From NCBI GenBank assembly GCA_945888515.1, contig CAMDAD010000016.1:1-62287 (forward strand): a stretch of 62,287 nt of DNA, given 5' to 3'. The notes beneath the pieces are model-generated. The model was not told the DNA's origin. It saw only the letters and a program-made list of their open reading frames with translations, and did no database searches. The translations under genes were made by a program, and so were the position numbers. Shown piece after piece: positions 1 to 62,287 of the stretch. The stretch's first letter is position 1. The number at the start of each line of letters is the position of its first letter. Source of the stretch: Akkermansia muciniphila. Its GTDB lineage: Bacteria > Verrucomicrobiota > Verrucomicrobiia > Verrucomicrobiales > Akkermansiaceae.

Positions 1-47
1 GAAATAGGATGAGAAAAATTATAGCTGAGGGATAGACACGAATGGCA

Positions 48-69
48 GTAGTGACTCCCACTTCGTGGG
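48..69. repeat. REP-like hairpin beside a RAYT gene
   Basis: A GTAG tetranucleotide (48-51) is followed within a few bases by a perfect hairpin: CCCAC (57-61), loop TTC, GTGGG (65-69). It lies just past the 3' end of the neighbouring REP-associated transposase-like gene. A GTAG-type guide followed by a small palindrome is the layout of elements recognised by RAYT proteins. The hairpin could instead act as a weak terminator for that gene. No second copy was found by eye in this window. Confidence 0.35.
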
Positions 70-92
70 CCTGAGCGTTTTGTCACAATATC

Positions 93-1196
93 TTACGTCC
101 GCAAGTCCCGGATGCTCCACAACTGCCCTTTCGCCGCTGCTGCCGCTCCCTTCATCGCCCTGGCTCCATCCTTGCGCTTCGCGCTGAATCGCTCCCGCGC
201 CGCAGCGAAAGCCTCATTCACAAAAGCCTTACTCCCAATCACCGCACCCGCCGTGAAATAGCGGATGCGATACAGCAACATCTCCGCCTCCCGCAACTCC
301 GGCAGCACCGTGTCATGATCGTCCATCTTCGTCGCGTTGGGATCAGGTTTTGCGCCTTTTTGTAGACTCTTCGCCGTCACAGCACGCACTCGTTTCTCCT
401 TCGCCTCTCTCACTTCGTCTCCGGCCCTGCCACTTTTACGCTCGAGTGCCAAGCCCATCATCTTACGATAAATTTTCGCCGCCTCCTTCCACTTTTCCGC
501 CTCAAATCCCACGCCTTTGTGGCTCAGGCACGCGCGTATCAATCCCTCGCGCGCCTTCTTCCCATTCCCCTTGGCACCACCACCCACCGCTTCCCCGTAG
601 CTGCTCCACCGATACTCCGCCGGATCACTCACCATCCCCGCGCGCACCGGATTCAGATCAATGTAAGCCGCCATCGTCCGCGCCGCTATCCCGCTTTCCA
701 CAATCACGCTTTTGTAGCGTTCTTCCCATAATGTTCCTTTGCGCTGATGCGTTGCATTAAACCATCGCGTCATCCGTTGCAGCACGGTCTTCATGAACTG
801 GCTCAGGTCGTGCATCCGATACGTGTAGCGCTCGTGAATTTGCTGCGCATAGGCCGTTAACCCTTTCGTCCGCGCATCCACCAGCTCCTTTTCCACCTCT
901 CCCACCACGCCATCGCTGTAAATCGCCCTCAGGCGTCTGAGCAATTCCTCATCGCTAATTCCCCCCTGCGGCATCGGCGGCACTTCCAAGAGAATGTGAA
1001 AATGATTCGACATGACACAATAGGACAGCAATCGGCAACCGCTGAAGTTCTCATACATCCGCAGGTAAATCCGGAATTGCTCCCGCTCCGCATCCCCCAA
1101 CACAAACCGCCGATCCACCACGCGTGAAATGCAATGGTAAATCGCCGGTTTCACCAGCGAATCCTTCCAAGCAGCCAACCATCGGGAACGTCTCAT
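93..1196 (-). CDS. REP-associated tyrosine transposase-like protein (RAYT, Y1/HUH family)
   Basis: 367 residues, related to IS200/IS605-type Y1 transposases. The metal-binding HUH motif is seen as NHFHILLEV near residue 65. The family hallmark block YIDLNPVRAGMV, followed by YRWSSY, is near residues 180-200. These single-strand DNA nucleases are usually domesticated and associated with REP palindromes rather than forming full insertion sequences. After about residue 210 there is a long Lys/Arg/Ala-rich tail not needed for the core fold. The ATG at 1196 is preceded, in the gene's direction, by two copies of a 24-bp repeat. A GTAG-hairpin lies past the stop. The coding frame is intact, so it may be active. 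Confidence 0.85.
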   Translation of the reverse strand: MRRSRWLAAWKDSLVKPAIYHCISRVVDRRFVLGDAEREQFRIYLRMYENFSGCRLLSYCVMSNHFHILLEVPPMPQGGISDEELLRRLRAIYSDGVVGEVEKELVDARTKGLTAYAQQIHERYTYRMHDLSQFMKTVLQRMTRWFNATHQRKGTLWEERYKSVIVESGIAARTMAAYIDLNPVRAGMVSDPAEYRWSSYGEAVGGGAKGNGKKAREGLIRACLSHKGVGFEAEKWKEAAKIYRKMMGLALERKSGRAGDEVREAKEKRVRAVTAKSLQKGAKPDPNATKMDDHDTVLPELREAEMLLYRIRYFTAGAVIGSKAFVNEAFAAARERFSAKRKDGARAMKGAAAAAKGQLWSIRDLRT

Positions 1197-1240
1197 CTGC
1201 CCACTCTACACTCGTCCAAGTCCGACGCAAGAAGATTTTC

Positions 1241-1294
1241 TGCATTTTGTCTGTCCCCATGCTCTTATGCTGCATTTTGTCTGTCCCCATGCTC
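1241..1294. repeat. 24-bp direct repeat, two copies, 30-bp period
   Basis: TGCATTTTGTCTGTCCCCAT plus GCTC occurs exactly at 1241-1264 and again at 1271-1294, with a 6-bp spacer. Read on the minus strand it is GGGGACAGACAAAATGCA, upstream of the RAYT gene. The second copy abuts the point where an IS256-type transposase fragment loses homology. It may be a transposase-associated recognition repeat or promoter-proximal tandem duplication. Confidence 0.7.
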
Positions 1295-1495
1295 GTGGCG
1301 CTTATGCCTCTTGGCTGAACACAAATCCTCAGCCTCCGCTTGCAATAGCCCGTTGAGCGCCTCCTCCACGGTGCCTCGCACAAATCCCGACAATCCTTCT
1401 TTGAGCTGATTAAAATCAAGCTTAATCACTTCAGGGTTGATCCCGGCTTCTGTTCCTTTATTCTTCTTCTGTTCTTGGTTGGTCTGGTTGTTCAT
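1295..1495 (-). pseudogene. Truncated IS256-family (mutator) transposase, N-terminal fragment
   Basis: From the ATG at 1495 the frame reads into an N-terminus typical of IS256/mutator transposases. It has a stretch like LKEGLSGFVRGTVEEALNGL, then EAEDLCSAKRH. Intact family members run to about 400 residues. Here recognisable homology stops after about 65 residues, where the sequence enters the 24-bp direct repeats. The frame continues a few codons into the repeats before stopping. It is the remnant of an insertion sequence, probably broken by recombination or by arrival of the repeat/RAYT unit. Confidence 0.75.
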
Positions 1496-1608
1496 TTGTT
1501 TCTTTTGACCAAGCCATCTTGACCCTCGGTGCCTGAGTCGGCAGGAAAGCTGCGCTAGTGCCTCGAAATTCTTTGCATTCGTCGTAGTCGAAATTAGACT
1601 GAGGTCAG

Positions 1609-3762
1609 ATGTCCTTTCAATTGTCTAGCGACTATACCCCCAGCGGCGATCAGCATCAGGCGATCGAAAAGCTGGTGCGTTCGTTGGACGTGGGGAATGG
1701 GCATCAGACCCTGCTTGGTGTCACGGGATCGGGCAAGACATTTACGATGGCGAATCTGATCCAGCGGGTGAACAAGCCGACGCTTATCATGAGCCACAAC
1801 AAGACCTTGGCGGCGCAGTTGTATTCGGAATTCCGGAACTTTTTTCCGCACAATGCGGTGGAGTATTTTGTTTCCTACTTCGATTACTACCAGCCCGAGG
1901 CCTACATTCCGCGGACCGATACATTCATTGAAAAAGACTCGTCGATCAATGACGAGATTGAGCGACTGCGGCTGAGCACGATGGGTTCCTTGTTGACACG
2001 GAGTGACACCATCGTGATCGCCTCTGTCTCCTGCATCTACGGCTTGGGCTCGCCCGATGACTACCAGAACATGATGGTGCCCGTGAAGGTCGGCGATGAG
2101 ATCAGTCGTGATCAATTTCTCGCGCAACTCTGCGAGCTGATGTTCGAGCGCAACGACATCGCCTTTGGTCGTGGGAAATTCCGAGTGCGTGGGGATGTGG
2201 TGGAAGCGCATCCTGCTTATTTGGAGCAAACGGCGGTGCGCGTAGAGTTTTTCGGTGATGAAATTGAACGCATCAGTAGCATCGATTCGCTGACGGGCGC
2301 GATCATGGAGCGGCTGGACGACTACATTTTTTTTCCTGCCAAGCAGTTCGCCACGCCGGCGGATAAACTGAAAAGCGCGATGCGGACGATTCAGCAAGAA
2401 CTACACGATCGCGTGGAAATGCTCGAAGCCCAAAATAAGCTGCTAGAGGCGCAGCGTATTAAGATGCGCACGGACTACGATCTGGAGATGATGCGGGAAA
2501 TGGGCTTCTGCCAGGGCATCGAAAACTATTCCCGCCACATCACCGGTCGCGAGCCGGGGGCGAGGCCCTACACCTTGCTCGATTTCTTCCCGGAAGATTA
2601 CCTTCTGTTAGTGGACGAAAGCCACGTCACCATCCCGCAGATCGGCGGCATGTATGAGGGTGACAAGTCGCGCAAAACCGTTCTCGTAGAACACGGCTTC
2701 CGCCTGCCCAGTGCGCTGGATAACCGGCCGCTGAAGTTTGCTGAATTCATGCAAATGACCAAGCAGCGCGTTTATGTCAGTGCGACACCCGGTGCCTTTG
2801 AACAAGTAAATTCCCGGCCCGACAACAAGGGCTACATCGATGTGAAAACACGGCCTGAGCAGGTCGGCTACGTTAATCGAAAAAAACTTAACATCAGGCC
2901 CAGCGGTGCCGACGACCCGATCGAGTCCTTTGCGGTCACGCGCGCGGGATTTCCGTTAGTGGTCGAACAAATCATTCGCCCGACTGGTCTGCTCGATCCG
3001 GTGATTCATTTGCGTGAGCTGAAAGGGCAGATTGATGAAACGATAGAACTCTGCCGCCAGCGGGTGGCACGTGGCGAACGAGCGTTGGTCACGACCCTAA
3101 CGAAAAAGACTGCCGAAGATCTATCGGAATACCTGCAGAACACCGGACTGAAAGTGCGCTACATTCATGCGGACATTGATACCATCGAGCGCGTGGAAAT
3201 TCTCCGCCAACTCCGCTCCGGAGCCTGTGATGTGCTTGTCGGCATCAACCTGCTACGCGAGGGGCTGGATCTGCCGGAAGTCTCGCTGGTGTGCATCCTA
3301 GATGCCGATAAAGAAGGCTTCCTCCGCAATGACACCTCGCTGATTCAGACGGCGGGACGCGCGGCGAGGCATGTGAATGGCGAGTGCTATCTCTTCTGCG
3401 ACACGGTTACCGATTCCATCCAGGCGTTGCTCGATATCACGACCAAACGTCGCGAGAAACAACAAGCTCACAACGAAGCGCACGGCATCACGCCGCAGAG
3501 TGTAGTGCGTGCTGTGCAGGAGTCATTGCAAGTGGAAGTCCCTGGTGCTGCGACGAAAGAAACGGGAACCCTACTGGCCTCCGAGGACGAAGTTGCCTAC
3601 AACGTGCCCAGTGTCATCGCACAACTTGAGGCGCAGATGCGCGAGGCTTCTGCGCAATTGGAATTTGAGCTCGCCGCTCACCTGCGCGATCAGATCAAGG
3701 CATTACGCGACAATCAAGGGATCGTCCCTGCCACGCAGTTGCCCGTGCGGCGGAAAAAGTGA
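1609..3762 (+). CDS. uvrB: Excinuclease ABC subunit B (UvrB)
   Basis: Nucleotide excision repair helicase-like damage-verification subunit, 717 residues (E. coli 673). Walker A GVTGSGKT is at 37-44, the beta-hairpin region around YFDYYQPEAY at about 86-115, and Walker B DESH at 336-339. The SATPG motif is at 391-395, the C-terminal helicase motifs include INLLREGLDLPEV and QTAGRAAR, and a UVR coiled-coil that contacts UvrC lies at about 665-705. Between SATPG and IIRPTGLLDP there are about 46 residues more than in E. coli UvrB. The ATG has GAGG a few bases upstream. uvrC lies 8.5 kb away on the same strand. Confidence 0.98.
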   Translation: MSFQLSSDYTPSGDQHQAIEKLVRSLDVGNGHQTLLGVTGSGKTFTMANLIQRVNKPTLIMSHNKTLAAQLYSEFRNFFPHNAVEYFVSYFDYYQPEAYIPRTDTFIEKDSSINDEIERLRLSTMGSLLTRSDTIVIASVSCIYGLGSPDDYQNMMVPVKVGDEISRDQFLAQLCELMFERNDIAFGRGKFRVRGDVVEAHPAYLEQTAVRVEFFGDEIERISSIDSLTGAIMERLDDYIFFPAKQFATPADKLKSAMRTIQQELHDRVEMLEAQNKLLEAQRIKMRTDYDLEMMREMGFCQGIENYSRHITGREPGARPYTLLDFFPEDYLLLVDESHVTIPQIGGMYEGDKSRKTVLVEHGFRLPSALDNRPLKFAEFMQMTKQRVYVSATPGAFEQVNSRPDNKGYIDVKTRPEQVGYVNRKKLNIRPSGADDPIESFAVTRAGFPLVVEQIIRPTGLLDPVIHLRELKGQIDETIELCRQRVARGERALVTTLTKKTAEDLSEYLQNTGLKVRYIHADIDTIERVEILRQLRSGACDVLVGINLLREGLDLPEVSLVCILDADKEGFLRNDTSLIQTAGRAARHVNGECYLFCDTVTDSIQALLDITTKRREKQQAHNEAHGITPQSVVRAVQESLQVEVPGAATKETGTLLASEDEVAYNVPSVIAQLEAQMREASAQLEFELAAHLRDQIKALRDNQGIVPATQLPVRRKK

Positions 3763-3847
3763 GGTGGAGATTTTGTTTTTTGCAGGCTGGACAAGCTGCC
3801 TTGAAACTTATACTGCTTTGGTTGTGAAGACCCTCTACTTTTCCCGT

Positions 3848-4537
3848 ATGAGCCGCCGCAGAACTGCGCGTGGATTTACCCTTGTGGAACTACTCGTGGT
3901 GATCGCCATCATTGCCGTATTGGCGACATTGATTTTCGGGGCGGTGAGAAGTGCTACTTTGAAAGCGCAGAAAGTGCGCTGCCTCGGTGCCATTCGTGAC
4001 ATCAACACGGCTTTGCAGACGTTCAATTCTGATTACATGCGCCCACCGATTCCCCCCGGTATTGTGCCTGGCACGCTGGCTGATGTGACTTTTGGTGACG
4101 TTGGAGGTCAATACACGAACGATTACATCGTCTCCGTGTTGGAGGGAGAAGATAAGGCTTTTTCCTTTTCGGGAGGAGACTGGAGCACGAGAAATACCAA
4201 TCCCAAGCTAGAAGAATATATGATTTTCCCGCGGAATCTGGAAAAGAAAAACGGGGTGAACAACATACAGGGCGACGCTACCTTTGGTCATATCCTCGAT
4301 CCGTGGGGTAGTCCGTTCATGATTGCTATCAATGTGCCGCCTTTCACCAGCGAACGCAGTGCTGGCATGAATGACAAGTGGATGGAGACCTTTGGAAAAG
4401 GTGTGTATCCTGACTCAGAGCCGCGCAACGAGCCGTTCGTGATTTGGTCCTATGGTCGTGATAAACTGAAAGGCACAGGAGGAAAATCTGGCAGCAACAA
4501 TCGCTTGGATAAATCCGACGACGTGGTTTCCTGGTAA
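3848..4537 (+). CDS. Type II secretion/pilin-like prepilin protein
   Basis: 229 residues with a class III prepilin leader: short basic start (MSRRRTARG), then the peptidase/methylation site G-FTLVELLVVIAIIAVL. Cleavage after Gly and N-methylation of Phe are expected. The hydrophobic helix anchors the protein in the inner membrane or a pseudopilus. The C-terminal half is soluble, with phrases such as ILDPWGSPFMIAIN and VIWSYGRDK that recur in verrucomicrobial/planctomycete GspG-like pseudopilins. The ATG at 3848 puts the leader at the usual length; a longer upstream open frame lacks sense. No other secretion genes adjoin it, so it is probably a free-standing minor pseudopilin. Confidence 0.85.
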   Translation: MSRRRTARGFTLVELLVVIAIIAVLATLIFGAVRSATLKAQKVRCLGAIRDINTALQTFNSDYMRPPIPPGIVPGTLADVTFGDVGGQYTNDYIVSVLEGEDKAFSFSGGDWSTRNTNPKLEEYMIFPRNLEKKNGVNNIQGDATFGHILDPWGSPFMIAINVPPFTSERSAGMNDKWMETFGKGVYPDSEPRNEPFVIWSYGRDKLKGTGGKSGSNNRLDKSDDVVSW

Positions 4538-4578
4538 GCTGTCCTTGTCAAAATGGTTTCCCGATAGTATGCAGCGGC

Positions 4579-5499
4579 ATGGCGAACATGCGAGCTGGTG
4601 TAGCGGGGGCGGGGGCAATGGGTCGGAATCACGCGCGGATTTACTCCTTGCTCGGCGGCGTAGAATTGGCTGCGGTATACGATGCTGACCGCTCGCGCGC
4701 CGAGGCTGTGGTTGCGGAGTTCGGCGGGAGAGCAGTTGATACTTTAGAGGAACTGGCTTCCTGCTGTGACCTTGCCAGCGTCGCCGTGCCGACGGTGGCG
4801 CACCGCGTGGTCGGATGTTTTCTGTTAGAAAAAGGTGTCCATGTTCTGATTGAAAAGCCCATCGCGGCGACAGTAGCGGATGCGCAGGCTTTGGTCGATA
4901 CCTCACGCCGTTGTGAGAAGCTCTTGGCCGTGGGGCATGTGGAGCGTTTTAATCCAGTGCTGAAACAACTCGAAGATCGGCTGAGTAAACCACGTTTCAT
5001 CGAGGCGCATCGCCTGTCGCCATTTCCGAACCGCAGCATGGACATAGGCGTCGTGCTGGATCTGATGATTCACGATCTGGAAGTGATTCTCCACTTGGTG
5101 AAGAGCCCTGTGGTGGGTATCGATGCAGTGGGCGTATCGGTTCTGACCTCTACCGAAGACATTGCCAACGCGCGTTTGCGTTTTGAGAACGGCTGCGTTG
5201 CCAATGTCACCGCTAGTCGCATCAGCCCCGAACGCATGCGCAAGATTCGAGTGTTTCAGGAGGACTGTTATTTGTCGCTCGATTATCAGCAACAGGAAGG
5301 GCAGATGTTTGCCAAAGTGGATACGGGCATTGCCAAGTTCGATGTAGAAATTGAAAAGGGAGAGCCGTTGATGGGCGAGCTGCAATCCTTTGTGGATGCG
5401 GTAGCGCGTGGTGAAAAGCCAGCGGTGACTGGGCAACAAGGATTGGCCGCGCTGGAGTTGGCACTGAAAGTCACCGAGCTCGCGCGATTGGGCGTATGA
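4579..5499 (+). CDS. Gfo/Idh/MocA family NAD(P)-dependent oxidoreductase, GnnA-like
   Basis: 306 residues. The N-terminal Rossmann fold has the dinucleotide motif GAGAMGRNH (about 10-18). EKPIAAT (about 92-98) is the family's EKP catalytic block. GHVERFNPVL and DLMIHDLEV follow, including the conserved His. The run IEAHRLSPFPNR, VLDLMIHD and NVTASRIS closely resembles UDP-GlcNAc 3-dehydrogenases (GnnA) that begin synthesis of amide-linked lipid A in some bacteria. The partner aminotransferase is not adjacent, so the substrate is inferred only. It is tail-to-tail with holB, 5 bp away. Confidence 0.85.
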   Translation: MANMRAGVAGAGAMGRNHARIYSLLGGVELAAVYDADRSRAEAVVAEFGGRAVDTLEELASCCDLASVAVPTVAHRVVGCFLLEKGVHVLIEKPIAATVADAQALVDTSRRCEKLLAVGHVERFNPVLKQLEDRLSKPRFIEAHRLSPFPNRSMDIGVVLDLMIHDLEVILHLVKSPVVGIDAVGVSVLTSTEDIANARLRFENGCVANVTASRISPERMRKIRVFQEDCYLSLDYQQQEGQMFAKVDTGIAKFDVEIEKGEPLMGELQSFVDAVARGEKPAVTGQQGLAALELALKVTELARLGV

Positions 5500-5504
5500 T
5501 TGTT

Positions 5505-6512
5505 TCAACCGAAGGCCTTGAGAAAACCGCACTCGAGGGCGAGTTGTTCGCTGGCGTTGGTTTCCAGCGTGGCGCGCAGGTCTTCTAGCGCTTGCACGCG
5601 TCTGAGCAAAGACGCGGTGCTTTCTGACTCACCGAGCTTGGCGATGAGCGAGGCGACTTCGGGAAAATCCTCACAGGGAGCGCCTGCTTTGCAGCGCAGG
5701 GCATCGGCCATCCAGGCCATCATGATATCGAAAAATCGGGATCTTTCGCCGAGATACGCCGAGCGTTTCGCAGCTTCGTGAAATTCTTCTCGCTCCTTGA
5801 GCCAAGCACCATCGGTGGTCTGAGCGTATTTTTTCTTTTCGCTGCTGTGGGTGGCATCTTCTTCGCTTTCGAGCTCTTTTTTGCGTTGATCTAACACTTC
5901 CGCGAAGCAGTTCTTGATGGTCAGTGCACCCCAGGGTGTGCCGAAGGAAGCGCTGGCCACATGATTCATCGTTTCGATTAATGCCTCGCCCCCATCGGCG
6001 CGGTAGTCGGTTTTTCCCATCAAAGGCAGCTGGACGCAGCGGGAGAGAATGGTGGGCAGCAGGGCCTGAGGTTGGGCGGTGAGCAGCATCAACAGGGTGT
6101 TGTTCGGTGGCTCCTCCAAGGTTTTGAGAAACGCATTTTGCGACTGCTGATTCATACGGTCACAGTCGACAATGACCACGATTTTCCATGTTCCGTGAGC
6201 TACTGCCATGTGCAAGCGGTTCTCCGCCTCACGAATGCTATCGACATCGATGATCCTCGATTTTTTTTCCGGGCGCAGCACCTGCACTGCATCGCATTCC
6301 TGTTCTTCGAGAGGCAGCGGATCGCTGACAATAGGGTCACCAAACAGATCCGTGCCCGACGCGTTGTTCCCTTGCAGCAACCAAGAAATTTTTGCAGCGA
6401 GTTGCGACTTTCCCGAGTCGCGCGGACCGGAAATTAGCAAGGCATGGGCAAGTCGTCCGTTTTCAAACGCGCGGGCGATGTGTTCATACGCTTGATCGGG
6501 AAGAAAGGGCAT
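5505..6512 (-). CDS. holB: DNA polymerase III delta' subunit-like clamp-loader ATPase
   Basis: 335 residues, a member of the clamp-loader AAA+ family. Walker A GPRDSGKS is at 29-36. The Walker B-like region IVVIVDCDRMN is followed by NAFLKTLEEPP and the SRC arginine-finger motif in TILSRCVQLP, the normal order for delta'. The usual zinc-binding Cys cluster of gamma/tau is not seen, which fits delta'. The C-terminal part (about 200-335) is the helical collar. It is transcribed after the Minf_1886-family gene with a 3-bp gap, so the two are probably co-translated. Confidence 0.9.
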   Translation of the reverse strand: MPFLPDQAYEHIARAFENGRLAHALLISGPRDSGKSQLAAKISWLLQGNNASGTDLFGDPIVSDPLPLEEQECDAVQVLRPEKKSRIIDVDSIREAENRLHMAVAHGTWKIVVIVDCDRMNQQSQNAFLKTLEEPPNNTLLMLLTAQPQALLPTILSRCVQLPLMGKTDYRADGGEALIETMNHVASASFGTPWGALTIKNCFAEVLDQRKKELESEEDATHSSEKKKYAQTTDGAWLKEREEFHEAAKRSAYLGERSRFFDIMMAWMADALRCKAGAPCEDFPEVASLIAKLGESESTASLLRRVQALEDLRATLETNASEQLALECGFLKAFG

Positions 6513-6515
6513 GGC

Positions 6516-6926
6516 TCAACTCCTAGGCAGTAAGTGGCATGATGATTGAGGGAGAAAAGGCACCACAAAGGCATGCTCGAACGAGTAAACATTAGCGAAA
6601 TCTTCTTTGGTATCGGAGTCCTGTTTGCCGAAGACCTGTTCTTCGATCAGCAGAAAAACCATATCGCCCACATCGGAGCAGCTGTGGAGGCCCCATTCGC
6701 TGAGCAGTGTGGAAGCCATAGGACCGAACTGCTGTAAAGCGAGTTCGCGGAAGCCAGTCAGCAGTTCAGAGCCGCTCACGTGGCGGGCACGTCCTTGATT
6801 CGATTCCATCACGCTTTTGAGTGTGTGATCGAGCGCTTCCTTCAGAAAAATATAGGCGGCGGGATGGAAACGGGAATCACGTTTCACAATCGCTTCAATG
6901 GCATGCTCAAAGGGCAGTGCTTGCAT
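6516..6926 (-). CDS. Minf_1886 family protein
   Basis: 136-residue protein matching the small Minf_1886 family of Verrucomicrobia and Planctomycetes. The conserved opening is FEHAIEAIVKRDSRFHPAAY, followed by SGSELLTGFRELALQQFG and a GLHSCSDVGDMVF block. No catalytic motif or membrane segment is visible and the function is unknown. It sits immediately upstream of holB in one transcription unit. This placement suggests, but does not show, a link to replication. Confidence 0.85.
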   Translation of the reverse strand: MQALPFEHAIEAIVKRDSRFHPAAYIFLKEALDHTLKSVMESNQGRARHVSGSELLTGFRELALQQFGPMASTLLSEWGLHSCSDVGDMVFLLIEEQVFGKQDSDTKEDFANVYSFEHAFVVPFLPQSSCHLLPRS

Positions 6927-6994
6927 AGAGGGATGAGTAACCGATTTTTACCGAACCGTAAAGCTGTTAGGTGGAGAAAACGGAATTTGTTCAC

Positions 6995-7984
6995 TCAGAG
7001 CGCACCAAGAAAAAAATCACAGATGTCTGCGTAGAGTTCGGTAGAGCCCTTGGCCAGCACGTCGTGGTGCGCGGCTGATGGAATGATCCGCAGGGTTTTT
7101 TTCTCGTGCGGGACGGCGTCGAATAGCTGCTCTGCGGCAGAGACGGGGATGAAACGATCCGCTTCACCGTGACAGAGGAACACAGGACAATCGATGAGAG
7201 TTGCGGCGTTCAGTGGACTGATGTCATGTGGGAAAAAACCACTTTGGCAATAAATGCCCATCGCGCAGGCGCGCGTCGTTAGCGGCGTGAGATCGCGGAT
7301 CACAAAAGGCAGATGAGCGGCGGACGCCTCGATCGGCTGGTCGAGTGATGCAAAGGAGCAAACGCTCGCGACAGCGCGCACGGGCCACTGAGGATTCGCG
7401 GCGGCCTGCAATGCGATGGCGGCGCCTTGCGATACGCCAAAGAGAAAGAGGGGTTCTCTGGCTTCAGGGTGTTTCGTTAGGAAATCATTCCACACGCTGG
7501 TGAGCATATTCCTTTCGGTATGACCGAAGGTGGCATGCGGTGCGGGGTGCTGACCATGTCCCGGCAGGTCCAAGCAGAGGCAACGGAATCCGACAGCGCA
7601 AAAGCGCTCGCTGATGGGCAGATGATCTTCCTTGCAGCCTTTGTGACCATGCAAGAGCACAACCGTGCCGCGCAGGGTGCCCCAAGGAGAGATCTTAGTC
7701 CCTCGATTGCGGAGTGCCGCCCTCACATCCAGCGCTTTTTTCCCCCGTGGTGCCGAGCTTGGTTCACAGATCAGGCAAGGGGTGCCATTACTGCTTGTAA
7801 ATCGCGTCACCTTCATGCCGTGAGAGTCAGGATTTTCTAGCCATGCATGATGCCAGGTTTCTGTTGTGCGACGCGGTGGTGAGAGCGTGGCACGGGATCC
7901 GACAACGGCAACGCATGCGAGCAATAGCAAAAGCACCATACTAGTAATGACCAGCAAGCGATAAAATAGACGGTAAGCAAGCAT
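6995..7984 (-). CDS. Membrane-anchored alpha/beta hydrolase
   Basis: 329 residues. A hydrophobic segment at about 8-30 (LFYRLLVITSMVLLLLLACV) is an uncleaved signal anchor or signal peptide, placing the enzyme outside the cytoplasm or on the membrane. The fold signatures are LLHGHKGCKEDH (oxyanion loop), the nucleophile elbow GVSQG, a late Asp in CHGEADRFIP and a His in SAAHHDV. Together these give a complete Ser-Asp-His triad. The substrate is unknown. It follows the zinc-ribbon membrane protein gene by 21 bp and is probably in the same operon. Confidence 0.85.
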   Translation of the reverse strand: MLAYRLFYRLLVITSMVLLLLLACVAVVGSRATLSPPRRTTETWHHAWLENPDSHGMKVTRFTSSNGTPCLICEPSSAPRGKKALDVRAALRNRGTKISPWGTLRGTVVLLHGHKGCKEDHLPISERFCAVGFRCLCLDLPGHGQHPAPHATFGHTERNMLTSVWNDFLTKHPEAREPLFLFGVSQGAAIALQAAANPQWPVRAVASVCSFASLDQPIEASAAHLPFVIRDLTPLTTRACAMGIYCQSGFFPHDISPLNAATLIDCPVFLCHGEADRFIPVSAAEQLFDAVPHEKKTLRIIPSAAHHDVLAKGSTELYADICDFFLGAL

Positions 7985-8005
7985 GGCAGGATATTTCGGA
8001 ATGAC

Positions 8006-8461
8006 CTATTCTGATTCAGGTAGCTTTCTTTCTGATCGGCTCATTTTCAGCAAATCATAGCGTGTGCCGCAATACATACAGCGAAACTTCTGGGTGCAGG
8101 CGATACTGAGAACCGCAGTGAAGCCTTCCGTGAGAGGTCCTAGCGCGAACGATCGTTTGTGCGCGAGGGCGCCGCTGTTGTGCAAGGGCGTACCGAAACA
8201 AAGTGGGCAGCGTGCAGAGCGGCGTTTGGAGTATGAGAGGATGAGAGTTACGACACAGCAAGACGCACCGACAACGATGATGCGGGTGAAGGCAGCGTAG
8301 TTGGCTGATTTGTAATAGAGGAAAAAAAGTACGATGGCTGCTAGCGTGGAGAATACGCAAAACAAATGCAGGATCGTCCAGAAGGTGGCGAGATAGTAAC
8401 TTGTGCGGTAAGGAACGGAGCGATACCGCCGCGAGGATGTAGCAGCTTCAGAAGGACTCAT
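8006..8461 (-). CDS. Small membrane protein with zinc-ribbon cysteines
   Basis: 151 residues, family not recognised. Two predicted membrane helices lie at about 23-48 and 58-78. A soluble C-terminal part follows with CPLC and CMYC pairs about 40 residues apart, arranged like a zinc ribbon or rubredoxin-like knuckle. The final residues are charged. The gene lies between the TPR protein gene and the hydrolase gene on the same strand. A role in sensing or assembly at the membrane is possible but unsupported. Confidence 0.7.
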   Translation of the reverse strand: MSPSEAATSSRRYRSVPYRTSYYLATFWTILHLFCVFSTLAAIVLFFLYYKSANYAAFTRIIVVGASCCVVTLILSYSKRRSARCPLCFGTPLHNSGALAHKRSFALGPLTEGFTAVLSIACTQKFRCMYCGTRYDLLKMSRSERKLPESE

Positions 8462-8540
8462 TGGGACGCAAGTTGGGGAGTCGCATGCAGAGAAAAAAGG
8501 TAACTTTCAGAACATACATATTCGTAGAGGTGATTTTCGA

Positions 8541-10907
8541 TTATTCTTTCCAGTTTGGGAACTGATCGGCGAGTTCCTTTCGATACTGGGCGGCTTTGTC
8601 TTGATCGTGGTTGGCCTCCAGCGCTTTGATCAAGCGTGAAATAGCCATGGGCTTCAGACGGGCGTCCTCGATCAGCAAAGCGACACCAGCGTATTTTCTC
8701 TGCGCTTCTTCCGGTTTGTCCAGTGCCATCCAGATGTCTCCAAACACAATGCTGGCCTCTGCTTCGAGCGCGCCTTGGGGTTTCTGTTCGAAACAAGCTT
8801 CGATCGATTTTCGAGCGGCGAGTGTGTCTTTCAGTGCGAGATGGCAGCGAGATTGATCGAGATAGGCATCAGCTTTCGCTTGTGGATTCTCTTCCACGGC
8901 TAACACGTTTTCGATGGCAGGCAGCGCGCGCTTATGGTCTTTGCACTGGATGAGCGCCTTGGCAAGATTCCTCCACACATCGCGTGGGGTGCGGAGTGGT
9001 TCTTCCGGATTGGCAATGAGCATGAAAAAGCGTGCTGCTTGCTCTCCCTTCGCTTGGGCTAGTGATTGCACGCCAGCCCATGAGACCAGTGCGGGAGAGA
9101 TTTTATCTGAGTAGCCATTGTCGATCGCGAAGTCGATTTCCTCACAGAGCCAATCGATTTGTTCCATCTGAAAATAGCATGCGATCAGTAGTAGTCCACT
9201 GCGCCGACCGTAGGTCTTGGCATCGATCTCACGGGCCTTTTTCAAGTGAGCGATGGCTTCCTTGTGGTTGTTTTGTTTGTGCAGTCCGTAACCCATGAAG
9301 AACTCCGCATTGGCGACAGTGGCGGAAGGTAAGTCGGGAAAGCTGCGCAATAAGGTTTCGTAGCATGCTACCATGCCGGGAAGATCATTGTTTTGTTTTT
9401 TGACGATGGCGGATTTTTGCCAAGCGTAGGAAGTGAGTTTGGGTCCCGGATTGGCTTCGATCAATTTGCCAAAATCCTTCAGCGCGCTATCGCGATCACC
9501 GGATTCGAGGTAGGAGTCGCCGCGCAGAGCGATCGCATCGGCGAGGCGTTTGTCTGTAGAGAATTCTTCAATGAATTTACTCAAGGAGCGGATCGCGCCC
9601 TGATGATCGTTGGAATTCGCCAAGCACCAACCACGTTGGTAGAGCAGGTTAGCCCGATTACTCTCCGCAATCAGGGAGTCATCGATGAGGTGGTAGGTAT
9701 CAGCCGCTTCCTTGAGCTTGTTCTGGTTTTGCAGGGCGCCGGCTTTCATCATCAAAGCGGCATGAAGTTTTGGGTTTGATTTACTGGATTTCTGATAGAT
9801 TTCCAGAAAACTATCTACTTGTTCGACAATGTGTTTGCCATCGATTTTGTAAAAGCAGAGCAAGCGGTTGTAAGAGGCATCAAAGGCGATTTCCGAACCC
9901 GGTGCTAATTTCTGGACTTCGAGAAAAAGCGGTATGGCCTCCATGAACTGGCTGAGCAGCATGTACGAACGGGCGGCGACGTTGGCACGCTTCGCTTGTC
10001 GTTCATCAGCGGTATTGAGTGGATTCGATCGAAAAATCTGGATGACTTCGGTATACTTTTTCGCGTTGAAACGAATTTGCATGATCGAAGTAAGCGCGTC
10101 CGGATGAAACGGGCGCCAGTCTTCTTGGGTATTGCTGAGAATGTCCTTGAAGAATTGTTCCGCGCGGAGTTCGTTCTTGAGCTCTAGGCAGGTGACGCCG
10201 GCGTAGAGCGATGCTTCCGCTTTCGATTTTTCAGGAGCGAGCGATTGGAGGATATCCTCGAAATGCACCAGAGCTTCGGCGGCCTTGCCCTGTTTGAGCA
10301 GCAGAGCACCTACGGCGCTGCGGCAGAGGTGCAGATACGGGCTACTGGCAGCCTCGGGATCATTCAATACCTTTTGGTAGCAGACCAGAGCTTCGCGCTC
10401 GCGGCCGCGGTAGTGCTGACACAGGGCCTCAAAGTAGTAGCCACGCTGGCGGTCTGTAGCGCGCGATGCATTCGCCGAAAGCCGAGCATACAGCGCGGCG
10501 GCGGTAGCATAATCTTTGTTTTCAAAGGCATCACCCGCCATGGCCGAGCTCGCGGCAGCCACATAAGGTCCCGTCTTCTGAGTGGTGATGATGGCGGAAA
10601 AAATCCGCTTGGCGTCATCGATGCGGCCCGAGTTATAAAAGCACAGGGCGTAGTAGTATTCGGCTGAGCGTGCTTCGGGATGACGCGGAAAACGCTGCAG
10701 GAACTCGCCAAAGAGCTCGCCGGCCCTTGTGAACTGAGCGATGCGCTGATCGATGTTTGTATTGTTCGCGCCACTGCCGTAGAGATTTTTCGCACGTTGG
10801 TAGAGACCATCCGCAATATCCGCTTGTAGTTGGGGATCGAAACCCGGCTGCTGACCATGAGCGGTACAACCAAGGCTAAGAAACAGGGCAAGGGCGGTGA
10901 TTTTCAT
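8541..10907 (-). CDS. Secreted tetratricopeptide-repeat protein linked to ExbB/ExbD
   Basis: 788 residues. It has a cleavable signal peptide (MKITALALFLSLGCTAHGQ) and is otherwise built of helical TPR repeats throughout, for example units around EYYYALCFYNSGRIDDAKRI and RGDSYLESGDRDSALKDFGK. It is expected in the periplasm, where TPR arrays scaffold protein contacts. It is the last gene of the exbB-exbD-TPR unit, starting 29 bp after exbD. This layout recalls Tol/Ton energising modules in which a TPR protein of YbgF type works with the motor, so a role in envelope energy transfer is inferred. Confidence 0.85.
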   Translation of the reverse strand: MKITALALFLSLGCTAHGQQPGFDPQLQADIADGLYQRAKNLYGSGANNTNIDQRIAQFTRAGELFGEFLQRFPRHPEARSAEYYYALCFYNSGRIDDAKRIFSAIITTQKTGPYVAAASSAMAGDAFENKDYATAAALYARLSANASRATDRQRGYYFEALCQHYRGREREALVCYQKVLNDPEAASSPYLHLCRSAVGALLLKQGKAAEALVHFEDILQSLAPEKSKAEASLYAGVTCLELKNELRAEQFFKDILSNTQEDWRPFHPDALTSIMQIRFNAKKYTEVIQIFRSNPLNTADERQAKRANVAARSYMLLSQFMEAIPLFLEVQKLAPGSEIAFDASYNRLLCFYKIDGKHIVEQVDSFLEIYQKSSKSNPKLHAALMMKAGALQNQNKLKEAADTYHLIDDSLIAESNRANLLYQRGWCLANSNDHQGAIRSLSKFIEEFSTDKRLADAIALRGDSYLESGDRDSALKDFGKLIEANPGPKLTSYAWQKSAIVKKQNNDLPGMVACYETLLRSFPDLPSATVANAEFFMGYGLHKQNNHKEAIAHLKKAREIDAKTYGRRSGLLLIACYFQMEQIDWLCEEIDFAIDNGYSDKISPALVSWAGVQSLAQAKGEQAARFFMLIANPEEPLRTPRDVWRNLAKALIQCKDHKRALPAIENVLAVEENPQAKADAYLDQSRCHLALKDTLAARKSIEACFEQKPQGALEAEASIVFGDIWMALDKPEEAQRKYAGVALLIEDARLKPMAISRLIKALEANHDQDKAAQYRKELADQFPNWKE

Positions 10908-10936
10908 AGTCTGATACGGATGGGAACCACGTCGGC

Positions 10937-11356
10937 TTACTCGGCGGGCTGCGGGCGCTGGGTCGCAAAGGAAATGTTCCAGATGCCTGCCTTGGTGCAG
11001 GTAGAGATGACATTGATGACGTGCTGGTATTCCGTCTTCGCATCGGCCCGCAGGCGGATCGGTTGATTTTTGTATAGCTCAGAGAGCTTCTGCATGATGA
11101 CGAATAGCTCCTGCTGGTTGAGTGGCGTTTTGTCCACTATCACAGTGCCATCGGCGAGCACGTTGATGATTTTTTCTCCTTGCACGCGCTCGGGTTCCGC
11201 TCCCTCCGCGGTGGTGGGCACGGAAACATCGAGCTCAGTTTCCGAGCGCGACCACTGCCATGTGATGATGAAAAACGTCAGCAACAAGAACACGATGTCG
11301 ATCATCGGTGCCATCTGAAAGGCGGCGGGTTCCAGAGATTGTTTTTGGAATTTCAT
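10937..11356 (-). CDS. exbD: ExbD/TolR family biopolymer transport protein
   Basis: 139 residues: short cytoplasmic start, one membrane helix with the proton-path Asp in PMIDIVFLLLTFF (about 17-29), and a periplasmic domain ending near residue 135. The SETELDVSVPTTAEG block after the helix is usual for the family. With ExbB/TolQ it forms the proton-driven motor that energises TonB-type or Tol-type systems. It lies 18 bp after exbB. No TonB gene is present nearby, so the partner is unknown. Confidence 0.92.
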   Translation of the reverse strand: MKFQKQSLEPAAFQMAPMIDIVFLLLTFFIITWQWSRSETELDVSVPTTAEGAEPERVQGEKIINVLADGTVIVDKTPLNQQELFVIMQKLSELYKNQPIRLRADAKTEYQHVINVISTCTKAGIWNISFATQRPQPAE

Positions 11357-11374
11357 ACAACAACAGCAGGGTTG

Positions 11375-12187
11375 TTAGCTATCGTGACCATTGGATATGG
11401 GATACTCTTTATTGCGTTGAGTGGCGTTGGGGGTCGTCGCTGGAGCGCGTACCGTGAGAGTTTGGAGCAGGGCGACCAGATGACTGGAGGCGGCCTCCAG
11501 TTCGCCGATGTAGCGTTGCGTCCGAGTCCGAAAAAACGCATAGGCCAGCATGGTGGGGATGGCAATGATCAATCCCGCAGCCGTGGTAATCAGCGCTGTG
11601 GAAATACCAGACGACAACTGCATTTGTTTCACGCCTTCATTTCCCTGCGAAAGGTCAAGGAAGGCCTGGATCATGCCGATCACCGTGCCGAGAAGGCCGA
11701 GCATGGGCGCCACGTTTCCGATATCGGAGAGGTAGCTCACGCGACTGGTGAGAATGCCCGACTGCCTTGATCCCTCGGACTCGGTGATTTCGCGCACTTC
11801 CGCCAGCGTGACGCTGGGATTGGCGATGATGAAATCGAGCACACGCTGCGTGATACGCGCCATACACTCGGACTGACGACGAGCGTAATTAGTCAAGCCC
11901 TGCAAGTCGCGAGAACGAATCATCGCCTCGGCGGCATCCATGAAGCGATCCGATACCACCGAGTTTTGACGAATGGTGAAGACGTAGAGCAGGCATAGTG
12001 TTGCAGCGATGACGGAGAGCCCCGCCAGAGGATACATCACGGGGCCGCCTTGCACAAAAAGCTCCATAAAATTAAGTTCCTGGATGCTTTTGCCTTGGCT
12101 GGCGGCCTTTTCTGCACCGTGAGCCACACTCGACAAGGCGAGCAACAGAGCGGGGAAAATTCGGAAGCAGCGGTTCATGTTCGCCAT
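11375..12187 (-). CDS. exbB: MotA/TolQ/ExbB family proton channel protein
   Basis: 270 residues. A signal-peptide-like start (about 5-24) is followed by three membrane helices: one near 48-72 after GGPVMYPLAGLS, and two in the C-terminal proton-channel domain. Those two are around APMLGLLGTVIGMIQAF and STALITTAAGLIIAIPTML, both diagnostic of the family. It heads the exbB-exbD-TPR operon and diverges from uvrC with under 100 bp between. An N-terminal export signal before the channel domain is common in PVC and Bacteroidetes members. Confidence 0.92.
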   Translation of the reverse strand: MANMNRCFRIFPALLLALSSVAHGAEKAASQGKSIQELNFMELFVQGGPVMYPLAGLSVIAATLCLLYVFTIRQNSVVSDRFMDAAEAMIRSRDLQGLTNYARRQSECMARITQRVLDFIIANPSVTLAEVREITESEGSRQSGILTSRVSYLSDIGNVAPMLGLLGTVIGMIQAFLDLSQGNEGVKQMQLSSGISTALITTAAGLIIAIPTMLAYAFFRTRTQRYIGELEAASSHLVALLQTLTVRAPATTPNATQRNKEYPISNGHDS

Positions 12188-12284
12188 GAGTGTATCATGA
12201 TTTTGGTGTTGGGCAATGCCTGATCCACGGATTCCGTTTGTGATTTTCTCTATTTGCCGTAAGCTGGACTCTTACACGACAGCG

Positions 12285-13844
12285 ATGGATAAAGCGGATT
12301 TCAGAATCAAGCTGCGGGATGTGCCGCACCAACCCGGAGTCTATCTGATGAAAGATCGCATCGGATCGATTATTTATGTCGGTAAGGCAAAAGACCTACG
12401 TAAGCGGATGTCGAGTTATTTCATGGCATCGCGAAAAATGAAGGCGGACGTGAAAACGCGCGCGCTGATCGAGGCAATCTGGGACTTTGAATTTCACGTG
12501 GTGCGCAATGAACAGGAATCGCTCTTGCTCGAGGGCAAGCTGATCAAGGACTACCGCCCGCGCTACAATGTGACTTTTCGCGATGACAAGCGGTTTTATC
12601 TGGTGAAAGTGAACCTTCACGACCCTTGGCCGAGGTTGGTGATGACACGTTTGAAAAAAGACGATCAGGCACGCTACTTCGGCCCTTTTGCCCACTCCAG
12701 CGCCTTGCGCGCATCGGTAGAATGGCTCAATCGCAAGTTCGGCCTGCGCACCTGCCGCGCACACGATCCTGGAGAGCAGGAATACAAACACTGCCATGCC
12801 GACGTGATTCGCAATTGCGCCGCGCCCTGTGTGAACCGCATTTCCCGTGAGGATTATGCTGCGCGTATCGCCGAGGTGTGTCGACTGCTGGAGGGAAAAG
12901 GGAGGCGTGAAGTCTTCGATGATCTACGTGAGGAAATGACTGCGGCTGCGACGGCGATGCAGTTTGAGCGCGCGGCCTTGTTGCGCGACATGATTCAAAA
13001 TCTCGAGCTTACGCTCAACCCTACCCGACAGTTTTCTCGGGGCAGGGGACTGCCGACCACCGTCAAGCCTATCGAAGACCTCGCCGAGTTGGGCGAGTGG
13101 TTGAATCTCCCCGGCCCACCGCGGGTGATGGAGTGTTTCGATATTTCGAACGTCTCATCGGTCCATATCGTGGCATCGATGGTGCGGTTTGTCGATGGCG
13201 TGCCAGACAATCAGGCATACCGCCGTTACCGAATCAAGACCGTCAAGGGGCAGGATGACTTCGCCAGTATGGCGGAGGTAGTGCGGCGCCGGTATTCCAG
13301 AATTTTGTTAGAAAATGCCGTGGCAAATCCCGATGTCGCTGCCGAGAGTCAGGAGAGTGTGGTCGAGACGCAACGGCGTTTGGCGCGATCGGGCAAAGCG
13401 AAAGTGCTGTTGCCGGACTTGGTGATTGTCGATGGAGGCAAGGGGCAGCTCAGCAGTGCCATGGCAGAATTGCAACAACTGCAGTTGCACGAGCTGCCTT
13501 TGATCGGACTGGCGAAGCAGCGCGAGGAGGTGTTTCGTCCGGGCGAGAGCGAGCCCCTGGTCATACCGCATGATCGAGGTGCTCTGAAGCTCTTGCAGCG
13601 CATCCGTGATGAAGCGCATCGCTTTGCCAATGCCTACAATTCGCTGCTGTTGCGCAGGCGAATGAAAGAAAGCCTGCTCGATGACTGTCCTGGCATGACG
13701 GCGGGGCGCAAGATTCTATTGATGAAACGTTTCGGCTCGGTAGCGTCTTTGCGCAAAGCGGGTCTCGAGGAGATCGCTCAATGCCGCGGAATTACAAAAT
13801 CGTTCGCCGAGTCACTTTTCCAATGGCTTCATCGGGCGGAGTGA
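12285..13844 (+). CDS. uvrC: Excinuclease ABC subunit C (UvrC)
   Basis: 519 residues from the ATG at 12285, shorter than E. coli UvrC (610). The N-terminal GIY-YIG nuclease (GVYLMKD about 18-24, IIYVGKAKDLRKR about 29-41) makes the 3' incision. A UVR motif (AATAMQFERAALLRDMI) follows and binds UvrB. The RNase H-like domain (MECFDISNVSS, DLVIVDGGKGQLSSA, HRFANAYN) makes the 5' incision. The end holds a helix-hairpin-helix pair (DDCPGMTAGRK, RKAGLEEIAQCRGI). An upstream in-frame start would add 23 residues with no family similarity. Confidence 0.97.
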   Translation: MDKADFRIKLRDVPHQPGVYLMKDRIGSIIYVGKAKDLRKRMSSYFMASRKMKADVKTRALIEAIWDFEFHVVRNEQESLLLEGKLIKDYRPRYNVTFRDDKRFYLVKVNLHDPWPRLVMTRLKKDDQARYFGPFAHSSALRASVEWLNRKFGLRTCRAHDPGEQEYKHCHADVIRNCAAPCVNRISREDYAARIAEVCRLLEGKGRREVFDDLREEMTAAATAMQFERAALLRDMIQNLELTLNPTRQFSRGRGLPTTVKPIEDLAELGEWLNLPGPPRVMECFDISNVSSVHIVASMVRFVDGVPDNQAYRRYRIKTVKGQDDFASMAEVVRRRYSRILLENAVANPDVAAESQESVVETQRRLARSGKAKVLLPDLVIVDGGKGQLSSAMAELQQLQLHELPLIGLAKQREEVFRPGESEPLVIPHDRGALKLLQRIRDEAHRFANAYNSLLLRRRMKESLLDDCPGMTAGRKILLMKRFGSVASLRKAGLEEIAQCRGITKSFAESLFQWLHRAE

Positions 13845-13845
13845 T

Positions 13846-13905
13846 GGGCGGTGTCGCGCACCAGCATCAGGCGAAAAAGTCATCTGATGTCACACCCAAC
13901 CGCCC
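13846..13905. other. Structured intergenic element after uvrC
   Basis: Nested inverted repeats fill the gap between uvrC and the M42 peptidase gene. The outer arms are GGGCGGT (13846-13852) and ACCGCCC (13899-13905). The inner arms are CATCAG (13865-13870) and CTGATG (13884-13889). GGTGT/ACACC offers a competing pairing. No T-tract follows, so it is not a standard intrinsic terminator. It could end uvrC transcription weakly, protect the 3' end or be an interspersed palindrome. Confidence 0.4.
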
Positions 13906-14013
13906 GGAACTGATAGGATTGTCAACAAATGTCCCGTTGCCGCGGCTATTCCATCACTAGCACGCACTGGGATATTTTGTGAAAATTGACTCGTCGCGCG
14001 CGTGGAGATCGGT

Positions 14014-15102
14014 ATGATGATGCGCGTGCAGATCAAAGCTTTGTCCTTATTGCAGGAGCTCACCGAAGCTCACTCCGTGCCAGGTCATGAAGATGAGGTG
14101 CGGGCGATTTTTGTCGATGAACTCGAAAGCCATGGTGAACTCAGTTGCGATGGCAGCGGCTCAGTTTTCTGCGAGCGTGGCGAAGGACCGCGTGTGATGG
14201 TGGCAGGGCACATGGACGAGGTGGGTTTTCTGGTGCAAAACATCACGCCGGATGGTTTTTTGCAATTTGTGGCTGTTGGCGGTTGGTGGGAGCATTCCTT
14301 GTTGTCACAGAGAGTGGAGATACGCACTCGCGCAGGCGACAAAATTCTCGGGGTAGTCGCCTCGCGCCCGCCACATTTTTTACCAGCATCCCAGCGCTCA
14401 CAGATCATTCCTTTGGACCAGATGTTCATTGATGTGGGAGCTTCCTCGCGTGAGGAAGTGGAACGGAATATGGGCATACATCTGGGAGATCCCATCGCGC
14501 CGGTTAGCGCTTTTACGCCGATGGCCCGTGAGGATTATTTCATGGCCAAAGCTTTCGACAACAGGGTGGGTATGGCGGCGGCCATCCAGAGTGGTCAGTT
14601 GCTTAGTGAATCGTATCACCCGAACCGTCTCATCCTGGCGGGCACTGTGATGGAAGAGGTTGGTCTGCGCGGGGCTAAAACGGCAGCGCATTACGCGAAA
14701 CCAGATGTCGCCATCATTCTGGAGGGTCCGCCCGCTGATGACACACCGGGCTTTGCGCGATCGGAGTCTCAGGGTCGTCTCGGCGGTGGGGTTCAAATCC
14801 GGTTGTTCGATCCTACTGCGATCACCAATCCACGACTGGCTGCGCTGGCGATACAGGTCGCACGCGAAGAAGACATCGCCCACCAAGTGACTGTTCGTCG
14901 CAGTGGTGGCACGGATGCCGGATCCATTCATCTTGCTGGCTCGGGAATCCCCTGCATCGTTCTGGGAGTTCCCGCGCGCTACATTCATTCTCACAATTCC
15001 ATCATCGACATCAATGACTACCTCTCGATGGTGGCACTGACCACGGCTTTGGTGCGTCGGATGGATCAAAGCCACGTAGACGCGCTGACTTCTTATCTTT
15101 GA
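14014..15102 (+). CDS. M42 family metallopeptidase
   Basis: Cocatalytic zinc aminopeptidase of the M42 (glutamyl aminopeptidase/FrvX) family, 362 residues from the ATG at 14014. Two more ATGs follow immediately and a GTG lies at 14002, so the exact start is open. Metal and catalytic residues are visible: His and Asp in GHMDEVGF, Asp in AFDNRVGMAAA, the Glu pair in VMEEVGLRGA, Asp in GTDAGSIHLAG, and a late His in YIHSHNSIIDINDY. It probably acts on cytoplasmic peptides as a large oligomer. It converges with the lipoprotein hydrolase gene and overlaps it by 10 bp. Confidence 0.92.
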   Translation: MMMRVQIKALSLLQELTEAHSVPGHEDEVRAIFVDELESHGELSCDGSGSVFCERGEGPRVMVAGHMDEVGFLVQNITPDGFLQFVAVGGWWEHSLLSQRVEIRTRAGDKILGVVASRPPHFLPASQRSQIIPLDQMFIDVGASSREEVERNMGIHLGDPIAPVSAFTPMAREDYFMAKAFDNRVGMAAAIQSGQLLSESYHPNRLILAGTVMEEVGLRGAKTAAHYAKPDVAIILEGPPADDTPGFARSESQGRLGGGVQIRLFDPTAITNPRLAALAIQVAREEDIAHQVTVRRSGGTDAGSIHLAGSGIPCIVLGVPARYIHSHNSIIDINDYLSMVALTTALVRRMDQSHVDALTSYL

Positions 15103-16142
15103 ACTTTGGTCGTCTTTCTGTTTTTGGGCAAATCAGCCAGCCAGATGCCGATGTCCTGAATCACCAGATCTTTTTGCACATCATACATCAGCAAATGATG
15201 GGCTTCTGGGTAGAAAAGCCGTTTCTTCTCTGGTGTTTGGGAGAGTTGTTGGTAGTAAGAAAAAACGTCGTTGCTGTCCGTAAAGTAATCCTTGCCTCCA
15301 TGCACGATCAGAGTGGGCACGCGGAACGTGGCGGCACTGGCTTTCATCTGATCTATCAAATCATTGAGGCTCACTAGCAAGCGCAGTGTGTGGCGTTCGA
15401 TGTGCCAAGAATTGGTTTCCGATTGTTCGCTGTGGGTGGAAGTGGCGGTCATCTGTACTTTCTGTCCGCCCGATAGGGTATCGAGAGACAAGCGTGCTGC
15501 CGGAAATACTGCCGCGATCATGCGTGCCGCTTCTTTTTTCCAGACGGGAAAATCGCCGCGGATGCCGACTACTGGCGAGGTGATCACGATGGCATCACAA
15601 GCGGGGCGTTTGCCCTGTTCTGTATCATTGCGGTAGGTGTTGGAAAGAATCAGTGCACCCATGCTCTCACCTTGCCATACGATGTTGGCACGGGGATGTT
15701 CCTTGCGCACGAGAGCGGTGAAGGTATTCAGGTCGTTGAACCAGTTTTGTGGATGATCGATGTCGCCGCGTCGCTCGCGTACGGGGTCCAGGCCTTGACC
15801 ACGGATGTCGTAGGCATACAGGGCAATCGCGGGGTGCTCTTTGATTAACCACTTGCCGAGATTTTCGTAGTCGATCGAGGCTCCACAAAATCCATGCAGC
15901 GCAATGACGATGGTTTCTGGAGTAGTCGCATCGGGACCTTTGGCGATGAATTTGCGGTAGGGAAAAGATTGACTGTCGGTGGTGGTAAATGTTTTCTCAC
16001 CAAGTCGTGGTTTGTCATAGACATGGTTTACCAACGTGTATCGAGGCGAGAGGTGGCACGATGCCAAAGTCGCCGCCATCATCAAAGCAAGCCCATAGCG
16101 CAGACGCGCGGCTCGGTCGTGAATGGTCGCCTGTATGATCAC
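15093..16142 (-). CDS. Alpha/beta hydrolase lipoprotein (monoacylglycerol lipase-like)
   Basis: 349 residues. A hydrophobic stretch ends in the lipobox LASC (about 26-29), so the mature protein is probably a lipid-anchored envelope enzyme. Family signatures: ALHGFCGASIDYE (oxyanion), AYDIRGQGLDPVR, the nucleophile elbow GESMG, Asp in HGGKDYFTD, and His in PEAHHLLMYD. The region after GQG resembles monoacylglycerol lipase/serine aminopeptidase S33 members. The likely role is hydrolysis of an extracytoplasmic ester. The start is uncertain, since in-frame ATGs closer to the hydrophobic core would shorten the n-region. Confidence 0.85.
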   Translation of the reverse strand: MIIQATIHDRAARLRYGLALMMAATLASCHLSPRYTLVNHVYDKPRLGEKTFTTTDSQSFPYRKFIAKGPDATTPETIVIALHGFCGASIDYENLGKWLIKEHPAIALYAYDIRGQGLDPVRERRGDIDHPQNWFNDLNTFTALVRKEHPRANIVWQGESMGALILSNTYRNDTEQGKRPACDAIVITSPVVGIRGDFPVWKKEAARMIAAVFPAARLSLDTLSGGQKVQMTATSTHSEQSETNSWHIERHTLRLLVSLNDLIDQMKASAATFRVPTLIVHGGKDYFTDSNDVFSYYQQLSQTPEKKRLFYPEAHHLLMYDVQKDLVIQDIGIWLADLPKNRKTTKVQR

Positions 16143-16222
16143 AGCACTTAGCGTAGCAGATTTGCCCCTTCTGGCAACCCCTCGCTCGGATTTTCTGTTG
16201 ATTTCACTCCTCTTCTCTCGCT

Positions 16223-16846
16223 ATGGCCCATGCTTGTGAAAAATTTCACAATCTACTTGAGGAATGTGCGAAATGGGTGCAAGTTGCCAACGCGCCTTGC
16301 GCTATGCTTATGGAGACAACAGAAATTTCACCAACGTTCGCCGCATACGATTCCAAGATCGAGGGCAACGTCATCTTCACCCGTGTGGATGCGGCGATGA
16401 ATTGGATGCGCAAGAATTCGCTGTGGCCCATGCCGATGGGATTGGCTTGTTGCGCGATCGAGTTGATGGCGACGGCATCGAGTCGGTTCGACATTTCGCG
16501 TTTCGGCATGGAGGTGATGCGATTTTCTCCGCGGCAGAGCGATGTGATGATTGTGGCTGGCACGGTGACATACAAAATGGCACTTGCCGTGAAGCGCGTG
16601 TGGGATCAGATGCCGGAACCCAAATGGTGCATCGCAATGGGAGCCTGCGCTTCCAGTGGTGGCATGTATCGGAGCTATGCTGTCTTACAAGGAATCGATA
16701 AACTCATTCCCGTTGATGTTTATATATCCGGATGTCCTCCGCGCCCTGAGGCCTTGATCGAGGGCTTGATGAAACTCCAGCGCAAGATCGAGGGAACCTC
16801 GGCTGTGATGGAGCAGAAAAAGGAATTGCTGGAAGATCTAGCCTAA
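16223..16846 (+). CDS. nuoB: NADH-quinone oxidoreductase subunit B
   Basis: 207 residues. This is the complex I connecting subunit carrying cluster N2. The four ligand cysteines are present: the adjacent pair in GLACCAIE (76-77), GACASSGG (142) and SGCPPRPE (171). The block [11 protein letters not shown] before the pair is typical. The first 50 residues are less conserved, as in other NuoB proteins. It is followed by nuoC after 25 bp, but no nuoA precedes it and no nuoD follows, so the rest of complex I is encoded elsewhere. Confidence 0.97.
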
Positions 16847-16871
16847 CGTATTTCTCTAACAGAATCATCTT

Positions 16872-17438
16872 ATGTCTGTCGCCGATATTCAAAGCATTCG
16901 AGGGAAATTTTCCAACGATGTCCTCGATCAAAAGGAATTCCGTGGTGAGTTCACCATTACGGTGACCCTCGCTTCATTGCATCCCGTGTTAGAGTTCTGT
17001 AAAAATGATCTCGGCTATGACTTTCTGATCGATATATCTAGTCTCGATCACTTTGGCGACGACCCGCGTTTTGCCATGGTGTATGAGTTGGCAACGGTCG
17101 ATGACAAAAAACACCTTCGTGTGAAAGCTCCCGTAGCGGAGGAGCAAAGTGTGCCGTCGGCTTGTGATCTGTGGCTTGCTGCCGATTGGCATGAGCGGGA
17201 AGTGTATGACATGATGGGCATTCCTTTCACCAACCATCCGAATCTCAAGCGCATCCTGATGTGGGAAGGCTATCCGTTTTATCCGCTGCGCAAGGATTTC
17301 CCTCTTGCAGGTCGTCCATCGGATATGCCGGATGTGGCATTCAGTGGAGTGGCTCCGCTGGAAGGTGGGCCTTTTGTGACCTCATGCGGCACGGATGATG
17401 TGGTGCGTCGCGAGCCGCGTGCGCGCGATCAGAAATAA
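16872..17438 (+). CDS. nuoC: NADH-quinone oxidoreductase subunit C
   Basis: 188 residues of the 30-kDa complex I subunit. Landmarks are YDFLIDISSLDH near residue 50, the family signature WHEREVYDMMGIPFTNHPNLKRIL (recognised through WHEREVYDM and HPNLKRIL), and YPLRKDFPL. It is a single NuoC domain, not a NuoCD fusion. It belongs to the soluble quinone-reducing arm with NuoB. The next gene, a rhomboid protease starting about 15 bp later, is unrelated to complex I. Confidence 0.96.
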   Translation: MSVADIQSIRGKFSNDVLDQKEFRGEFTITVTLASLHPVLEFCKNDLGYDFLIDISSLDHFGDDPRFAMVYELATVDDKKHLRVKAPVAEEQSVPSACDLWLAADWHEREVYDMMGIPFTNHPNLKRILMWEGYPFYPLRKDFPLAGRPSDMPDVAFSGVAPLEGGPFVTSCGTDDVVRREPRARDQK

Positions 17439-17452
17439 CGTTGCACCGTATC

Positions 17453-18169
17453 ATGGGTCGCACGCTGAACGAGTTGTTGCGGTCCCGCTTTTCGTGGTGC
17501 GCGGTGTTGCTCCTGTTAGTGATCCAAGCAGGAGTGGAGATGCGGGGCGGATACCTCGCGGAAGCCGATCTTTACGAACGATGGGGGCTCTCAACAGAGG
17601 CTTGGCGCCAGGGGCATTACGCGTCTCTTGTCACCTATGCGTTCCTCCATGGATCGCTCACTCATGTTTGCTGCAATGGCATGATGCTCTTGTTCATCGG
17701 CGCGCGATTGGAGAATTGGTTGGGACGAAGACGATTGTTGTTTTTGTGGCTCGGCGGCATGGTGGTGGGAGGTTGCTTCACTCTTTGCATGAACGGATCG
17801 TCGCAGGCAGTGCTGGTCGGTGCCTCGGGTTCGGCGATGGCACTGCTTCTGTGTCTCACCACACTCTCGCCACAGTCCCGGATGTTTCCGCTCCCGATCG
17901 CGGCAGGAAATGTGGGGTTAGGCGTGTTAATCAGTTCGCTGATTCTGATGTTTCTCGATCCAGATGCGCCAGTTGTTTTGTTCGCGCGATGCGGGAAAGC
18001 TATATCGGAACGATTCGGCGATGACATTTTCAAGATAGGTCATGCCTGCCATTTCGGTGGCGCGCTGGTGGGGTGGTCTTATGCCCGATGGATTCTACGC
18101 CGGCCGGTTACGTTAGAGAAGCTGCGGGAGAATCGGCGCAGGCGGGAAAAAGCAGAGACGCACTCGTGA
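17453..18169 (+). CDS. Rhomboid-family intramembrane serine protease
   Basis: 238 residues with six or so hydrophobic segments. The catalytic Ser is in GASGSAMALL, the partner His in HACHFGGALVGW, and the first-loop signature is HGSLTHVCCNGMML. The ATG at 17453 is preferred; a TTG at 17441 lies only 3 bp past nuoC and could permit translational coupling. It cleaves single-pass membrane proteins within the bilayer, with unknown substrates. After the catalytic Ser there is an extended loop before the His helix. Confidence 0.9.
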   Translation: MGRTLNELLRSRFSWCAVLLLLVIQAGVEMRGGYLAEADLYERWGLSTEAWRQGHYASLVTYAFLHGSLTHVCCNGMMLLFIGARLENWLGRRRLLFLWLGGMVVGGCFTLCMNGSSQAVLVGASGSAMALLLCLTTLSPQSRMFPLPIAAGNVGLGVLISSLILMFLDPDAPVVLFARCGKAISERFGDDIFKIGHACHFGGALVGWSYARWILRRPVTLEKLRENRRRREKAETHS

Positions 18170-18212
18170 CGCAATGTTTGTCGGTCGCGCGCGAGGCTGT
18201 TATCATTTGACC

Positions 18213-18551
18213 ATGGTTACGCTGAAAACAATGGTGCTATTGAGCTTGTCCAATGTCTTCATGACTTTTGCTTGGTATGCGCATTTGCGCGATATGAAAG
18301 ACAAGCCATGGATGATTGCTGCGTTGTTTTCGTGGCTGATCGCTTTTTTTGAATACATGATTTAGGTGCCTGCCAATCGCATCGGCCATGAGGTGATGTC
18401 TGTCTCACAGTTGAAGATCCTGCAGGAGGTGATTTCACTGAGCGTCTTCGTGCCGTTTGCGGTGTTTTTCATGAAGGAAAAAATTACTTGGAACTACGGT
18501 GCGGCGGCGCTGTGCCTGGCGGGCGCCGTATTTTTCCTGTTCCGCAAGTGA
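18213..18551 (+). pseudogene. DUF486 small membrane protein interrupted by an amber codon
   Basis: The frame reads as a complete DUF486 (DMT-superfamily-like) protein: NVFMTFAWYAHLRDM, then FFEYMI, a TAG stop at 18363-18365 (codon 51), and on in the same frame VPANRIGHEVM, LKILQEVISL and KITWNYGAAALCLAGAVFF. Family members normally have Gln at this place (E-Y-x-x-Q-VPANRIG), so one C-to-T change of CAG to TAG explains it. Both halves keep good similarity, so the change is recent, a base-call error, or read through. TAG is used as a normal stop elsewhere here, for example at 44452. Confidence 0.8.
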
Positions 18552-18594
18552 TTTGAGTTTTGCAAATGCGGGGTGATGCGCTACATCATCGGCC

Positions 18595-19644
18595 ATGACC
18601 GCAGCATCACAGGGCTTTGCTATGCCGGCCGAGTGGACAACACAGGAAGCGATCTGGTTGTCGTGGCCAGTCGAGGATGATCGACACTGGGCGGGAAAAA
18701 AAAGTGATCTGATGGGTCGGAAATTTGCGGAAATTGCAGCAGCGATCTCTCACTTCGAACCCGTGCGTATCAATGCACCACAGCACCGCCATGCCGCCAT
18801 TCGCGCACTTTGTGGGGCCGCCAAGTGCCAATTGCGGAACCTCGAACTCTTCGATCATCCGAACAATGACGTCTGGTGTCGCGATCACGGACCGATCTTT
18901 GTGAAGCACAATGAGACAGCAGAAGTGGCGGTGCTGGACTGGGGCTTCAATGCCTGGGGCGGGAAATTTCCGCCGTGGGATCTTGATAATGCGATTCCCC
19001 GCCGGGTGGCCGAATCGTTGGGCATGAAATGCTTCAACGGAGGTATGATTCTGGAGGGAGGGGCGATTGAAATCAATGGTTCGGGGCAGCTCCTCACGAC
19101 GGAAGCGGTCCTACTCAATCCAAACCGTAACCCACAACTCTCTCGCGGAGAGATCGAACAACTGCTGCGCGATGGTTTGGGGGTGAGGGAAATTTTGTGG
19201 CTCAAGAGCGGCATCGAGGGCGATGATACCGATGGTCACATCGACGACCTCGTGCGTTTTGTCTCGGACTCAGCCATGCTAGCATGTGTCGAAAAAAACG
19301 TTTCGTCGCCTAATTACGATGTATTACAGCAAAACTTCGGTCGCCTTGGCGAATTTCGTAAGACTAGCGGAGGTCCGTTTGATTTGATTGCCATGCACAT
19401 GCCTGAAGCCTGTGAGGTGCCCGGTTGGCGGCTGCCGATTTTGCCCGCTTCGTATGTGAATTATCTGTTAGTCAATCATGGGGTCATTGTGCCGCAATTT
19501 CGCCAGAAAAAAAACGACGATCGTGCTTTGTCGATCCTAAAAGAAATTTTCCCTGATCGCGAGGTGGTGGGAATCGATTGTTTAGATCTGGTGGAAGAGG
19601 GCGGCACGCTGCACTGCATTTCGCAACAGCAGCCAGCGTCTTAG
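18595..19644 (+). CDS. Agmatine deiminase / peptidylarginine deiminase-like enzyme
   Basis: 349 residues, of the length and motif order of bacterial agmatine deiminases (AguA). NDVWCRDHGPIFV carries the substrate Asp, GGMILEGGAIEINGSG follows, the catalytic His is in DDTDGHIDDLVRF, and the nucleophile Cys is in GGTLHCISQQ near the C-terminus. AguA converts agmatine to N-carbamoylputrescine in polyamine synthesis. The partner amidohydrolase AguB is not in the window, so another guanidino substrate is possible. A terminator-like hairpin follows the stop. Confidence 0.88.
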   Translation: MTAASQGFAMPAEWTTQEAIWLSWPVEDDRHWAGKKSDLMGRKFAEIAAAISHFEPVRINAPQHRHAAIRALCGAAKCQLRNLELFDHPNNDVWCRDHGPIFVKHNETAEVAVLDWGFNAWGGKFPPWDLDNAIPRRVAESLGMKCFNGGMILEGGAIEINGSGQLLTTEAVLLNPNRNPQLSRGEIEQLLRDGLGVREILWLKSGIEGDDTDGHIDDLVRFVSDSAMLACVEKNVSSPNYDVLQQNFGRLGEFRKTSGGPFDLIAMHMPEACEVPGWRLPILPASYVNYLLVNHGVIVPQFRQKKNDDRALSILKEIFPDREVVGIDCLDLVEEGGTLHCISQQQPAS

Positions 19645-19649
19645 CTGAG

Positions 19650-19680
19650 CACGGGCGATCGTGTCTATCACCCGTGTTTT
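19650..19680 (+). terminator. Intrinsic terminator after the deiminase gene
   Basis: CACGGGCGAT (19650-19659) pairs with ATCACCCGTG (19667-19676) with one mismatch, and TTTT follows. A second perfect hairpin, CGTGTT/AACACG with loop TTC (19673-19687), shares CGTG with it, so the two cannot form together. The second may serve the convergent glmS side. Confidence 0.65.
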
Positions 19681-19712
19681 CAACACGAACTCTCAGAGAC
19701 AAAAGAGACGTG

Positions 19713-21554
19713 CTACTCTACCGTCACCGACTTCGCTAGATTGCGCGGTTGGTCGATTTCACAGCCGCGGATGCGGGCGATGTGATAGGCGAAAAGTTGC
19801 AGTGCCACGGCGCTTGGGATTGTCGCAACCAAGGGGTGACAGGCGGGGATTTCGATGACGTCATCCATCACTTCTGCCGCCTCTTGATCGCCCGCAGTGA
19901 TGAGGCCTAGGATGCGTGCCCCGCGCGCCTTGCACTCCTCGATATTTCCCAAGGTCTTGTCTTTTCCGGGAATGTCGTTCGCCAGTGCGATGACGGGCGT
20001 GCCTTTTTCCAACAATGCGATGGGACCATGCTTCAGTTCAGCGGCGTGGTAGCCCTCGGCGTGGATGTAGGAAATCTCCTTGAGCTTGAGAGCTCCTTCG
20101 AGTGCCACGGGATACATCGGACCGCGACCGATAAAAAAGGCGTGTTGGTTCGATGCGTAGGCTTCGGCTACCAGCGCGATGTGCTCGTTTTGCTCGATGA
20201 CTTGGGCAACCAGAGAAGGAATTGCCTCGATCTGCCTTGCGAAGTCCATGCCTTCTTGGCGTGAAAATCGGCGCGCGCGTCCCATCTTCAGTGCCATCAT
20301 CAGTAAAACGGCGACCTGGCAGGTGAAGGCTTTGGTGGAAGCCACGGAAATTTCCGGCCCGGCGTGCAGGTAAATACCGCGACCTGTTTCGCGAGCGATC
20401 GTCGAGCCCACGACATTGCACAGTCCCATCACAAAGGCACCTTTCTGATTCGCTTCGCGGACGGCAGCGAGTGTGTCGGCTGTTTCACCCGATTGCGAAA
20501 TAGCGATGACCAGATCACTGCGGCCGATGATGGGATTGCGATAGCGGAACTCCGCGGCTTGTTGCACTTCTGCCGGAGTATCAGCGAGGTCTTCAAAGGC
20601 GTATTCGCCGATCAGGCCCGAGTGCAGAGATGTCCCACAGCCGACGAGAACAATGCGATTGATCTCTGCAAGTTCGCGCGGGGATGTGCCCATGCCGGAG
20701 AGCACGGAGGAGCCGAGTGCAAAATCGAGACGTCCACGAATGGCATTGCGTAAGGACTCTGGTTGCTCATGGATTTCCTTGAGCATGAAGTGAGCATAGC
20801 CGCCCTTTTCCGCTGCGCTGGCATCAAGATCCAGTTTGGCCACGACGCGATTGACGGGCACGTTGTTGAGGTCGCGTATCTCGACGTGATCGGCTTTGAC
20901 AATCGCGATGTCGTTATCGTCGAGATAGATCACCCGCTGTGTATGAGCAAGGATGGCCGCAGCATCCGATGCGATGATCGTTTCTTCATCGCCTATGCCC
21001 AAAACAATCGGGCTGCCGCGGCGGGCTGTGATAATGATACTTGGCTCGCGCGCAGAGATGACGGCGATCCCAAAAGTGCCTTCCACCTGATGGAGCGCAT
21101 CACAAACAGCTTGGAAAAGATTTCCCTCGTAGCGATCGCCGATCAGATGAGCGAGAACCTCCGTATCGGTTTCAGATAAAAAAACATGCCCTCTTGCTTC
21201 GAGTCCTGAGCGAAGTGCGCGATAGTTTTCGATGATGCCATTGTGCACGAGCGCGATATCACCACTCTGATCGCGATGCGGGTGTGCGTTCGCCTCGGTA
21301 GGAGGTCCGTGAGTGGCCCAACGGGTGTGAGCAATGCCGCAGGAGGGCTGGGAAAAAAGATCCGCAGGCCAGTCTTCTTTGGATTTCTCCTTAAGATTCG
21401 CGACCTTGCCGGGGGCTTTGCTGACGAGCAAACGCTGGTCGTGAATGATCGCCATTCCCGCTGAGTCGTAGCCGCGATATTCCAGACGACGCAACCCATG
21501 GAGAAGAATGGGTGGAGCTGCTGCTTTGCCGATGTATCCAACGATGCCGCACAT
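19713..21554 (-). CDS. glmS: Glutamine-fructose-6-phosphate aminotransferase (isomerizing)
   Basis: 613 residues, the usual length. It starts MCGIVGYIG with the N-terminal nucleophile Cys exposed after Met removal. RWATHG and LVHNGIIENY belong to the glutaminase domain. Two SIS sugar-isomerase domains follow (GCGTSLHSGL and ISQSGETADT; FIGRGPMYPVALEGALKLKE). It ends with the conserved RNLAKSVTVE. It makes glucosamine-6-phosphate, the entry point of UDP-GlcNAc synthesis. It is last in the minus-strand unit glmM, acetyltransferase, glmS. No glmS ribozyme-like leader was noted upstream. Confidence 0.98.
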   Translation of the reverse strand: MCGIVGYIGKAAAPPILLHGLRRLEYRGYDSAGMAIIHDQRLLVSKAPGKVANLKEKSKEDWPADLFSQPSCGIAHTRWATHGPPTEANAHPHRDQSGDIALVHNGIIENYRALRSGLEARGHVFLSETDTEVLAHLIGDRYEGNLFQAVCDALHQVEGTFGIAVISAREPSIIITARRGSPIVLGIGDEETIIASDAAAILAHTQRVIYLDDNDIAIVKADHVEIRDLNNVPVNRVVAKLDLDASAAEKGGYAHFMLKEIHEQPESLRNAIRGRLDFALGSSVLSGMGTSPRELAEINRIVLVGCGTSLHSGLIGEYAFEDLADTPAEVQQAAEFRYRNPIIGRSDLVIAISQSGETADTLAAVREANQKGAFVMGLCNVVGSTIARETGRGIYLHAGPEISVASTKAFTCQVAVLLMMALKMGRARRFSRQEGMDFARQIEAIPSLVAQVIEQNEHIALVAEAYASNQHAFFIGRGPMYPVALEGALKLKEISYIHAEGYHAAELKHGPIALLEKGTPVIALANDIPGKDKTLGNIEECKARGARILGLITAGDQEAAEVMDDVIEIPACHPLVATIPSAVALQLFAYHIARIRGCEIDQPRNLAKSVTVE

Positions 21555-21567
21555 GATGATCTTGTAG

Positions 21568-22383
21568 TTAGAGGGATGAGGGTGAGGAAATGTCGTAATT
21601 TACGATGGCACCCGGGCGAGTCGTCGCATGCGCGGCGATTTTGCGACCCGGATAAATGGAGGTGTGGATGCCGGTGTGGACATGATCGCCGATGATCGCA
21701 CCAAATTTCCTTCTTCCCGTATCGACTAGGCAGCCATCGACCATAGTGCGGTGGTTTTTGCCATCGTGACGGAAATTGGAAATGATCGTGCCAGCACCAA
21801 AGTTCACTTTTTTGCCGATCACCGAGTCGCCCACGTAAGACAGGTGACCGATGGATGTATGGGAAAGGATCACCGAGTTCTTGATTTCCACCGATTGTCC
21901 GATGTGACAGTGGTCACCAATGGAAGTGGCTCCGCGGATATAACAATTCGGTCCAATCTTACAGTAATCTCCTATGATTACGTTTCCTTCGATAAAAACG
22001 CCTGGTAGAATGCGCGCGCCGATGCCGAGACTCACGTTGCCCTCGATTACTGCGTTAGGGTGAATTTCACCAACGATATTCGATTGCGCGAGGTGGGAAA
22101 GATATTCCTCGTTCGCTTTCAGCAGATCCCAGGAATGGGTGAGCAGGAACGAGTGAAATGCTGTCATGGATTGAGCTAGATCGGGCTCATTGCCATGCCA
22201 CGCTAGAACGCGCTCCTGGTCGTCAAGAATCGTGAGGCTCGCTGATTGCTCTGCCGCCGTCCAGTCGACGACGCTGATCCAAGCGTGAGGATGCTTCTGC
22301 CAACCAGGAAGAAGTGAGTGCTGGGAGAGCGGAATGTTGCCAACAGGGAAATGCTCTAGCGGAGTGGTTTGCAAAACAGGCAT
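21568..22383 (-). CDS. GlmU-like left-handed beta-helix acetyltransferase (no uridylyltransferase domain)
   Basis: 271 residues. Residues 1-105 match no family I recognise but sit where GlmU's pyrophosphorylase would be. From about 105 on there are hexapeptide repeats, as in IHPNAVIEGNVSLGIGAR and GDYCKIGPNCYIRGATSIGD, forming a left-handed beta-helix. FGAGTIISNFRHDGKNH matches the GlmU acetyltransferase active site (NYDGxxKH type). Placed between glmM and glmS, it most likely acetylates glucosamine-1-phosphate. The uridylyl step must be supplied elsewhere. It could alternatively be an acyltransferase for a different amino-sugar nucleotide. Confidence 0.82.
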   Translation of the reverse strand: MPVLQTTPLEHFPVGNIPLSQHSLLPGWQKHPHAWISVVDWTAAEQSASLTILDDQERVLAWHGNEPDLAQSMTAFHSFLLTHSWDLLKANEEYLSHLAQSNIVGEIHPNAVIEGNVSLGIGARILPGVFIEGNVIIGDYCKIGPNCYIRGATSIGDHCHIGQSVEIKNSVILSHTSIGHLSYVGDSVIGKKVNFGAGTIISNFRHDGKNHRTMVDGCLVDTGRRKFGAIIGDHVHTGIHTSIYPGRKIAAHATTRPGAIVNYDISSPSSL

Positions 22384-22406
22384 GATAGTGAAGAGTGAAT
22401 ATGGCG

Positions 22407-23777
22407 TTAGGTAATGCTTGCGGAAATGGCATCGAGCAAAGCGTCGCTCAGTCGATCGGCCCAGTGTTTCACGAGGGTGGCATCTGGGTGCTCGACCATT
22501 ACGCGCGCTTTGTTTTCTGTACCGGAATAGCGGATAAGATGGCGACCGTTTTCACCGAGGGCTTTTTGCGCCTCCTGCAGAAGTAGAGAATAGTTGTGAA
22601 GTGAATCAAGCGGCGGCTTGGCAGGCACGTTGAAACTGTGCAATTCTTGAGGATATTCCTCCATGCATTGTGTAAGCTCGTGCAGTGGTTGTCCAGTTTC
22701 TTTCATCACCCGCAACACCTGCAACGCGGAGAGAATGCCATCGCCAGTGGTGGCGTGATCCGCGAAGATGAGGTGCCCAGAGTTTTCCCCGCCGAAAGAA
22801 TGCTCGTGCGCGCGCAAGGCCTCGATCACTTGCCTGTCTCCCACTCCCGTCGTCAGCACCTGAATGCCCGCTTCGCGCATTGCCGCATGCAGACCGAGAT
22901 TGCTCATTACCGTGACAGCAATGGTGTCACCGCGCAGTTGTTTTCTGCTTTTTAGCGAGAGTGCGCAGAGGGCGATGATGCGATCGCCGCTGATGGTGTT
23001 GCCGTGAGCATCGGTGAAAATGGCACGGTCGGCATCGCCATCGAACGACACTCCCAGATCGGCACCGTGCTGTTTGACTAACGCACCCGCCGCTTCGGGA
23101 TGAAGTGCGCCGCAGCCCTCGTTGATGTTTTTTCCGTCGGGCTGGATGCCCGTGGTAATGACCTCGGCCCCTAGTTCGCGAAAGATCAAGGGCGCCACGA
23201 AGTAGGCCGCGCCGTGTCCGCAGTCGATTACGATTTTCAGCCCGTGAAGCGAAATGTTGTCGGCCGTGTGTTTGGCAAACTCAATGTAGCGCCCGCGCGC
23301 ATCTTCAATGCGAGTAGCCTTGCCAATGTGTCCGGGAGCACTCGCGTGATCGGGTAGATCATGCGAGAGGATAAATGTTTCAATTTTCTCTTCCAGTTCA
23401 TCGGAGAGCTTGTAGCCATCGGCACCGAAAATTTTCAACCCGTTGTCCTGATAAGGATTGTGCGATGCCGTCAGCATGATTCCGGCGCTGCAGCCCATGG
23501 ATTTTGTCAAGTGTGCCACAGCAGGCGTAGGCAGCGGACCGACGAGTAGAACATCCATGCCCGTGGAAACTAGCCCACTGGTAAGCGCCGTTTCCAGCAT
23601 GTATCCGGAAATGCGCGTATCTTTGCCGATGATCACTCGTCGCCGCGCGCTACTCTGCTCCGACATCACCGCGGTGATGGCTTTGCCTGCGCGAAGCGCA
23701 ACTTCGGGAGTGATGGGAAATTGATTCGCTTTGCCGCGAATTCCGTCTGTGCCGAATAATTTCATGTTGTCGGTCAA
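22407..23777 (-). CDS. glmM: Phosphoglucosamine mutase
   Basis: 456 residues, of which the first four may be extra: an internal ATG at 23765 gives the canonical start MKLFGTDGIRG. The catalytic phosphoserine loop is TASHNPYQDNG (about 104-114), the magnesium loop is SFDGDADRAIF, and RYSGTENKARV near the C-terminus binds sugar phosphate. It interconverts glucosamine-6- and -1-phosphate and heads the glm operon. It diverges from the Hsp33 gene across about 225 bp that should hold both promoters. Confidence 0.97.
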   Translation of the reverse strand: MTDNMKLFGTDGIRGKANQFPITPEVALRAGKAITAVMSEQSSARRRVIIGKDTRISGYMLETALTSGLVSTGMDVLLVGPLPTPAVAHLTKSMGCSAGIMLTASHNPYQDNGLKIFGADGYKLSDELEEKIETFILSHDLPDHASAPGHIGKATRIEDARGRYIEFAKHTADNISLHGLKIVIDCGHGAAYFVAPLIFRELGAEVITTGIQPDGKNINEGCGALHPEAAGALVKQHGADLGVSFDGDADRAIFTDAHGNTISGDRIIALCALSLKSRKQLRGDTIAVTVMSNLGLHAAMREAGIQVLTTGVGDRQVIEALRAHEHSFGGENSGHLIFADHATTGDGILSALQVLRVMKETGQPLHELTQCMEEYPQELHSFNVPAKPPLDSLHNYSLLLQEAQKALGENGRHLIRYSGTENKARVMVEHPDATLVKHWADRLSDALLDAISASIT

Positions 23778-24002
23778 TAGTGTAGTACAGAGCGGTCGTG
23801 CTGTAAAGAATCAATCGTGTCGCCAATGCAAGATAGAATAAAAATTCCAAGCGAATGTTCGGGTAGGCATGTTTTTACTTTTTGTTAGTCCAGATTGCGG
23901 GTTGTTGTTCATCATCGGATCCCACAGGCGGAGGATGGTGTTTTGCCACACGCGCGCAGGAGTCTAAATGCAGGAACCGACATTTCGCGCTTGGAAATTC
24001 CG

Positions 24003-24821
24003 ATGGCGGCGATGCATGCTGTGGGTGTGACGGAACACATCGCCTTAGAAGAAGACATGACACGCATTGAGTCGATTTTTGTGCGGCATCGGAATGCGTT
24101 GTGGATTCGCGCCTCTTTCACGGGGTTGTTCACGGATTATTACATTCACCTGATGGAGCAAAACATCCGCCACAATCCTGAGTTGGACATGATGTTGAAA
24201 GAGCACATCGCCATGCTGAGCTTGTATTTGGTAACACGGCCTTGGGCGGAGACAACGGGGTGGACGGTGAACTTGCGTGCCCCGCGCGTCAACTTGTTTG
24301 CCACTGGAGGTTGCACGCAAGAGTCCATCATTGGCCGGCTTTTTACAGAAGATGTGCGTGAACCGGATCGCAATTATTTCTACTCACAAACGACTTCTTC
24401 GCATCAAAAAGAACCGCGCCTTTCGACCATGGAGATGGACAACCGCAATCCTTTGCACTGGTTCGAGGAATTCTATCATCAGTCCGAACAAAGGCCCGGC
24501 CGCGCGTTTCACATGGGCGATGACGATTATGCCGTGGTGGTGGCTCAGCCGGATTGCGATCTGGAATGGCTGGCATCCCTGGATGTGGCGGCGGTGCAAG
24601 AACTGGAGCAGAGCGAGGAGGTAAAGCTGTTAGAGGTGCGCAAGTTGCGGTTTTTCTGCGGTTGCAATTTGATGAAAATTTTGCCCTTGCTGGCGTCGTG
24701 GCGCAATCGCTTGGACGATCTGTTCGGTGAACAAGAAGTCATTCAGGTGCAGTGCCCGCGCTGCGCTGCGGTCTACCCAGTGAGCCGTGAGATGGTGTTG
24801 GCCTTCCAGGAGAACGACTAA
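24003..24821 (+). CDS. hslO: Hsp33-family redox-regulated chaperone
   Basis: 272 residues from the ATG at 24003. ATGs at 24012 and 24057 are alternatives, and an open frame extends upstream to a TTG. The Hsp33 fold is recognised from FTDYYIHLMEQNIRHNPELD, NLFATGG, IGRLFTEDVRE, the YHQSEQRPGR stretch and QPDCDLEWL. The C-terminal zinc switch is complete: FFCGCNL, then QCPRC about 40 residues later. Oxidation of these four cysteines activates holdase activity during oxidative stress. The gpgS gene begins 12 bp after its stop. Confidence 0.88.
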   Translation: MAAMHAVGVTEHIALEEDMTRIESIFVRHRNALWIRASFTGLFTDYYIHLMEQNIRHNPELDMMLKEHIAMLSLYLVTRPWAETTGWTVNLRAPRVNLFATGGCTQESIIGRLFTEDVREPDRNYFYSQTTSSHQKEPRLSTMEMDNRNPLHWFEEFYHQSEQRPGRAFHMGDDDYAVVVAQPDCDLEWLASLDVAAVQELEQSEEVKLLEVRKLRFFCGCNLMKILPLLASWRNRLDDLFGEQEVIQVQCPRCAAVYPVSREMVLAFQEND

Positions 24822-24833
24822 ATTCCGAACCGT

Positions 24834-25763
24834 TTGCAGTCTTTCCACCATCACCAGTTTCAAGATGTTTCGCTGTTATGCCAGCGCAAACATGCCGTCA
24901 ATGAATCCATCAGTGTGGTCATTCCTACGCTGAATGAGGAGTCGGCGATTTCCGCCATCGTGACGAAAATTCGTGAGTCGCTGATGGAGCAGACACCGCT
25001 AGTGGATGAGATCATTGTGATTGACTCCGGATCCGAGGACCGCACTTGTGAGCTAGCGGCAGTCGCGGGTGCTCGAGTGTTTCAGGCATCTCAGATCGCC
25101 CCCACCCACGGCAATCATCCAGGTAAGGGAGAGAATTTGTGGAAATCCCAATTCGTCACGAAAGGGTCGATTTGTGTTTTTATTGACGGCGACATCTTGG
25201 ATTTTCATGAGGGATTTGTCACTGGATTAGTAGGACCACTCGTGGAAAACGCTTCACTTCAGTATGTAAAGGGATTTTATCGTCGACCCTTACAAGTGGA
25301 CGGCGGCTCTCTGATGCAAGGAGGCGGACGTGTTTCCGAGTTACTAGTGCGACCGTTTTTTTCGTTGTTCTATCCGCAACTTTGCGCGTTTCACCAACCT
25401 TTGGCGGGAGAATACGCCGTGCGCCGCAGGTTGCTGGAGCGATTGTCTTTTCCTACGGGCTATGCGGTGGAAGCGGCGCATCTGATTGACGTGCTCGCGC
25501 TTTGTGGCGCGGATTCCTTCGCCCAGAGCGACTTAGATTCGCGCCGACACCGCAACCGTCCGTTAGAGGAGTTGGGTGCCATGTCTTGTGCGATATTACA
25601 CAACTTGCTGCATCGTGCGCAGCGCGACGGCAAGATTGTTCTATCGCAAGAGTTGGCGAGTCAGTATCTGCGCGCGCACGATCACCACCTCGCGGACCTG
25701 CCCCTGCTCTCGGAGGAGCGACCCCCCTTCGTCTCATTGAACGATCAGTCCCACACATCATGA
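24834..25763 (+). CDS. gpgS: Glucosyl-3-phosphoglycerate synthase (GT81)
   Basis: 309 residues. It transfers glucose from an NDP-glucose to 3-phosphoglycerate, the first step to glucosylglycerate, an osmolyte and methylglucose-polysaccharide primer. Motifs: SVVIPTLNEE near 27-36, IIVIDSGSEDRT, GKGENLWKS, the metal-binding FIDGDI, QYVKGFYRRPLQ, GGGRVSELLVRP, PLAGEYAVRR, GYAVEAAHLID and ELGAMS, all as in mycobacterial GpgS. No ATG lies at the front. TTG at 24834 is the likely start; ATT at 24822 would sit 8 nt after AGGAGA. It overlaps the next gene by 4 bp. A GpgP phosphatase is not adjacent. Confidence 0.9.
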   Translation: MQSFHHHQFQDVSLLCQRKHAVNESISVVIPTLNEESAISAIVTKIRESLMEQTPLVDEIIVIDSGSEDRTCELAAVAGARVFQASQIAPTHGNHPGKGENLWKSQFVTKGSICVFIDGDILDFHEGFVTGLVGPLVENASLQYVKGFYRRPLQVDGGSLMQGGGRVSELLVRPFFSLFYPQLCAFHQPLAGEYAVRRRLLERLSFPTGYAVEAAHLIDVLALCGADSFAQSDLDSRRHRNRPLEELGAMSCAILHNLLHRAQRDGKIVLSQELASQYLRAHDHHLADLPLLSEERPPFVSLNDQSHTS

Positions 25764-26197
25764 AACTGCAACTGTTGTCGATCATGGCCCTTCCCGAGGT
25801 CATCGCTTTATTGTCCTTTCTCAATCCCTCTGTTTGTGAGGAAACCTTGCGTTTGCGATATGAGAAAATCTTGCGCGAGTATCCGAACTACCTTGTGCTA
25901 GGTGCTTACATCGATGGTCGGTTGGCGGGATTGACGGGGATTTGGCATGGCACCAAGATCTGGTGTGGTGATTACATGGAGGTGGATAATCTGGTGGTGC
26001 ATCCGGAGTATCGCGCGCGTGGCGTGGGCACGGCATTGGTGCAACGAGTCGAGCAAATGGCGCGAGAAAAAGGCTGCAACATAGTGGTTCTCGATAGCTA
26101 CACAAACAACCATCCCTCGCATCGACTCTATCATCGTATGGGATGTGAGATCTGGGGCTTTCACTTTGTCAAACCTCTGGGAGACTTTGAGCATTGA
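25760..26197 (+). CDS. GNAT-family N-acetyltransferase
   Basis: 145 residues. The acetyl-CoA loop is visible as VHPEYRARGVGTALV (motif A, Q/RxxGxG/A), preceded by YMEVDNLVV and followed by NNHPSHRLYHRMGCE (motif B). Start and stop overlap gpgS as ATGA, indicating translational coupling. The acceptor is unknown; coupling to gpgS may mean only shared regulation. A longer upstream open frame exists but overlaps gpgS and is not needed. Confidence 0.85.
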   Translation: MKLQLLSIMALPEVIALLSFLNPSVCEETLRLRYEKILREYPNYLVLGAYIDGRLAGLTGIWHGTKIWCGDYMEVDNLVVHPEYRARGVGTALVQRVEQMAREKGCNIVVLDSYTNNHPSHRLYHRMGCEIWGFHFVKPLGDFEH

Positions 26198-26273
26198 GAA
26201 GGCAAACGAACTGACTTCGAGTATTACGCTCGCCGTGCTTGACGTCCCGCGGACCCCGCGTCATACCTATTTC

Positions 26274-26894
26274 ATGCGAACGATTTGTGCAGCAATAACC
26301 ATGTTGGTAATGACGCTCAGCGCAAGTGCGCAAGTGGCGGCACCGATAGAGGTCGTCAACTCAGCGATTGCCGCGATGAATGATCTGGGCAGGCAGGTTG
26401 TGTTAGGGAAGTTAAAAACTTCGTTAGATAGAATGTATCCGCAATGGAAGGATCGTCTCAGCCGCCGCATGGGTGGTGATGCCGCTCTGGAGAAACAGTT
26501 TGACGACGCCTTAGCGGAGATGATGAAGCAGGGCACTAGCATGGTGTCCTTCAAGAGCTATGGATTTCCACGAGTCTATGAGGTCTTTCCCGGAAAAAAA
26601 GTGGAAGTTGTCGATGGCAAGGAAGTGGAGACACTGATCAACACCAAGTGGATGTTGTTGATTCCCACAGAAGTGCGTTATCGCGTGATGCAGAAGCAGG
26701 AAATCATCATCATCGAGAGCAAGGGATTCCAAGTGGCGATTGCGGATAAGGACAAGCTGCATTGGACCTTCATCGATGGAGCGGGGCTAACGGTGCAAGA
26801 CTTACGCAGCCTGTTTATCAGTCTGCCCAAGGACATGGAGTTGCCGCAGATTCAGCGCAGGACGGTTCCGAAGGAGGAACTTTTGCAAAAATAA
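26274..26894 (+). CDS. Secreted protein of unknown function
   Basis: 206 residues, family not recognised. It has a clear signal peptide (MRTICAAITMLVMTLSASAQ). The mature part is mixed alpha/beta with no cysteines, and phrases such as YPQWKDRLSRRMGG and SYGFPRVYEVFPGKK. It has no transmembrane segment after the signal and no lipobox, so it is probably periplasmic. It is followed after 15 bp by the SET-domain gene on the same strand. Confidence 0.7.
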   Translation: MRTICAAITMLVMTLSASAQVAAPIEVVNSAIAAMNDLGRQVVLGKLKTSLDRMYPQWKDRLSRRMGGDAALEKQFDDALAEMMKQGTSMVSFKSYGFPRVYEVFPGKKVEVVDGKEVETLINTKWMLLIPTEVRYRVMQKQEIIIIESKGFQVAIADKDKLHWTFIDGAGLTVQDLRSLFISLPKDMELPQIQRRTVPKEELLQK

Positions 26895-26909
26895 GACACG
26901 CGCGATATC

Positions 26910-27515
26910 ATGGCGAAGAGCAAATCGAAAGCGGAGAAAGCAGCGAAGCTGATCCGGAAAATGAAAAAAATGTGGGAACAGGCGCAAAGCGATCTTTGTG
27001 AGGTGAAAAACTCGGAGATTCACGGCAGGGGCGTTTATGCGACCCGCTCAATCAAAAAAGACGAGAAAATCATCGAGTATGTTGGCGAGTTGATCGACAA
27101 ATCCGAGAGTGAGCGGCGTGCTCACATACAAGCAGAGCGTGCCGAAAAGCATGGCGATGCCGCCGTTTATATTTTCACGGTCGATGACGAGTATGATCTC
27201 GATGGTAGCCTGCCATGGAACACCGCACGACTGATCAATCATTCCTGCGAACCGAACTGCGAGGCATGGATCGATGGCAAGCGCATTTTCATTCATGCCC
27301 TGCGCGATATCAGAAAAGGCGAGGAGCTATCTTTTGACTATGGATTCGATGTGGACACATGGGAAGACCATCCGTGCCGATGCGGGAAAAAATCCTGCGT
27401 AGGACACATCGTCAGTCGTTCGCAGTGGCCGGAATTAGACAAGAAAAAAGCGGCGAAACAATCCACCGCTTCGCATGATCACCAGTCGTGCAATCGCAAA
27501 CCCAAGGTCAAGTAA
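26910..27515 (+). CDS. SET-domain protein-lysine methyltransferase
   Basis: 201 residues. A basic Lys-rich N-terminus (about 1-22) precedes a full SET domain: EIHGRGVYATRSIKKDE binds S-adenosylmethionine, RLINHSCEPNCEAW (about 110-123) forms the pseudoknot, and GEELSFDYGF follows. The post-SET cysteines are in CRCGKKSCVG, which with the pseudoknot Cys can hold zinc. The tail is again Lys/Ser-rich, suiting contact with nucleic acid or acidic partners. SET proteins are mainly eukaryotic but occur in chlamydiae and some free-living PVC bacteria. The substrate is unknown. Its 3' end overlaps the convergent barrel gene by 37 bp. Confidence 0.9.
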   Translation: MAKSKSKAEKAAKLIRKMKKMWEQAQSDLCEVKNSEIHGRGVYATRSIKKDEKIIEYVGELIDKSESERRAHIQAERAEKHGDAAVYIFTVDDEYDLDGSLPWNTARLINHSCEPNCEAWIDGKRIFIHALRDIRKGEELSFDYGFDVDTWEDHPCRCGKKSCVGHIVSRSQWPELDKKKAAKQSTASHDHQSCNRKPKVK

Positions 27516-28333
27516 GCACCATCATCGAAGTCGTTCTCCCGTAGCGTGCGGTCCGAATTCGTCTGCCAAGTGACTTCGTTAGCCGTCACAATTCCGGCAC
27601 CCGCGACCAGCCAGAGATCATCGCGGAGCTCACGCTCGATCGTTACACCGGCGCGGTAGCTTTGCATGCTCAGATAATCCGAGCCCGGCGTATCGATATT
27701 CCAGTAGCCCCCCGTCGCCTCGCCGATGAAGCGGAAAATCCATGATTCGGCCAGTTGGCAGCGGGCTTCTACCGTGAAACCACGAACAGCGAATTGCCAT
27801 TGATCGTTCATTTCATAAACGAAACCGAGATAGGGGAGTAATTGCGGTTCGCCTATCATGCGTGTGTAGGCAGCGCCGAAATTGATGCTGAGCTTGTCGT
27901 TGGCTTGGTAATTGCCACCCAGACGGACATCGCAGAAAAAGTCATCGGAGGTGATCGATTCCAGGTCGCTAGAAATGCCGGGACTGATCCGAGTGTTGTA
28001 GCTCCAGGGGCTGTCGTTGGGCTGATAAACGAACAACAAGGGGAGCTCTCCCATGTGGAGATCGCCGCGGTAGGAGCTAGTCGCTGCGTCCGGTCCCTCG
28101 AAGTCGCGATACTCATAACGGAGCGCAGGCATGAAGTAGAGCGCGTCTGCGAGTTGGATGGGTTTGCAGAGAGGCGACTGAAGACGCCATTGCTCCATGC
28201 GGAGATCCGCCCCGCCATGGCTCGCTTCCACATCGCCATAGGAATGCCATTGCAGTTTGACGACGCCGAGATCAAGGTCATCGGCGAGGCAGTTCAAAGA
28301 CAAACAGCTGAGCAGGGCAAGTTGGATTTTCAT
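27479..28333 (-). CDS. DUF6268-type outer-membrane beta-barrel protein
   Basis: 284 residues from the ATG at 28333, where a signal peptide (MKIQLALLSCLSLNCLA) begins; an upstream in-frame start would bury it. The mature part is rich in alternating aromatic/polar strands, such as YFMPALRYEYRDF, GGNYQANDKLSINFGAAYTRM and AYLTLGLRLHDW, ending in an aromatic residue as outer-membrane barrels do. Similar proteins are common in Verrucomicrobiota and named DUF6268. Function unknown. Confidence 0.75.
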   Translation of the reverse strand: MKIQLALLSCLSLNCLADDLDLGVVKLQWHSYGDVEASHGGADLRMEQWRLQSPLCKPIQLADALYFMPALRYEYRDFEGPDAATSSYRGDLHMGELPLLFVYQPNDSPWSYNTRISPGISSDLESITSDDFFCDVRLGGNYQANDKLSINFGAAYTRMIGEPQLLPYLGFVYEMNDQWQFAVRGFTVEARCQLAESWIFRFIGEATGGYWNIDTPGSDYLSMQSYRAGVTIERELRDDLWLVAGAGIVTANEVTWQTNSDRTLRENDFDDGAYLTLGLRLHDW

Positions 28334-28370
28334 AAGTTGCGATTTAGAGGTTATGTGCGATCTTACTTCG

Positions 28371-28700
28371 ATGGAGGTGAATGACAAGCCTACAATTTTT
28401 GCCTCTCGAGTGTATGAAATCGTGCGTTCGATTCCTCGGGGAAAAGTCGCCAGCTATCGAGATGTTGCTCAGGTTCTTGGTGTGCGCTCTGCACAGGCGG
28501 TAGGTCAGGCATTAAAACGAAATCCATACGCTCCAGAGGTGCCGTGTCATCGAGTGGTTCGTAGCGATGGTCGATTGTGTGGCTTTTTTGGCGACACTAC
28601 GGGAACTGGCCTCGAGCAAAAGGCGGAAATGCTTCGCTCGGAGGGGGTTGCTGTCGTGATGGGAAACATTGATATGACAGAATACCTGCACAGATGGTGA
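28371..28700 (+). CDS. Short MGMT/ATL-type DNA alkyl-repair domain protein
   Basis: 109 residues: only the C-terminal DNA-binding domain of O6-alkylguanine-DNA alkyltransferase. FASRVYEIVRSIPRGKVASYRDVAQVLG is the winged-helix part. The reactive Cys lies in VPCHRVVRSDG, followed by GFFG. Alkyltransferase-like proteins without activity usually have Trp in place of that Cys, whereas this one keeps it. The N-terminal domain of full enzymes (about 80-90 residues) is absent. An ATG at 28353 would add six residues. Its stop overlaps a possible ATG of the next gene. Confidence 0.88.
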   Translation: MEVNDKPTIFASRVYEIVRSIPRGKVASYRDVAQVLGVRSAQAVGQALKRNPYAPEVPCHRVVRSDGRLCGFFGDTTGTGLEQKAEMLRSEGVAVVMGNIDMTEYLHRW

Positions 28701-28735
28701 AAATTCGGTGTCTATTCTCTCGTAGTTCTCTGCGA

Positions 28736-30946
28736 ATGAAGGGTTTCTGGTGGCTGGCTGTGTTGCTTGCTCCTCTGCATGCGGATCTTGCCAAGCAGTG
28801 GGACAAGGAAATTGTGCCGATTTTGGAGACGTATTGTTTTGATTGTCATGCGGATGGCGTGAAGAAAGGAGATTTTTCGTTTGATGCGTATGGCAATATT
28901 CCATCCATGCAAGCGAAGCGCGACGCATGGAAGCGGATACGGGAGAACCTCGCCTTCGAACTGATGCCACCAGTCGATAAGGATCAGCCCTCCAGCGAAG
29001 AGCGGCGCAAGCTGATCTCATGGATCGATGCCGCTGTTTTTCCTGTTGACCCCAAAAACCCGGATCCTGGGCGCGTGACTTTGCGACGGTTGAATCGCTT
29101 TGAATATCAGAATACCGTTCGCGACTTGATCGGTGTCATGCCCGATACGCAACTCTTGCCGCCGGATGACTCGGGATACGGCTTCGATAACATGGCCGAT
29201 GTATTGACGTTGTCGCCGACTCATCTCGATGCCTACCTCAACACCGCTTCGCAGGCGCTTGATGTTGCTTATGGCAGTGCGGTGAGTCCGAAGCGACCGA
29301 TCGATCCGCGCAGCATGAAAGGCAGCCCTGCGTATGAAGATGATATTTTCACGATGTATACGGGTGGGCGACGTTACTTGCGGCTTGATGTCAAACCGGG
29401 CAAATACCGTGTCACTTTTCGACTCAGTGGTCAACAGGCAGGGGAAGAGAAGGTGAAAGCTAAAATACTGTTAGGTGCTGTCGTCAATGAAATTACTGTT
29501 GCCAATACCGATCCGAGGGAATTCGCCATCACAGCCGATGTCAGCCCAGAGCAACCTGGCTTGGGTGTCGAATATCTGAATGATCATTGGGATGACCGCA
29601 CTAAGGCAGATCGAAATTTGTTAGTGCATTCCATCGTGCTAGAAGGTCCGCTGGATCAGCCGAAAAAACGCAATTTACTGCTCTTTCCCGATCGCAAGGA
29701 GGGACTGGGTGACGATTCATACATCGCAGTGATTTTGCGCAATTTTCTCTCGCACGCCTTCCGCCGCCCTGCCACAGATGCGGAGATCGCCCGCTACGCC
29801 GGATTAGTCAACGCCCAACGCAAACCGAAACAGAGCCTCGAAGATGCCATGCGCCCAGCGTTTGAGGCGGCGATGATTTCACCTCAATTTTTGTTCCGTG
29901 AACTTCATGCCATTTATTCGCTCGAAAAAACCGGCACCATCCAGCCCGTGCCGGAACTGTCGCTCGCCTCGCGCATTTCGTATTTTTTGTGGAGCTCGGC
30001 ACCAGAGGACTCCACTCTCTCGCTCGCGGCAAACAAGCAGCTGCGACCATTACTCAATGAGGAAGTGGATCGCATGATTCGCAGTCCCAAGACATCGGCA
30101 CTGGTGGATCGTTTTTTTGCGCAGTGGTTGCAGTATCAGGACGCGGCATTCATACCCATCGATAGTAAGCTCTATCCCTCGACAGTCGGCTCCATGCGCT
30201 CCCATATGATTGCGGAGACGCGCACGTTTTGCGAAGATCTGTTGAAAAATAATCTCCCGGTCACTCGGTTGATCGATGCCGATTACACGTTTGTCAACGA
30301 CAGGCTAGCAGATCATTATCAGATTCCCGACGTCAGAGGCAGAGAATTTCGCAAAGTGACTCTAACGGATCCGCATCGGCGCGGTGTGTTAACGCATGGC
30401 TCCATCCTAGCGGTGACTTCGAATCCAAACCGCACATCTCCCGTGAAACGCGGGAAGTGGGTCTTGGAAACATTGCTCGATGCCGCACCACCACCGCCAC
30501 CGCCCAACGTGCCTTCCTTGCCATCGTCGAAAAATGGCATCAGCTCTGCGAGTTTGCGCGAGCAGTTGGAGGAGCATCGCAAGGATCCAGCTTGTGCTTC
30601 TTGCCATAAATTGATGGATGGTATCGGTTTCGCATTTGAGGGATTTGATGTGGACGGTGCACGTCGTGGAGGTCCGGATATCGATACGCGTGGCAATCTT
30701 GCTTCTGGCGAAATGGTAGACTCCCCCGCGTCCTTGTCAAAAATCCTCGCTTCCACTCGTGCGGATGAATTTCATCGCGCCTTTGCGGTCAAGATGCTGA
30801 CCTTTGCTCTCGGCCGCGGCCTCGATTATTACGACAAGCCTGCTGTTGATAAAATAGTCGCCCACGCCGCTAAAAACAACTTCAGTTTGCATAGCTACAT
30901 TCATGCAACGATCTATTCGTATCCTTTCCAGAATTATCGGAAATAA
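28736..30946 (+). CDS. Planctomycete-type cytochrome c / DUF1592 protein
   Basis: 736 residues from the ATG at 28736, giving a signal peptide (MKGFWWLAVLLAPLHA). An ATG at 28694 overlaps the previous stop and would add 14 residues. The c-type heme site CFDCH is at 34-38. DUF1587 follows with RVTLRRLNRFEYQNTVRDLIG, then DUF1595/DUF1592 (AFRRPATDAEIARYAG, SRISYFLWSSAPED), DUF1588 (RRGVLTHGSILAVTSNPNRT) and DUF1585 at the end. A second Cys pair, CASCHKLMDGIGFAFE, is conserved in DUF1588. These periplasmic proteins are typical of PVC bacteria and of unknown enzymology. It heads a unit with DUF1800 and DUF1501 genes. Confidence 0.92.
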   Translation: MKGFWWLAVLLAPLHADLAKQWDKEIVPILETYCFDCHADGVKKGDFSFDAYGNIPSMQAKRDAWKRIRENLAFELMPPVDKDQPSSEERRKLISWIDAAVFPVDPKNPDPGRVTLRRLNRFEYQNTVRDLIGVMPDTQLLPPDDSGYGFDNMADVLTLSPTHLDAYLNTASQALDVAYGSAVSPKRPIDPRSMKGSPAYEDDIFTMYTGGRRYLRLDVKPGKYRVTFRLSGQQAGEEKVKAKILLGAVVNEITVANTDPREFAITADVSPEQPGLGVEYLNDHWDDRTKADRNLLVHSIVLEGPLDQPKKRNLLLFPDRKEGLGDDSYIAVILRNFLSHAFRRPATDAEIARYAGLVNAQRKPKQSLEDAMRPAFEAAMISPQFLFRELHAIYSLEKTGTIQPVPELSLASRISYFLWSSAPEDSTLSLAANKQLRPLLNEEVDRMIRSPKTSALVDRFFAQWLQYQDAAFIPIDSKLYPSTVGSMRSHMIAETRTFCEDLLKNNLPVTRLIDADYTFVNDRLADHYQIPDVRGREFRKVTLTDPHRRGVLTHGSILAVTSNPNRTSPVKRGKWVLETLLDAAPPPPPPNVPSLPSSKNGISSASLREQLEEHRKDPACASCHKLMDGIGFAFEGFDVDGARRGGPDIDTRGNLASGEMVDSPASLSKILASTRADEFHRAFAVKMLTFALGRGLDYYDKPAVDKIVAHAAKNNFSLHSYIHATIYSYPFQNYRK

Positions 30947-31007
30947 GTTAACTCATCTAAAGGACCGCCTCTGAGCGATCAGATTTTTTACTTTGCATCT
31001 GAGAAAA

Positions 31008-34000
31008 ATGTCGCTACTACTTTCATCCATGCACAGATGGCATACATTATGGCTGAGTGTGGCATGCGCCGGAAATGTTTGCGTGGCAAGCGTTGTGGAC
31101 ACGGATGCGGACGGCATGTGCGATGTTTGGGAGGCCGCCTTTCACGCCCACGCCTTGCTACCCGACGTGGATACGGACCGTGATGGTGTCAACAATCGCG
31201 CCGAGGCCCTCGCGGGTACGGATCCTTATGATGTCGGATCTCGTTTCGATGCAACCATCGAACGCGCCAACACACTTTGCAACATTCACGTGGCTGCGCA
31301 ACCGGGAAAACGCTACCGTCTGTTGATGGCTTCGGCACCGCAAGGCACTTGGGAACCGGTAGGCGAGTGGCAGTTGTCTTTGCAATCCGAGCTCCACTTT
31401 TCTGCGGCAGTGGTTGGAACTGTCGGATTCTATCGTGTGGAAGTGGGAGATGCTGATACCGATACCGATGGTGTCTCAGACTGGGCGGAAATGCGGTTGT
31501 TTGGCTACGATCGTACCAATCCAGATTCGTTTTCTGCTGCCGGCGGCGATCTCGCAGGTGTGCAAGATTGGGCGAGTCAACTCCGCAGTGGTAGTTTGAC
31601 CGCGGCCGTGTCTAGTTCCAGTGCCTCAGAAAAGGAGGGGGCACCCGCCGTGATATCCTACACCCGTGCGGGCAACTTGACGCGTCCTTTTACCATTTTC
31701 CTGAAAACTGCGCGGCCGGACCATCCCGCTCGTGCCACACCGTTGGCCAGTGAGTGGATGTTTCAAGACGCACAACATCAGATTCTGACGAATCGATTGC
31801 AAGTGCCTGCGGGCCAAAGTTCGGCCGAGCTTCGCGTTTTGGCCATGAAGGACACTCAGGTGGAGGTGCCCGAGCACTTGCGGGTCATTGCTGGCGCATC
31901 TCAGTTGGATACGCCCATCACTCTGATCGATGCTGCTAATCAGCCCGCGAACCAACGTCTTCTCGTCGCCTACTTGCGACCTGAAACGGGGGTAACCTCC
32001 TTCGGTTCCGGAATCGCTACGATCCGTCTCCCCGGCAACAACGACTCAGCTCTCATCGCGTTGAGTTTTTCCAATCTCAATTCTCCTGTCAATTCGACGC
32101 AGGTTCTCACCGAAAATTCTGCGATTCTTCAGTCGGTGCCACCTTTCAACTATGGCGGACAATCGTGGCCGATCCGTGCCAGCCAGAATTTCCTAACGGA
32201 TCAAGAGGTGCTCGACGCATTATTGTCCGGCGCCATTCAGTTGAGTGTTTACACCGAGGCTAATGTGAACGGTGAGATCAGTGGTTATTTTCAAAGTACA
32301 AATGGCTCGACTCAATTTCAGTCACCACCTGCCTCTCCTACCATGGAGACACTCACGGGCGCGGCTCTGGAACGTGATATTTTCCGCTTTCTCACGCAGG
32401 CAACCTTCGGCCCTACACCTGAGGACTTCGATATGATGCGCGACTTGATCGCACGACACTCGGGTGATCGCATCGCCGCATACTCCGCATGGATCGATGC
32501 GCAGTTCGCGCTACCGTCGCCCAGCCTCGAGGCCTATACCCGCGCTGCGAATGATCAGGAAATCGCACTCTATGCGGATCCGACCAAGACCTACTTTAAT
32601 GCGGCAAGAGACCCGAATCAAACCAACGCGCGTCGTGGTTGGTGGTTGTTGGCCCGACATGCTCCTGATCAGTTGCGCCAGCGTGTTGGATTCGCTCTAT
32701 CGGAAATTTTCGTGATCAGCGATGGCGATAGCACGATCGCCAACCGCGCCTATGGTATGGCCAATTATTACGACATGTTGAAAAGCTCGTCGTCTGGCTC
32801 CTATCGTCAATTATTGGAAAAGGTCTCTCTCCATCCCATCATGGGGCAGTATCTTTCGCATTTGAAAAATCAAAAAGCGGTCCTCGACTCGCAAGGCAAT
32901 GTTCTGACTTCTGCGGATGAGAATTTCGCGCGCGAAATCATGCAGCTATTTTCCATCGGTCTCGTGCAGCTTCATCCCGATGGATCGTTGAAACTTGGCC
33001 CTGATGGATTGCCGATTGCGGCTTACACTCAAAATGACATCGCCGCTTTGGCCCGGGTGTTCACTGGGTTGTCATTCTCGAAGAGAAACAATCCCAGCAC
33101 CAGTCTGAATGTGGAGGATAATCCCAGCTTCTTCCAGGGAAGCGGTAGTGAGCGGTTCGAAGCGTCGTGGACTCATCCCCTGAAAATGTTTCCCGCCTAT
33201 CACGATACGGGCGCGAAGTCTTGGCTCGGTATCACAATCCCAGCCAATCAAACCGGCGAACAAGATCTTGCGATGGTGCTCAATCATCTGTCCGTCCATC
33301 CGAACACCGCGCCGTTCATCTGCCGCAGGCTGATTCAGCGCCTCGTCAGCGCGAATCCCTCACCTGGCTATCTCTTCCGTGTTTCCAATGCCTTTACTGC
33401 TTCTAACGGAAATTTAGGCGAAACCGTTCGTGCCATATTACTGGATCCCGAGGCGCGTTCGAACGCAGTGGCTGATCATATCGTGGGCGCAGGGAAAATT
33501 CGTGAACCTCTGCTGCGCTATGTAGCTGCTCTCCGCGCTCTCGGCGCTAAGTCCGAACTGCTTCTCAGTGATCTTTCCAGCTATGGGTATCCTGCCTCGG
33601 AGTTGGCGAAGTTTCCACCGAACACGACACGCGTTCGTGTGCCCGATACCGATTCTTCTCTCGGGCAGACACCGCAATCGCCACCCTCTGTGTTCAACTG
33701 GTTTCTCCCAGATTACACGCCTTCCGGTGCTCTTGCAGCTAACGGGCTTGTGTCGCCGGAATTGCAAATTGCTAACGAAAACAGCACGTTCACTGCCACC
33801 AACTACCTCTACAACATCATCGATTCCTCTACCGGTCAAGGTGGGGATACCTTAGTCAATCAAACCCAGTTGGGATCGGTCTACAACGCAAATTCCGACC
33901 ACCTGATCATTCCTTACGAGACCACACTGGAGAGGCTCTACCTCGCAGTGATGGATAGCAATCGCGATGGATTGATGACGAACTTAGACACCGGTGCGCA

Positions 34001-34262
34001 CAACAACACGACAGCCATTCGTGCGGCGTGTGAAGCGGTGCTAGATCAAGCGGATCTGATTCTCTGCGGCGGTGCTCTGAAGGCTCGCTATGGGAATCTG
34101 GCCGGTAGGCCTCGCGCGCTGATCCTCGATGCCGCTGTCTCGGTGAGATCCAGCTCCAACACCAGCACTTCGGCTAGCACGCAGGCAACTTCTATGCGAG
34201 AGCGCATCGAAGATATTCTCTGGCTTGTGGTCTCGTCTCCCGAATTCCTTGTGCAAAAATAA
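31008..34262 (+). CDS. Secreted DUF1800 protein with N-terminal calcium-type repeats and a CHRD domain
   Basis: 1084 residues from the ATG at 31008 (a TTG lies 15 bp upstream). After a signal peptide comes an Asp-rich calcium-binding block (DTDADGMCDVWE, DVDTDRDGVNNRAEALAGTDP). A second such block follows near residue 150 (DADTDTDGVSDWAEM). At about 315-430 is a CHRD-like domain ending VNGEISGYF. DUF1800 fills the rest, from LTQATFGPT through RRGWWLLARHAPDQLRQRVGF, FAREIMQLFSIG and ARVFTGLS. DUF1800 and DUF1501 genes are nearly always adjacent in PVC genomes, implying a shared exported complex. Function not known. Confidence 0.9.
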   Translation: MSLLLSSMHRWHTLWLSVACAGNVCVASVVDTDADGMCDVWEAAFHAHALLPDVDTDRDGVNNRAEALAGTDPYDVGSRFDATIERANTLCNIHVAAQPGKRYRLLMASAPQGTWEPVGEWQLSLQSELHFSAAVVGTVGFYRVEVGDADTDTDGVSDWAEMRLFGYDRTNPDSFSAAGGDLAGVQDWASQLRSGSLTAAVSSSSASEKEGAPAVISYTRAGNLTRPFTIFLKTARPDHPARATPLASEWMFQDAQHQILTNRLQVPAGQSSAELRVLAMKDTQVEVPEHLRVIAGASQLDTPITLIDAANQPANQRLLVAYLRPETGVTSFGSGIATIRLPGNNDSALIALSFSNLNSPVNSTQVLTENSAILQSVPPFNYGGQSWPIRASQNFLTDQEVLDALLSGAIQLSVYTEANVNGEISGYFQSTNGSTQFQSPPASPTMETLTGAALERDIFRFLTQATFGPTPEDFDMMRDLIARHSGDRIAAYSAWIDAQFALPSPSLEAYTRAANDQEIALYADPTKTYFNAARDPNQTNARRGWWLLARHAPDQLRQRVGFALSEIFVISDGDSTIANRAYGMANYYDMLKSSSSGSYRQLLEKVSLHPIMGQYLSHLKNQKAVLDSQGNVLTSADENFAREIMQLFSIGLVQLHPDGSLKLGPDGLPIAAYTQNDIAALARVFTGLSFSKRNNPSTSLNVEDNPSFFQGSGSERFEASWTHPLKMFPAYHDTGAKSWLGITIPANQTGEQDLAMVLNHLSVHPNTAPFICRRLIQRLVSANPSPGYLFRVSNAFTASNGNLGETVRAILLDPEARSNAVADHIVGAGKIREPLLRYVAALRALGAKSELLLSDLSSYGYPASELAKFPPNTTRVRVPDTDSSLGQTPQSPPSVFNWFLPDYTPSGALAANGLVSPELQIANENSTFTATNYLYNIIDSSTGQGGDTLVNQTQLGSVYNANSDHLIIPYETTLERLYLAVMDSNRDGLMTNLDTGAHNNTTAIRAACEAVLDQADLILCGGALKARYGNLAGRPRALILDAAVSVRSSSNTSTSASTQATSMRERIEDILWLVVSSPEFLVQK

Positions 34263-34275
34263 ACCCATCCCTATC

Positions 34276-35835
34276 GTGAAAAAGCACCAGAAAGAAGACA
34301 TTCGTAATCGTCGGGATTTCATCCGCCAATCCGCTTGCGCCTCGCTCGGAGTCACGGGGCTCGTGAACATGCTCGCACAAATGCGCCTCATGACCGCCGC
34401 CATGGCCCAGGGCGTACCAGATACGGGTTACAAAGCGATGGTTTGCTTGTTTTTGAATGGCGGCAATGACTCGAACAATCTGTTTGTGCCCGCTGGCGAT
34501 CCCTTGACCGACGAGGTCCGTGCCGACTACGCGGCTGGGCGGGGCGTTCTCGCGATTCCTAGTAATCAAGTACGTCTTGTGAACCTGCCGCCCACCACGC
34601 AGGCGTTCAAACGCCACTATGGCAACTCTCTGCCTGTGATGGGCTTTCATCCGAGCGCCCCCGCACTCGCAACCATGTTCAATGCGGGTGAGCTGGCTGT
34701 TGTGGCGAATGTGGGAAGTCTCGCATATCCGGTGCCGACTCGTGACGATTATCTCGGTGGCAAGGTGCCTCTCCCACAGCAACTCTTTTCCCATTCAGAT
34801 CAACAGACGCAGTGGCAATCTTCCGTACCCGATCGCCCGTTCACCTCTGGCTGGGGCGGTCGCGCGGCCGAATTGCTCCGTGCCTCATACAATTCCGGTG
34901 GAAATTCGAAGGTCTCTATGTCGATCTCGCTCGCAGGCGTGAATTCTTTTCAAGTCGGCACTACCGGGCAGGTCGTTCAATACGTGGTTCGTCCCGGCGG
35001 CACTTTGCCACTCTCTGGTTTTTCAAGTGGCACGGATAGTTATGGTGGATCGTTAAATCCTGACGGTTCGTATAAAACGACGGATCAAGGAAAACGATTA
35101 AAGGCATTTGAGGACATCATGCGTCTCACTCACGCAAACTTGCACGAGGAGGAATACAATCGCATCATACGCCGTGCTCGTGCGACGGAAGGATTCATCG
35201 GTGCTGCCATGACAGCGTCGACGGCGAGCGGGGTGAACTTCGATACCAAATTTGCCAGTGCGACGACCAGTCTGGGACAGCAACTCAAGATGATTGCCAG
35301 ATTGATCGCGGGACGATCCGCCATCGGGAACAATCGTCAAATTTTCTTCTGTCAGGTGGGTGGCTACGACACGCATGCGACTTTGCTGACATCGCACGCC
35401 CCGCTCATGGCTGAGATCTCCAATTCACTCAAAGCGTTCCGCGACACCTTGGTTGATTTGGGTGTGTTCGATAATGTCGTGACTTTCACCGCCTCTGATT
35501 TCAACCGCACCTTCACTCCCAACAGCACCGATCCTGCTCGTGCGGGCTCTGATCATGCGTGGGGCGGTCATACACTCGTCATGGGTGGCCAAGTCAATGG
35601 CGGCGATGTTTATGGGCATTACCCGAAATTGAAGATCGGCAGCGCCACTGGATCGATCGATGCCGGCACGAACAATCGTGGCCGCTGGATTCCAGGAACT
35701 TCGGTGGATCAATACGCCGCCGTGATGACAAAATGGATGGGCGCCAGCAGCAATGACATCGAAGCGATCTTTCCGAATCTGCCGCGCTTTGACGATCCCT
35801 TCACCGTCAGCTCTGCCAACCTCGCATTCCTTTGA
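34276..35835 (+). CDS. DUF1501 protein with Tat-like signal
   Basis: 519 residues from a GTG at 34276, 13 bp after the DUF1800 stop. The twin-arginine start NRRDFIRQSACASLGVTG suggests folded export. LNGGNDSNNLFVP opens the DUF1501 domain. VGGYDTHATLLTSHAPLM and DHAWGGHTLVMGGQVNGG near the C-terminus are the metal-coordinating type motifs of the alkaline phosphatase/sulfatase-like superfamily. It pairs with the upstream DUF1800 gene. Its last codons overlap the next gene (TTGA). Confidence 0.9.
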   Translation: MKKHQKEDIRNRRDFIRQSACASLGVTGLVNMLAQMRLMTAAMAQGVPDTGYKAMVCLFLNGGNDSNNLFVPAGDPLTDEVRADYAAGRGVLAIPSNQVRLVNLPPTTQAFKRHYGNSLPVMGFHPSAPALATMFNAGELAVVANVGSLAYPVPTRDDYLGGKVPLPQQLFSHSDQQTQWQSSVPDRPFTSGWGGRAAELLRASYNSGGNSKVSMSISLAGVNSFQVGTTGQVVQYVVRPGGTLPLSGFSSGTDSYGGSLNPDGSYKTTDQGKRLKAFEDIMRLTHANLHEEEYNRIIRRARATEGFIGAAMTASTASGVNFDTKFASATTSLGQQLKMIARLIAGRSAIGNNRQIFFCQVGGYDTHATLLTSHAPLMAEISNSLKAFRDTLVDLGVFDNVVTFTASDFNRTFTPNSTDPARAGSDHAWGGHTLVMGGQVNGGDVYGHYPKLKIGSATGSIDAGTNNRGRWIPGTSVDQYAAVMTKWMGASSNDIEAIFPNLPRFDDPFTVSSANLAFL

Positions 35836-36347
35836 AACGGATCATCGCCATCCTTGCCCTAGTCGCCACCTGCTGGTTTTGGCTTCGCGCACCTCGGCAA
35901 AAAGATCTCGCATCTGCTCAGATGGATACACGGAAAAGCGAATCATATCGGAGTGAGGGAGTATCCTCGGAAGCATCTGCTGTAGTTCCTGTTTTGGCTG
36001 CTGTGTCGGCAGAATCAGAGCACTTATTGAATCCGCAAGCCAGCGCCAGCGATGACTTGGAAGTGATGACAGTGTTGGTAGCAGAATACCGCCGCTTGCT
36101 GGGAGGAAATCCGGTGGGAGACAATGACGAAATCACCGCGGCTCTCGCAGGCAAGAATCTCAGCCACATCGCTCTGCTCACGACCCAGGTGGTCGAGCGC
36201 GTGGCACCGCAAGGTCAATTGCTGGATCGCTGGGGAATGCCATATTTTTTCCACGCTCGCTCGGGCAAGTCCATGGGAATCATCTCTTCTGGCCCCGATG
36301 GCATACTTTATACCGCCGATGACCTGCACGGTGGCGATCCCGAATGA
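35832..36347 (+). CDS. Small exported protein coupled to DUF1501
   Basis: 171 residues from a TTG that overlaps the DUF1501 stop; an in-frame ATG at 35922 would remove the hydrophobic start. The signal anchor is MKRIIAILALVATCWFWLRA. The C-terminal part reads LLDRWGMPYFFHARSGKSM, then SSGPDGILYTADDL, matching the calcium/loop end of GspG-type pseudopilins, though the class III leader is missing. It is possibly a pseudopilin-derived periplasmic partner of the DUF1501/DUF1800 proteins. The function is inferred only from position. Confidence 0.7.
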   Translation: MKRIIAILALVATCWFWLRAPRQKDLASAQMDTRKSESYRSEGVSSEASAVVPVLAAVSAESEHLLNPQASASDDLEVMTVLVAEYRRLLGGNPVGDNDEITAALAGKNLSHIALLTTQVVERVAPQGQLLDRWGMPYFFHARSGKSMGIISSGPDGILYTADDLHGGDPE

Positions 36348-36486
36348 TCAAAAATGTGCGAGGCTTCTGGACAAAAGCGGCAAGCGCAATCAGATCCATC
36401 GGCCAACCTATCGGCCTTTCGTATCACCCGTAACACGGTTTCGATCACCTATGACGCTCTCCGTGGTTCCGTTGTTAAGAATTTCG

Positions 36487-37197
36487 TCATTCATGCTTTG
36501 GTTGTATGGAGCAATGATTCGTTTTGGATGGAAAGGCTTGGTAAAAAAGGACAAGTGGAGAAAAGACCAGCCAGTAGACATAGGAGAAAGCCCAAAGAAA
36601 AAATTGCGCCATTTCAGAGCGAATCTTTCGAGTGCCGATTTCGGGGCGATACTTGCGTTTCTGAAATGCGGGAATCTGTCTTCGCAACTTGAGAATTTCG
36701 GAAACCGATACGAATGGGAAGCAAGCCATCTTGGGCGGTTCCGAAACGGGTTCCATTCGACGCCGATACACACTGATGAAAATAGAGACGATACCGAACG
36801 GAACAGTCACCCAAAGTAAATGCCCGCTCCATCCTACTTTACACCAAACGCTGAGGAATGTGATCAGAGAAAGGCAGGCGATCAGATGATCCCAAGACCA
36901 GCGGCGCGACTGAGAAAAGGAAAATGCGGAGTCAGATTGAAGGACCAAGAGAAGTCGCTGGAAATAATCCCATTCCGGTTTGGAGAGGTGTATCTTATGA
37001 TCTCGGCAATCGTCGTAATGGAGCCAAACGGAGTGAATGATTTCATTGACGGTCTCATCCTTACTTTCCATTTCTCGGAAACGGTTGTCTAACTCGAAGG
37101 CTGTGATCTTGTCGTCGAGGTAGGCCTCCAACGCTAAAATCATTTGATCTCTGCTGACACGGTCGACCATAAAGTTATGCCATGATGTTAGGCTCAT
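36487..37197 (-). CDS. Membrane protein of unknown function
   Basis: 236 residues. The soluble N-terminal part (about 1-90) holds a pattern I have seen in conserved hypothetical proteins of this phylum: AYLDDKITAFELDNRF, VWLHYDDCRDH and EWDYFQRLLLVLQSD. Two close hydrophobic segments at about 105-145 and one near 205-225 follow, separated by a basic stretch. An internal ATG at 37170 is an alternative start. It lies 66 bp after the zinc-ribbon gene in the same direction. No enzyme motif seen. Confidence 0.6.
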   Translation of the reverse strand: MSLTSWHNFMVDRVSRDQMILALEAYLDDKITAFELDNRFREMESKDETVNEIIHSVWLHYDDCRDHKIHLSKPEWDYFQRLLLVLQSDSAFSFSQSRRWSWDHLIACLSLITFLSVWCKVGWSGHLLWVTVPFGIVSIFISVYRRRMEPVSEPPKMACFPFVSVSEILKLRRQIPAFQKRKYRPEIGTRKIRSEMAQFFLWAFSYVYWLVFSPLVLFYQAFPSKTNHCSIQPKHE

Positions 37198-37263
37198 CTA
37201 CAGCGGAGGCAGAAGCCCGCGACAACGCAGCGAATCTACTCTCCGATGAGTCTTCTGTCCGCT

Positions 37264-37623
37264 TCATTTCATTACGTTTCGGCTGGGCAATCGATTGCCG
37301 CAATAGATGCAGTTGGGCTTCGTGGTGCTGGCTTTTTGTCCGCAATGGGGGCAATCGATCATCTCGGCACCGATCTTCCCATCTACCACTCCATCTCTTG
37401 CATCGATTTCGAGGATCTTCGCCCTGAGATGCTCATCGGTGAATCCAAGATGATCTCTGAGAAGTTCCCACATGGCTTGGCATGCCAAAGTCAGTTCTTC
37501 AAGTTCCTGCTTTGTATTATCCTTTCTAGCGGAAAGGCTATCGACCTTAAACGAGGCGAGGTCAGCTGCAGTTTTGGCTTTTTCAATCTGATAGTGCTGA
37601 AGAATATCCCAAGCGAGGCTCAT
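37264..37623 (-). CDS. Small coiled-coil protein with C-terminal zinc ribbon
   Basis: 119 residues, family not recognised. The N-terminal 75 residues are helical and heptad-like (KAKTAADLASFKVDSLSARK, KQELEELTLACQAMW). The C-terminus has CPHCGQKASTTKPNCIYCGN, a four-Cys zinc ribbon like those on DnaJ-type or regulatory proteins. No membrane segment or signal peptide. It is probably co-transcribed with the downstream membrane protein. Confidence 0.6.
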   Translation of the reverse strand: MSLAWDILQHYQIEKAKTAADLASFKVDSLSARKDNTKQELEELTLACQAMWELLRDHLGFTDEHLRAKILEIDARDGVVDGKIGAEMIDCPHCGQKASTTKPNCIYCGNRLPSRNVMK

Positions 37624-38107
37624 ATGATCGTAGGTGTGTGTGAATGCATGGTCTGCAGGTCTTGTTGCTGGTATTGGATCGTTTCACGAATCACAGCCCC
37701 ATCGAAGTATGGGACGAAATTCCAATGAGCAAGTTACCAAGCGTTGAAAGCGCGGTCTTCATTTTTTAGGAGGGTGAGGGATACATGAACTTCAATTCCT
37801 CTCACAGCATACCCATACATGAATCGGCCGCGATGAGGAACTGACGGGGATTGCATAACTGATTCGGGCCAAGTTGGCGATGGGAAAATGGTATTTCTCA
37901 GCCAGCGCGATCCTCTTTTTCCTTGATCCCAATCATACAAAACAGAATTTCAGAATAAATCGAATTTAGAAATGGGAAATGAGTAGTTTTTTTATACTCA
38001 GTCATAATAATTGAGTAATGTTAGCAATCTAATTTCGTAGGCTTCAGAAGCAAAAAACGACGGATCGCATTTAGCAGATCGTATGATCTGTTGGGTTTCT
38101 AACGAAT
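37624..38107. other. Intergenic region without a convincing gene
   Basis: About 480 bp with only short doubtful frames. The part from roughly 37930 to 38060 is AT-rich. Two small palindromes stand out: TACTCA/TGAGTA (37995-38000 and 38012-38017), and CAGATC-GTAT-GATCTG (38075-38090), extendable to AGCAGATC/GATCTGTT. The second lies just past the stop of the minus-strand hydrolase gene but lacks a close T-tract in that direction. No RNA gene recognised. Confidence 0.5.
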
Positions 38108-39082
38108 TTACTTTTTCAGCATTTCGATGAGATAGGAAGTCGGGGTTTTGTGCTTCGCCGCAGTGGCTCCGGGATAGTAGAGGTCACAGGGTATTCCGAT
38201 TTCTTTGCATCGTTTTTGTAGACCTACTCCATAATTAGCAGAGTGTGTCGGGTCTTTTTCGTTTTGGCCCATTTGGGGTGGCTTTACGTAATAGAGGGAA
38301 ACTGCGGGGTCGTCCTTCGTCGCCAGAGCGTAGGGCGAGTATTCTGCAATCCACGGCAGAATGCTTTCGCGATCAGCGAGGGCCTGAGCGAAGTCTTTCT
38401 TTCCGAAGGCGTGTCCCCCGTAGCGACTGTTCGGCGTCCAATCTTTCGCCTGTTGTGGGTCCAGCGTAGTCTGTGCACCAATCACCGCAATGCAGAGCGG
38501 GCGGGTGGATTGTCGGGCGATGGGATCAGTGCTTTTGAGGTCTGCGAGATCATCGTGATAGGCGAGCCAGAGGCTGGTACAGGCTCCTGCCGAGCTACCG
38601 GCGAGGCCTACGCGCGTGGGGTCGATGTTCCATTCCTTGGCCCTGCTGCGGAGAAATTGCAGGGCGCGTGCGGAATCGTTCAAGGGGCCCATGACGGGCG
38701 GCGTTAAGCCCTCGGCGCTGGCTTGGGGAATGAAACGATAGTTATTTGCCGCTACGGAGAACCCTGCATCGAGCAACGCTTGGACATCCACGCAGCGACT
38801 GATCCGCTCTTTGCTGCCGTTCATCCATCCTCCGCCGTGAATGACGAGAACGAGAGGTGTTGGTTTGTTCGACTTGGCCTGCCAGAAGTCGAGCACATGG
38901 CGAGGATGTGTGCCGTATTTTACCTCGCTGCGTGTGGGCTTCGGCACGGATTTGTCATAGGACCCATCCGCCGCTTGTTGTGTGGTGGGTTTCTTTGGCT
39001 TGGCTTGGCTGGTTGCTTTCGGTGGCGCTGACTGGGCGCTGAGGTATGCGGTGCAAAGCAGTAGGAACAGGATGGGCTTCAT
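38108..39082 (-). CDS. Secreted BD-FAE/esterase-type alpha/beta hydrolase
   Basis: 324 residues. The signal peptide is MKPILFLLLCTAYLSAQS, followed by a Lys/Pro/Ala-rich linker (about 20-45). LVIHGGGWMNGSKE is the HGGG oxyanion motif. The nucleophile elbow is GSSAGACTSLWLAYH in the context VGLAGSSAG. Typical phrases are LDFWQAKSNKPTPL and AREILRFLRS-like ALQFLRSRAKEW. This class includes carbohydrate and feruloyl esterases common in polysaccharide-degrading Verrucomicrobiota. The nearest C-terminal His-bearing region is YPGATAAKHKTPTSYL. Substrate unknown. Confidence 0.85.
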   Translation of the reverse strand: MKPILFLLLCTAYLSAQSAPPKATSQAKPKKPTTQQAADGSYDKSVPKPTRSEVKYGTHPRHVLDFWQAKSNKPTPLVLVIHGGGWMNGSKERISRCVDVQALLDAGFSVAANNYRFIPQASAEGLTPPVMGPLNDSARALQFLRSRAKEWNIDPTRVGLAGSSAGACTSLWLAYHDDLADLKSTDPIARQSTRPLCIAVIGAQTTLDPQQAKDWTPNSRYGGHAFGKKDFAQALADRESILPWIAEYSPYALATKDDPAVSLYYVKPPQMGQNEKDPTHSANYGVGLQKRCKEIGIPCDLYYPGATAAKHKTPTSYLIEMLKK

Positions 39083-39152
39083 GGACAGGATTACGATTTT
39101 TTCAAACTCAGCCTATCATGAGAGTTGACTTGATTGCGTCATTCCTTTGCCT

Positions 39153-39183
39153 AAAAAAAACCCGCAGGAAAGTGACCTGCGGG
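39153..39183 (-). terminator. Intrinsic terminator of the 1401-residue multidomain gene
   Basis: CCCGCAGG (39161-39168) pairs perfectly with CCTGCGGG (39176-39183) around a 7-base loop. On the minus strand the stem is followed directly by eight T (A run at 39153-39160). It is placed 20 bp after the stop of the gene ending at 39203 and is the clearest terminator in the window. Confidence 0.9.
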
Positions 39184-39202
39184 CTTGGTGAAGGATTCGC
39201 GA

Positions 39203-42200
39203 TTATTTCATCGGATGTTCCTTGAGTAATTCATCGACCATGTAAAAACCCTGACGTCCTTTGGTGGCCTCGCGCACCTTGCCAACCTCCTCAGCTTTCA
39301 CGGCAGGCGCCTTGTTGCCGTAGCTATTGCGCACGTAGGTGAGAACAGCTGCCACTTCGTCATCTTTTAGCATGCCGCCGAAGGCCTGCATGGGAACTTG
39401 TCCTTCGTATTTTTTGCCATCCAGCTCAAAGGGGCCCATCAAGCCATGGAGTGTGAGTTTGATGAGTCGATTCGTGTCTTGTGTGACCCAGGGGCTGTTA
39501 GCCAGCGGCGGGAATGCGGGCGGGAGGCCTTTGCCGTCGGCCTGGTGGCAGGTGGCGCAGTGAGCATCACGATGATAAATTTCGTGACCAGCAAGAAATT
39601 GTTTTTTCTCGCCCTCGCTCAGGTGTGAGGGAGCAGGCGGAGCAGGGTTCTCGATCACTTCCACTTCGGTCACGCCACTGAGTCGATCACTGGCGGTTTT
39701 TGCGGCACCTTTGATCCAGTTGTCCTGCGGTTGTGCGGAAGCGATGCTGACGATTTTTTTGCCAGCGGTATTGTCCATCCAGGAGGCGGCGACGATTGCT
39801 TCCAAGCGCACACGGCCCTCGGGATCAGTCGCGGCTTTTTCTAACAGCGCGGCATGATCCGAGATGGCATGGTAGTTGTAGCGAATGACCCGCACGGCGG
39901 CAGCGCGTGCGCGGAAGTCCTTAGAATTGAGCACCTTCTTGAGAATCTCTTGATCCACTTGGTTGAGTCCCCACGTCGTGTAAAGCGCCTCTAGCACGTG
40001 GTGTTCGTAGCGTGGGTCGTTCCGATCCAGCTTCACCACCCAGGCTTTGAGGGCGGTCATGACCTCGGCTGCAGGACGCGCACGTAGCTCGCAACGGGTG
40101 CGATAACGAGAACGGTTTTCTGGCAGCTTCAGATTTTCTAACAGCGTGGCAATGGACGCTTTGTCAATCTGGGCAGGCTTCACCAGAGGACGCGAGGGAT
40201 AGGTGATGCGATAGACACGACCGTGGACGTGGTCGCGCAGTGGATCCCGGGCATTGTGCTGCATGTGGCCGATCAATACGTTGTGCCAGTCGATCACGTA
40301 GAGCGAGCCATCAGGCGCAAATTCTAAGTCACCAGGGCGGAAATTGCCATCGGCTGACTTGAGCAATTCGTGACGGAAACTGGTTTTGTATCCCGTGCCG
40401 TCATCGACAATGGCATGCTGCTTGATGCCGAGGAAACCGATGTTATTGCAGAGTAGCAAGTCGCCTTGCACTTCATCTGGGAAGTGACGTGACGAAACGA
40501 CTTCCAGTCCCGAGGTGGGTCGTACTTTTTGTCCCTCCGGAATCAGGTCTGCCGTAAGTGGTGTGGTGCGACCGTAATGCGGCTTGATCGAAGAAGGTAG
40601 CATCCAGTTCATCGTAGGCCCAGACGTATGGAGGAAAAAGTCTTGCCCCCACTGATCAAAAACGATGCCCCACGGATTGGGGATACTTACCTGGGCGGTG
40701 CGTTCCAGCATGCCGCGCTGCGGGCTGTAGCGCCAGAAACCACCATTGACGCCGCGTACGGCTCCGTACGGGGTCTCGACGTTCGAGTGGAGGAATACGC
40801 CCTCGCCCATCAGGAAGGCCCCGGAGGGATCCGCGGTGTAGGCACTGATGGCGTGGTGGGTATCGTGACTGTCGAACCCACCTAAGACAATTTCGCGCAC
40901 GTCAGCTTTGTCATCGCCGTCAGTATCGCGCAGCAGCATGATGTTCGGCTCTTGTGAGACATAAACGCCCTCGGGTGCGAACTCGAAACCGATAGGCAGG
41001 TGGAGTTTGTCAGCAAAAACGATTTCCTTGTCCGCCTTACCATCGCCGTTCGTGTCTTCATAGATCAATAACTTGTCGTTAGGCAGGGCATCACCTGGGC
41101 GGTAGTGCGGATAAGTGGGCATGACCGCTACCCAGAGGCGTCCTTTTTTGTCGAACGACAACTGCATCGGATTCGCGAGGTTGGGGAATTCTTTCTCAGA
41201 GGCAAAAAGCTGGACTTTGTAGCCCTCTGGCACCGTTAGTTTGCTCTCGGCTTCTTTTCCGTAAAGATACTTGGTTGTACCGTTTTTTTCGCTGGGTCGG
41301 TAATTGGTGGGCACGGGGGGGAGCTGGTGTGTTTTGGAGTCATCGACGCTGAGACTGCTGGTCTTGCCGCTGGCTACGGCGTGGATGAGCTGATCGCGCA
41401 AGGCGGCCATTTCACGGTTCTTTTTGACTTCGTCTTGATAGTTTTGTGGTCCGTATGGGGCGTAGCGGCGACCGTGCGTGTGAACGCCATTGAGAATGTT
41501 GTAATCGTTGTGCCAGAACCAATCTTTTTCTTTCACCGCGGCATGGACTTTTTGCGGATCGGCTTTCGAGGCAGTGGATGCGTGACCGTAGAGCCCATTG
41601 GCTAATAACACGGCAAGCTGTTTGTAGCCTTCTTCGTTAGGGATGAAGCCATTGCTGGTGAATGGTTTCTTCGCGGTGCTGTAGTGTTCTTTGGTGGGAG
41701 TGAAGAGATCGATAAAGGTAAGGCTATGCTTTTTCGCCACACGCTGCATGGCGGCGCTATACAGGGCGAGGTTGGCGTTTTCTTTTTCGCCATTGGGCAG
41801 GTCGCGCTGTTTGCTTAGGTTTTCGTAAGCGATAGGCGAGACCAGCACGAGGCGTGGTGCGGCCTTTCCATTGTAGGCTTTGCTGAGTGTGTGAACGACG
41901 AACGCATTAAGTTCGGCTTCGTAATTTTCGACTCGTTTTGGTCCGTCGAATGATTCATTGTATCCGAAAAAGGCGACGATGGTATCTACCTCCAAAAAAT
42001 GCAACCACTGGTCAGGTGTTGGGAAAAATCCTTCTCCTGAGTGAACAGAAAACTCCGGGCGGAATTTTTCTGCACCGGGGAAAGCCCACTGCGATTTACG
42101 ACCGGGGTGAGGGCGGAAGGCAGGCGTGTCACCGGGCCGACCCATGTTACGCACAAACAAATTGTTGTTGGGGTAGCGAAGTTGCAACTCTGTCTCGAGA

Positions 42201-43408
42201 TGACTGTAGTAGAGGTCGCGTTCGGCGAGCCCATTCCCAAGAAAAACAATTCGTTCGCCTTTGTTTGGCGCAGCGACTCCTTGGGGCAGAACTGCGGCGG
42301 CCGTGGGAGGGTCCTGCGCAGGGGCGTGTGATGCATTCTTAGCGGTTTTTTTCTCCCCGTTAGTAGATGGTGTTGCCGCAACTTTTTCCTGCGTGGAAGG
42401 GCTCTTACCGAGAGCAAAGTCCGCTGGTTTGAGATTGCGAGTTTTGAAAAAATTGCCCTCCTTAATGAACCCGTAGTCGGATGGTTGGAAGGGATCTACG
42501 TAGTTGACGTCAGCCTTGGCGGGGATCGCTACACCTGTGAGGTGATGCACGGTATTGACGAACAAACGTCGCAAATCTTCATCGGCGAAGTCGGTTGATG
42601 ATCCCATGGTAGTACAGAAGGCCTTTCCTTTGGAGCTGCCGTTCGGCGCGGTGTATTCGCGCAACCAAGCGAGTGGCATCATGGGACTGTTCTTGGGACC
42701 TGCAACGTTTTTCGAGCTGGGTTCCAAGGTCTCCGTTACCGCTCCACGCAAGAGAATTGTGGCGGCTTTTTGATCCAGATTGGCGACACCATAGACATCG
42801 GTTGGCCCAAAAATTTCTCCCACGTTGGCCAAAACGGGATGCTTGGCGTTGGCGGCTTCCACTACGCTGCGCGTGCCTTCTTTTTTGTGTACACCGTGGT
42901 GGCTGACCCATTGCTCGCCGAGGATGTTGAGACCGAACTTGGCCCATGCGAAATCGCCCGTTTTGGCAGAGCCAGTGAATGCGTGAGTGGCGGTGCGAAA
43001 GCCCATGACGGGCTTGCCAGCGTTCAGATACTCGGCGAAGTGAGCGAGCTGGTTGTCGGGCAACTGGCGGAAACGGGTCCCGATGATCAACAAGTCCGCA
43101 GATTTCAGCGCTTCGGTGCCGGGAATATTTTTCTGGAAATTTGAGTCGATGTAGCCGCCATCCGGATTGATGGCGAAGAGCACCACGCAATCAAATCCAT
43201 ACTTTTGGCTAAGGATTTTCGCTAGCATCGGGCAGGATTCCTCGCTGCGGTATTCTTCATCACCGGAAACGAGCACGACTTTTTTTCCGTTGGCGGTGCC
43301 GGCTTTGGCGGGGATGAGCAGCCATTCCTGGGCGGTGGCAGAGGTCATACTGAGAGCCGCGATCGTGCAGACTTTGAGCCATGGTTTGAGGAGACGCAGA
43401 TAATTCAT
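39203..43408 (-). CDS. Giant PVC-type ThuA / SGNH-like / propeller / HEAT / cytochrome c protein
   Basis: 1401 residues with a signal peptide (about 1-27). A ThuA-like glutamine-amidotransferase-fold domain (about 40-300) starts KKVVLVSGDEEYRSEE. A low-complexity linker leads to an SGNH-hydrolase-type domain (about 385-620). There the GDSL block reads FLGNGLAERD, so the nucleophile Ser is absent, though AFFGYNESF and PNEEGYKQLA remain. A seven-bladed, calcium-style propeller of the PVC membrane-bound dehydrogenase type follows (about 720-1080; DTNGDGKADKE, DTDGDDKADVRE). HEAT-like helices come next, then a cytochrome c with CATCH at 1284-1288 and a likely axial Met near 1340. Periplasmic redox function inferred. 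Confidence 0.93.
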   Translation of the reverse strand: MNYLRLLKPWLKVCTIAALSMTSATAQEWLLIPAKAGTANGKKVVLVSGDEEYRSEESCPMLAKILSQKYGFDCVVLFAINPDGGYIDSNFQKNIPGTEALKSADLLIIGTRFRQLPDNQLAHFAEYLNAGKPVMGFRTATHAFTGSAKTGDFAWAKFGLNILGEQWVSHHGVHKKEGTRSVVEAANAKHPVLANVGEIFGPTDVYGVANLDQKAATILLRGAVTETLEPSSKNVAGPKNSPMMPLAWLREYTAPNGSSKGKAFCTTMGSSTDFADEDLRRLFVNTVHHLTGVAIPAKADVNYVDPFQPSDYGFIKEGNFFKTRNLKPADFALGKSPSTQEKVAATPSTNGEKKTAKNASHAPAQDPPTAAAVLPQGVAAPNKGERIVFLGNGLAERDLYYSHLETELQLRYPNNNLFVRNMGRPGDTPAFRPHPGRKSQWAFPGAEKFRPEFSVHSGEGFFPTPDQWLHFLEVDTIVAFFGYNESFDGPKRVENYEAELNAFVVHTLSKAYNGKAAPRLVLVSPIAYENLSKQRDLPNGEKENANLALYSAAMQRVAKKHSLTFIDLFTPTKEHYSTAKKPFTSNGFIPNEEGYKQLAVLLANGLYGHASTASKADPQKVHAAVKEKDWFWHNDYNILNGVHTHGRRYAPYGPQNYQDEVKKNREMAALRDQLIHAVASGKTSSLSVDDSKTHQLPPVPTNYRPSEKNGTTKYLYGKEAESKLTVPEGYKVQLFASEKEFPNLANPMQLSFDKKGRLWVAVMPTYPHYRPGDALPNDKLLIYEDTNGDGKADKEIVFADKLHLPIGFEFAPEGVYVSQEPNIMLLRDTDGDDKADVREIVLGGFDSHDTHHAISAYTADPSGAFLMGEGVFLHSNVETPYGAVRGVNGGFWRYSPQRGMLERTAQVSIPNPWGIVFDQWGQDFFLHTSGPTMNWMLPSSIKPHYGRTTPLTADLIPEGQKVRPTSGLEVVSSRHFPDEVQGDLLLCNNIGFLGIKQHAIVDDGTGYKTSFRHELLKSADGNFRPGDLEFAPDGSLYVIDWHNVLIGHMQHNARDPLRDHVHGRVYRITYPSRPLVKPAQIDKASIATLLENLKLPENRSRYRTRCELRARPAAEVMTALKAWVVKLDRNDPRYEHHVLEALYTTWGLNQVDQEILKKVLNSKDFRARAAAVRVIRYNYHAISDHAALLEKAATDPEGRVRLEAIVAASWMDNTAGKKIVSIASAQPQDNWIKGAAKTASDRLSGVTEVEVIENPAPPAPSHLSEGEKKQFLAGHEIYHRDAHCATCHQADGKGLPPAFPPLANSPWVTQDTNRLIKLTLHGLMGPFELDGKKYEGQVPMQAFGGMLKDDEVAAVLTYVRNSYGNKAPAVKAEEVGKVREATKGRQGFYMVDELLKEHPMK

Positions 43409-43602
43409 AAGCTGATATGGGGATACGCCAACGATGAGCCAAATATTTCGATTTTATGCAACAATTTGTGCCATGCTGACACGATTGATCAGAGCAGATG
43501 GTGATGTTCCACGTGCTTTCCACTGGACGAGTTCCAGATGAGGAGTCTCAATCATCGCATCCGTTCTTGTCAAAAAACGCTCCTTTGGGTAAGATGCCAT
43601 CC

Positions 43603-44454
43603 ATGAAATTGATCCGTCACGGAGAAATTGGCAGGGAAGAGCCGGGTGTTTTGTTGCCGGACGGTCGTCGTATCGATGCCAGCGAGGAGTTCAACGATTA
43701 CGATGAGGGTTTTTTTGCCATGGGGGGAATGGAATCGCTCGCCCAGTGGGTCGAGGATGGTTGCGTCGGCGGACGCGAGATTCCCTCGATCGCGCGCATC
43801 GGGACTCCCGTCGATCGTCCCTCGAAAATTGTCTGTGTCGGGAAAAATTATTTGGATCACGCAAAAGAATTCGGTGAGGGCATTCCTGCCGAACCCGTGT
43901 TGTTCATGAAAGCCTCCTCGTGCTGGTCAGGTCCATTTGATGAAGTGATCCGTCCGCGTGGTGCCGAGAAGTTGGACTACGAAGTCGAGCTGGCTGTCGT
44001 AATCGGCCAGACGATGAGCCATGTCAGCGAAGATGAGGCGCTGTCGCACGTGGCGGGCTATTCGGTTTTTTGCGATTATTCGGAACGTGCCTATCAAAAG
44101 GAAATGGGTGGTCAGTGGATGAAAGGAAAAAGTTACGATCGCTTCGGGCCGATGGGACCATGGCTGGTGCCTGCCTCGCAAGTGCCGGATCCGCAGGCGC
44201 TGCGGCTGTGGACCAAAGTGAATGGAGAGCTGCGACAAAATGGCTACACGGGCGACATGATGTTTCCGATCAGGATGGTATTGAGTTACATCAGTCGTTT
44301 CATGACCCTGCTGCCCGGAGATGTGGTAGCTACGGGAACGCCGGCGGGCGTGGCGATGGGAATGACGCCTCCTAAGTATTTGCAGCCAGGAGATTTTGTG
44401 GAGTTGGGGATCGATGGCCTTGGTGAAATGGGGCAGCGCATTGTGGCTGGTTAG
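43603..44454 (+). CDS. Fumarylacetoacetate hydrolase family protein
   Basis: 283 residues from the ATG at 43603; an ATG at 43594 and a longer upstream frame exist. The FAH C-terminal fold is clear: KIVCVGKNYLDHAKEFGE, then FMKASSCWSGP, metal ligands in LDYEVELAVVIG, and VFCDYSERAYQ. GDVVATGTPAGVAMG and LQPGDFVELGIDGLG close the fold. Members hydrolyse or decarboxylate beta-diketones and 2-oxo acids, for example in aromatic or sugar-acid catabolism; the substrate cannot be told here. Its stop (TAG) overlaps the convergent hydrolase gene by 4 bp. Confidence 0.92.
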   Translation: MKLIRHGEIGREEPGVLLPDGRRIDASEEFNDYDEGFFAMGGMESLAQWVEDGCVGGREIPSIARIGTPVDRPSKIVCVGKNYLDHAKEFGEGIPAEPVLFMKASSCWSGPFDEVIRPRGAEKLDYEVELAVVIGQTMSHVSEDEALSHVAGYSVFCDYSERAYQKEMGGQWMKGKSYDRFGPMGPWLVPASQVPDPQALRLWTKVNGELRQNGYTGDMMFPIRMVLSYISRFMTLLPGDVVATGTPAGVAMGMTPPKYLQPGDFVELGIDGLGEMGQRIVAG

Positions 44455-45302
44455 TGCCAGGCCGCTGCTTCCTCAGCCTGCGATGTCGGCAGGAGTTTGT
44501 GCCGTTGCAGAAATGCCTGCATGGCCTGCAAAGTGAGGTCATGATGGACGGGATTGCAGTTGAAATTAAAAAAATGATGGTCGGCCGCTTCGTATTCGAT
44601 CACATCCACTTTGTTTCCTCGCCATCTCATCCATCGACGGAAAGAATGCACCGGTTCCGGCGGGGTGATTCGATCGTTTTTTCCATGAAGAAAAAGCATG
44701 GGTGGCAATTTACGACGCATCATTTTCGAGGGGCTGAGAGACCTTGCCTGCGAGCTGGAAGCGAAGCGTTTGGCTTGTTCTGTGCCAGGCGTCGTGTCCA
44801 CCAGGGCGCTCAGTAGAATCAAGGCCTGTGGTCGTGGATCGAAGCCTTGATCGCAGCGCGGCTTTTTGCTCATGGCCGCATGCAGCGCCAAAAACGCACC
44901 ACCTGCTGCACCTACGAGCACGACTTTCTGTGGATCGATGCCCAGTGTCTTATGGTTGATTTTTGCCGCAACGATGAGATCTTGCACGTCTTCTATGGAA
45001 TCGATCGGATTGCTAAGATGGCGTGAGTGAACGCGAGTTTCTGCGGCGATGCAGACACACTGGCGCTCGGCAAAATACAGGCACTGTGTGGCGAACTGCG
45101 TCGCTGCAGCGGCGTCCCAGAATCCGCCGTGGAAAAAGATCAGCAGCGTCGTCGGTTGTTCCGGATCAGAAAATGGCGGGAAAAACGTGTGGGCATGCAG
45201 AGGGCCTTTGTCTGATTCTTTGTAGCAGAAAGTGGTGCTGTCCTTGAGTAGCTCGCGATCTCGGTTTTCGCCAAAGGCGGGCAGTTGAATCAATTCGCTC
45301 AT
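44451..45302 (-). CDS. Alpha/beta hydrolase-fold protein lacking the catalytic serine
   Basis: 283 residues, no signal peptide. The HGG oxyanion motif is at 58-60 (FFHGGFWD). The strand leading to the nucleophile elbow reads KVVLVGAAGGAFLAL, so the usual G-x-S-x-G has Ala at 133 (codon GCA at that place). The later Asp (HGKNDRITPP) and His (AADHHFFNF) of the triad are retained. The fold is therefore intact but ordinary serine hydrolase chemistry should be lost. It may bind a ligand or act as a regulatory relative. It lies 11 bp after the next gene's start region on the same strand side. Confidence 0.82.
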   Translation of the reverse strand: MSELIQLPAFGENRDRELLKDSTTFCYKESDKGPLHAHTFFPPFSDPEQPTTLLIFFHGGFWDAAAATQFATQCLYFAERQCVCIAAETRVHSRHLSNPIDSIEDVQDLIVAAKINHKTLGIDPQKVVLVGAAGGAFLALHAAMSKKPRCDQGFDPRPQALILLSALVDTTPGTEQAKRFASSSQARSLSPSKMMRRKLPPMLFLHGKNDRITPPEPVHSFRRWMRWRGNKVDVIEYEAADHHFFNFNCNPVHHDLTLQAMQAFLQRHKLLPTSQAEEAAAWH

Positions 45303-45313
45303 GAAAGAATAAA

Positions 45314-46699
45314 TTACCAGGATCCGCCGAGGGCCTTGATCAAATTGACCGAAACAGCCAGGCGCTGCGCCCGCAGTGAGGCCGCCTGACGCTGGGTGTT
45401 GAGCAAGGCTCGCTCGCTATCCACTACTTCGAGGAAACTCACGAGACCCGCGGAGAATCGTTGCCGAGAGAGGCCCAAGGTGTTCTCTGCGGCAACCAGT
45501 GCCTTGTTTTGCGCTTCTTCCTGGCGACGCAAAAAATCGAGCCCCATCAGGCTGTCCTCGGCCTCACGTAGGGCGACAAGCACGGATTGTTTATAATCGA
45601 GCGAAGCTGCTTGGTGCCGCGCGACCGCGGCATCGTAGTTGGCTTGGATTCGTTTTTGACCCAAGATCGGATAGGTTAGAGAAGAGCCGAGCGACCAGAT
45701 TGTGGAATCCGCATTAAAGAGTTGATCATAATCCAGCGTCTCCATTCCGCCACCCAGTCGCAAGCGCAGGCTGGGGTAGTAGGCAGCTTTTGCGATACCG
45801 ATCTCGGCATTGGCGGCAGCCACTGTGCTGACAGCGGCGTAGAGATCGGGACGGCGGAGAAGCAAGTCTGCGGGGACTCCCGCCCCGATGCTGGGCGGTT
45901 TGGGAAGTTTCGCCATGGGGGAAATGGAAAATCCACCGGCATGTCGCCCCGTGAGCACGGCCAACGCATTCACGAGTTCGGTTCGACTGCGATCAACGCC
46001 GATCAACTCGGCTTCGAGTTGTGCGACTTCGGCTTGCCCGCGCGATACATCCAGCGCGTTTACTGTGCCAGCACGAAAGCGCGCTTCCACCAGTTCTAAC
46101 GATTCTTTGCGTAGAGCGATGCTACTGACGAGCAGGGCGCGGTCGGCATCGACCGCGCGAAGTGCCCAATACGTTTGCGCGGCGTCTGCCGTAAGTGAAA
46201 GCTGGGTTGCGACAAAGCTCGCTTGAGCGACGGCGTCACGGGCATTGGCGCCTTCGACTTGTCGACGCACCTTGCCCCACAAATCGACTTCGTAGGATAA
46301 GTCCAATGGCAGGCTGAAGGTGTTGATCTGAAGACTGCCGCCTTGGCCGAAGATGAACTTCCGTCGGCTCACATCACCATTGAAATCAAGCGATGGCAAG
46401 ACGGCAGTACGGCTGGAGCGGCTGAGGGCACGTGCCTCGCGCAAACGCGCGGAAGCAGCCTGGAGGCTGAGATTTTGTGCTGCTGTGGCGCTTGCAAGTT
46501 CGTTCAAAGTAGAGTCGCCAAACACGCGCCACCAGCTCGTCTTATCGTAGACTGCGGGCGCGCTGGTGCGTTTCCATTGGATACCGTTGTTCGAAAAAGA
46601 GGCGGGCAGATCGGTTTGTGGTGTCTCATGATTGGGTCCCACTACGGTGCAGCCGATACAGAGCAGGCCGAACGCTACGATGGACGGGAAAAAGTTCAC
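45314..46699 (-). CDS. RND efflux outer-membrane lipoprotein (NodT/OprM family)
   Basis: 461 residues. The lipobox is LLCIGC near residue 17, followed by TVVGPNHETPQ, the standard start of OprM/NodT outer-membrane factors. Two repeats of the TolC-type helical hairpin are seen, for example LREARALSRSSRTAVLPSLD and LREAEDSLMGLDFL. Repeat signatures such as DLSYEVDLWGKVRR and IGIAKAAYYPSLRLRLGGG are also present. It forms the exit duct for a tripartite efflux or secretion pump. No adaptor or RND/ABC pump gene is adjacent, so its partners are elsewhere. Confidence 0.93.
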   Translation of the reverse strand: MNFFPSIVAFGLLCIGCTVVGPNHETPQTDLPASFSNNGIQWKRTSAPAVYDKTSWWRVFGDSTLNELASATAAQNLSLQAASARLREARALSRSSRTAVLPSLDFNGDVSRRKFIFGQGGSLQINTFSLPLDLSYEVDLWGKVRRQVEGANARDAVAQASFVATQLSLTADAAQTYWALRAVDADRALLVSSIALRKESLELVEARFRAGTVNALDVSRGQAEVAQLEAELIGVDRSRTELVNALAVLTGRHAGGFSISPMAKLPKPPSIGAGVPADLLLRRPDLYAAVSTVAAANAEIGIAKAAYYPSLRLRLGGGMETLDYDQLFNADSTIWSLGSSLTYPILGQKRIQANYDAAVARHQAASLDYKQSVLVALREAEDSLMGLDFLRRQEEAQNKALVAAENTLGLSRQRFSAGLVSFLEVVDSERALLNTQRQAASLRAQRLAVSVNLIKALGGSW

Positions 46700-46835
46700 G
46701 GCGGCAGTATGCGGTGAAAGTGAACGCGCGCAAGAGCAAGATGAGTCGAAAGGGGGATTTGCGGAAAAAAATCGAGGAATTTGCGTTTTCCGATTGAAAT
46801 CCGTTCGCGCATGGTATTACCTCTCGCACCCGAAC

Positions 46836-46915
46836 GGCGGTTTGGCGGAATTGGTAGACGCGCTCGACTCAAAATCGAGTACTTACGTGTGTGGGTTCGA
46901 GTCCCACAGCCGCTA
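46836..46915 (+). tRNA. tRNA-Leu (CAA anticodon)
   Basis: The acceptor GGCGGTT (46836-46842) pairs with AGCCGCT (46908-46914), including two G-U pairs, and A at 46915 is the discriminator. The D-arm starts GCGGAATTGGTAGACGC. The anticodon stem CTCGA/TCGAG encloses loop CTCAAAA with anticodon CAA, reading UUG. The variable arm is extended, as in class II tRNAs. The T-arm is GTGGG TTCGAGT CCCAC. No CCA is encoded. A terminator follows 11 bp later. Confidence 0.95.
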
Positions 46916-46926
46916 CTTTTTGGAAC

Positions 46927-46958
46927 AAAACACGGTCCCCACAGGGATCGTGTTTTTT
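46927..46958. terminator. Bidirectional intrinsic terminator between tRNA-Leu and the KH gene
   Basis: AACACGGTCCC (46929-46939) pairs with GGGATCGTGTT (46944-46954), 11 bp with one G-U and a 4-base loop. T residues follow on the plus strand, and an A run on the other side gives T residues on the minus strand. It can end both the tRNA transcript and the convergent KH-domain gene. Confidence 0.85.
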
Positions 46959-46970
46959 CTTTTTCCATCC

Positions 46971-47264
46971 TCACCCATCCTCCCGCGCTGCGCGTTCGGC
47001 TTCTTCTTCGTGGGAATGGATTTGCAGGGAGAACTGGACGTTTTCGCGATCGGCGGCGGCTTTCATCACGCTGCGGATAGACGAGGCAGTAAAGCCGTTT
47101 CTGCCGATGAGTAAGGCCACGTCCGAGGAGGCGAGAATCAGGCGGAAGCGCAGGCGGTTTGGACCTACCTCGGCCACGCGAAGTTGGGCTTGGTCAGGGT
47201 GTTCAATCAGTTGCACAGCATAGTATTGCAGGAAAGCACGAAGTTGATTGGCCACGGTTTGCAT
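46971..47264 (-). CDS. KH-domain RNA-binding protein (KhpA-like)
   Basis: 97 residues from the ATG at 47264; an in-frame ATG at 47324 would add 20 residues. It is a single KH domain with the GxxG loop in LLIGRNGFTASSIRSVMKAAA and the preceding helix/strand pattern of KhpA proteins (about 75-85 residues in Firmicutes). The tail is acidic and Glu/Ala-rich. KhpA-type proteins bind sRNAs and mRNAs, often with a KhpB/Jag partner that is not seen here. It faces tRNA-Leu across a shared terminator. Confidence 0.82.
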   Translation of the reverse strand: MQTVANQLRAFLQYYAVQLIEHPDQAQLRVAEVGPNRLRFRLILASSDVALLIGRNGFTASSIRSVMKAAADRENVQFSLQIHSHEEEAERAAREDG

Positions 47265-47416
47265 ATTGCTAGGTTGCAACAGGAGGGATTTTCCCGCAAG
47301 AAAAAATGCAAGGATTGTTTCCACGGGGAAACAGTCGACAGGATATGAGATTTTTTTCTCTCAATCATGCAACTTTTCGCAGTTGTCTGCGTTCTATTTC
47401 TGAATCCACTCTCGTC

Positions 47417-48934
47417 ATGTTACCAAAAGCAGAAAATCAATGGACTTGGGAAGAAGCGGCGCATCTTCTGAACCGTGCCGGCTTCGGCGGTAGCCCGCGT
47501 GAGATCGAACATCTCCACGCCATGGGACGTCACAAGGCTGTGGAATTCTTGCTTGATCCGACCGAGTCGATCGACTTCCTGCCCGCTCCCGAGTGGACAA
47601 CGCCAGAGCAACGGATGGAGGCGGCGCGCGCGCGCTTCGCAGCTATTCGCGACAGTCGCTCGGCGATGAAAGGAATGTCGGAGGAAGAGATCGACCGTAA
47701 GCGGCGCGAGATCCAACAGAAATTTCAGCAGACGGAGCGTCGGCAGGGCCTAGAAGCACAGGGGTGGTGGCTGGATCGCATGTTCCGCACGCAAGCACCG
47801 CTGCGCGAAAAAATGACCTTGTTCTGGCACGATCACTTCGCCACGAGCATGCAGAAAGTCAAGGAGCCCAGCCTTTTGTTCGGGCAAAACGCAATCTTCC
47901 GCAAGCATGCGCTGGGGAATTTCAAAAAGCTCACTCACGCCGTGGCCAAGGATCCGGCCATGATGCTCTATCTGGATCTGCAGAGCTCGAAAAAAGGCAA
48001 GCCTAACGAAAACTTCGCCCGCGAGGTCATGGAGCTTTTCACGCTGGGGCAGGGGAATTACACGGAAGAGGACATCCGCCAGGCCGCGCGTGCGTTCACG
48101 GGCTATGACATCAATCGCTTCCAAGGCACGGTGACTCACAACAAGCGCACTTGGGACGAAGGGGAAAAAACGTTTCTCGGGCAGAAAGGCAATTTCGATG
48201 GCGATGGCATTATCGATGTGATTTTCCAACAACCGCAGGCCGCGAGTTACCTCTCGATGAAGCTGTGGGAATACTTCGCCTTCGAAAACCCACCGCAGGC
48301 TGCGGTGGAGGATCTGGCAAAAACATTGCGCGATGCGAAGTTCGAGGTGTCCGCCGTGTTGCGTGAGATTTTCCTCTCGAAAGAGTTTTACTCGGAGGAC
48401 TGCATGGCGAATCAGATCAAGAGCCCGGTGCAGTTTTTCATTCAGATGCTCAAACAACTCGAGGTTCCCTCGCTTCCCAAGGCCTATTCGCTCTACGTGC
48501 AGAGCCAGCTCGGTCAGATTCTTTTCGCGCCGCCAAACGTGGCGGGCTGGGACTGGGGCAAGGCGTGGATCAATACCAATACGCTTTTGACGCGCTATCA
48601 GATTTCCGGCTTCCTCTGCAAAGCCACAACTGATTCCGAAGCCGCGCGCAACATGGGCAATGTGCAGGGCTTCGGCAATGGCATGCAGCGCATGGCGGAG
48701 ATGACGTGGAAAGGACCGGACTACGATGCTCTGGTGCCACGCCCCGCCCGCGACAAAGTGGAGACGATGGTGGACTCGCTGATCCAGCGTTTGTTCCAGC
48801 GCAAGCTGAGCGGCAATGTTCGCGAGAGCTTCATCGCGTATGCTTCCGAGAAAAAAGGAGTCGTGTTCACCAATCAAGAGGTCGCCGAATTGCTGCACCT
48901 GATGATGAGCACACCACACTATCAATTGACCTAA
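47417..48934 (+). CDS. DUF1800 family protein (stand-alone form)
   Basis: 505 residues from the ATG at 47417. DUF1800 blocks: AAHLLNRAGFGGSPREIEHL near 14, GWWLDRMFRTQAPLREKMTL, HFATSMQKV, NFAREVMELFTLGQGNY, and ARAFTGYDI. PPNVAGWDWGKAWINTNTLL near 380 completes the set. Unlike the copy at 31 kb it has no calcium repeats, no CHRD domain and no obvious signal peptide. It is followed after 31 bp by a DUF1501 gene, the usual pairing. Confidence 0.92.
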   Translation: MLPKAENQWTWEEAAHLLNRAGFGGSPREIEHLHAMGRHKAVEFLLDPTESIDFLPAPEWTTPEQRMEAARARFAAIRDSRSAMKGMSEEEIDRKRREIQQKFQQTERRQGLEAQGWWLDRMFRTQAPLREKMTLFWHDHFATSMQKVKEPSLLFGQNAIFRKHALGNFKKLTHAVAKDPAMMLYLDLQSSKKGKPNENFAREVMELFTLGQGNYTEEDIRQAARAFTGYDINRFQGTVTHNKRTWDEGEKTFLGQKGNFDGDGIIDVIFQQPQAASYLSMKLWEYFAFENPPQAAVEDLAKTLRDAKFEVSAVLREIFLSKEFYSEDCMANQIKSPVQFFIQMLKQLEVPSLPKAYSLYVQSQLGQILFAPPNVAGWDWGKAWINTNTLLTRYQISGFLCKATTDSEAARNMGNVQGFGNGMQRMAEMTWKGPDYDALVPRPARDKVETMVDSLIQRLFQRKLSGNVRESFIAYASEKKGVVFTNQEVAELLHLMMSTPHYQLT

Positions 48935-48965
48935 ATTCCTGTCACAACCTCAACCATTTACGATT

Positions 48966-50282
48966 ATGAAAACGCGACGTGATTTTTTACGCACCACCTT
49001 GTTAGGCGCTTCGGCGACGTGGACCGTGCCTGGATTTGTCAATCAGACTTTCGCAGCACTGGATCAGTCCACGCGCGACAAGGCCACGCAGTTTACCACG
49101 GGCAAGGATGGTCCCATCCTGGTGGTGATCCAGTTGGCCGGGGGCAATGACGGGCTCAATACGCTGGTGCCCTACGGTGACGATGCCTATCACAAGGCGA
49201 GAACGCGCATTCACAAAACGGAAAAGGACATCATCAAGCTGTCCGACTACTGCGGGCTAAATGCCAGCATGCCGTTTATGGGATCGCTCTATAAAGAGGG
49301 AGATCTTGCCGTCGTGCAGGGGGTGGGTTACCCGAATCCCAATCGCTCGCACTTTGTTTCGACCTCGATCTGGGAAACGGCGGATCCGAGCACCCGCTCG
49401 AACACGGGCTGGATTGGTCGATATTTCGACAATGCCTGTGCCGGTGCCGATCCGACGGTGGGCATGAGCTTTAACAAAACGCAGCCCGAGTCCTTTGGTG
49501 CGTTGAAAAATTCTGGCGTCTGCCTTTCCTCGCCTGAGCTCTACCGCTGGATCCACGGCGGCGGCCAGCAGGCCCAGGCCGAGGAGTTTTTTGCGCAGCT
49601 GAATAGTCCCGATGCCGATAAGGAGGAGGACGCCGCGCCGATCGATGGGGCCAGCATTGGCATGAGTGCGGGTGGCAAGCCGGGCACCGTAAAAGGTGAA
49701 TCCAATCTCGCGTTTCTCGAACGCGTGGGCATGGATGCTCGGGTTTCCTCGAAGACGATTCTAGAAATTGCGGCGAAATACAAATCGAAGATCAGCTACG
49801 AGGGCACGCCTCTCGCGCGGAGCCTGAATCTGGTATCGCGCATGATCGCCGGTGGCCTGCCGACGCGGGTGTTTTACGTGAGCCATGGGGGCTTCGATAC
49901 CCACAACAATCAGATCAACTCGCACGATCGCTTGCTCAGCCAGCTCGATAGCGCGCTGAAGTCCTTTTTGTCCGACATCAAATCGCAGGGCAATGAAAGC
50001 CGCGTGAGCGTGATGACCTTCTCGGAGTTCGGGCGTCGCGTTGGCGAAAACGCCAGCGGCGGCACTGATCACGGCCAGGGTTCCTGCATGTTCCTCGCTG
50101 GTGCTCCAGTGAAGGGCGGATTGTTTGGAAAACATCCTAGCCTAACGGATCTGAGCCAGGGCGACCTAAAATTCACCACGGATTTCCGCAGCGTGTATGC
50201 CACGGTGTTGGAGGATTTCATGAAAACTCCCTCCGCGCCCATCCTCAAGGCCGCTTATCCTAAGCTGGGCTTGATCGGCTGA
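48966..50282 (+). CDS. DUF1501 protein with Tat signal
   Basis: 438 residues. A Tat signal begins MKTRRDFLRTTLLGASATW. LAGGNDGLNTLVPYGDDAY starts the DUF1501 domain, and FYVSHGGFDTHNNQINSHD, TFSEFGRRVGENASGGTDHG and GGLFGKHPSL complete the alkaline-phosphatase-like metal motifs. It is closer to the common DUF1501 consensus than the 34-kb copy. Its 3' end overlaps the convergent jetD by 28 bp, so it marks the edge of the defence operon. Confidence 0.92.
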   Translation: MKTRRDFLRTTLLGASATWTVPGFVNQTFAALDQSTRDKATQFTTGKDGPILVVIQLAGGNDGLNTLVPYGDDAYHKARTRIHKTEKDIIKLSDYCGLNASMPFMGSLYKEGDLAVVQGVGYPNPNRSHFVSTSIWETADPSTRSNTGWIGRYFDNACAGADPTVGMSFNKTQPESFGALKNSGVCLSSPELYRWIHGGGQQAQAEEFFAQLNSPDADKEEDAAPIDGASIGMSAGGKPGTVKGESNLAFLERVGMDARVSSKTILEIAAKYKSKISYEGTPLARSLNLVSRMIAGGLPTRVFYVSHGGFDTHNNQINSHDRLLSQLDSALKSFLSDIKSQGNESRVSVMTFSEFGRRVGENASGGTDHGQGSCMFLAGAPVKGGLFGKHPSLTDLSQGDLKFTTDFRSVYATVLEDFMKTPSAPILKAAYPKLGLIG

Positions 50283-51484
50283 TCGCTGGCGGACATCCGC
50301 AATGCTTCCCATACTTGGGTGATGGGGATGGATTCCTGCTCGTAGTCGTTAGGGATGCCGTTTTCTAACAGAACTTCGGCATGAGCGCGAAGCTCTGCAG
50401 GCAATTCGCTATCGAGCAGGCGTTGCAAGGTCTGGCGTTGATTGTGAGCCAAGGCCTGGCGCGCAACTCCTTGCTGGCCGGGCAACAGGAGAGGTCTTAT
50501 GTCGCGGTCGGTTTTTTCACGCAAGTCGCGGAGGATGTCGGCACCGGCGGGGTCGCTATCGCCGAAGTGGAAATAGGTAAGTTCACTCGGCAGCAGTCGC
50601 ATCATGCGTCTGACAGCGGCACCGGCATAGCTGGTGAGGATCAGGAGCACGCCGGGATTGGTGGCGGCGAGTTCGTGGAAAGTGTCTTCGTTTTCGACCG
50701 TGAGGCAGATACTCGATTGAGTCGATAAAGTCGCTTGAATCGTAAAATTAGTCTCAGCAAGAGTGACGGGACCGGGAAACATGGAGAAGTCGGTTAGCTG
50801 CGTCCCGATTGTCAGCGTGAGCGGGCCGTGGAAGGTGACAAAGCGTGGCTTGCGCAGGATACCGCATGTTTCTAACGAATCGCTGCCGGTGATGGCATGG
50901 AGCGCCAGACGCAGACGCGGTTCGAGACGTTGGAGCTGTTTGGAATCTCCGCAGATCGCTGTGCTGGCATAGCGGATCAGGGAAGGGGAGGACCAGTGCA
51001 GGATGCCGCGAAGGGCAGTGAGGAGAGACTGATTTCCTAGTGCGTCGTCACGACGGAAGGGTTGGATACTTTCGCCGGCAAGTGCGTGCCCGGCGAGTTG
51101 GCGGAACCACTCGGTCCACTTTTGCTGCCATTGCGCGGGCATCTTCTGCCCGGCGATGGTGGAAAATGTTTCTGCGAGATCGATCCGTTGTTGCGATGGT
51201 GGCGTGGCATCCATTTGCGCAAACAACCACAACTCCCCACCATCCCGCACCAGGCGAATCCGCTGCGGTATGTCACTGCGCTTGTGGCGATCGATGGAGA
51301 AAACTCCCCCCGACGATTTTTCTAACAAAATCATTTCGCGTTCCGCGACCTCCCGCGCATCGCCATCGGCCATTCCGGCCTGGCGAAGAAAGGTTTCGTA
51401 ATCGATGGTGAAATCCCGCGAGCTCTCCCTGCGACCATGCGCCGAGTTCTGATAGAGGCGTGCGAGATGGGGAAGGATGCTCAT
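50255..51484 (-). CDS. jetD: Wadjet JetD, Toprim-type nuclease subunit
   Basis: 409 residues from the ATG at 51484; an upstream TTG would add 14. The N-terminal half (about 1-230) shows no motif I can name. The C-terminal DUF2220 domain is Toprim-like: the Glu in TVENEDTFHEL is residue 264 and the Asp pair in FHFGDSDPAGADI is 309 and 311. In Wadjet, JetD cleaves circular plasmid DNA after the JetABC SMC motor has extruded it. It is the last gene of the set, about 225 bp behind jetC, not overlapping as the others do. Its 3' end overlaps a DUF1501 gene. Confidence 0.85.
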   Translation of the reverse strand: MSILPHLARLYQNSAHGRRESSRDFTIDYETFLRQAGMADGDAREVAEREMILLEKSSGGVFSIDRHKRSDIPQRIRLVRDGGELWLFAQMDATPPSQQRIDLAETFSTIAGQKMPAQWQQKWTEWFRQLAGHALAGESIQPFRRDDALGNQSLLTALRGILHWSSPSLIRYASTAICGDSKQLQRLEPRLRLALHAITGSDSLETCGILRKPRFVTFHGPLTLTIGTQLTDFSMFPGPVTLAETNFTIQATLSTQSSICLTVENEDTFHELAATNPGVLLILTSYAGAAVRRMMRLLPSELTYFHFGDSDPAGADILRDLREKTDRDIRPLLLPGQQGVARQALAHNQRQTLQRLLDSELPAELRAHAEVLLENGIPNDYEQESIPITQVWEALRMSASDQPIKPSLG

Positions 51485-51616
51485 GGTTGAGGTTTGCAGT
51501 ATGCTCCATTCAGAAAGCGCTGACAAGGGCGGAGCGCGCGGATCCTCTCACGCACCCGTTGAGGTGTTGATATTTTCGGGGGATGGTGTCCCAGGGTTGA
51601 GCGAAGCGATTGATTG

Positions 51617-51683
51617 TCCCCAACGGGGTCTGTGAGCATAGCCTAGGGATTCCCTGGGCTATGTTCACGGTTCCCTTTGGGGA
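51617..51683. repeat. Long palindrome between jetC and jetD
   Basis: The inner arms GTGAGCATAGCC (51632-51643) and GGCTATGTTCAC (51657-51668) pair along their whole length with one G-U. AGGG/CCCT continues the stem toward a tiny loop. The outer arms TCCCCAA (51617-51623) and TTGGGGA (51677-51683) extend it. No T-tract follows on the jetC-to-jetD strand. The surrounding sequence, with in-frame stops, looks like a dispersed palindromic repeat of the kind frequent in PVC genomes. That comparison is from memory. Confidence 0.75.
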
Positions 51684-51709
51684 CGCGGGGATTCGTGAAT
51701 CCGTGCTTC

Positions 51710-54700
51710 TTATCCTTTACCTGCCGAATCACGCTCCTCAATCCATTTGCGACCTTCGGGGCTGTCGCGGAAGAGGACCACGGGGACGTTGCGGATTCCG
51801 ATTCTGTTGCCGACGCGTTCTTCTTTTCGCGAGATGACGATGAGTTCATCGCACTGGCGGAAGGCGTAGGGGATGTTGCCGCTGGACATGGAGAACATGC
51901 CTTGGAGGCCGAGCTCGGTCATGGCTTGGATGCAATTTTGGATGCGCTCACCGGAGAGTTTGGAGAAGGCTTCATCGATGGGGACGAGGGCGAGGGAGGC
52001 CTCCTTGCGTCTTGTTTCGTGGCGGTTGTAGGCGTGGAGGTAGCTAGCGAGGATGGCGATAAAATACGGGCTTTGGTTTTCGCCGCCACTCATTTTGCCG
52101 CTTTGTTTGTCCACGCTCACGGGGCGGGCCTCGGGGTCGCGGATGTCGGTGACGAGGAGGTCGTAGTCGAAGTATTGTCGATAGTCTAACAAACGCGCGG
52201 CCTCGGGACTGTTAGCGTTTTTGACGAGGAGCTGGAGGAAGCCTTCGAGGGCATCGCGCATCTCGCCGCTCATGCTATCGAAAAAGAGGCTGTCTTCGTG
52301 GTGGAGTGCGTTGAGGTCGATGAGTTCGCGGTAGAGGCGGAAGTCCGGGTTGTTCTTTTTATCGATCCTGTAGCGGTCGTTGCCGATGGGGCGCTTGAGT
52401 TGTTGATTGAGCAGGGAGATGATGTTTTCCACGTTCTTGAGCGCTTGCTGCATGCGGGAGAGCAGCTGGGTGCGGAAGAGGGATTCCCAGCGTTTACGCT
52501 CGGTGGCGGATTTTTTCTCATACTCGGGAATGTTCGCGTGCTCGATGACATCGAGGCGCTTCAGATAGGCACCGACGCCGCTGGCTTCTTCCGAGAGATC
52601 ATCGAACTTGGGATGGAAAGATTTTTTGAAGTCGACCATTGCCAGCTTGAGTTCGCCGTTCAGGCGGGTCGCATCGAGCTCAGCTTTGGCCTTGGCTTTT
52701 TCGAACTCGCGCGCGCAGACATCGAGAGCAGGCGTGAAGTTTTGCGCTTCTTCTTTCCACTCGCGGTAGCGGGTGAGATGTGGGGTGAGATCGATGCGGA
52801 GCTTGATGCGGGAAAATTCATCTTCTCGGCGACTGGCTTGTTCGGTGAGGTCCTTGAGCTGCTTTTCGGTTTGTTCGATTTCCTTGTGCGCGCCTTTGCG
52901 CAGGATGCCGTCGCGCTCTTTCGCCCACAGTGTTTGCTGTTCCTTGATGTCCTCGATCTGGTGTTGGAGTTGGGTAAATTGATCGGTGGCGATGGCTTGG
53001 TAGTCAGCCATTTTCCTCTCATGTTCTTCCTGCATGCGCGGCAGGGACTCGATGCGCACAAGGTCCTGCATGACTTGCTGGTGATCGGGAATTTCCAGCA
53101 TGCGCGATTCGATTAGATGAAGGATTTGTTGCTCTAACGGTTCGAGGCGACGGATGGCGGCATCGATATCGGCCAAGCGGTTGCGTTTGATTTCGAGCTG
53201 TCGGCGTAGGCCTTCTTCGCCGATGAAAGGAATGCCATCGTAGGGCTTGGGGCGGACGATCATTCCATCGCGTTTGTGCAAGCCATCGGACAGAATGGCG
53301 GAGTCGTGTTTGGCGAGATCGGAGGGGGAGGAAACGAGCACCATGTCGCCGAAAAGAGCATCGATGTGTGACTGCACGGCCTCGTGTTTGCAACGGAAAA
53401 TGGCAGCGAGAGTTGGGGCTTTGCTCGATTTTTTGTTAGAGGAAATGGCATCATCGCGCAACAATCGTTGCGGGCCGGCTTTGAGGAGATCGGCATCGGG
53501 GAGCTTGCGCAAAATGGCGAGTGCTTCCTCGAAATGCGAGGCTGAGACCAGCACGGAAAATTTCTGATCGAAAGCGACTTCGGCCGCGCAGCGCCAGGTC
53601 TCGTCCTCCACTTCGCAGAGTTCGCGTAAGGCGCGAGGTGGGGTTTCATTCGGCATCAGCGGCAGTTGATCGCGCAGGGCGCCGAGCAAGGGTTGATGCA
53701 CGGGAGAGATGCCTTTGCTGAGGAGATCGATCTCGGCGAGGAGGTCGGATTTTTCGCGACGGAGTTGTTGCAACTCGGCGCGGTCGGGGGCGAAGCGTTG
53801 TTCCAACTCGCGACTGACGTGCTTCGCGGCATCGGCGAGCATGGTTAAGGCACTGGCGGATTCGGCACTCTCACAGCCTTCGAGGAAACGCAGGGCGTCG
53901 GCGAGGCGGGTGGTGTCGACCATGGGATGCACGGGGGCCTTGGCGACTTTTTCCATCCAGCCGCGCGCGTCCTTGATGCGTTTGTTGATGCCGCCTTCGA
54001 TCTTGCTGCGGATGGTGCGCAGTCGCTCGATCTCGCTCTCTAACGCATAAATTTCCTCTGTAAGTTTTTTGAACAATCGGCCCTCGGTGGATTCATTGAG
54101 CAGGGCGAGCAGGTCTTCGCGGCGGGTGTCCGATTCCTCTAACAATCCGCTGAGTTCTAACAAGCGGCTTTCATCAGCGGCGTAATCCTCGCGCAGTTGT
54201 TGCAAGCGAGTTTGAGTTTTTTCGCGCTCGGAGGAGGCGTGTTTCCATGCGAATTCGGTATGGAGGTAGCTTGCGACATCGCGATCGCGATCGGCGGCGG
54301 TCCAGGCCTGGGAAAGATCGCGGATGCGCAGGAGGCGATCGAGCTGCGCCTTGAGGTCGGCGAGTTCTTTTTCGTAGGACTGGAAATCGCGGAAGCTGGT
54401 GATGATGGCATCGACGTCCACGGCCTCGGCGGGCAGGACGAACTGGCGGCAGAAGTCATCGAAGCTCTTCAAGTTCGTGAACGACATCGCGCTGGGCAGC
54501 AGGCGGTGGAGGACTTCCTTGTTGAAATTCAGGTGGCTGGGATTCGCCATGTCGCGAAGGTAATCGCGGGTCGATGAAAATGTACGACCGCCCTTTGACT
54601 CGATGAAGCGCTTGAACTCGGCGGCGGAGCTGGGTCGCTGTTTTCCGTCCTCGGACTGCGTGAGAAAGTCCGCGCGTTCGAGAGGAACGGGGCAGAAAAA

Positions 54701-55099
54701 CGGCGTGGTGGTGCCATCGTTTTCGGTGGTGTTGTGGTATTCGAAACGCAGGCCCCATGTCTCGATGCGTTTGCCATCAGGCCAGGTGAACTCGGCGCCG
54801 ATGTAGGTGGTGACGCCTTTGTCATGGAAAAACTGCGGTTGGCCGTTTTCCTCGCGCTTCGTATCGAGCAGGCAGTAGCCCTTGATGGTGCGATCACTTT
54901 TTCCTCCAGTGGCGCTGCGATTGAAATGATGGCGGGCTTTTTCCGGGCCTACGAGCACGAGCATGAGCAGGTCCATCAGGATGGACTTACCAGAACCGGT
55001 GACACCGGCGAGCACGAGATTGCCTCTGACCGGCAGCGAGTCGCGGTAGCCGTACCAATTCAGTGCGTGGATTTTCGTGAGCTGGATGGCGCGGTTCAT
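51710..55099 (-). CDS. jetC: Wadjet JetC, SMC/MukB-like ATPase
   Basis: 1129 residues. Walker A GVTGSGKS is at 32-39, after ALNWYGYRDSLPVRGN, the start typical of SbcC/MukB-like proteins in these operons. Two long coiled-coil arms (about 230-480 and 640-860) flank a hinge-like middle. The ABC signature SGGENQ is at 1004-1009 and Walker B LALVPIDEAF has Asp-Glu at 1042-1043. It is the loop-extruding motor, working as a dimer with JetA (kleisin) and JetB (KITE). Its ATG overlaps the jetB stop by 4 bp. The sequence looks intact. Confidence 0.95.
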   Translation of the reverse strand: MNRAIQLTKIHALNWYGYRDSLPVRGNLVLAGVTGSGKSILMDLLMLVLVGPEKARHHFNRSATGGKSDRTIKGYCLLDTKREENGQPQFFHDKGVTTYIGAEFTWPDGKRIETWGLRFEYHNTTENDGTTTPFFCPVPLERADFLTQSEDGKQRPSSAAEFKRFIESKGGRTFSSTRDYLRDMANPSHLNFNKEVLHRLLPSAMSFTNLKSFDDFCRQFVLPAEAVDVDAIITSFRDFQSYEKELADLKAQLDRLLRIRDLSQAWTAADRDRDVASYLHTEFAWKHASSEREKTQTRLQQLREDYAADESRLLELSGLLEESDTRREDLLALLNESTEGRLFKKLTEEIYALESEIERLRTIRSKIEGGINKRIKDARGWMEKVAKAPVHPMVDTTRLADALRFLEGCESAESASALTMLADAAKHVSRELEQRFAPDRAELQQLRREKSDLLAEIDLLSKGISPVHQPLLGALRDQLPLMPNETPPRALRELCEVEDETWRCAAEVAFDQKFSVLVSASHFEEALAILRKLPDADLLKAGPQRLLRDDAISSNKKSSKAPTLAAIFRCKHEAVQSHIDALFGDMVLVSSPSDLAKHDSAILSDGLHKRDGMIVRPKPYDGIPFIGEEGLRRQLEIKRNRLADIDAAIRRLEPLEQQILHLIESRMLEIPDHQQVMQDLVRIESLPRMQEEHERKMADYQAIATDQFTQLQHQIEDIKEQQTLWAKERDGILRKGAHKEIEQTEKQLKDLTEQASRREDEFSRIKLRIDLTPHLTRYREWKEEAQNFTPALDVCAREFEKAKAKAELDATRLNGELKLAMVDFKKSFHPKFDDLSEEASGVGAYLKRLDVIEHANIPEYEKKSATERKRWESLFRTQLLSRMQQALKNVENIISLLNQQLKRPIGNDRYRIDKKNNPDFRLYRELIDLNALHHEDSLFFDSMSGEMRDALEGFLQLLVKNANSPEAARLLDYRQYFDYDLLVTDIRDPEARPVSVDKQSGKMSGGENQSPYFIAILASYLHAYNRHETRRKEASLALVPIDEAFSKLSGERIQNCIQAMTELGLQGMFSMSSGNIPYAFRQCDELIVISRKEERVGNRIGIRNVPVVLFRDSPEGRKWIEERDSAGKG

Positions 55100-55770
55100 A
55101 GGGAGTCCTCCTCTTCGGTGGATGAAATGTCTTCGTCGCTGGTGGCATCGGCATCGCGGCGGAACGTCTGGGCCGTCTCCGTCCAGGCAGCGAGATCGCG
55201 GAAGGGGATGATGCGGCGGATGGTGGGGAGGACCTCGATGCCGGAGTCTTCGAATGGCTCGGCTGGCTCGAAGCGGATCAGATGGTATCGCGCGGCCAGG
55301 CGCAGGATGTCGCGCAGTTGGCCCTTGGGGAGTGGCCCGATGGCATCGGGCAGCAGTTGATCGTGGAGCAGGTCATTGAGCTCGGCGACCGAAAGAAAGG
55401 CCTGATCGAGGCCTTCATCGCGCCAACGGACATCGCCCGCATACCACAGCGCGAGCCAGACGAGAGTGGCATCTTGCTTGAGCTGGAGCCGCAGCGAGGC
55501 GGTGCGCGGTATCGCTTGGATGAGGCGCTCTTCGTGGAGCAGGGAAACTTCCAGGCCGGAGAGTAACGCAATTTCCTTGAGCCAATCGGCATACTGACGG
55601 CACCAATGATAGAGCGCGGAGCGGTTCGGATCGAGGCCATTGATGGAGCCGGTGGCAAGCAGGAGCTGGATGGCCTCGGCGAGGCGATCGCGCTCGTGTT
55701 CCGGCAGGCTCAGCAAGCCGACCGGTGCCGCCGCGACAAAGGCGGAGTCTTCTGGGGAGTGTTCGTTCAT
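55096..55770 (-). CDS. jetB: Wadjet JetB, MukE-like KITE subunit
   Basis: 224 residues, the size of JetB/MukE proteins (DUF4194 type). Predicted winged-helix parts are around LSLPEHERDRLAEAIQLLL and VAELNDLLHDQLL. LRLQLKQDATLVWLALWYA near 95 and RLAARYHLIRFEP near 165 are the best conserved-looking parts. An acidic end (TSDEDISSTEEEDSL) closes it. Identity rests mainly on order and size, being between jetA and jetC with ATGA-type overlaps on both sides. It should bind the kleisin JetA. Confidence 0.88.
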   Translation of the reverse strand: MNEHSPEDSAFVAAAPVGLLSLPEHERDRLAEAIQLLLATGSINGLDPNRSALYHWCRQYADWLKEIALLSGLEVSLLHEERLIQAIPRTASLRLQLKQDATLVWLALWYAGDVRWRDEGLDQAFLSVAELNDLLHDQLLPDAIGPLPKGQLRDILRLAARYHLIRFEPAEPFEDSGIEVLPTIRRIIPFRDLAAWTETAQTFRRDADATSDEDISSTEEEDSL

Positions 55771-57218
55771 TTTTTGATGATGGAAAATCGTTCGACCGAG
55801 CAGCCGTCTAACAGATCGATGGGTGGCATGAGTTCTTCCTGCGTCACGCGCTGGGCCTCGATGCGGAAACGCGCCTCGGGAGACTCCGCATGCAGGAGCA
55901 GCGAGATCAGATCGGTAAAGCCCGAGTCGCCCGCTACGGTGAGCTCGTGGCTCTCGATGCGCGCACCCTTCGCGCCGGGCAGAGATTGGAGAAACACATT
56001 CGCGCGATGGACCGAGAGCGATTCGCGCAGGGCTTTTTCCATATCGCGCAGGCCTGTCATGCGGTCGCTTTCGCTGATGTCATCCTCGAAGGCTTCCTGC
56101 TCCATCGGCGTGCGGCGGAGTTGCGGTGTTTTCAGAGAATCGAGGCCGTTGGGGATTTTTGCGGCGGGCAGGAGCATGGGCGGAAACTCCGGGGCGCTGT
56201 TGGCGAGTTGTGATACTTTTTTTCCAGCGGCGAGCTGATTGACCTGCTCGAAGAATGTTTTTAATTCGTGGCGCCGCTCGCCGCTGATGTCCTGCAAGTA
56301 GCGAAAGCGCGCCAGTGAGCGACGCGTGAAATCGGCCGTGCGTTTGTCGATCTCGTCAGCCATGGGCAGCACCCGCTCTAACAGCTCGATCAATTCATCG
56401 AGCGCCTGCGAGACACGGGCATGCGCCGTCGCCGCGCTGATGTCTGGATGACGGCGCAGGAGCGTTTCCTGCATGGTATTGGTGGCGGCGTGCTCGCCGA
56501 GTCGCTCGGTGATGCGGCGCACAGCCTCGGGCAAACGCAGCGGCAACCGCGCTCTCACCAGCGAGGCGTAGCAGGAGTTGGTCATTTGCTCGCTGTAGTC
56601 ATCGAACACCACCGCGAGGTTCCCTTGTAGGGTTTCCTCTTCCATTTGGCGGCGGGTGAAACGCTGAACGGATTTCTGCATCGAGCGCAGTTCATTCAGG
56701 CCCTCGCGCACCATCGACAGGCAATTTTCCACCGTCTCCCAGGGGCGCTCGGTGAGCTCGATTTCATTTGCCAGCAGCGCGCAAACGCCGGTGAGTTTAT
56801 CGGTGAACACTGCGGCATCCGGCCACGCGATTTTCCGCAGCGCGGTGAGCAGTGTGGCGCCATGGGCATCGAAAATCAACTTGCGCCGCCAGTCACGGCG
56901 CGGCGGTTCCTCCAGCCAGCGGCACTTGATCAAGTATTCGAGAATGAGCCGCGCGCGCTGGCGTGCATCGTCCGTGGCGATCTCGGCGGAAACATCGGCG
57001 GCCTCGGCGTCGAGCTCGAGACTAGGGTGCTGATCGAGCGTTTCCACGATGATCGCCATGGCTTCCTCGCGCGCCATGCCATCGGGTCGGTCGGACGTGA
57101 CGCGCTCTAGGTCATCGAGCACATCCACATAAAACGCCGCATTTTTCCCACTCAACACGCGGAAAAATCCCGTGCCACGGGTTTCGCGAAAGAGGGCGGT
57201 GGAGAGAAGTTCGTCCAT
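55767..57218 (-). CDS. jetA: Wadjet JetA, MukF-like kleisin subunit
   Basis: 483 residues, first gene of the operon. The start LFRETRGTGFFRVLSGKNAAFYVDVLDDL resembles the JetA family used in type II Wadjet (DUF5716/PF18982 in my recollection) rather than DUF3375. Helical segments continue to about 330. A Pro-rich linker (PPMLLPAAKIPNG) and a C-terminal winged-helix-like end follow, fitting a kleisin that bridges the JetC heads. The jetB ATG overlaps its stop. The promoter should lie in the AT-rich stretch around 57270-57340. Confidence 0.85.
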   Translation of the reverse strand: MDELLSTALFRETRGTGFFRVLSGKNAAFYVDVLDDLERVTSDRPDGMAREEAMAIIVETLDQHPSLELDAEAADVSAEIATDDARQRARLILEYLIKCRWLEEPPRRDWRRKLIFDAHGATLLTALRKIAWPDAAVFTDKLTGVCALLANEIELTERPWETVENCLSMVREGLNELRSMQKSVQRFTRRQMEEETLQGNLAVVFDDYSEQMTNSCYASLVRARLPLRLPEAVRRITERLGEHAATNTMQETLLRRHPDISAATAHARVSQALDELIELLERVLPMADEIDKRTADFTRRSLARFRYLQDISGERRHELKTFFEQVNQLAAGKKVSQLANSAPEFPPMLLPAAKIPNGLDSLKTPQLRRTPMEQEAFEDDISESDRMTGLRDMEKALRESLSVHRANVFLQSLPGAKGARIESHELTVAGDSGFTDLISLLLHAESPEARFRIEAQRVTQEELMPPIDLLDGCSVERFSIIKK

Positions 57219-57433
57219 GGGAGAGGCGCACGAGGCTAATTGTTTCTGCGGCAGAGGGAAGCAAGAAAGTTTTGCTATATGCCTTCAGCATTAGAAGGTT
57301 ATTTTCTTAGCTGAAATTTGTCTTGATTTTTTGTATTGAACTTCAATGATCAATGTATCTGCGCAAACGGAAGAGGGAGTAAGAAACCTGATAACAAGCG
57401 GTTAGTAATGACCGCAAACATTGCTACCAAACC
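57219..57433. other. AT-rich intergenic region with divergent promoters
   Basis: Between jetA (minus) and the C-rich secreted gene (plus) is about 350 bp with no convincing gene. The 57285-57350 part is AT-rich and is the likely promoter zone for the jet operon. A small palindrome TTGAA-C-TTCAA (57337-57347) could be an operator. No clear -35/-10 pair was assigned. Confidence 0.4.
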
Positions 57434-57524
57434 AGCCGAAAGGCCGGGGAGGCAGCGGCGCATGTCCAAGCTGTTTCCTTGCGAAATAGCCAAAGGCCGT
57501 TGCCGCTTTCCTCTGGCGGCTTTT
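57434..57524 (+). promoter_or_regulatory. Leader with mutually exclusive hairpins (attenuator-like)
   Basis: GCC-GAAA-GGC forms a tetraloop hairpin at 57435-57444. GGCAGCGGC (57451-57459) pairs with GCCGTTGCC (57496-57504), 9 bp with one G-U. GCCGCT (57502-57507) pairs instead with GGCGGC (57515-57520), followed by TTTT, a short terminator-like stem. The last two share 57502-57504, so only one can form. This is an antiterminator/terminator layout about 50 bp before the next gene. No known riboswitch class was matched. It could alternatively be a dispersed palindromic repeat. Confidence 0.45.
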
Positions 57525-57572
57525 GAACTCCCCGTCCACCTGTGAGGGCAAAAAATTTCAAATCACAGAAAA

Positions 57573-58454
57573 ATGCAAATTCACAGATTCCTCCCTCTAC
57601 TCTTGGTCGGCGCATTAGCCGCACAGGAAGTTTCCTCGCCCCGTGCCACCATCCTCGCTCCCATCATCCCCGCGCCAGTCGCCCAGCCAGTACCGCAGGC
57701 CGTTCTCCGTCTCGACATTGCACCCGAAAGCATCCTCGAATCAAAAGAACGCATCGTCAACGGCCAAAAAATCACCACTCAGGAAATCACTCCCATCACC
57801 CTGCCGCCGATTCCACCCGCGCCAGAACCGCGCCCCCTCACCGCCGGGCAAATCGCTGCCCGCGACGCAAAACTAGCCAGCGCCCGGAAATACCGCAGCC
57901 TCATGCTCTCCTGCACCGTCTTCGATGACAAACACACCCGCATCCAAGGCACCACGCGCATCAAAGACACCACCGAGCGCTGGGAAGCCTGGAGCAACAT
58001 CAACTTCCATCACTTCAACAGACTACCCCGCTTCCAAAAGAACGACATCACCTATTCACTCTTCTTAGGCATCGGTGACGAAAACACCACAAAAGCCGCC
58101 GCCCGCTTCGCCCGCGCTACAAGAACCTACACCCCACCTACCATCCCCGATCTTCCTGCAGATCCCACCACTGCACCGCGCTTCATCGTCACCAGCGGCA
58201 ACCCCACCGCCGAAGACCTAGCGCCCATCGTCGGCCTTCACGAACTCTACCAAGACCACCACAAAGAGCTCATCAGCGAATACATCCGCATCAAAGCCCA
58301 ACAAGAACGCGAAGCCGCCGAACGCCTCGCCAATCCCCCTGACCCCAAACCCGACATCATCATCCAACACTGGACCGTCACCCCCGACGCTCCACCCGCC
58401 CCCACCAAACTCGAAATCATCCCCACCAAAACCGAGGAAGGAGAAACCAAATGA
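57573..58454 (+). CDS. Secreted proline-rich protein of unknown function
   Basis: 293 residues. The signal peptide is MQIHRFLPLLLVGALAAQ. Pro-rich stretches at about 25-50 and 70-90 (ITLPPIPPAPEPRPLTAG) and near the end (NPPDPKP, PDAPPAPTK) frame a folded middle with YRSLMLSCTVFDDKHTR and WEAWSNINFHHFNRLPRF. No family recognised. The coding strand is strikingly C-rich and G-poor, unlike most of the window. Stop and the next start overlap as ATGA, so it is co-translated with the transglutaminase-like gene. Confidence 0.75.
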   Translation: MQIHRFLPLLLVGALAAQEVSSPRATILAPIIPAPVAQPVPQAVLRLDIAPESILESKERIVNGQKITTQEITPITLPPIPPAPEPRPLTAGQIAARDAKLASARKYRSLMLSCTVFDDKHTRIQGTTRIKDTTERWEAWSNINFHHFNRLPRFQKNDITYSLFLGIGDENTTKAAARFARATRTYTPPTIPDLPADPTTAPRFIVTSGNPTAEDLAPIVGLHELYQDHHKELISEYIRIKAQQEREAAERLANPPDPKPDIIIQHWTVTPDAPPAPTKLEIIPTKTEEGETK

Positions 58455-60670
58455 AATCCCTCCTCCCTTCAAACCTTAGCGCCCCTCGCGCCTTGGCGAT
58501 CTTAGCGGCGATACTTACTACACAAACACAAGCCATCCTAGACACAAACGCAAACGCCCTCAGCGACCTCTGGGAAAAACAACACAACAGCGGCAACCTC
58601 TTCGCCCCAACCATCCTCGCCACCAACGACGAAGACCTGGACGGCTGGACCAACGCCCAAGAAGCCGCTGCCGGCACCGATCCCTTCAACCCCAATCCCC
58701 CTGACGGCATCGTCACCGTCACCATCACTCCCAGCCTCACCGCAGAAGCCTTCACACTCACTTGGCCCACACTCGTAGGAAAAAACTACCAACTCAAAGT
58801 CAGCACCGATCTTGTCACCTGGAGCAACCTCGGCGACCCCATCAGCACATACGAAAACACCCACAGCATCGGCGTCAACACCATCCAAACGGATAACTCG
58901 ATTCCTGATAATGTATTCTGGCAAGTCACCGTAACAGACATAAAAACTGATAGCGACGAACTTACTGATGCAGAAGAGTATGCCTTGGGCACCAATTCCT
59001 ATAATCCTGACACAGATGGCGACGGAACTTCCGATAGCGATGAGATGATTGCTGGTACGGACCCAAGTAATCCAAGCGACGCCCCTGAAACAGGTTGGGT
59101 CATTCTAGATGGAGACTTGGAAGAAAATGAAGAAAAAACCCTAACCCGCACGCTTCGCATCCCTAAGGGACAACGAGCACTTCTCTTGGTTTATGTCGCA
59201 AGCGCTGAATACTCGTATTGGACAGACCCTACTACGCCAAATGAATTCAACGATACATTGACTTGGAATATCCAGCCTTCATCTGGAGCTACTGTGTCTG
59301 GTTCCATCAATGTCAATGCACGTCATGAAAATTGGATCGAAGCAGAAAATCGTGGACTTTCATTCCGTAGTAATGATCCCATACACATTGAAAACGCGAA
59401 GGTTTTGTCCGCAACAGAAACCGAGGATTTGACTCTCAATATAAGCTTATCCGCGACAAATATCAGTGATGGCGAACTACCAAGCACGATAGCCGTAGCT
59501 CTTTTACCGTTACGTCAGCGTGAGATCGAGTTCGGTGGAGTTCAGTATCACGTATTAAAGAGTGATGATGGCAACACAACATACGCTGCGCCACACTGGA
59601 TCGACTTGGATGGAAACGGAGATGCCTTGGATACAGCCAAGGGCGAGAGAAACTACAGCGCAGCATTCACCCGTAAGACACAACCCAAGGTCAAATCCAT
59701 TTTCAAAATCAAAGATTTACCGGAGAATCTGAAGATTGAGATCAAAGCCACCGCTAACGATGGGATCAGTTTCCCACAAAAAGATGCGCAATTTTCAGAA
59801 GAGCAGGTGATCTACCCCATGACCGGCAGTAGCCCTACGCTCCTGCCTGACGAAATTCGCTATTATCCCAAATCTGACGCTGCCAAAGCGTTTAAGATAC
59901 AATGGGAAATGAACGTAGAAAATGCTGGATGGGGAATTGTGGGCGAGTCGTTTCATCAAATCTATGTCACACTCGAAACGCCTATTTCCCCGCTGCGACA
60001 AGAGACCTTGTTTGAGATTGGCTGTCGCAGAGCTAACGGAATATCAGTCGTTGCACTTGCTAGAACAAATATCTATGCAGAATTTAAAACAAAGAATGTG
60101 AAAAGATTAATCGATCAATTGCAGTTATCATATTGGAAAAACAATGAAGAAGGTGCTCTTACAACATCTGCTTTATTATCATCGGTAAATGGTAATGGAA
60201 CCTGCAATGCTTGGGCATTTTTCTTTCGCGATATTTTACGGATACAGGGAATAGAAGCAAATTTTGTTCAGATAATACCGCTGATATCAGGTGTTGCTGA
60301 GCAAGACAGAGTGTTGGCAGTTAAAGAATGGAATTTTGCAGGCAACGGTTCGGCACCAGCACCTTATTCCTACGTGATAAATACCGATGCAACTCCCGGA
60401 AACAACGGAACTGTAGCGCAGAACAATCCCAATCCACCTAAAAGATTCGATATTCATTCCATAACATTGTCAGGTGGTATTTTATATGATCCCTCCTACG
60501 GAACACCGGAAGTCGGCACTACAGTTAAGGATTATGAAGACGCTTCTTTTGCTGGGTTTGGCAGGTATATAGAGATTTCTGGTGGAATACGTAAAATTGC
60601 ATTCAAGAAAAACGATGTAACAGCAGAATCGGCACAAGAAGTTGAACTCGTTACAGTTAATGGAGAATAA
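58451..60670 (+). CDS. Secreted protein with calcium-type repeats and a transglutaminase-like C-terminus
   Basis: 739 residues. A hydrophobic export segment lies at about 12-28. Thrombospondin-3/dockerin-like Asp-rich repeats follow: NDEDLDGWTNAQEAAAGTDP near 60, and DTDGDGTSDSDEMIAGTDP near 195. A beta-rich region fills the middle. Near the end GNGTCNAWAFFFRDILRIQG supplies a Cys in a helix start. FDIHSITLSGGILYDPSYG supplies His and Asp, the arrangement of transglutaminase-like cysteine proteases. The first 200 codons are C-rich while the last 250 are AT-rich, so the C-terminal domain may have been exchanged. It is possibly a secreted enzyme or toxin; the following lipoprotein would then be the candidate immunity partner. 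Confidence 0.78.
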   Translation: MKSLLPSNLSAPRALAILAAILTTQTQAILDTNANALSDLWEKQHNSGNLFAPTILATNDEDLDGWTNAQEAAAGTDPFNPNPPDGIVTVTITPSLTAEAFTLTWPTLVGKNYQLKVSTDLVTWSNLGDPISTYENTHSIGVNTIQTDNSIPDNVFWQVTVTDIKTDSDELTDAEEYALGTNSYNPDTDGDGTSDSDEMIAGTDPSNPSDAPETGWVILDGDLEENEEKTLTRTLRIPKGQRALLLVYVASAEYSYWTDPTTPNEFNDTLTWNIQPSSGATVSGSINVNARHENWIEAENRGLSFRSNDPIHIENAKVLSATETEDLTLNISLSATNISDGELPSTIAVALLPLRQREIEFGGVQYHVLKSDDGNTTYAAPHWIDLDGNGDALDTAKGERNYSAAFTRKTQPKVKSIFKIKDLPENLKIEIKATANDGISFPQKDAQFSEEQVIYPMTGSSPTLLPDEIRYYPKSDAAKAFKIQWEMNVENAGWGIVGESFHQIYVTLETPISPLRQETLFEIGCRRANGISVVALARTNIYAEFKTKNVKRLIDQLQLSYWKNNEEGALTTSALLSSVNGNGTCNAWAFFFRDILRIQGIEANFVQIIPLISGVAEQDRVLAVKEWNFAGNGSAPAPYSYVINTDATPGNNGTVAQNNPNPPKRFDIHSITLSGGILYDPSYGTPEVGTTVKDYEDASFAGFGRYIEISGGIRKIAFKKNDVTAESAQEVELVTVNGE

Positions 60671-60671
60671 C

Positions 60672-61265
60672 ATGAAATCAATATTAACATATTCAATAAT
60701 TGGTATCCTATTCATTTTGAGCAACTGCCGCAATGATGATGTAGCCAAAAATGCAAATAGCACTAATGATAATGGCAACAAAAATCCTGCAAAATCCATG
60801 CAGGATAGCCATATTATTACTAATGAAACTCAAGCAGACGAAGAAAGACCAGGATCTGAGAATGCGCCTTCGCCGTTGAACGGGAAAATTGTTCCCACTG
60901 TGCGGAAAGTAAGCCCTGGACGAGAATATCTGGAACTGCTCGCGCAAGGCCGCGCAAACCCACCGACGATTCTAAACGCAGAAAACGTTAAGAACATAAA
61001 TATTGAAGTAATACTAGATAATGGTGAGCATGTCTCCCAAGGACTTGCTGATTTAGCGATTACTGATAGTATACAAGCTTATGCACGATATATGGATCGA
61101 CCAATTCCCGTTGGAAAGCTGGCGGATGTGAGATGCTTAGGCATTTGCGAAACTCAGAAGCATTTCATCTTGTTTTTCGGTTTTGAATCGGAATCTTTGG
61201 ACAATTTTCTTCATTCTTACACAATCATAAAGTCAAACGGTCAAATCTATAGATATCGCCGTTAG
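60672..61265 (+). CDS. Lipoprotein of unknown function
   Basis: 197 residues from the ATG at 60672, one base after the previous stop. The lipobox is ILSNC at about 15-19 following a hydrophobic stretch. An Asn/Asp/Lys-rich linker (about 22-65) leads to a small folded domain with EYLELLAQG, SIQAYARYMDRPIP and FILFFGFESESLDNFLHSYT. No family recognised. The gene is clearly more AT-rich than the rest of the window. Tight coupling to the transglutaminase-like gene implies a joint function, perhaps binding or neutralising its product. Confidence 0.7.
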   Translation: MKSILTYSIIGILFILSNCRNDDVAKNANSTNDNGNKNPAKSMQDSHIITNETQADEERPGSENAPSPLNGKIVPTVRKVSPGREYLELLAQGRANPPTILNAENVKNINIEVILDNGEHVSQGLADLAITDSIQAYARYMDRPIPVGKLADVRCLGICETQKHFILFFGFESESLDNFLHSYTIIKSNGQIYRYRR

Positions 61266-61427
61266 TTGATACAGAAATTTTAACGGCAAACGCAATGGCA
61301 TGAGGTAAACAGCATCAAAAGTTTTTAGAATTTTCAAAAAGAAAGGGGATGGAGATGAACTCACAGCCCACTTTCCTTTTGATGGTCAAGATGCTACATA
61401 CTGTTTCCTCGTCCAAAAGTTGCCAGC

Positions 61428-62287
61428 ATGAAACACCTACGACACGAAGAAAGACATACCATCCAGATGATGAAGCAGCAAGGCCATAGTCAAAAAGTCA
61501 TCGCCGAGACCCTGGGGCGCTCGCCCGCTACGATCTCGCGTGAACTCAAGCGCAACGCTCTGGCAGATGGCGATTATTCCGCCGTCTTCGCCGAGCGCTT
61601 TGCGCGAGATCGATGCTACGGCAAAGCGCACTATCGTGCCATCAACGAGCAGAGTGCCGATTTCATCCAGGATAGGCTTGTAGAGAAGTTGAGCCCCGAG
61701 CAAATCATTGGCAGAGCTCATCAGCAACAAACCAGCTTAAGGCTGCCCTGCATTGCGACCATATACAAACATGTGTGGGCTGATCGTAAGCGTGGGGGAA
61801 CAATGTTTCATCACTTGCGTCAGCAAGGACACAGAAGAAAAAAGCATGGTCAGGGCAAAGTGAAACAACCTACGGTTCCAAATCGGATTGATATCAGCAA
61901 ACGCTCTAAGGAAGTAGAAAAACGCCAACGTCTTGGCGACTTTGAATGTGACCTCATCGTGGGCGCTGGACAAAGTGGAGTTTTACTAACGGTGAACTGT
62001 CGCGCATCAGGAAAGCTTTGGATGAAAAAGCTGCCCACCAAAGAGGCTCCTGGGGTCAGAGATGCTCTGATCGAAATCCTATCGCCCTATAAAGACCGAC
62101 TACATACGATCACGAGTGATAACGGTAAAGAGTTTAGCCTGCATGAGGCAGTGTCAGAGCGATTGAGTTGCGGATACTTTTTTGCGCGCCCCTATCATAG
62201 TTGGGAACGCGGATCGAACGAGAATCTCAACGGACTCATCAGACAATATTTTCCCAAGAAAATGGAATTTTGGTCCATCACACAAAA
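61428..62287 (+). CDS. IS30-family transposase, cut by the window end
   Basis: At least 286 codons, no stop before the edge. The N-terminal helix-turn-helix reads EERHTIQMMKQQGHSQKVIA then RSPATISRELKRN, the classic IS30 start. KLSPEQIIGR and ATIYKHVW follow. The DDE triad is seen as FECDLIVGA (Asp), ITSDNGKEF (Asp) and the Glu in SNENLNGLIRQYFPK. The ATG at 61428 is the likely start. The insertion sequence's left end should lie between about 61380 and 61427, but its inverted repeat cannot be fixed without the other end. It looks intact as far as visible. Confidence 0.93.
   Translation, partial: MKHLRHEERHTIQMMKQQGHSQKVIAETLGRSPATISRELKRNALADGDYSAVFAERFARDRCYGKAHYRAINEQSADFIQDRLVEKLSPEQIIGRAHQQQTSLRLPCIATIYKHVWADRKRGGTMFHHLRQQGHRRKKHGQGKVKQPTVPNRIDISKRSKEVEKRQRLGDFECDLIVGAGQSGVLLTVNCRASGKLWMKKLPTKEAPGVRDALIEILSPYKDRLHTITSDNGKEFSLHEAVSERLSCGYFFARPYHSWERGSNENLNGLIRQYFPKKMEFWSITQ

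What the first reader, a model, noticed from the sequence alone, without database searches (positions are those of the whole stretch)
50255..57218. Complete Wadjet plasmid-defence operon in a verrucomicrobial context
jetA, jetB, jetC and jetD are in order with 4-bp overlaps among the first three, and Walker A/B, SGGE signature and Toprim residues are intact. Wadjet is a known SMC-type anti-plasmid system. The JetA start resembles the PF18982 group, and the JetD N-terminus is not the DUF3322 type I recall, so the subtype may be II or a variant. The set borders a DUF1501 gene and repeats, consistent with acquisition.
Basis: partly seen in the sequence, partly recalled or inferred. Interest (0 to 1): 0.7.

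Follow-up and report, generated by a model that had tools for sequence, protein, structure and literature searches.

The report
Complete type I Wadjet anti-plasmid operon
This stretch of a Verrucomicrobia genome carries a complete, intact-looking set of four genes of a known kind (type I Wadjet) that probably reels in small circular plasmids and cuts them; the set itself is ordinary, but in several relatives the gene for the cutting enzyme lies elsewhere or was not found.

Summary
jetA, jetB, jetC and jetD lie at 57218-50255 on the minus strand, with 4-bp overlaps among the first three and intact ATPase and Toprim residues. JetD lacks a Pfam DUF3322 match, but its model aligns over nearly its whole length with solved JetD and MksG. 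In 8 of 8 same-genus regions homology stops at the end of DUF1501 and no jet gene is found, which fits acquisition. Verdict: a new member of a known kind, expected to cut small circular DNA; activity untested.

Relatives are less ordinary. Of 23 genomes of the phylum with this JetA family, four carry jetD on another contig and five have none detected. The nearest JetC relative, found separately, also has jetD elsewhere. JetC and JetD trees agree only in part. One 96%-complete genome has JetABC but no detected JetD, Smc, ScpA or ScpB. JetD-less type I Wadjet is in print for Stenotrophomonas; my searches found no report of unlinked jetD.

The parts
55767..57218 (-). jetA, kleisin-type subunit, 483 aa
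   Evidence: Pfam PF18982 JetA 145.3 bits; PADLOC hits are all JetA1 profiles, best 107 bits
55096..55770 (-). jetB, KITE-type (MukE-like) subunit, 224 aa; 4-bp overlaps with jetA and jetC
   Evidence: Pfam PF13835 DUF4194 36.1 bits, cut-off 32.7; PADLOC hits are all JetB1 profiles, best 42.3 bits
51710..55099 (-). jetC, SMC ATPase, 1129 aa; Walker A residues 32-39, signature SGGE 1004-1007, Walker B D1042/E1043
   Evidence: PADLOC JetC1 498.6 bits against 21.7 for JetC2; profile of 25 rows matches solved JetC chains over profile positions 9-1092; motifs
53060..53812 (-). JetC hinge region, residues 430-680
   Evidence: Model mean pLDDT 91.1; Foldseek's best matches are SMC hinge domains, VIA Z up to 13.5
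50255..51484 (-). jetD, Toprim nuclease subunit, 409 aa from ATG (423 aa if TTG 51526 is used)
   Evidence: Pfam JetD_C 45.4 bits; PADLOC JetD1 99.5 bits; model against 8b7f Z 14.2 and 7til Z 13.8; start by comparison with the nearest relative
51485..51709 (.). 225-nt jetC-jetD spacer with a long palindrome at about 51616-51684
   Evidence: 51500-51720 folded as single-stranded DNA: z -2.96, 1 of 200 shuffles as good; partial copies within G000:C7:148540-148754
48966..50282 (+). Neighbouring DUF1501 gene, at the edge of the stretch shared with same-genus genomes
   Evidence: Pfam PF07394; homology with 8 relatives' regions stops at 50227-50283

Best explanation
A complete type I Wadjet (JetABCD, also called MksFEBG) operon, probably acquired by this lineage next to the DUF1501 gene. 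Expected working: JetC dimers with kleisin JetA and KITE JetB form an ATP-driven SMC motor that reels in circular DNA without regard to sequence; when a small circle has been fully extruded, the JetD dimer is switched on and cuts it. Shown here: gene set, order, homology, intact motifs, predicted fold of JetD and of the JetC hinge. Inferred from characterised type I systems: extrusion, size and shape sensing, cleavage. Not shown: expression or activity in this organism.
For: Four genes in order, two 4-bp overlaps; Pfam matches above cut-off; type I PADLOC profiles best for all four, and matched by 25 of 25 JetC rows and 22 of 22 JetD rows, window included; JetC profile collinear with solved JetC chains over positions 9-1092; JetD model matches 8b7f and 7til over nearly its whole length; E278, D323, D325 invariant in 22 of 22 aligned JetDs; JetC motifs kept in 25 of 25 rows; dN well below dS for JetA, JetC and JetD against L034 and L039 (dS is near saturation). 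Mechanism from PMC10586767 section 4, read in full, and passages of PMC12647877.
Against: JetA, JetB and JetD give no PDB hit as single sequences at E 1; the JetD_C and DUF4194 matches are modest. In the structure comparison topoisomerase VI A scores higher (Z 18.1, over residues 161-417) than either JetD relative, so that ranking alone would not name JetD. jetD is not overlapped with jetC and sits behind a palindrome, so co-expression is unproven. JetD diverges faster than JetC (62 against 75% identity with L034), and the nearest JetC relative keeps jetD on another contig.
Confidence: 0.92

Rival explanations
1. JetABC here serves mainly as a second chromosome-folding condensin (MksBEF-like), with JetD an accessory that may be dispensable.
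For: Relatives G020, G022, G033 and G039 keep JetABC with no JetD detected by two profiles, and their JetC motifs are intact. A JetD-less JetABC is conserved in Stenotrophomonas (PMC11680222, passages), and P. aeruginosa MksBEF acts on the chromosome (PMC10586767).
Against: In the window JetD is present with its Toprim residues, and the genome has its own Smc, ScpA and ScpB.
Confidence: 0.15
2. A type II, type III or new Wadjet subtype.
For: JetD lacks a Pfam DUF3322 match; PADLOC gives weak extra hits to JetC2 (21.7 bits) and JetD3 (17.9 bits); among aligned relatives 17 of 25 JetC and 14 of 22 JetD rows also match one type II profile at E 0.001 or better.
Against: Type I profiles win by a wide margin for JetC and JetD, and JetA and JetB hit no other type at E 1. 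The hinge does not decide: a Wadjet-II also has one, described as lacking a channel (PMC12647877 passages), and its chain 9qe0 is among the matches (Z 9.1); a channel was not tested here.
Confidence: 0.04
3. A decaying operon: jetD poorly expressed or on the way to loss because of the inserted palindrome.
For: 225-nt spacer with palindrome; JetD evolves faster than JetC; G015 and L036 show interrupted jetD frames.
Against: The window's jetD frame is full length with the conserved residues, and dN is well below dS.
Confidence: 0.1

Closest known systems
Type I Wadjet of E. coli GF4-3 (JetC chains 8as8, 8q72, 9qxt; that these entries are this strain is recalled, the call names only 'JetC')
   Same: JetC profile collinear over positions 9-1092; same four components by PMC12647877 passages
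   Different: Distant: 104.6 bits with a 25-row profile and no hit to these chains with the window JetC alone
P. aeruginosa PA14 JetABCD (8dk1 JetC, 7til JetD; strain of 8dk1 recalled)
   Same: JetC found by phmmer (1.2e-10); JetD model aligned 16-414, Z 13.8
   Different: 17% identity over the aligned JetD
C. glutamicum MksBEFG (MksG 8b7f)
   Same: JetD model aligned 13-415, Z 14.2; called type I in PMC10123090 (passages)
   Different: 16% identity; separate lineage
JetD-less Wadjet I of Stenotrophomonas maltophilia (PMC11680222, passages)
   Same: Type I JetABC persisting without JetD, as in some relatives here
   Different: The window has jetD

Membership tests
Wadjet type I | Four genes jetA-jetB-jetC-jetD in order on one strand | tested here: met
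Wadjet type I | Proteins score best with JetA1, JetB1, JetC1, JetD1 profiles | tested here: met
   best type I scores 107, 42.3, 498.6, 99.5 bits; best of another type none, none, 21.7, 17.9
Wadjet type I | SMC ATPase with Walker A, signature and Walker B, and an SMC-type hinge | tested here: met
   motifs; modelled hinge
Wadjet type I | Hinge with an open ring channel (as described for E. coli GF4-3) | not tested
   only the monomer was modelled
Wadjet type I | JetD with CAP-like N-terminus and topoVI-A-like Toprim carrying the acidic residues | tested here: met
   predicted model only; residues
Wadjet type I | ATP-dependent cleavage of small circular DNA; plasmid restriction | not testable with these tools
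   needs an experiment
Wadjet type II or III | Best profile match to type II or III components | tested here: not met
MukBEF / MksBEF without nuclease | No JetD-type nuclease with the SMC operon | tested here: not met
   jetD present downstream of jetC
JetD subgroup with Pfam DUF3322 N-terminus | PF11795 match | tested here: not met
   not in the window protein at E 1; 2 of 22 rows match, while 22 of 22 match JetD1 profiles, so this is not a defining mark of type I

The most novel reading that the evidence does not exclude
In this verrucomicrobial branch of type I Wadjet the nuclease is a detachable part: jetD has left the operon several times and still serves its JetABC in trans, and has been lost several times, once (G022) in a genome where no Smc, ScpA or ScpB is detected, so that a JetD-less Wadjet may have become the only condensin, a separate rerun of the route proposed for MukBEF. 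The window, with jetD linked but behind a palindromic spacer and with a near relative that has it elsewhere, would be a snapshot near such a break.
Probability: 0.25. Interest if true: 0.65.

Novelty: new member of a known kind. Interest (0 to 1): 0.33.

Why it matters
By itself it adds one more type I Wadjet, in a phylum little discussed for it: of the six papers my search for Wadjet with Verrucomicrobi- listed, none has either term in title or abstract. If the wider reading holds, related JetABC complexes with linked, unlinked or no JetD give natural material for asking whether JetD can work in trans and how a plasmid-cutting SMC machine turns into a chromosome-folding one, a relationship that PMC10586767 calls not resolved.

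Tried and rejected
Weak PF18982 matches below the cut-off: eight g3 genomes and G213 (19.2-21.7 bits) and G046 (20.7 bits). The jet profiles built from the window and its relatives found nothing in the six of these ten loci that I fetched, L066-L071. In L067 the matching ORF is RmuC (323 bits, against 21.3 for JetA). The other g3 cases are taken as the same by analogy. These ten were dropped before the count of 23.

NCBIfam gave no useful match. Rfam at E 1 gave the tRNA-Leu and one weak match to its other strand, so the spacer palindrome is not a named RNA there. The spacer has only partial copies at one other place of the genome; the spacers of other relatives were read by eye and look different. 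GC of the operon (58.7%) is above the left part of the window (54.0%), but DUF1501 itself is 57.5%, so GC is weak evidence for acquisition. Alternative effectors beside JetD-less or jetD-unlinked JetABC: neighbours after jetC read by eye in L043, L044, L046, L050, L051, L053, L060, L061, L062; no recurrent one seen, except that L060 and L061, from two species of one genus, share theirs. LemA and DUF3137 follow jetC in L043. No shared neighbours seen around L050-L053 and L062. JetC relatives on plasmids: 11 of 72,556 PLSDB records, three covering 80% or more of the query, on replicons of 361-628 kb.

Full report
What is there. The minus strand of 50255-57218 holds four ORFs of 483, 224, 1129 and 423 aa. 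Pfam names them JetA (PF18982), DUF4194 (PF13835, the JetB family), SbcC-type Walker B plus P-loop (PF13558, PF13555) and JetD_C (PF09983), each above its curated cut-off. The first three overlap by 4 bp. jetD stands apart: 183 nt after jetC from a TTG, or 225 nt from the ATG at 51484, where similarity to the nearest relative begins. The genome (3.36 Mb in 54 contigs, 97.5% complete) has one JetD_C match, this one.

Subtype. PADLOC profiles put all four in type I; JetA and JetB hit no other type, JetC scores 498.6 bits for type I against 21.7 for type II, JetD 99.5 for type I against 17.9 for type III. Across aligned rows, window included, 25 of 25 JetC and 22 of 22 JetD match type I profiles, although 17 of 25 JetC and 14 of 22 JetD also match one type II profile at E 0.001 or better.

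JetD. Pfam finds no N-terminal domain; DUF3322 matches 2 of 22 aligned JetDs, not the window's. The AlphaFold2 model (22-row alignment, mean pLDDT 88.9, pTM 0.66) finds topoisomerase VI A and C. glutamicum MksG first in Foldseek. The second look ranks topoisomerase VI A highest (Z 18.1, residues 161-417) and aligns residues 13-415 with MksG 8b7f (Z 14.2, rmsd 7.7, 331 residues) and 16-414 with P. aeruginosa JetD 7til (Z 13.8, rmsd 10.7, 335 residues). The high rmsd may reflect domain positions, which differ between the two known structures (PMC10586767); that is inference. E278, D323 and D325 are invariant in 22 of 22.

JetC. ATPase motifs are kept in 25 of 25 aligned rows. A profile of these rows matches solved JetC chains over positions 9-1092 (3.5e-29). 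The modelled hinge (residues 430-680, pLDDT 91.1) matches SMC hinge domains best (Z up to 13.5). PMC12647877 (passages) reports a ring-shaped hinge in a type I complex and a channel-less one in a type II complex; whether the window hinge has a channel was not tested.

Setting and acquisition. DUF1501 has an 82-97% identical counterpart in 8 of 9 other genomes of the genus. Regions were fetched from those 8; in each, BLASTN homology with the window stops at 50227-50283, the end of DUF1501, and none of the four jet profiles matches any of the 8 regions. Seven of the 8 carry on for more than 3 kb; the eighth (G004) ends 356 bases after the gene. Seven of the 9 same-genus genomes have no PF18982 match; G002 and G006 have distant JetABC on other contigs. 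This supports gain by the window's lineage, or loss by the others; it does not date it. The right end of the window carries a transposase-like ORF cut by the contig end.

Relatives. Two overlapping samples (57 genomes; 387 of the phylum; own genome in both) give 23 distinct genomes with PF18982 above cut-off; ten with weaker matches were dropped. From I sort the 23 as follows. jetD next after jetC, same strand, full frame, the gap running from an overlap to 363 nt: 11 (G000, G021, G027, G037, G041, G045, G048, G050, G054, G297, G349); in G048 the gap holds a small DUF6968 ORF. Next after jetC but cut by the contig end: 1 (G038, which also has a PIN/VapB pair between jetB and jetC). Next after jetC with an interrupted frame: 1 (G015). 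jetC and jetD together but jetA and jetB on another contig: 1 (G056, 86% complete). jetD on another contig while other ORFs follow jetC: 4 (G002, G006, G042, G051). No JetD found by PF09983 or by the JetD profile: 5 (G020, G022, G033, G039, 95-98% complete, and G010, 72% complete with jetC cut by the contig end). G426, reached through JetC (L043, 92% identical over residues 835-1127; the rest of its JetC was not found), also has jetD on another contig. In G002 and G006 the unlinked jetD has the same neighbours, a family-2 glycosyltransferase and a Sua5-type gene, which speaks against a binning error; in G002 jetD starts 62 bases from a contig end. All 10 records are titled as MAGs, so single cases may be artefacts.

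Do unlinked JetDs belong to their JetABC? Quick trees of 26 JetC and 21 JetD rows, compared by eye, agree in part. G051 pairs with G037 in both (SH-aLRT 90 and 85). G042 falls in the same larger group in both, with weak support in the JetD tree (75). The G426 JetD is sister to the window's (98), as its JetC fragment is the closest to the window's (92% against 89% for L034 over the same segment). Against: G002 and G006 join G033, G349 and G027 in the JetC tree (99), while in the JetD tree G349 and G027 join G041 and G045 (97) and G002/G006 stand apart (73); and c42, G021 and G297 group differently. So co-descent is likely for some and open for others.

A lead outside the window. Ten of 11 genomes checked have ScpA; G022 has none. 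Of five checked, four have ScpB and four have Smc above cut-off; G022 has no ScpB match, and its ten Smc-profile matches are weak (best 27.5 bits, cut-off 567). G022 is 96% complete, has JetABC with intact JetC motifs (L053) and no JetD found. smc, scpA and scpB lie on three contigs in G000 and G020; scpA and scpB share a contig in G033 and are neighbours in G039, so two or three separate gaps would be needed to explain the absence. G039, whose JetC is sister to that of G022, is a single contig, also lacks JetD and keeps Smc, ScpA and ScpB. One genome is not proof, and no second member of its genus was examined.

Literature. Search listings. PMC10586767: section 4 read in full. PMC12287153: passages and section 15. 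PMC10123090, PMC12647877, PMC11680222, PMC8954581: passages. JetD-less Wadjet I is reported in S. maltophilia, and PMC10586767 proposes MksBEF of P. aeruginosa arose by loss of JetD. None of these searches showed a report of unlinked jetD; most subscription papers and all bioRxiv preprints are outside the library, so this is weak evidence of novelty.

Verdict. A real, complete type I Wadjet operon, probably functional and probably acquired; ordinary as a system. The behaviour of jetD in relatives is the part worth following.

Noticed in passing
L053 (G022:C39:694000-712000), jetA 13452-14876, jetB 12487-13446, jetC 9149-12490, minus strand: A 96%-complete same-family genome with JetABC but no detected JetD, Smc, ScpA or ScpB; possibly a JetD-less Wadjet as sole condensin.
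   Followed up: partly
L089 (jetD 6844-8112), L090, L091, L092, L093: jetD genes with no other jet gene in the fetched stretch, in genomes whose JetABC lies on another contig; L092 and L093 share neighbours.
   Followed up: partly
L059 and L094 (G056): jetA and jetB on one contig in opposite orientation, jetC and jetD together on another.
   Followed up: no
L043 975-2523: LemA and DUF3137 genes directly after jetC where jetD would be expected.
   Followed up: no
L041 and L045, about 5036-5899: Insertion of about 0.9 kb between jetB and jetC holding a PIN-domain and a VapB antitoxin ORF on the other strand, a VapBC-type pair.
   Followed up: partly
L057 8817-9122: A 101-aa DUF6968 ORF between jetC and jetD in G048.
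   Followed up: no
window 61428-62287: Transposase-like ORF running off the contig end; Pfam HTH_38, IS30-like by recall. The stretch 61316-61418 has 11 similar copies in G007, five of them within 12 bases of a contig start.
   Followed up: no
window 57356-58938: The gene upstream of jetA (57573-58454) and its leader (57396-57547) have several similar copies in G005, G007 and G009; no Pfam match.
   Followed up: no
window 51616-51684; L042 about 10414-10511: Different long palindromes in the jetC-jetD spacers of the window and of L042 (L042 read by eye).
   Followed up: partly
L120 4003-7794 (G009): In the closest same-genus genome the canonical smc gene starts 340 bases after DUF1501; in the window's genome smc is on another contig.
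   Followed up: no
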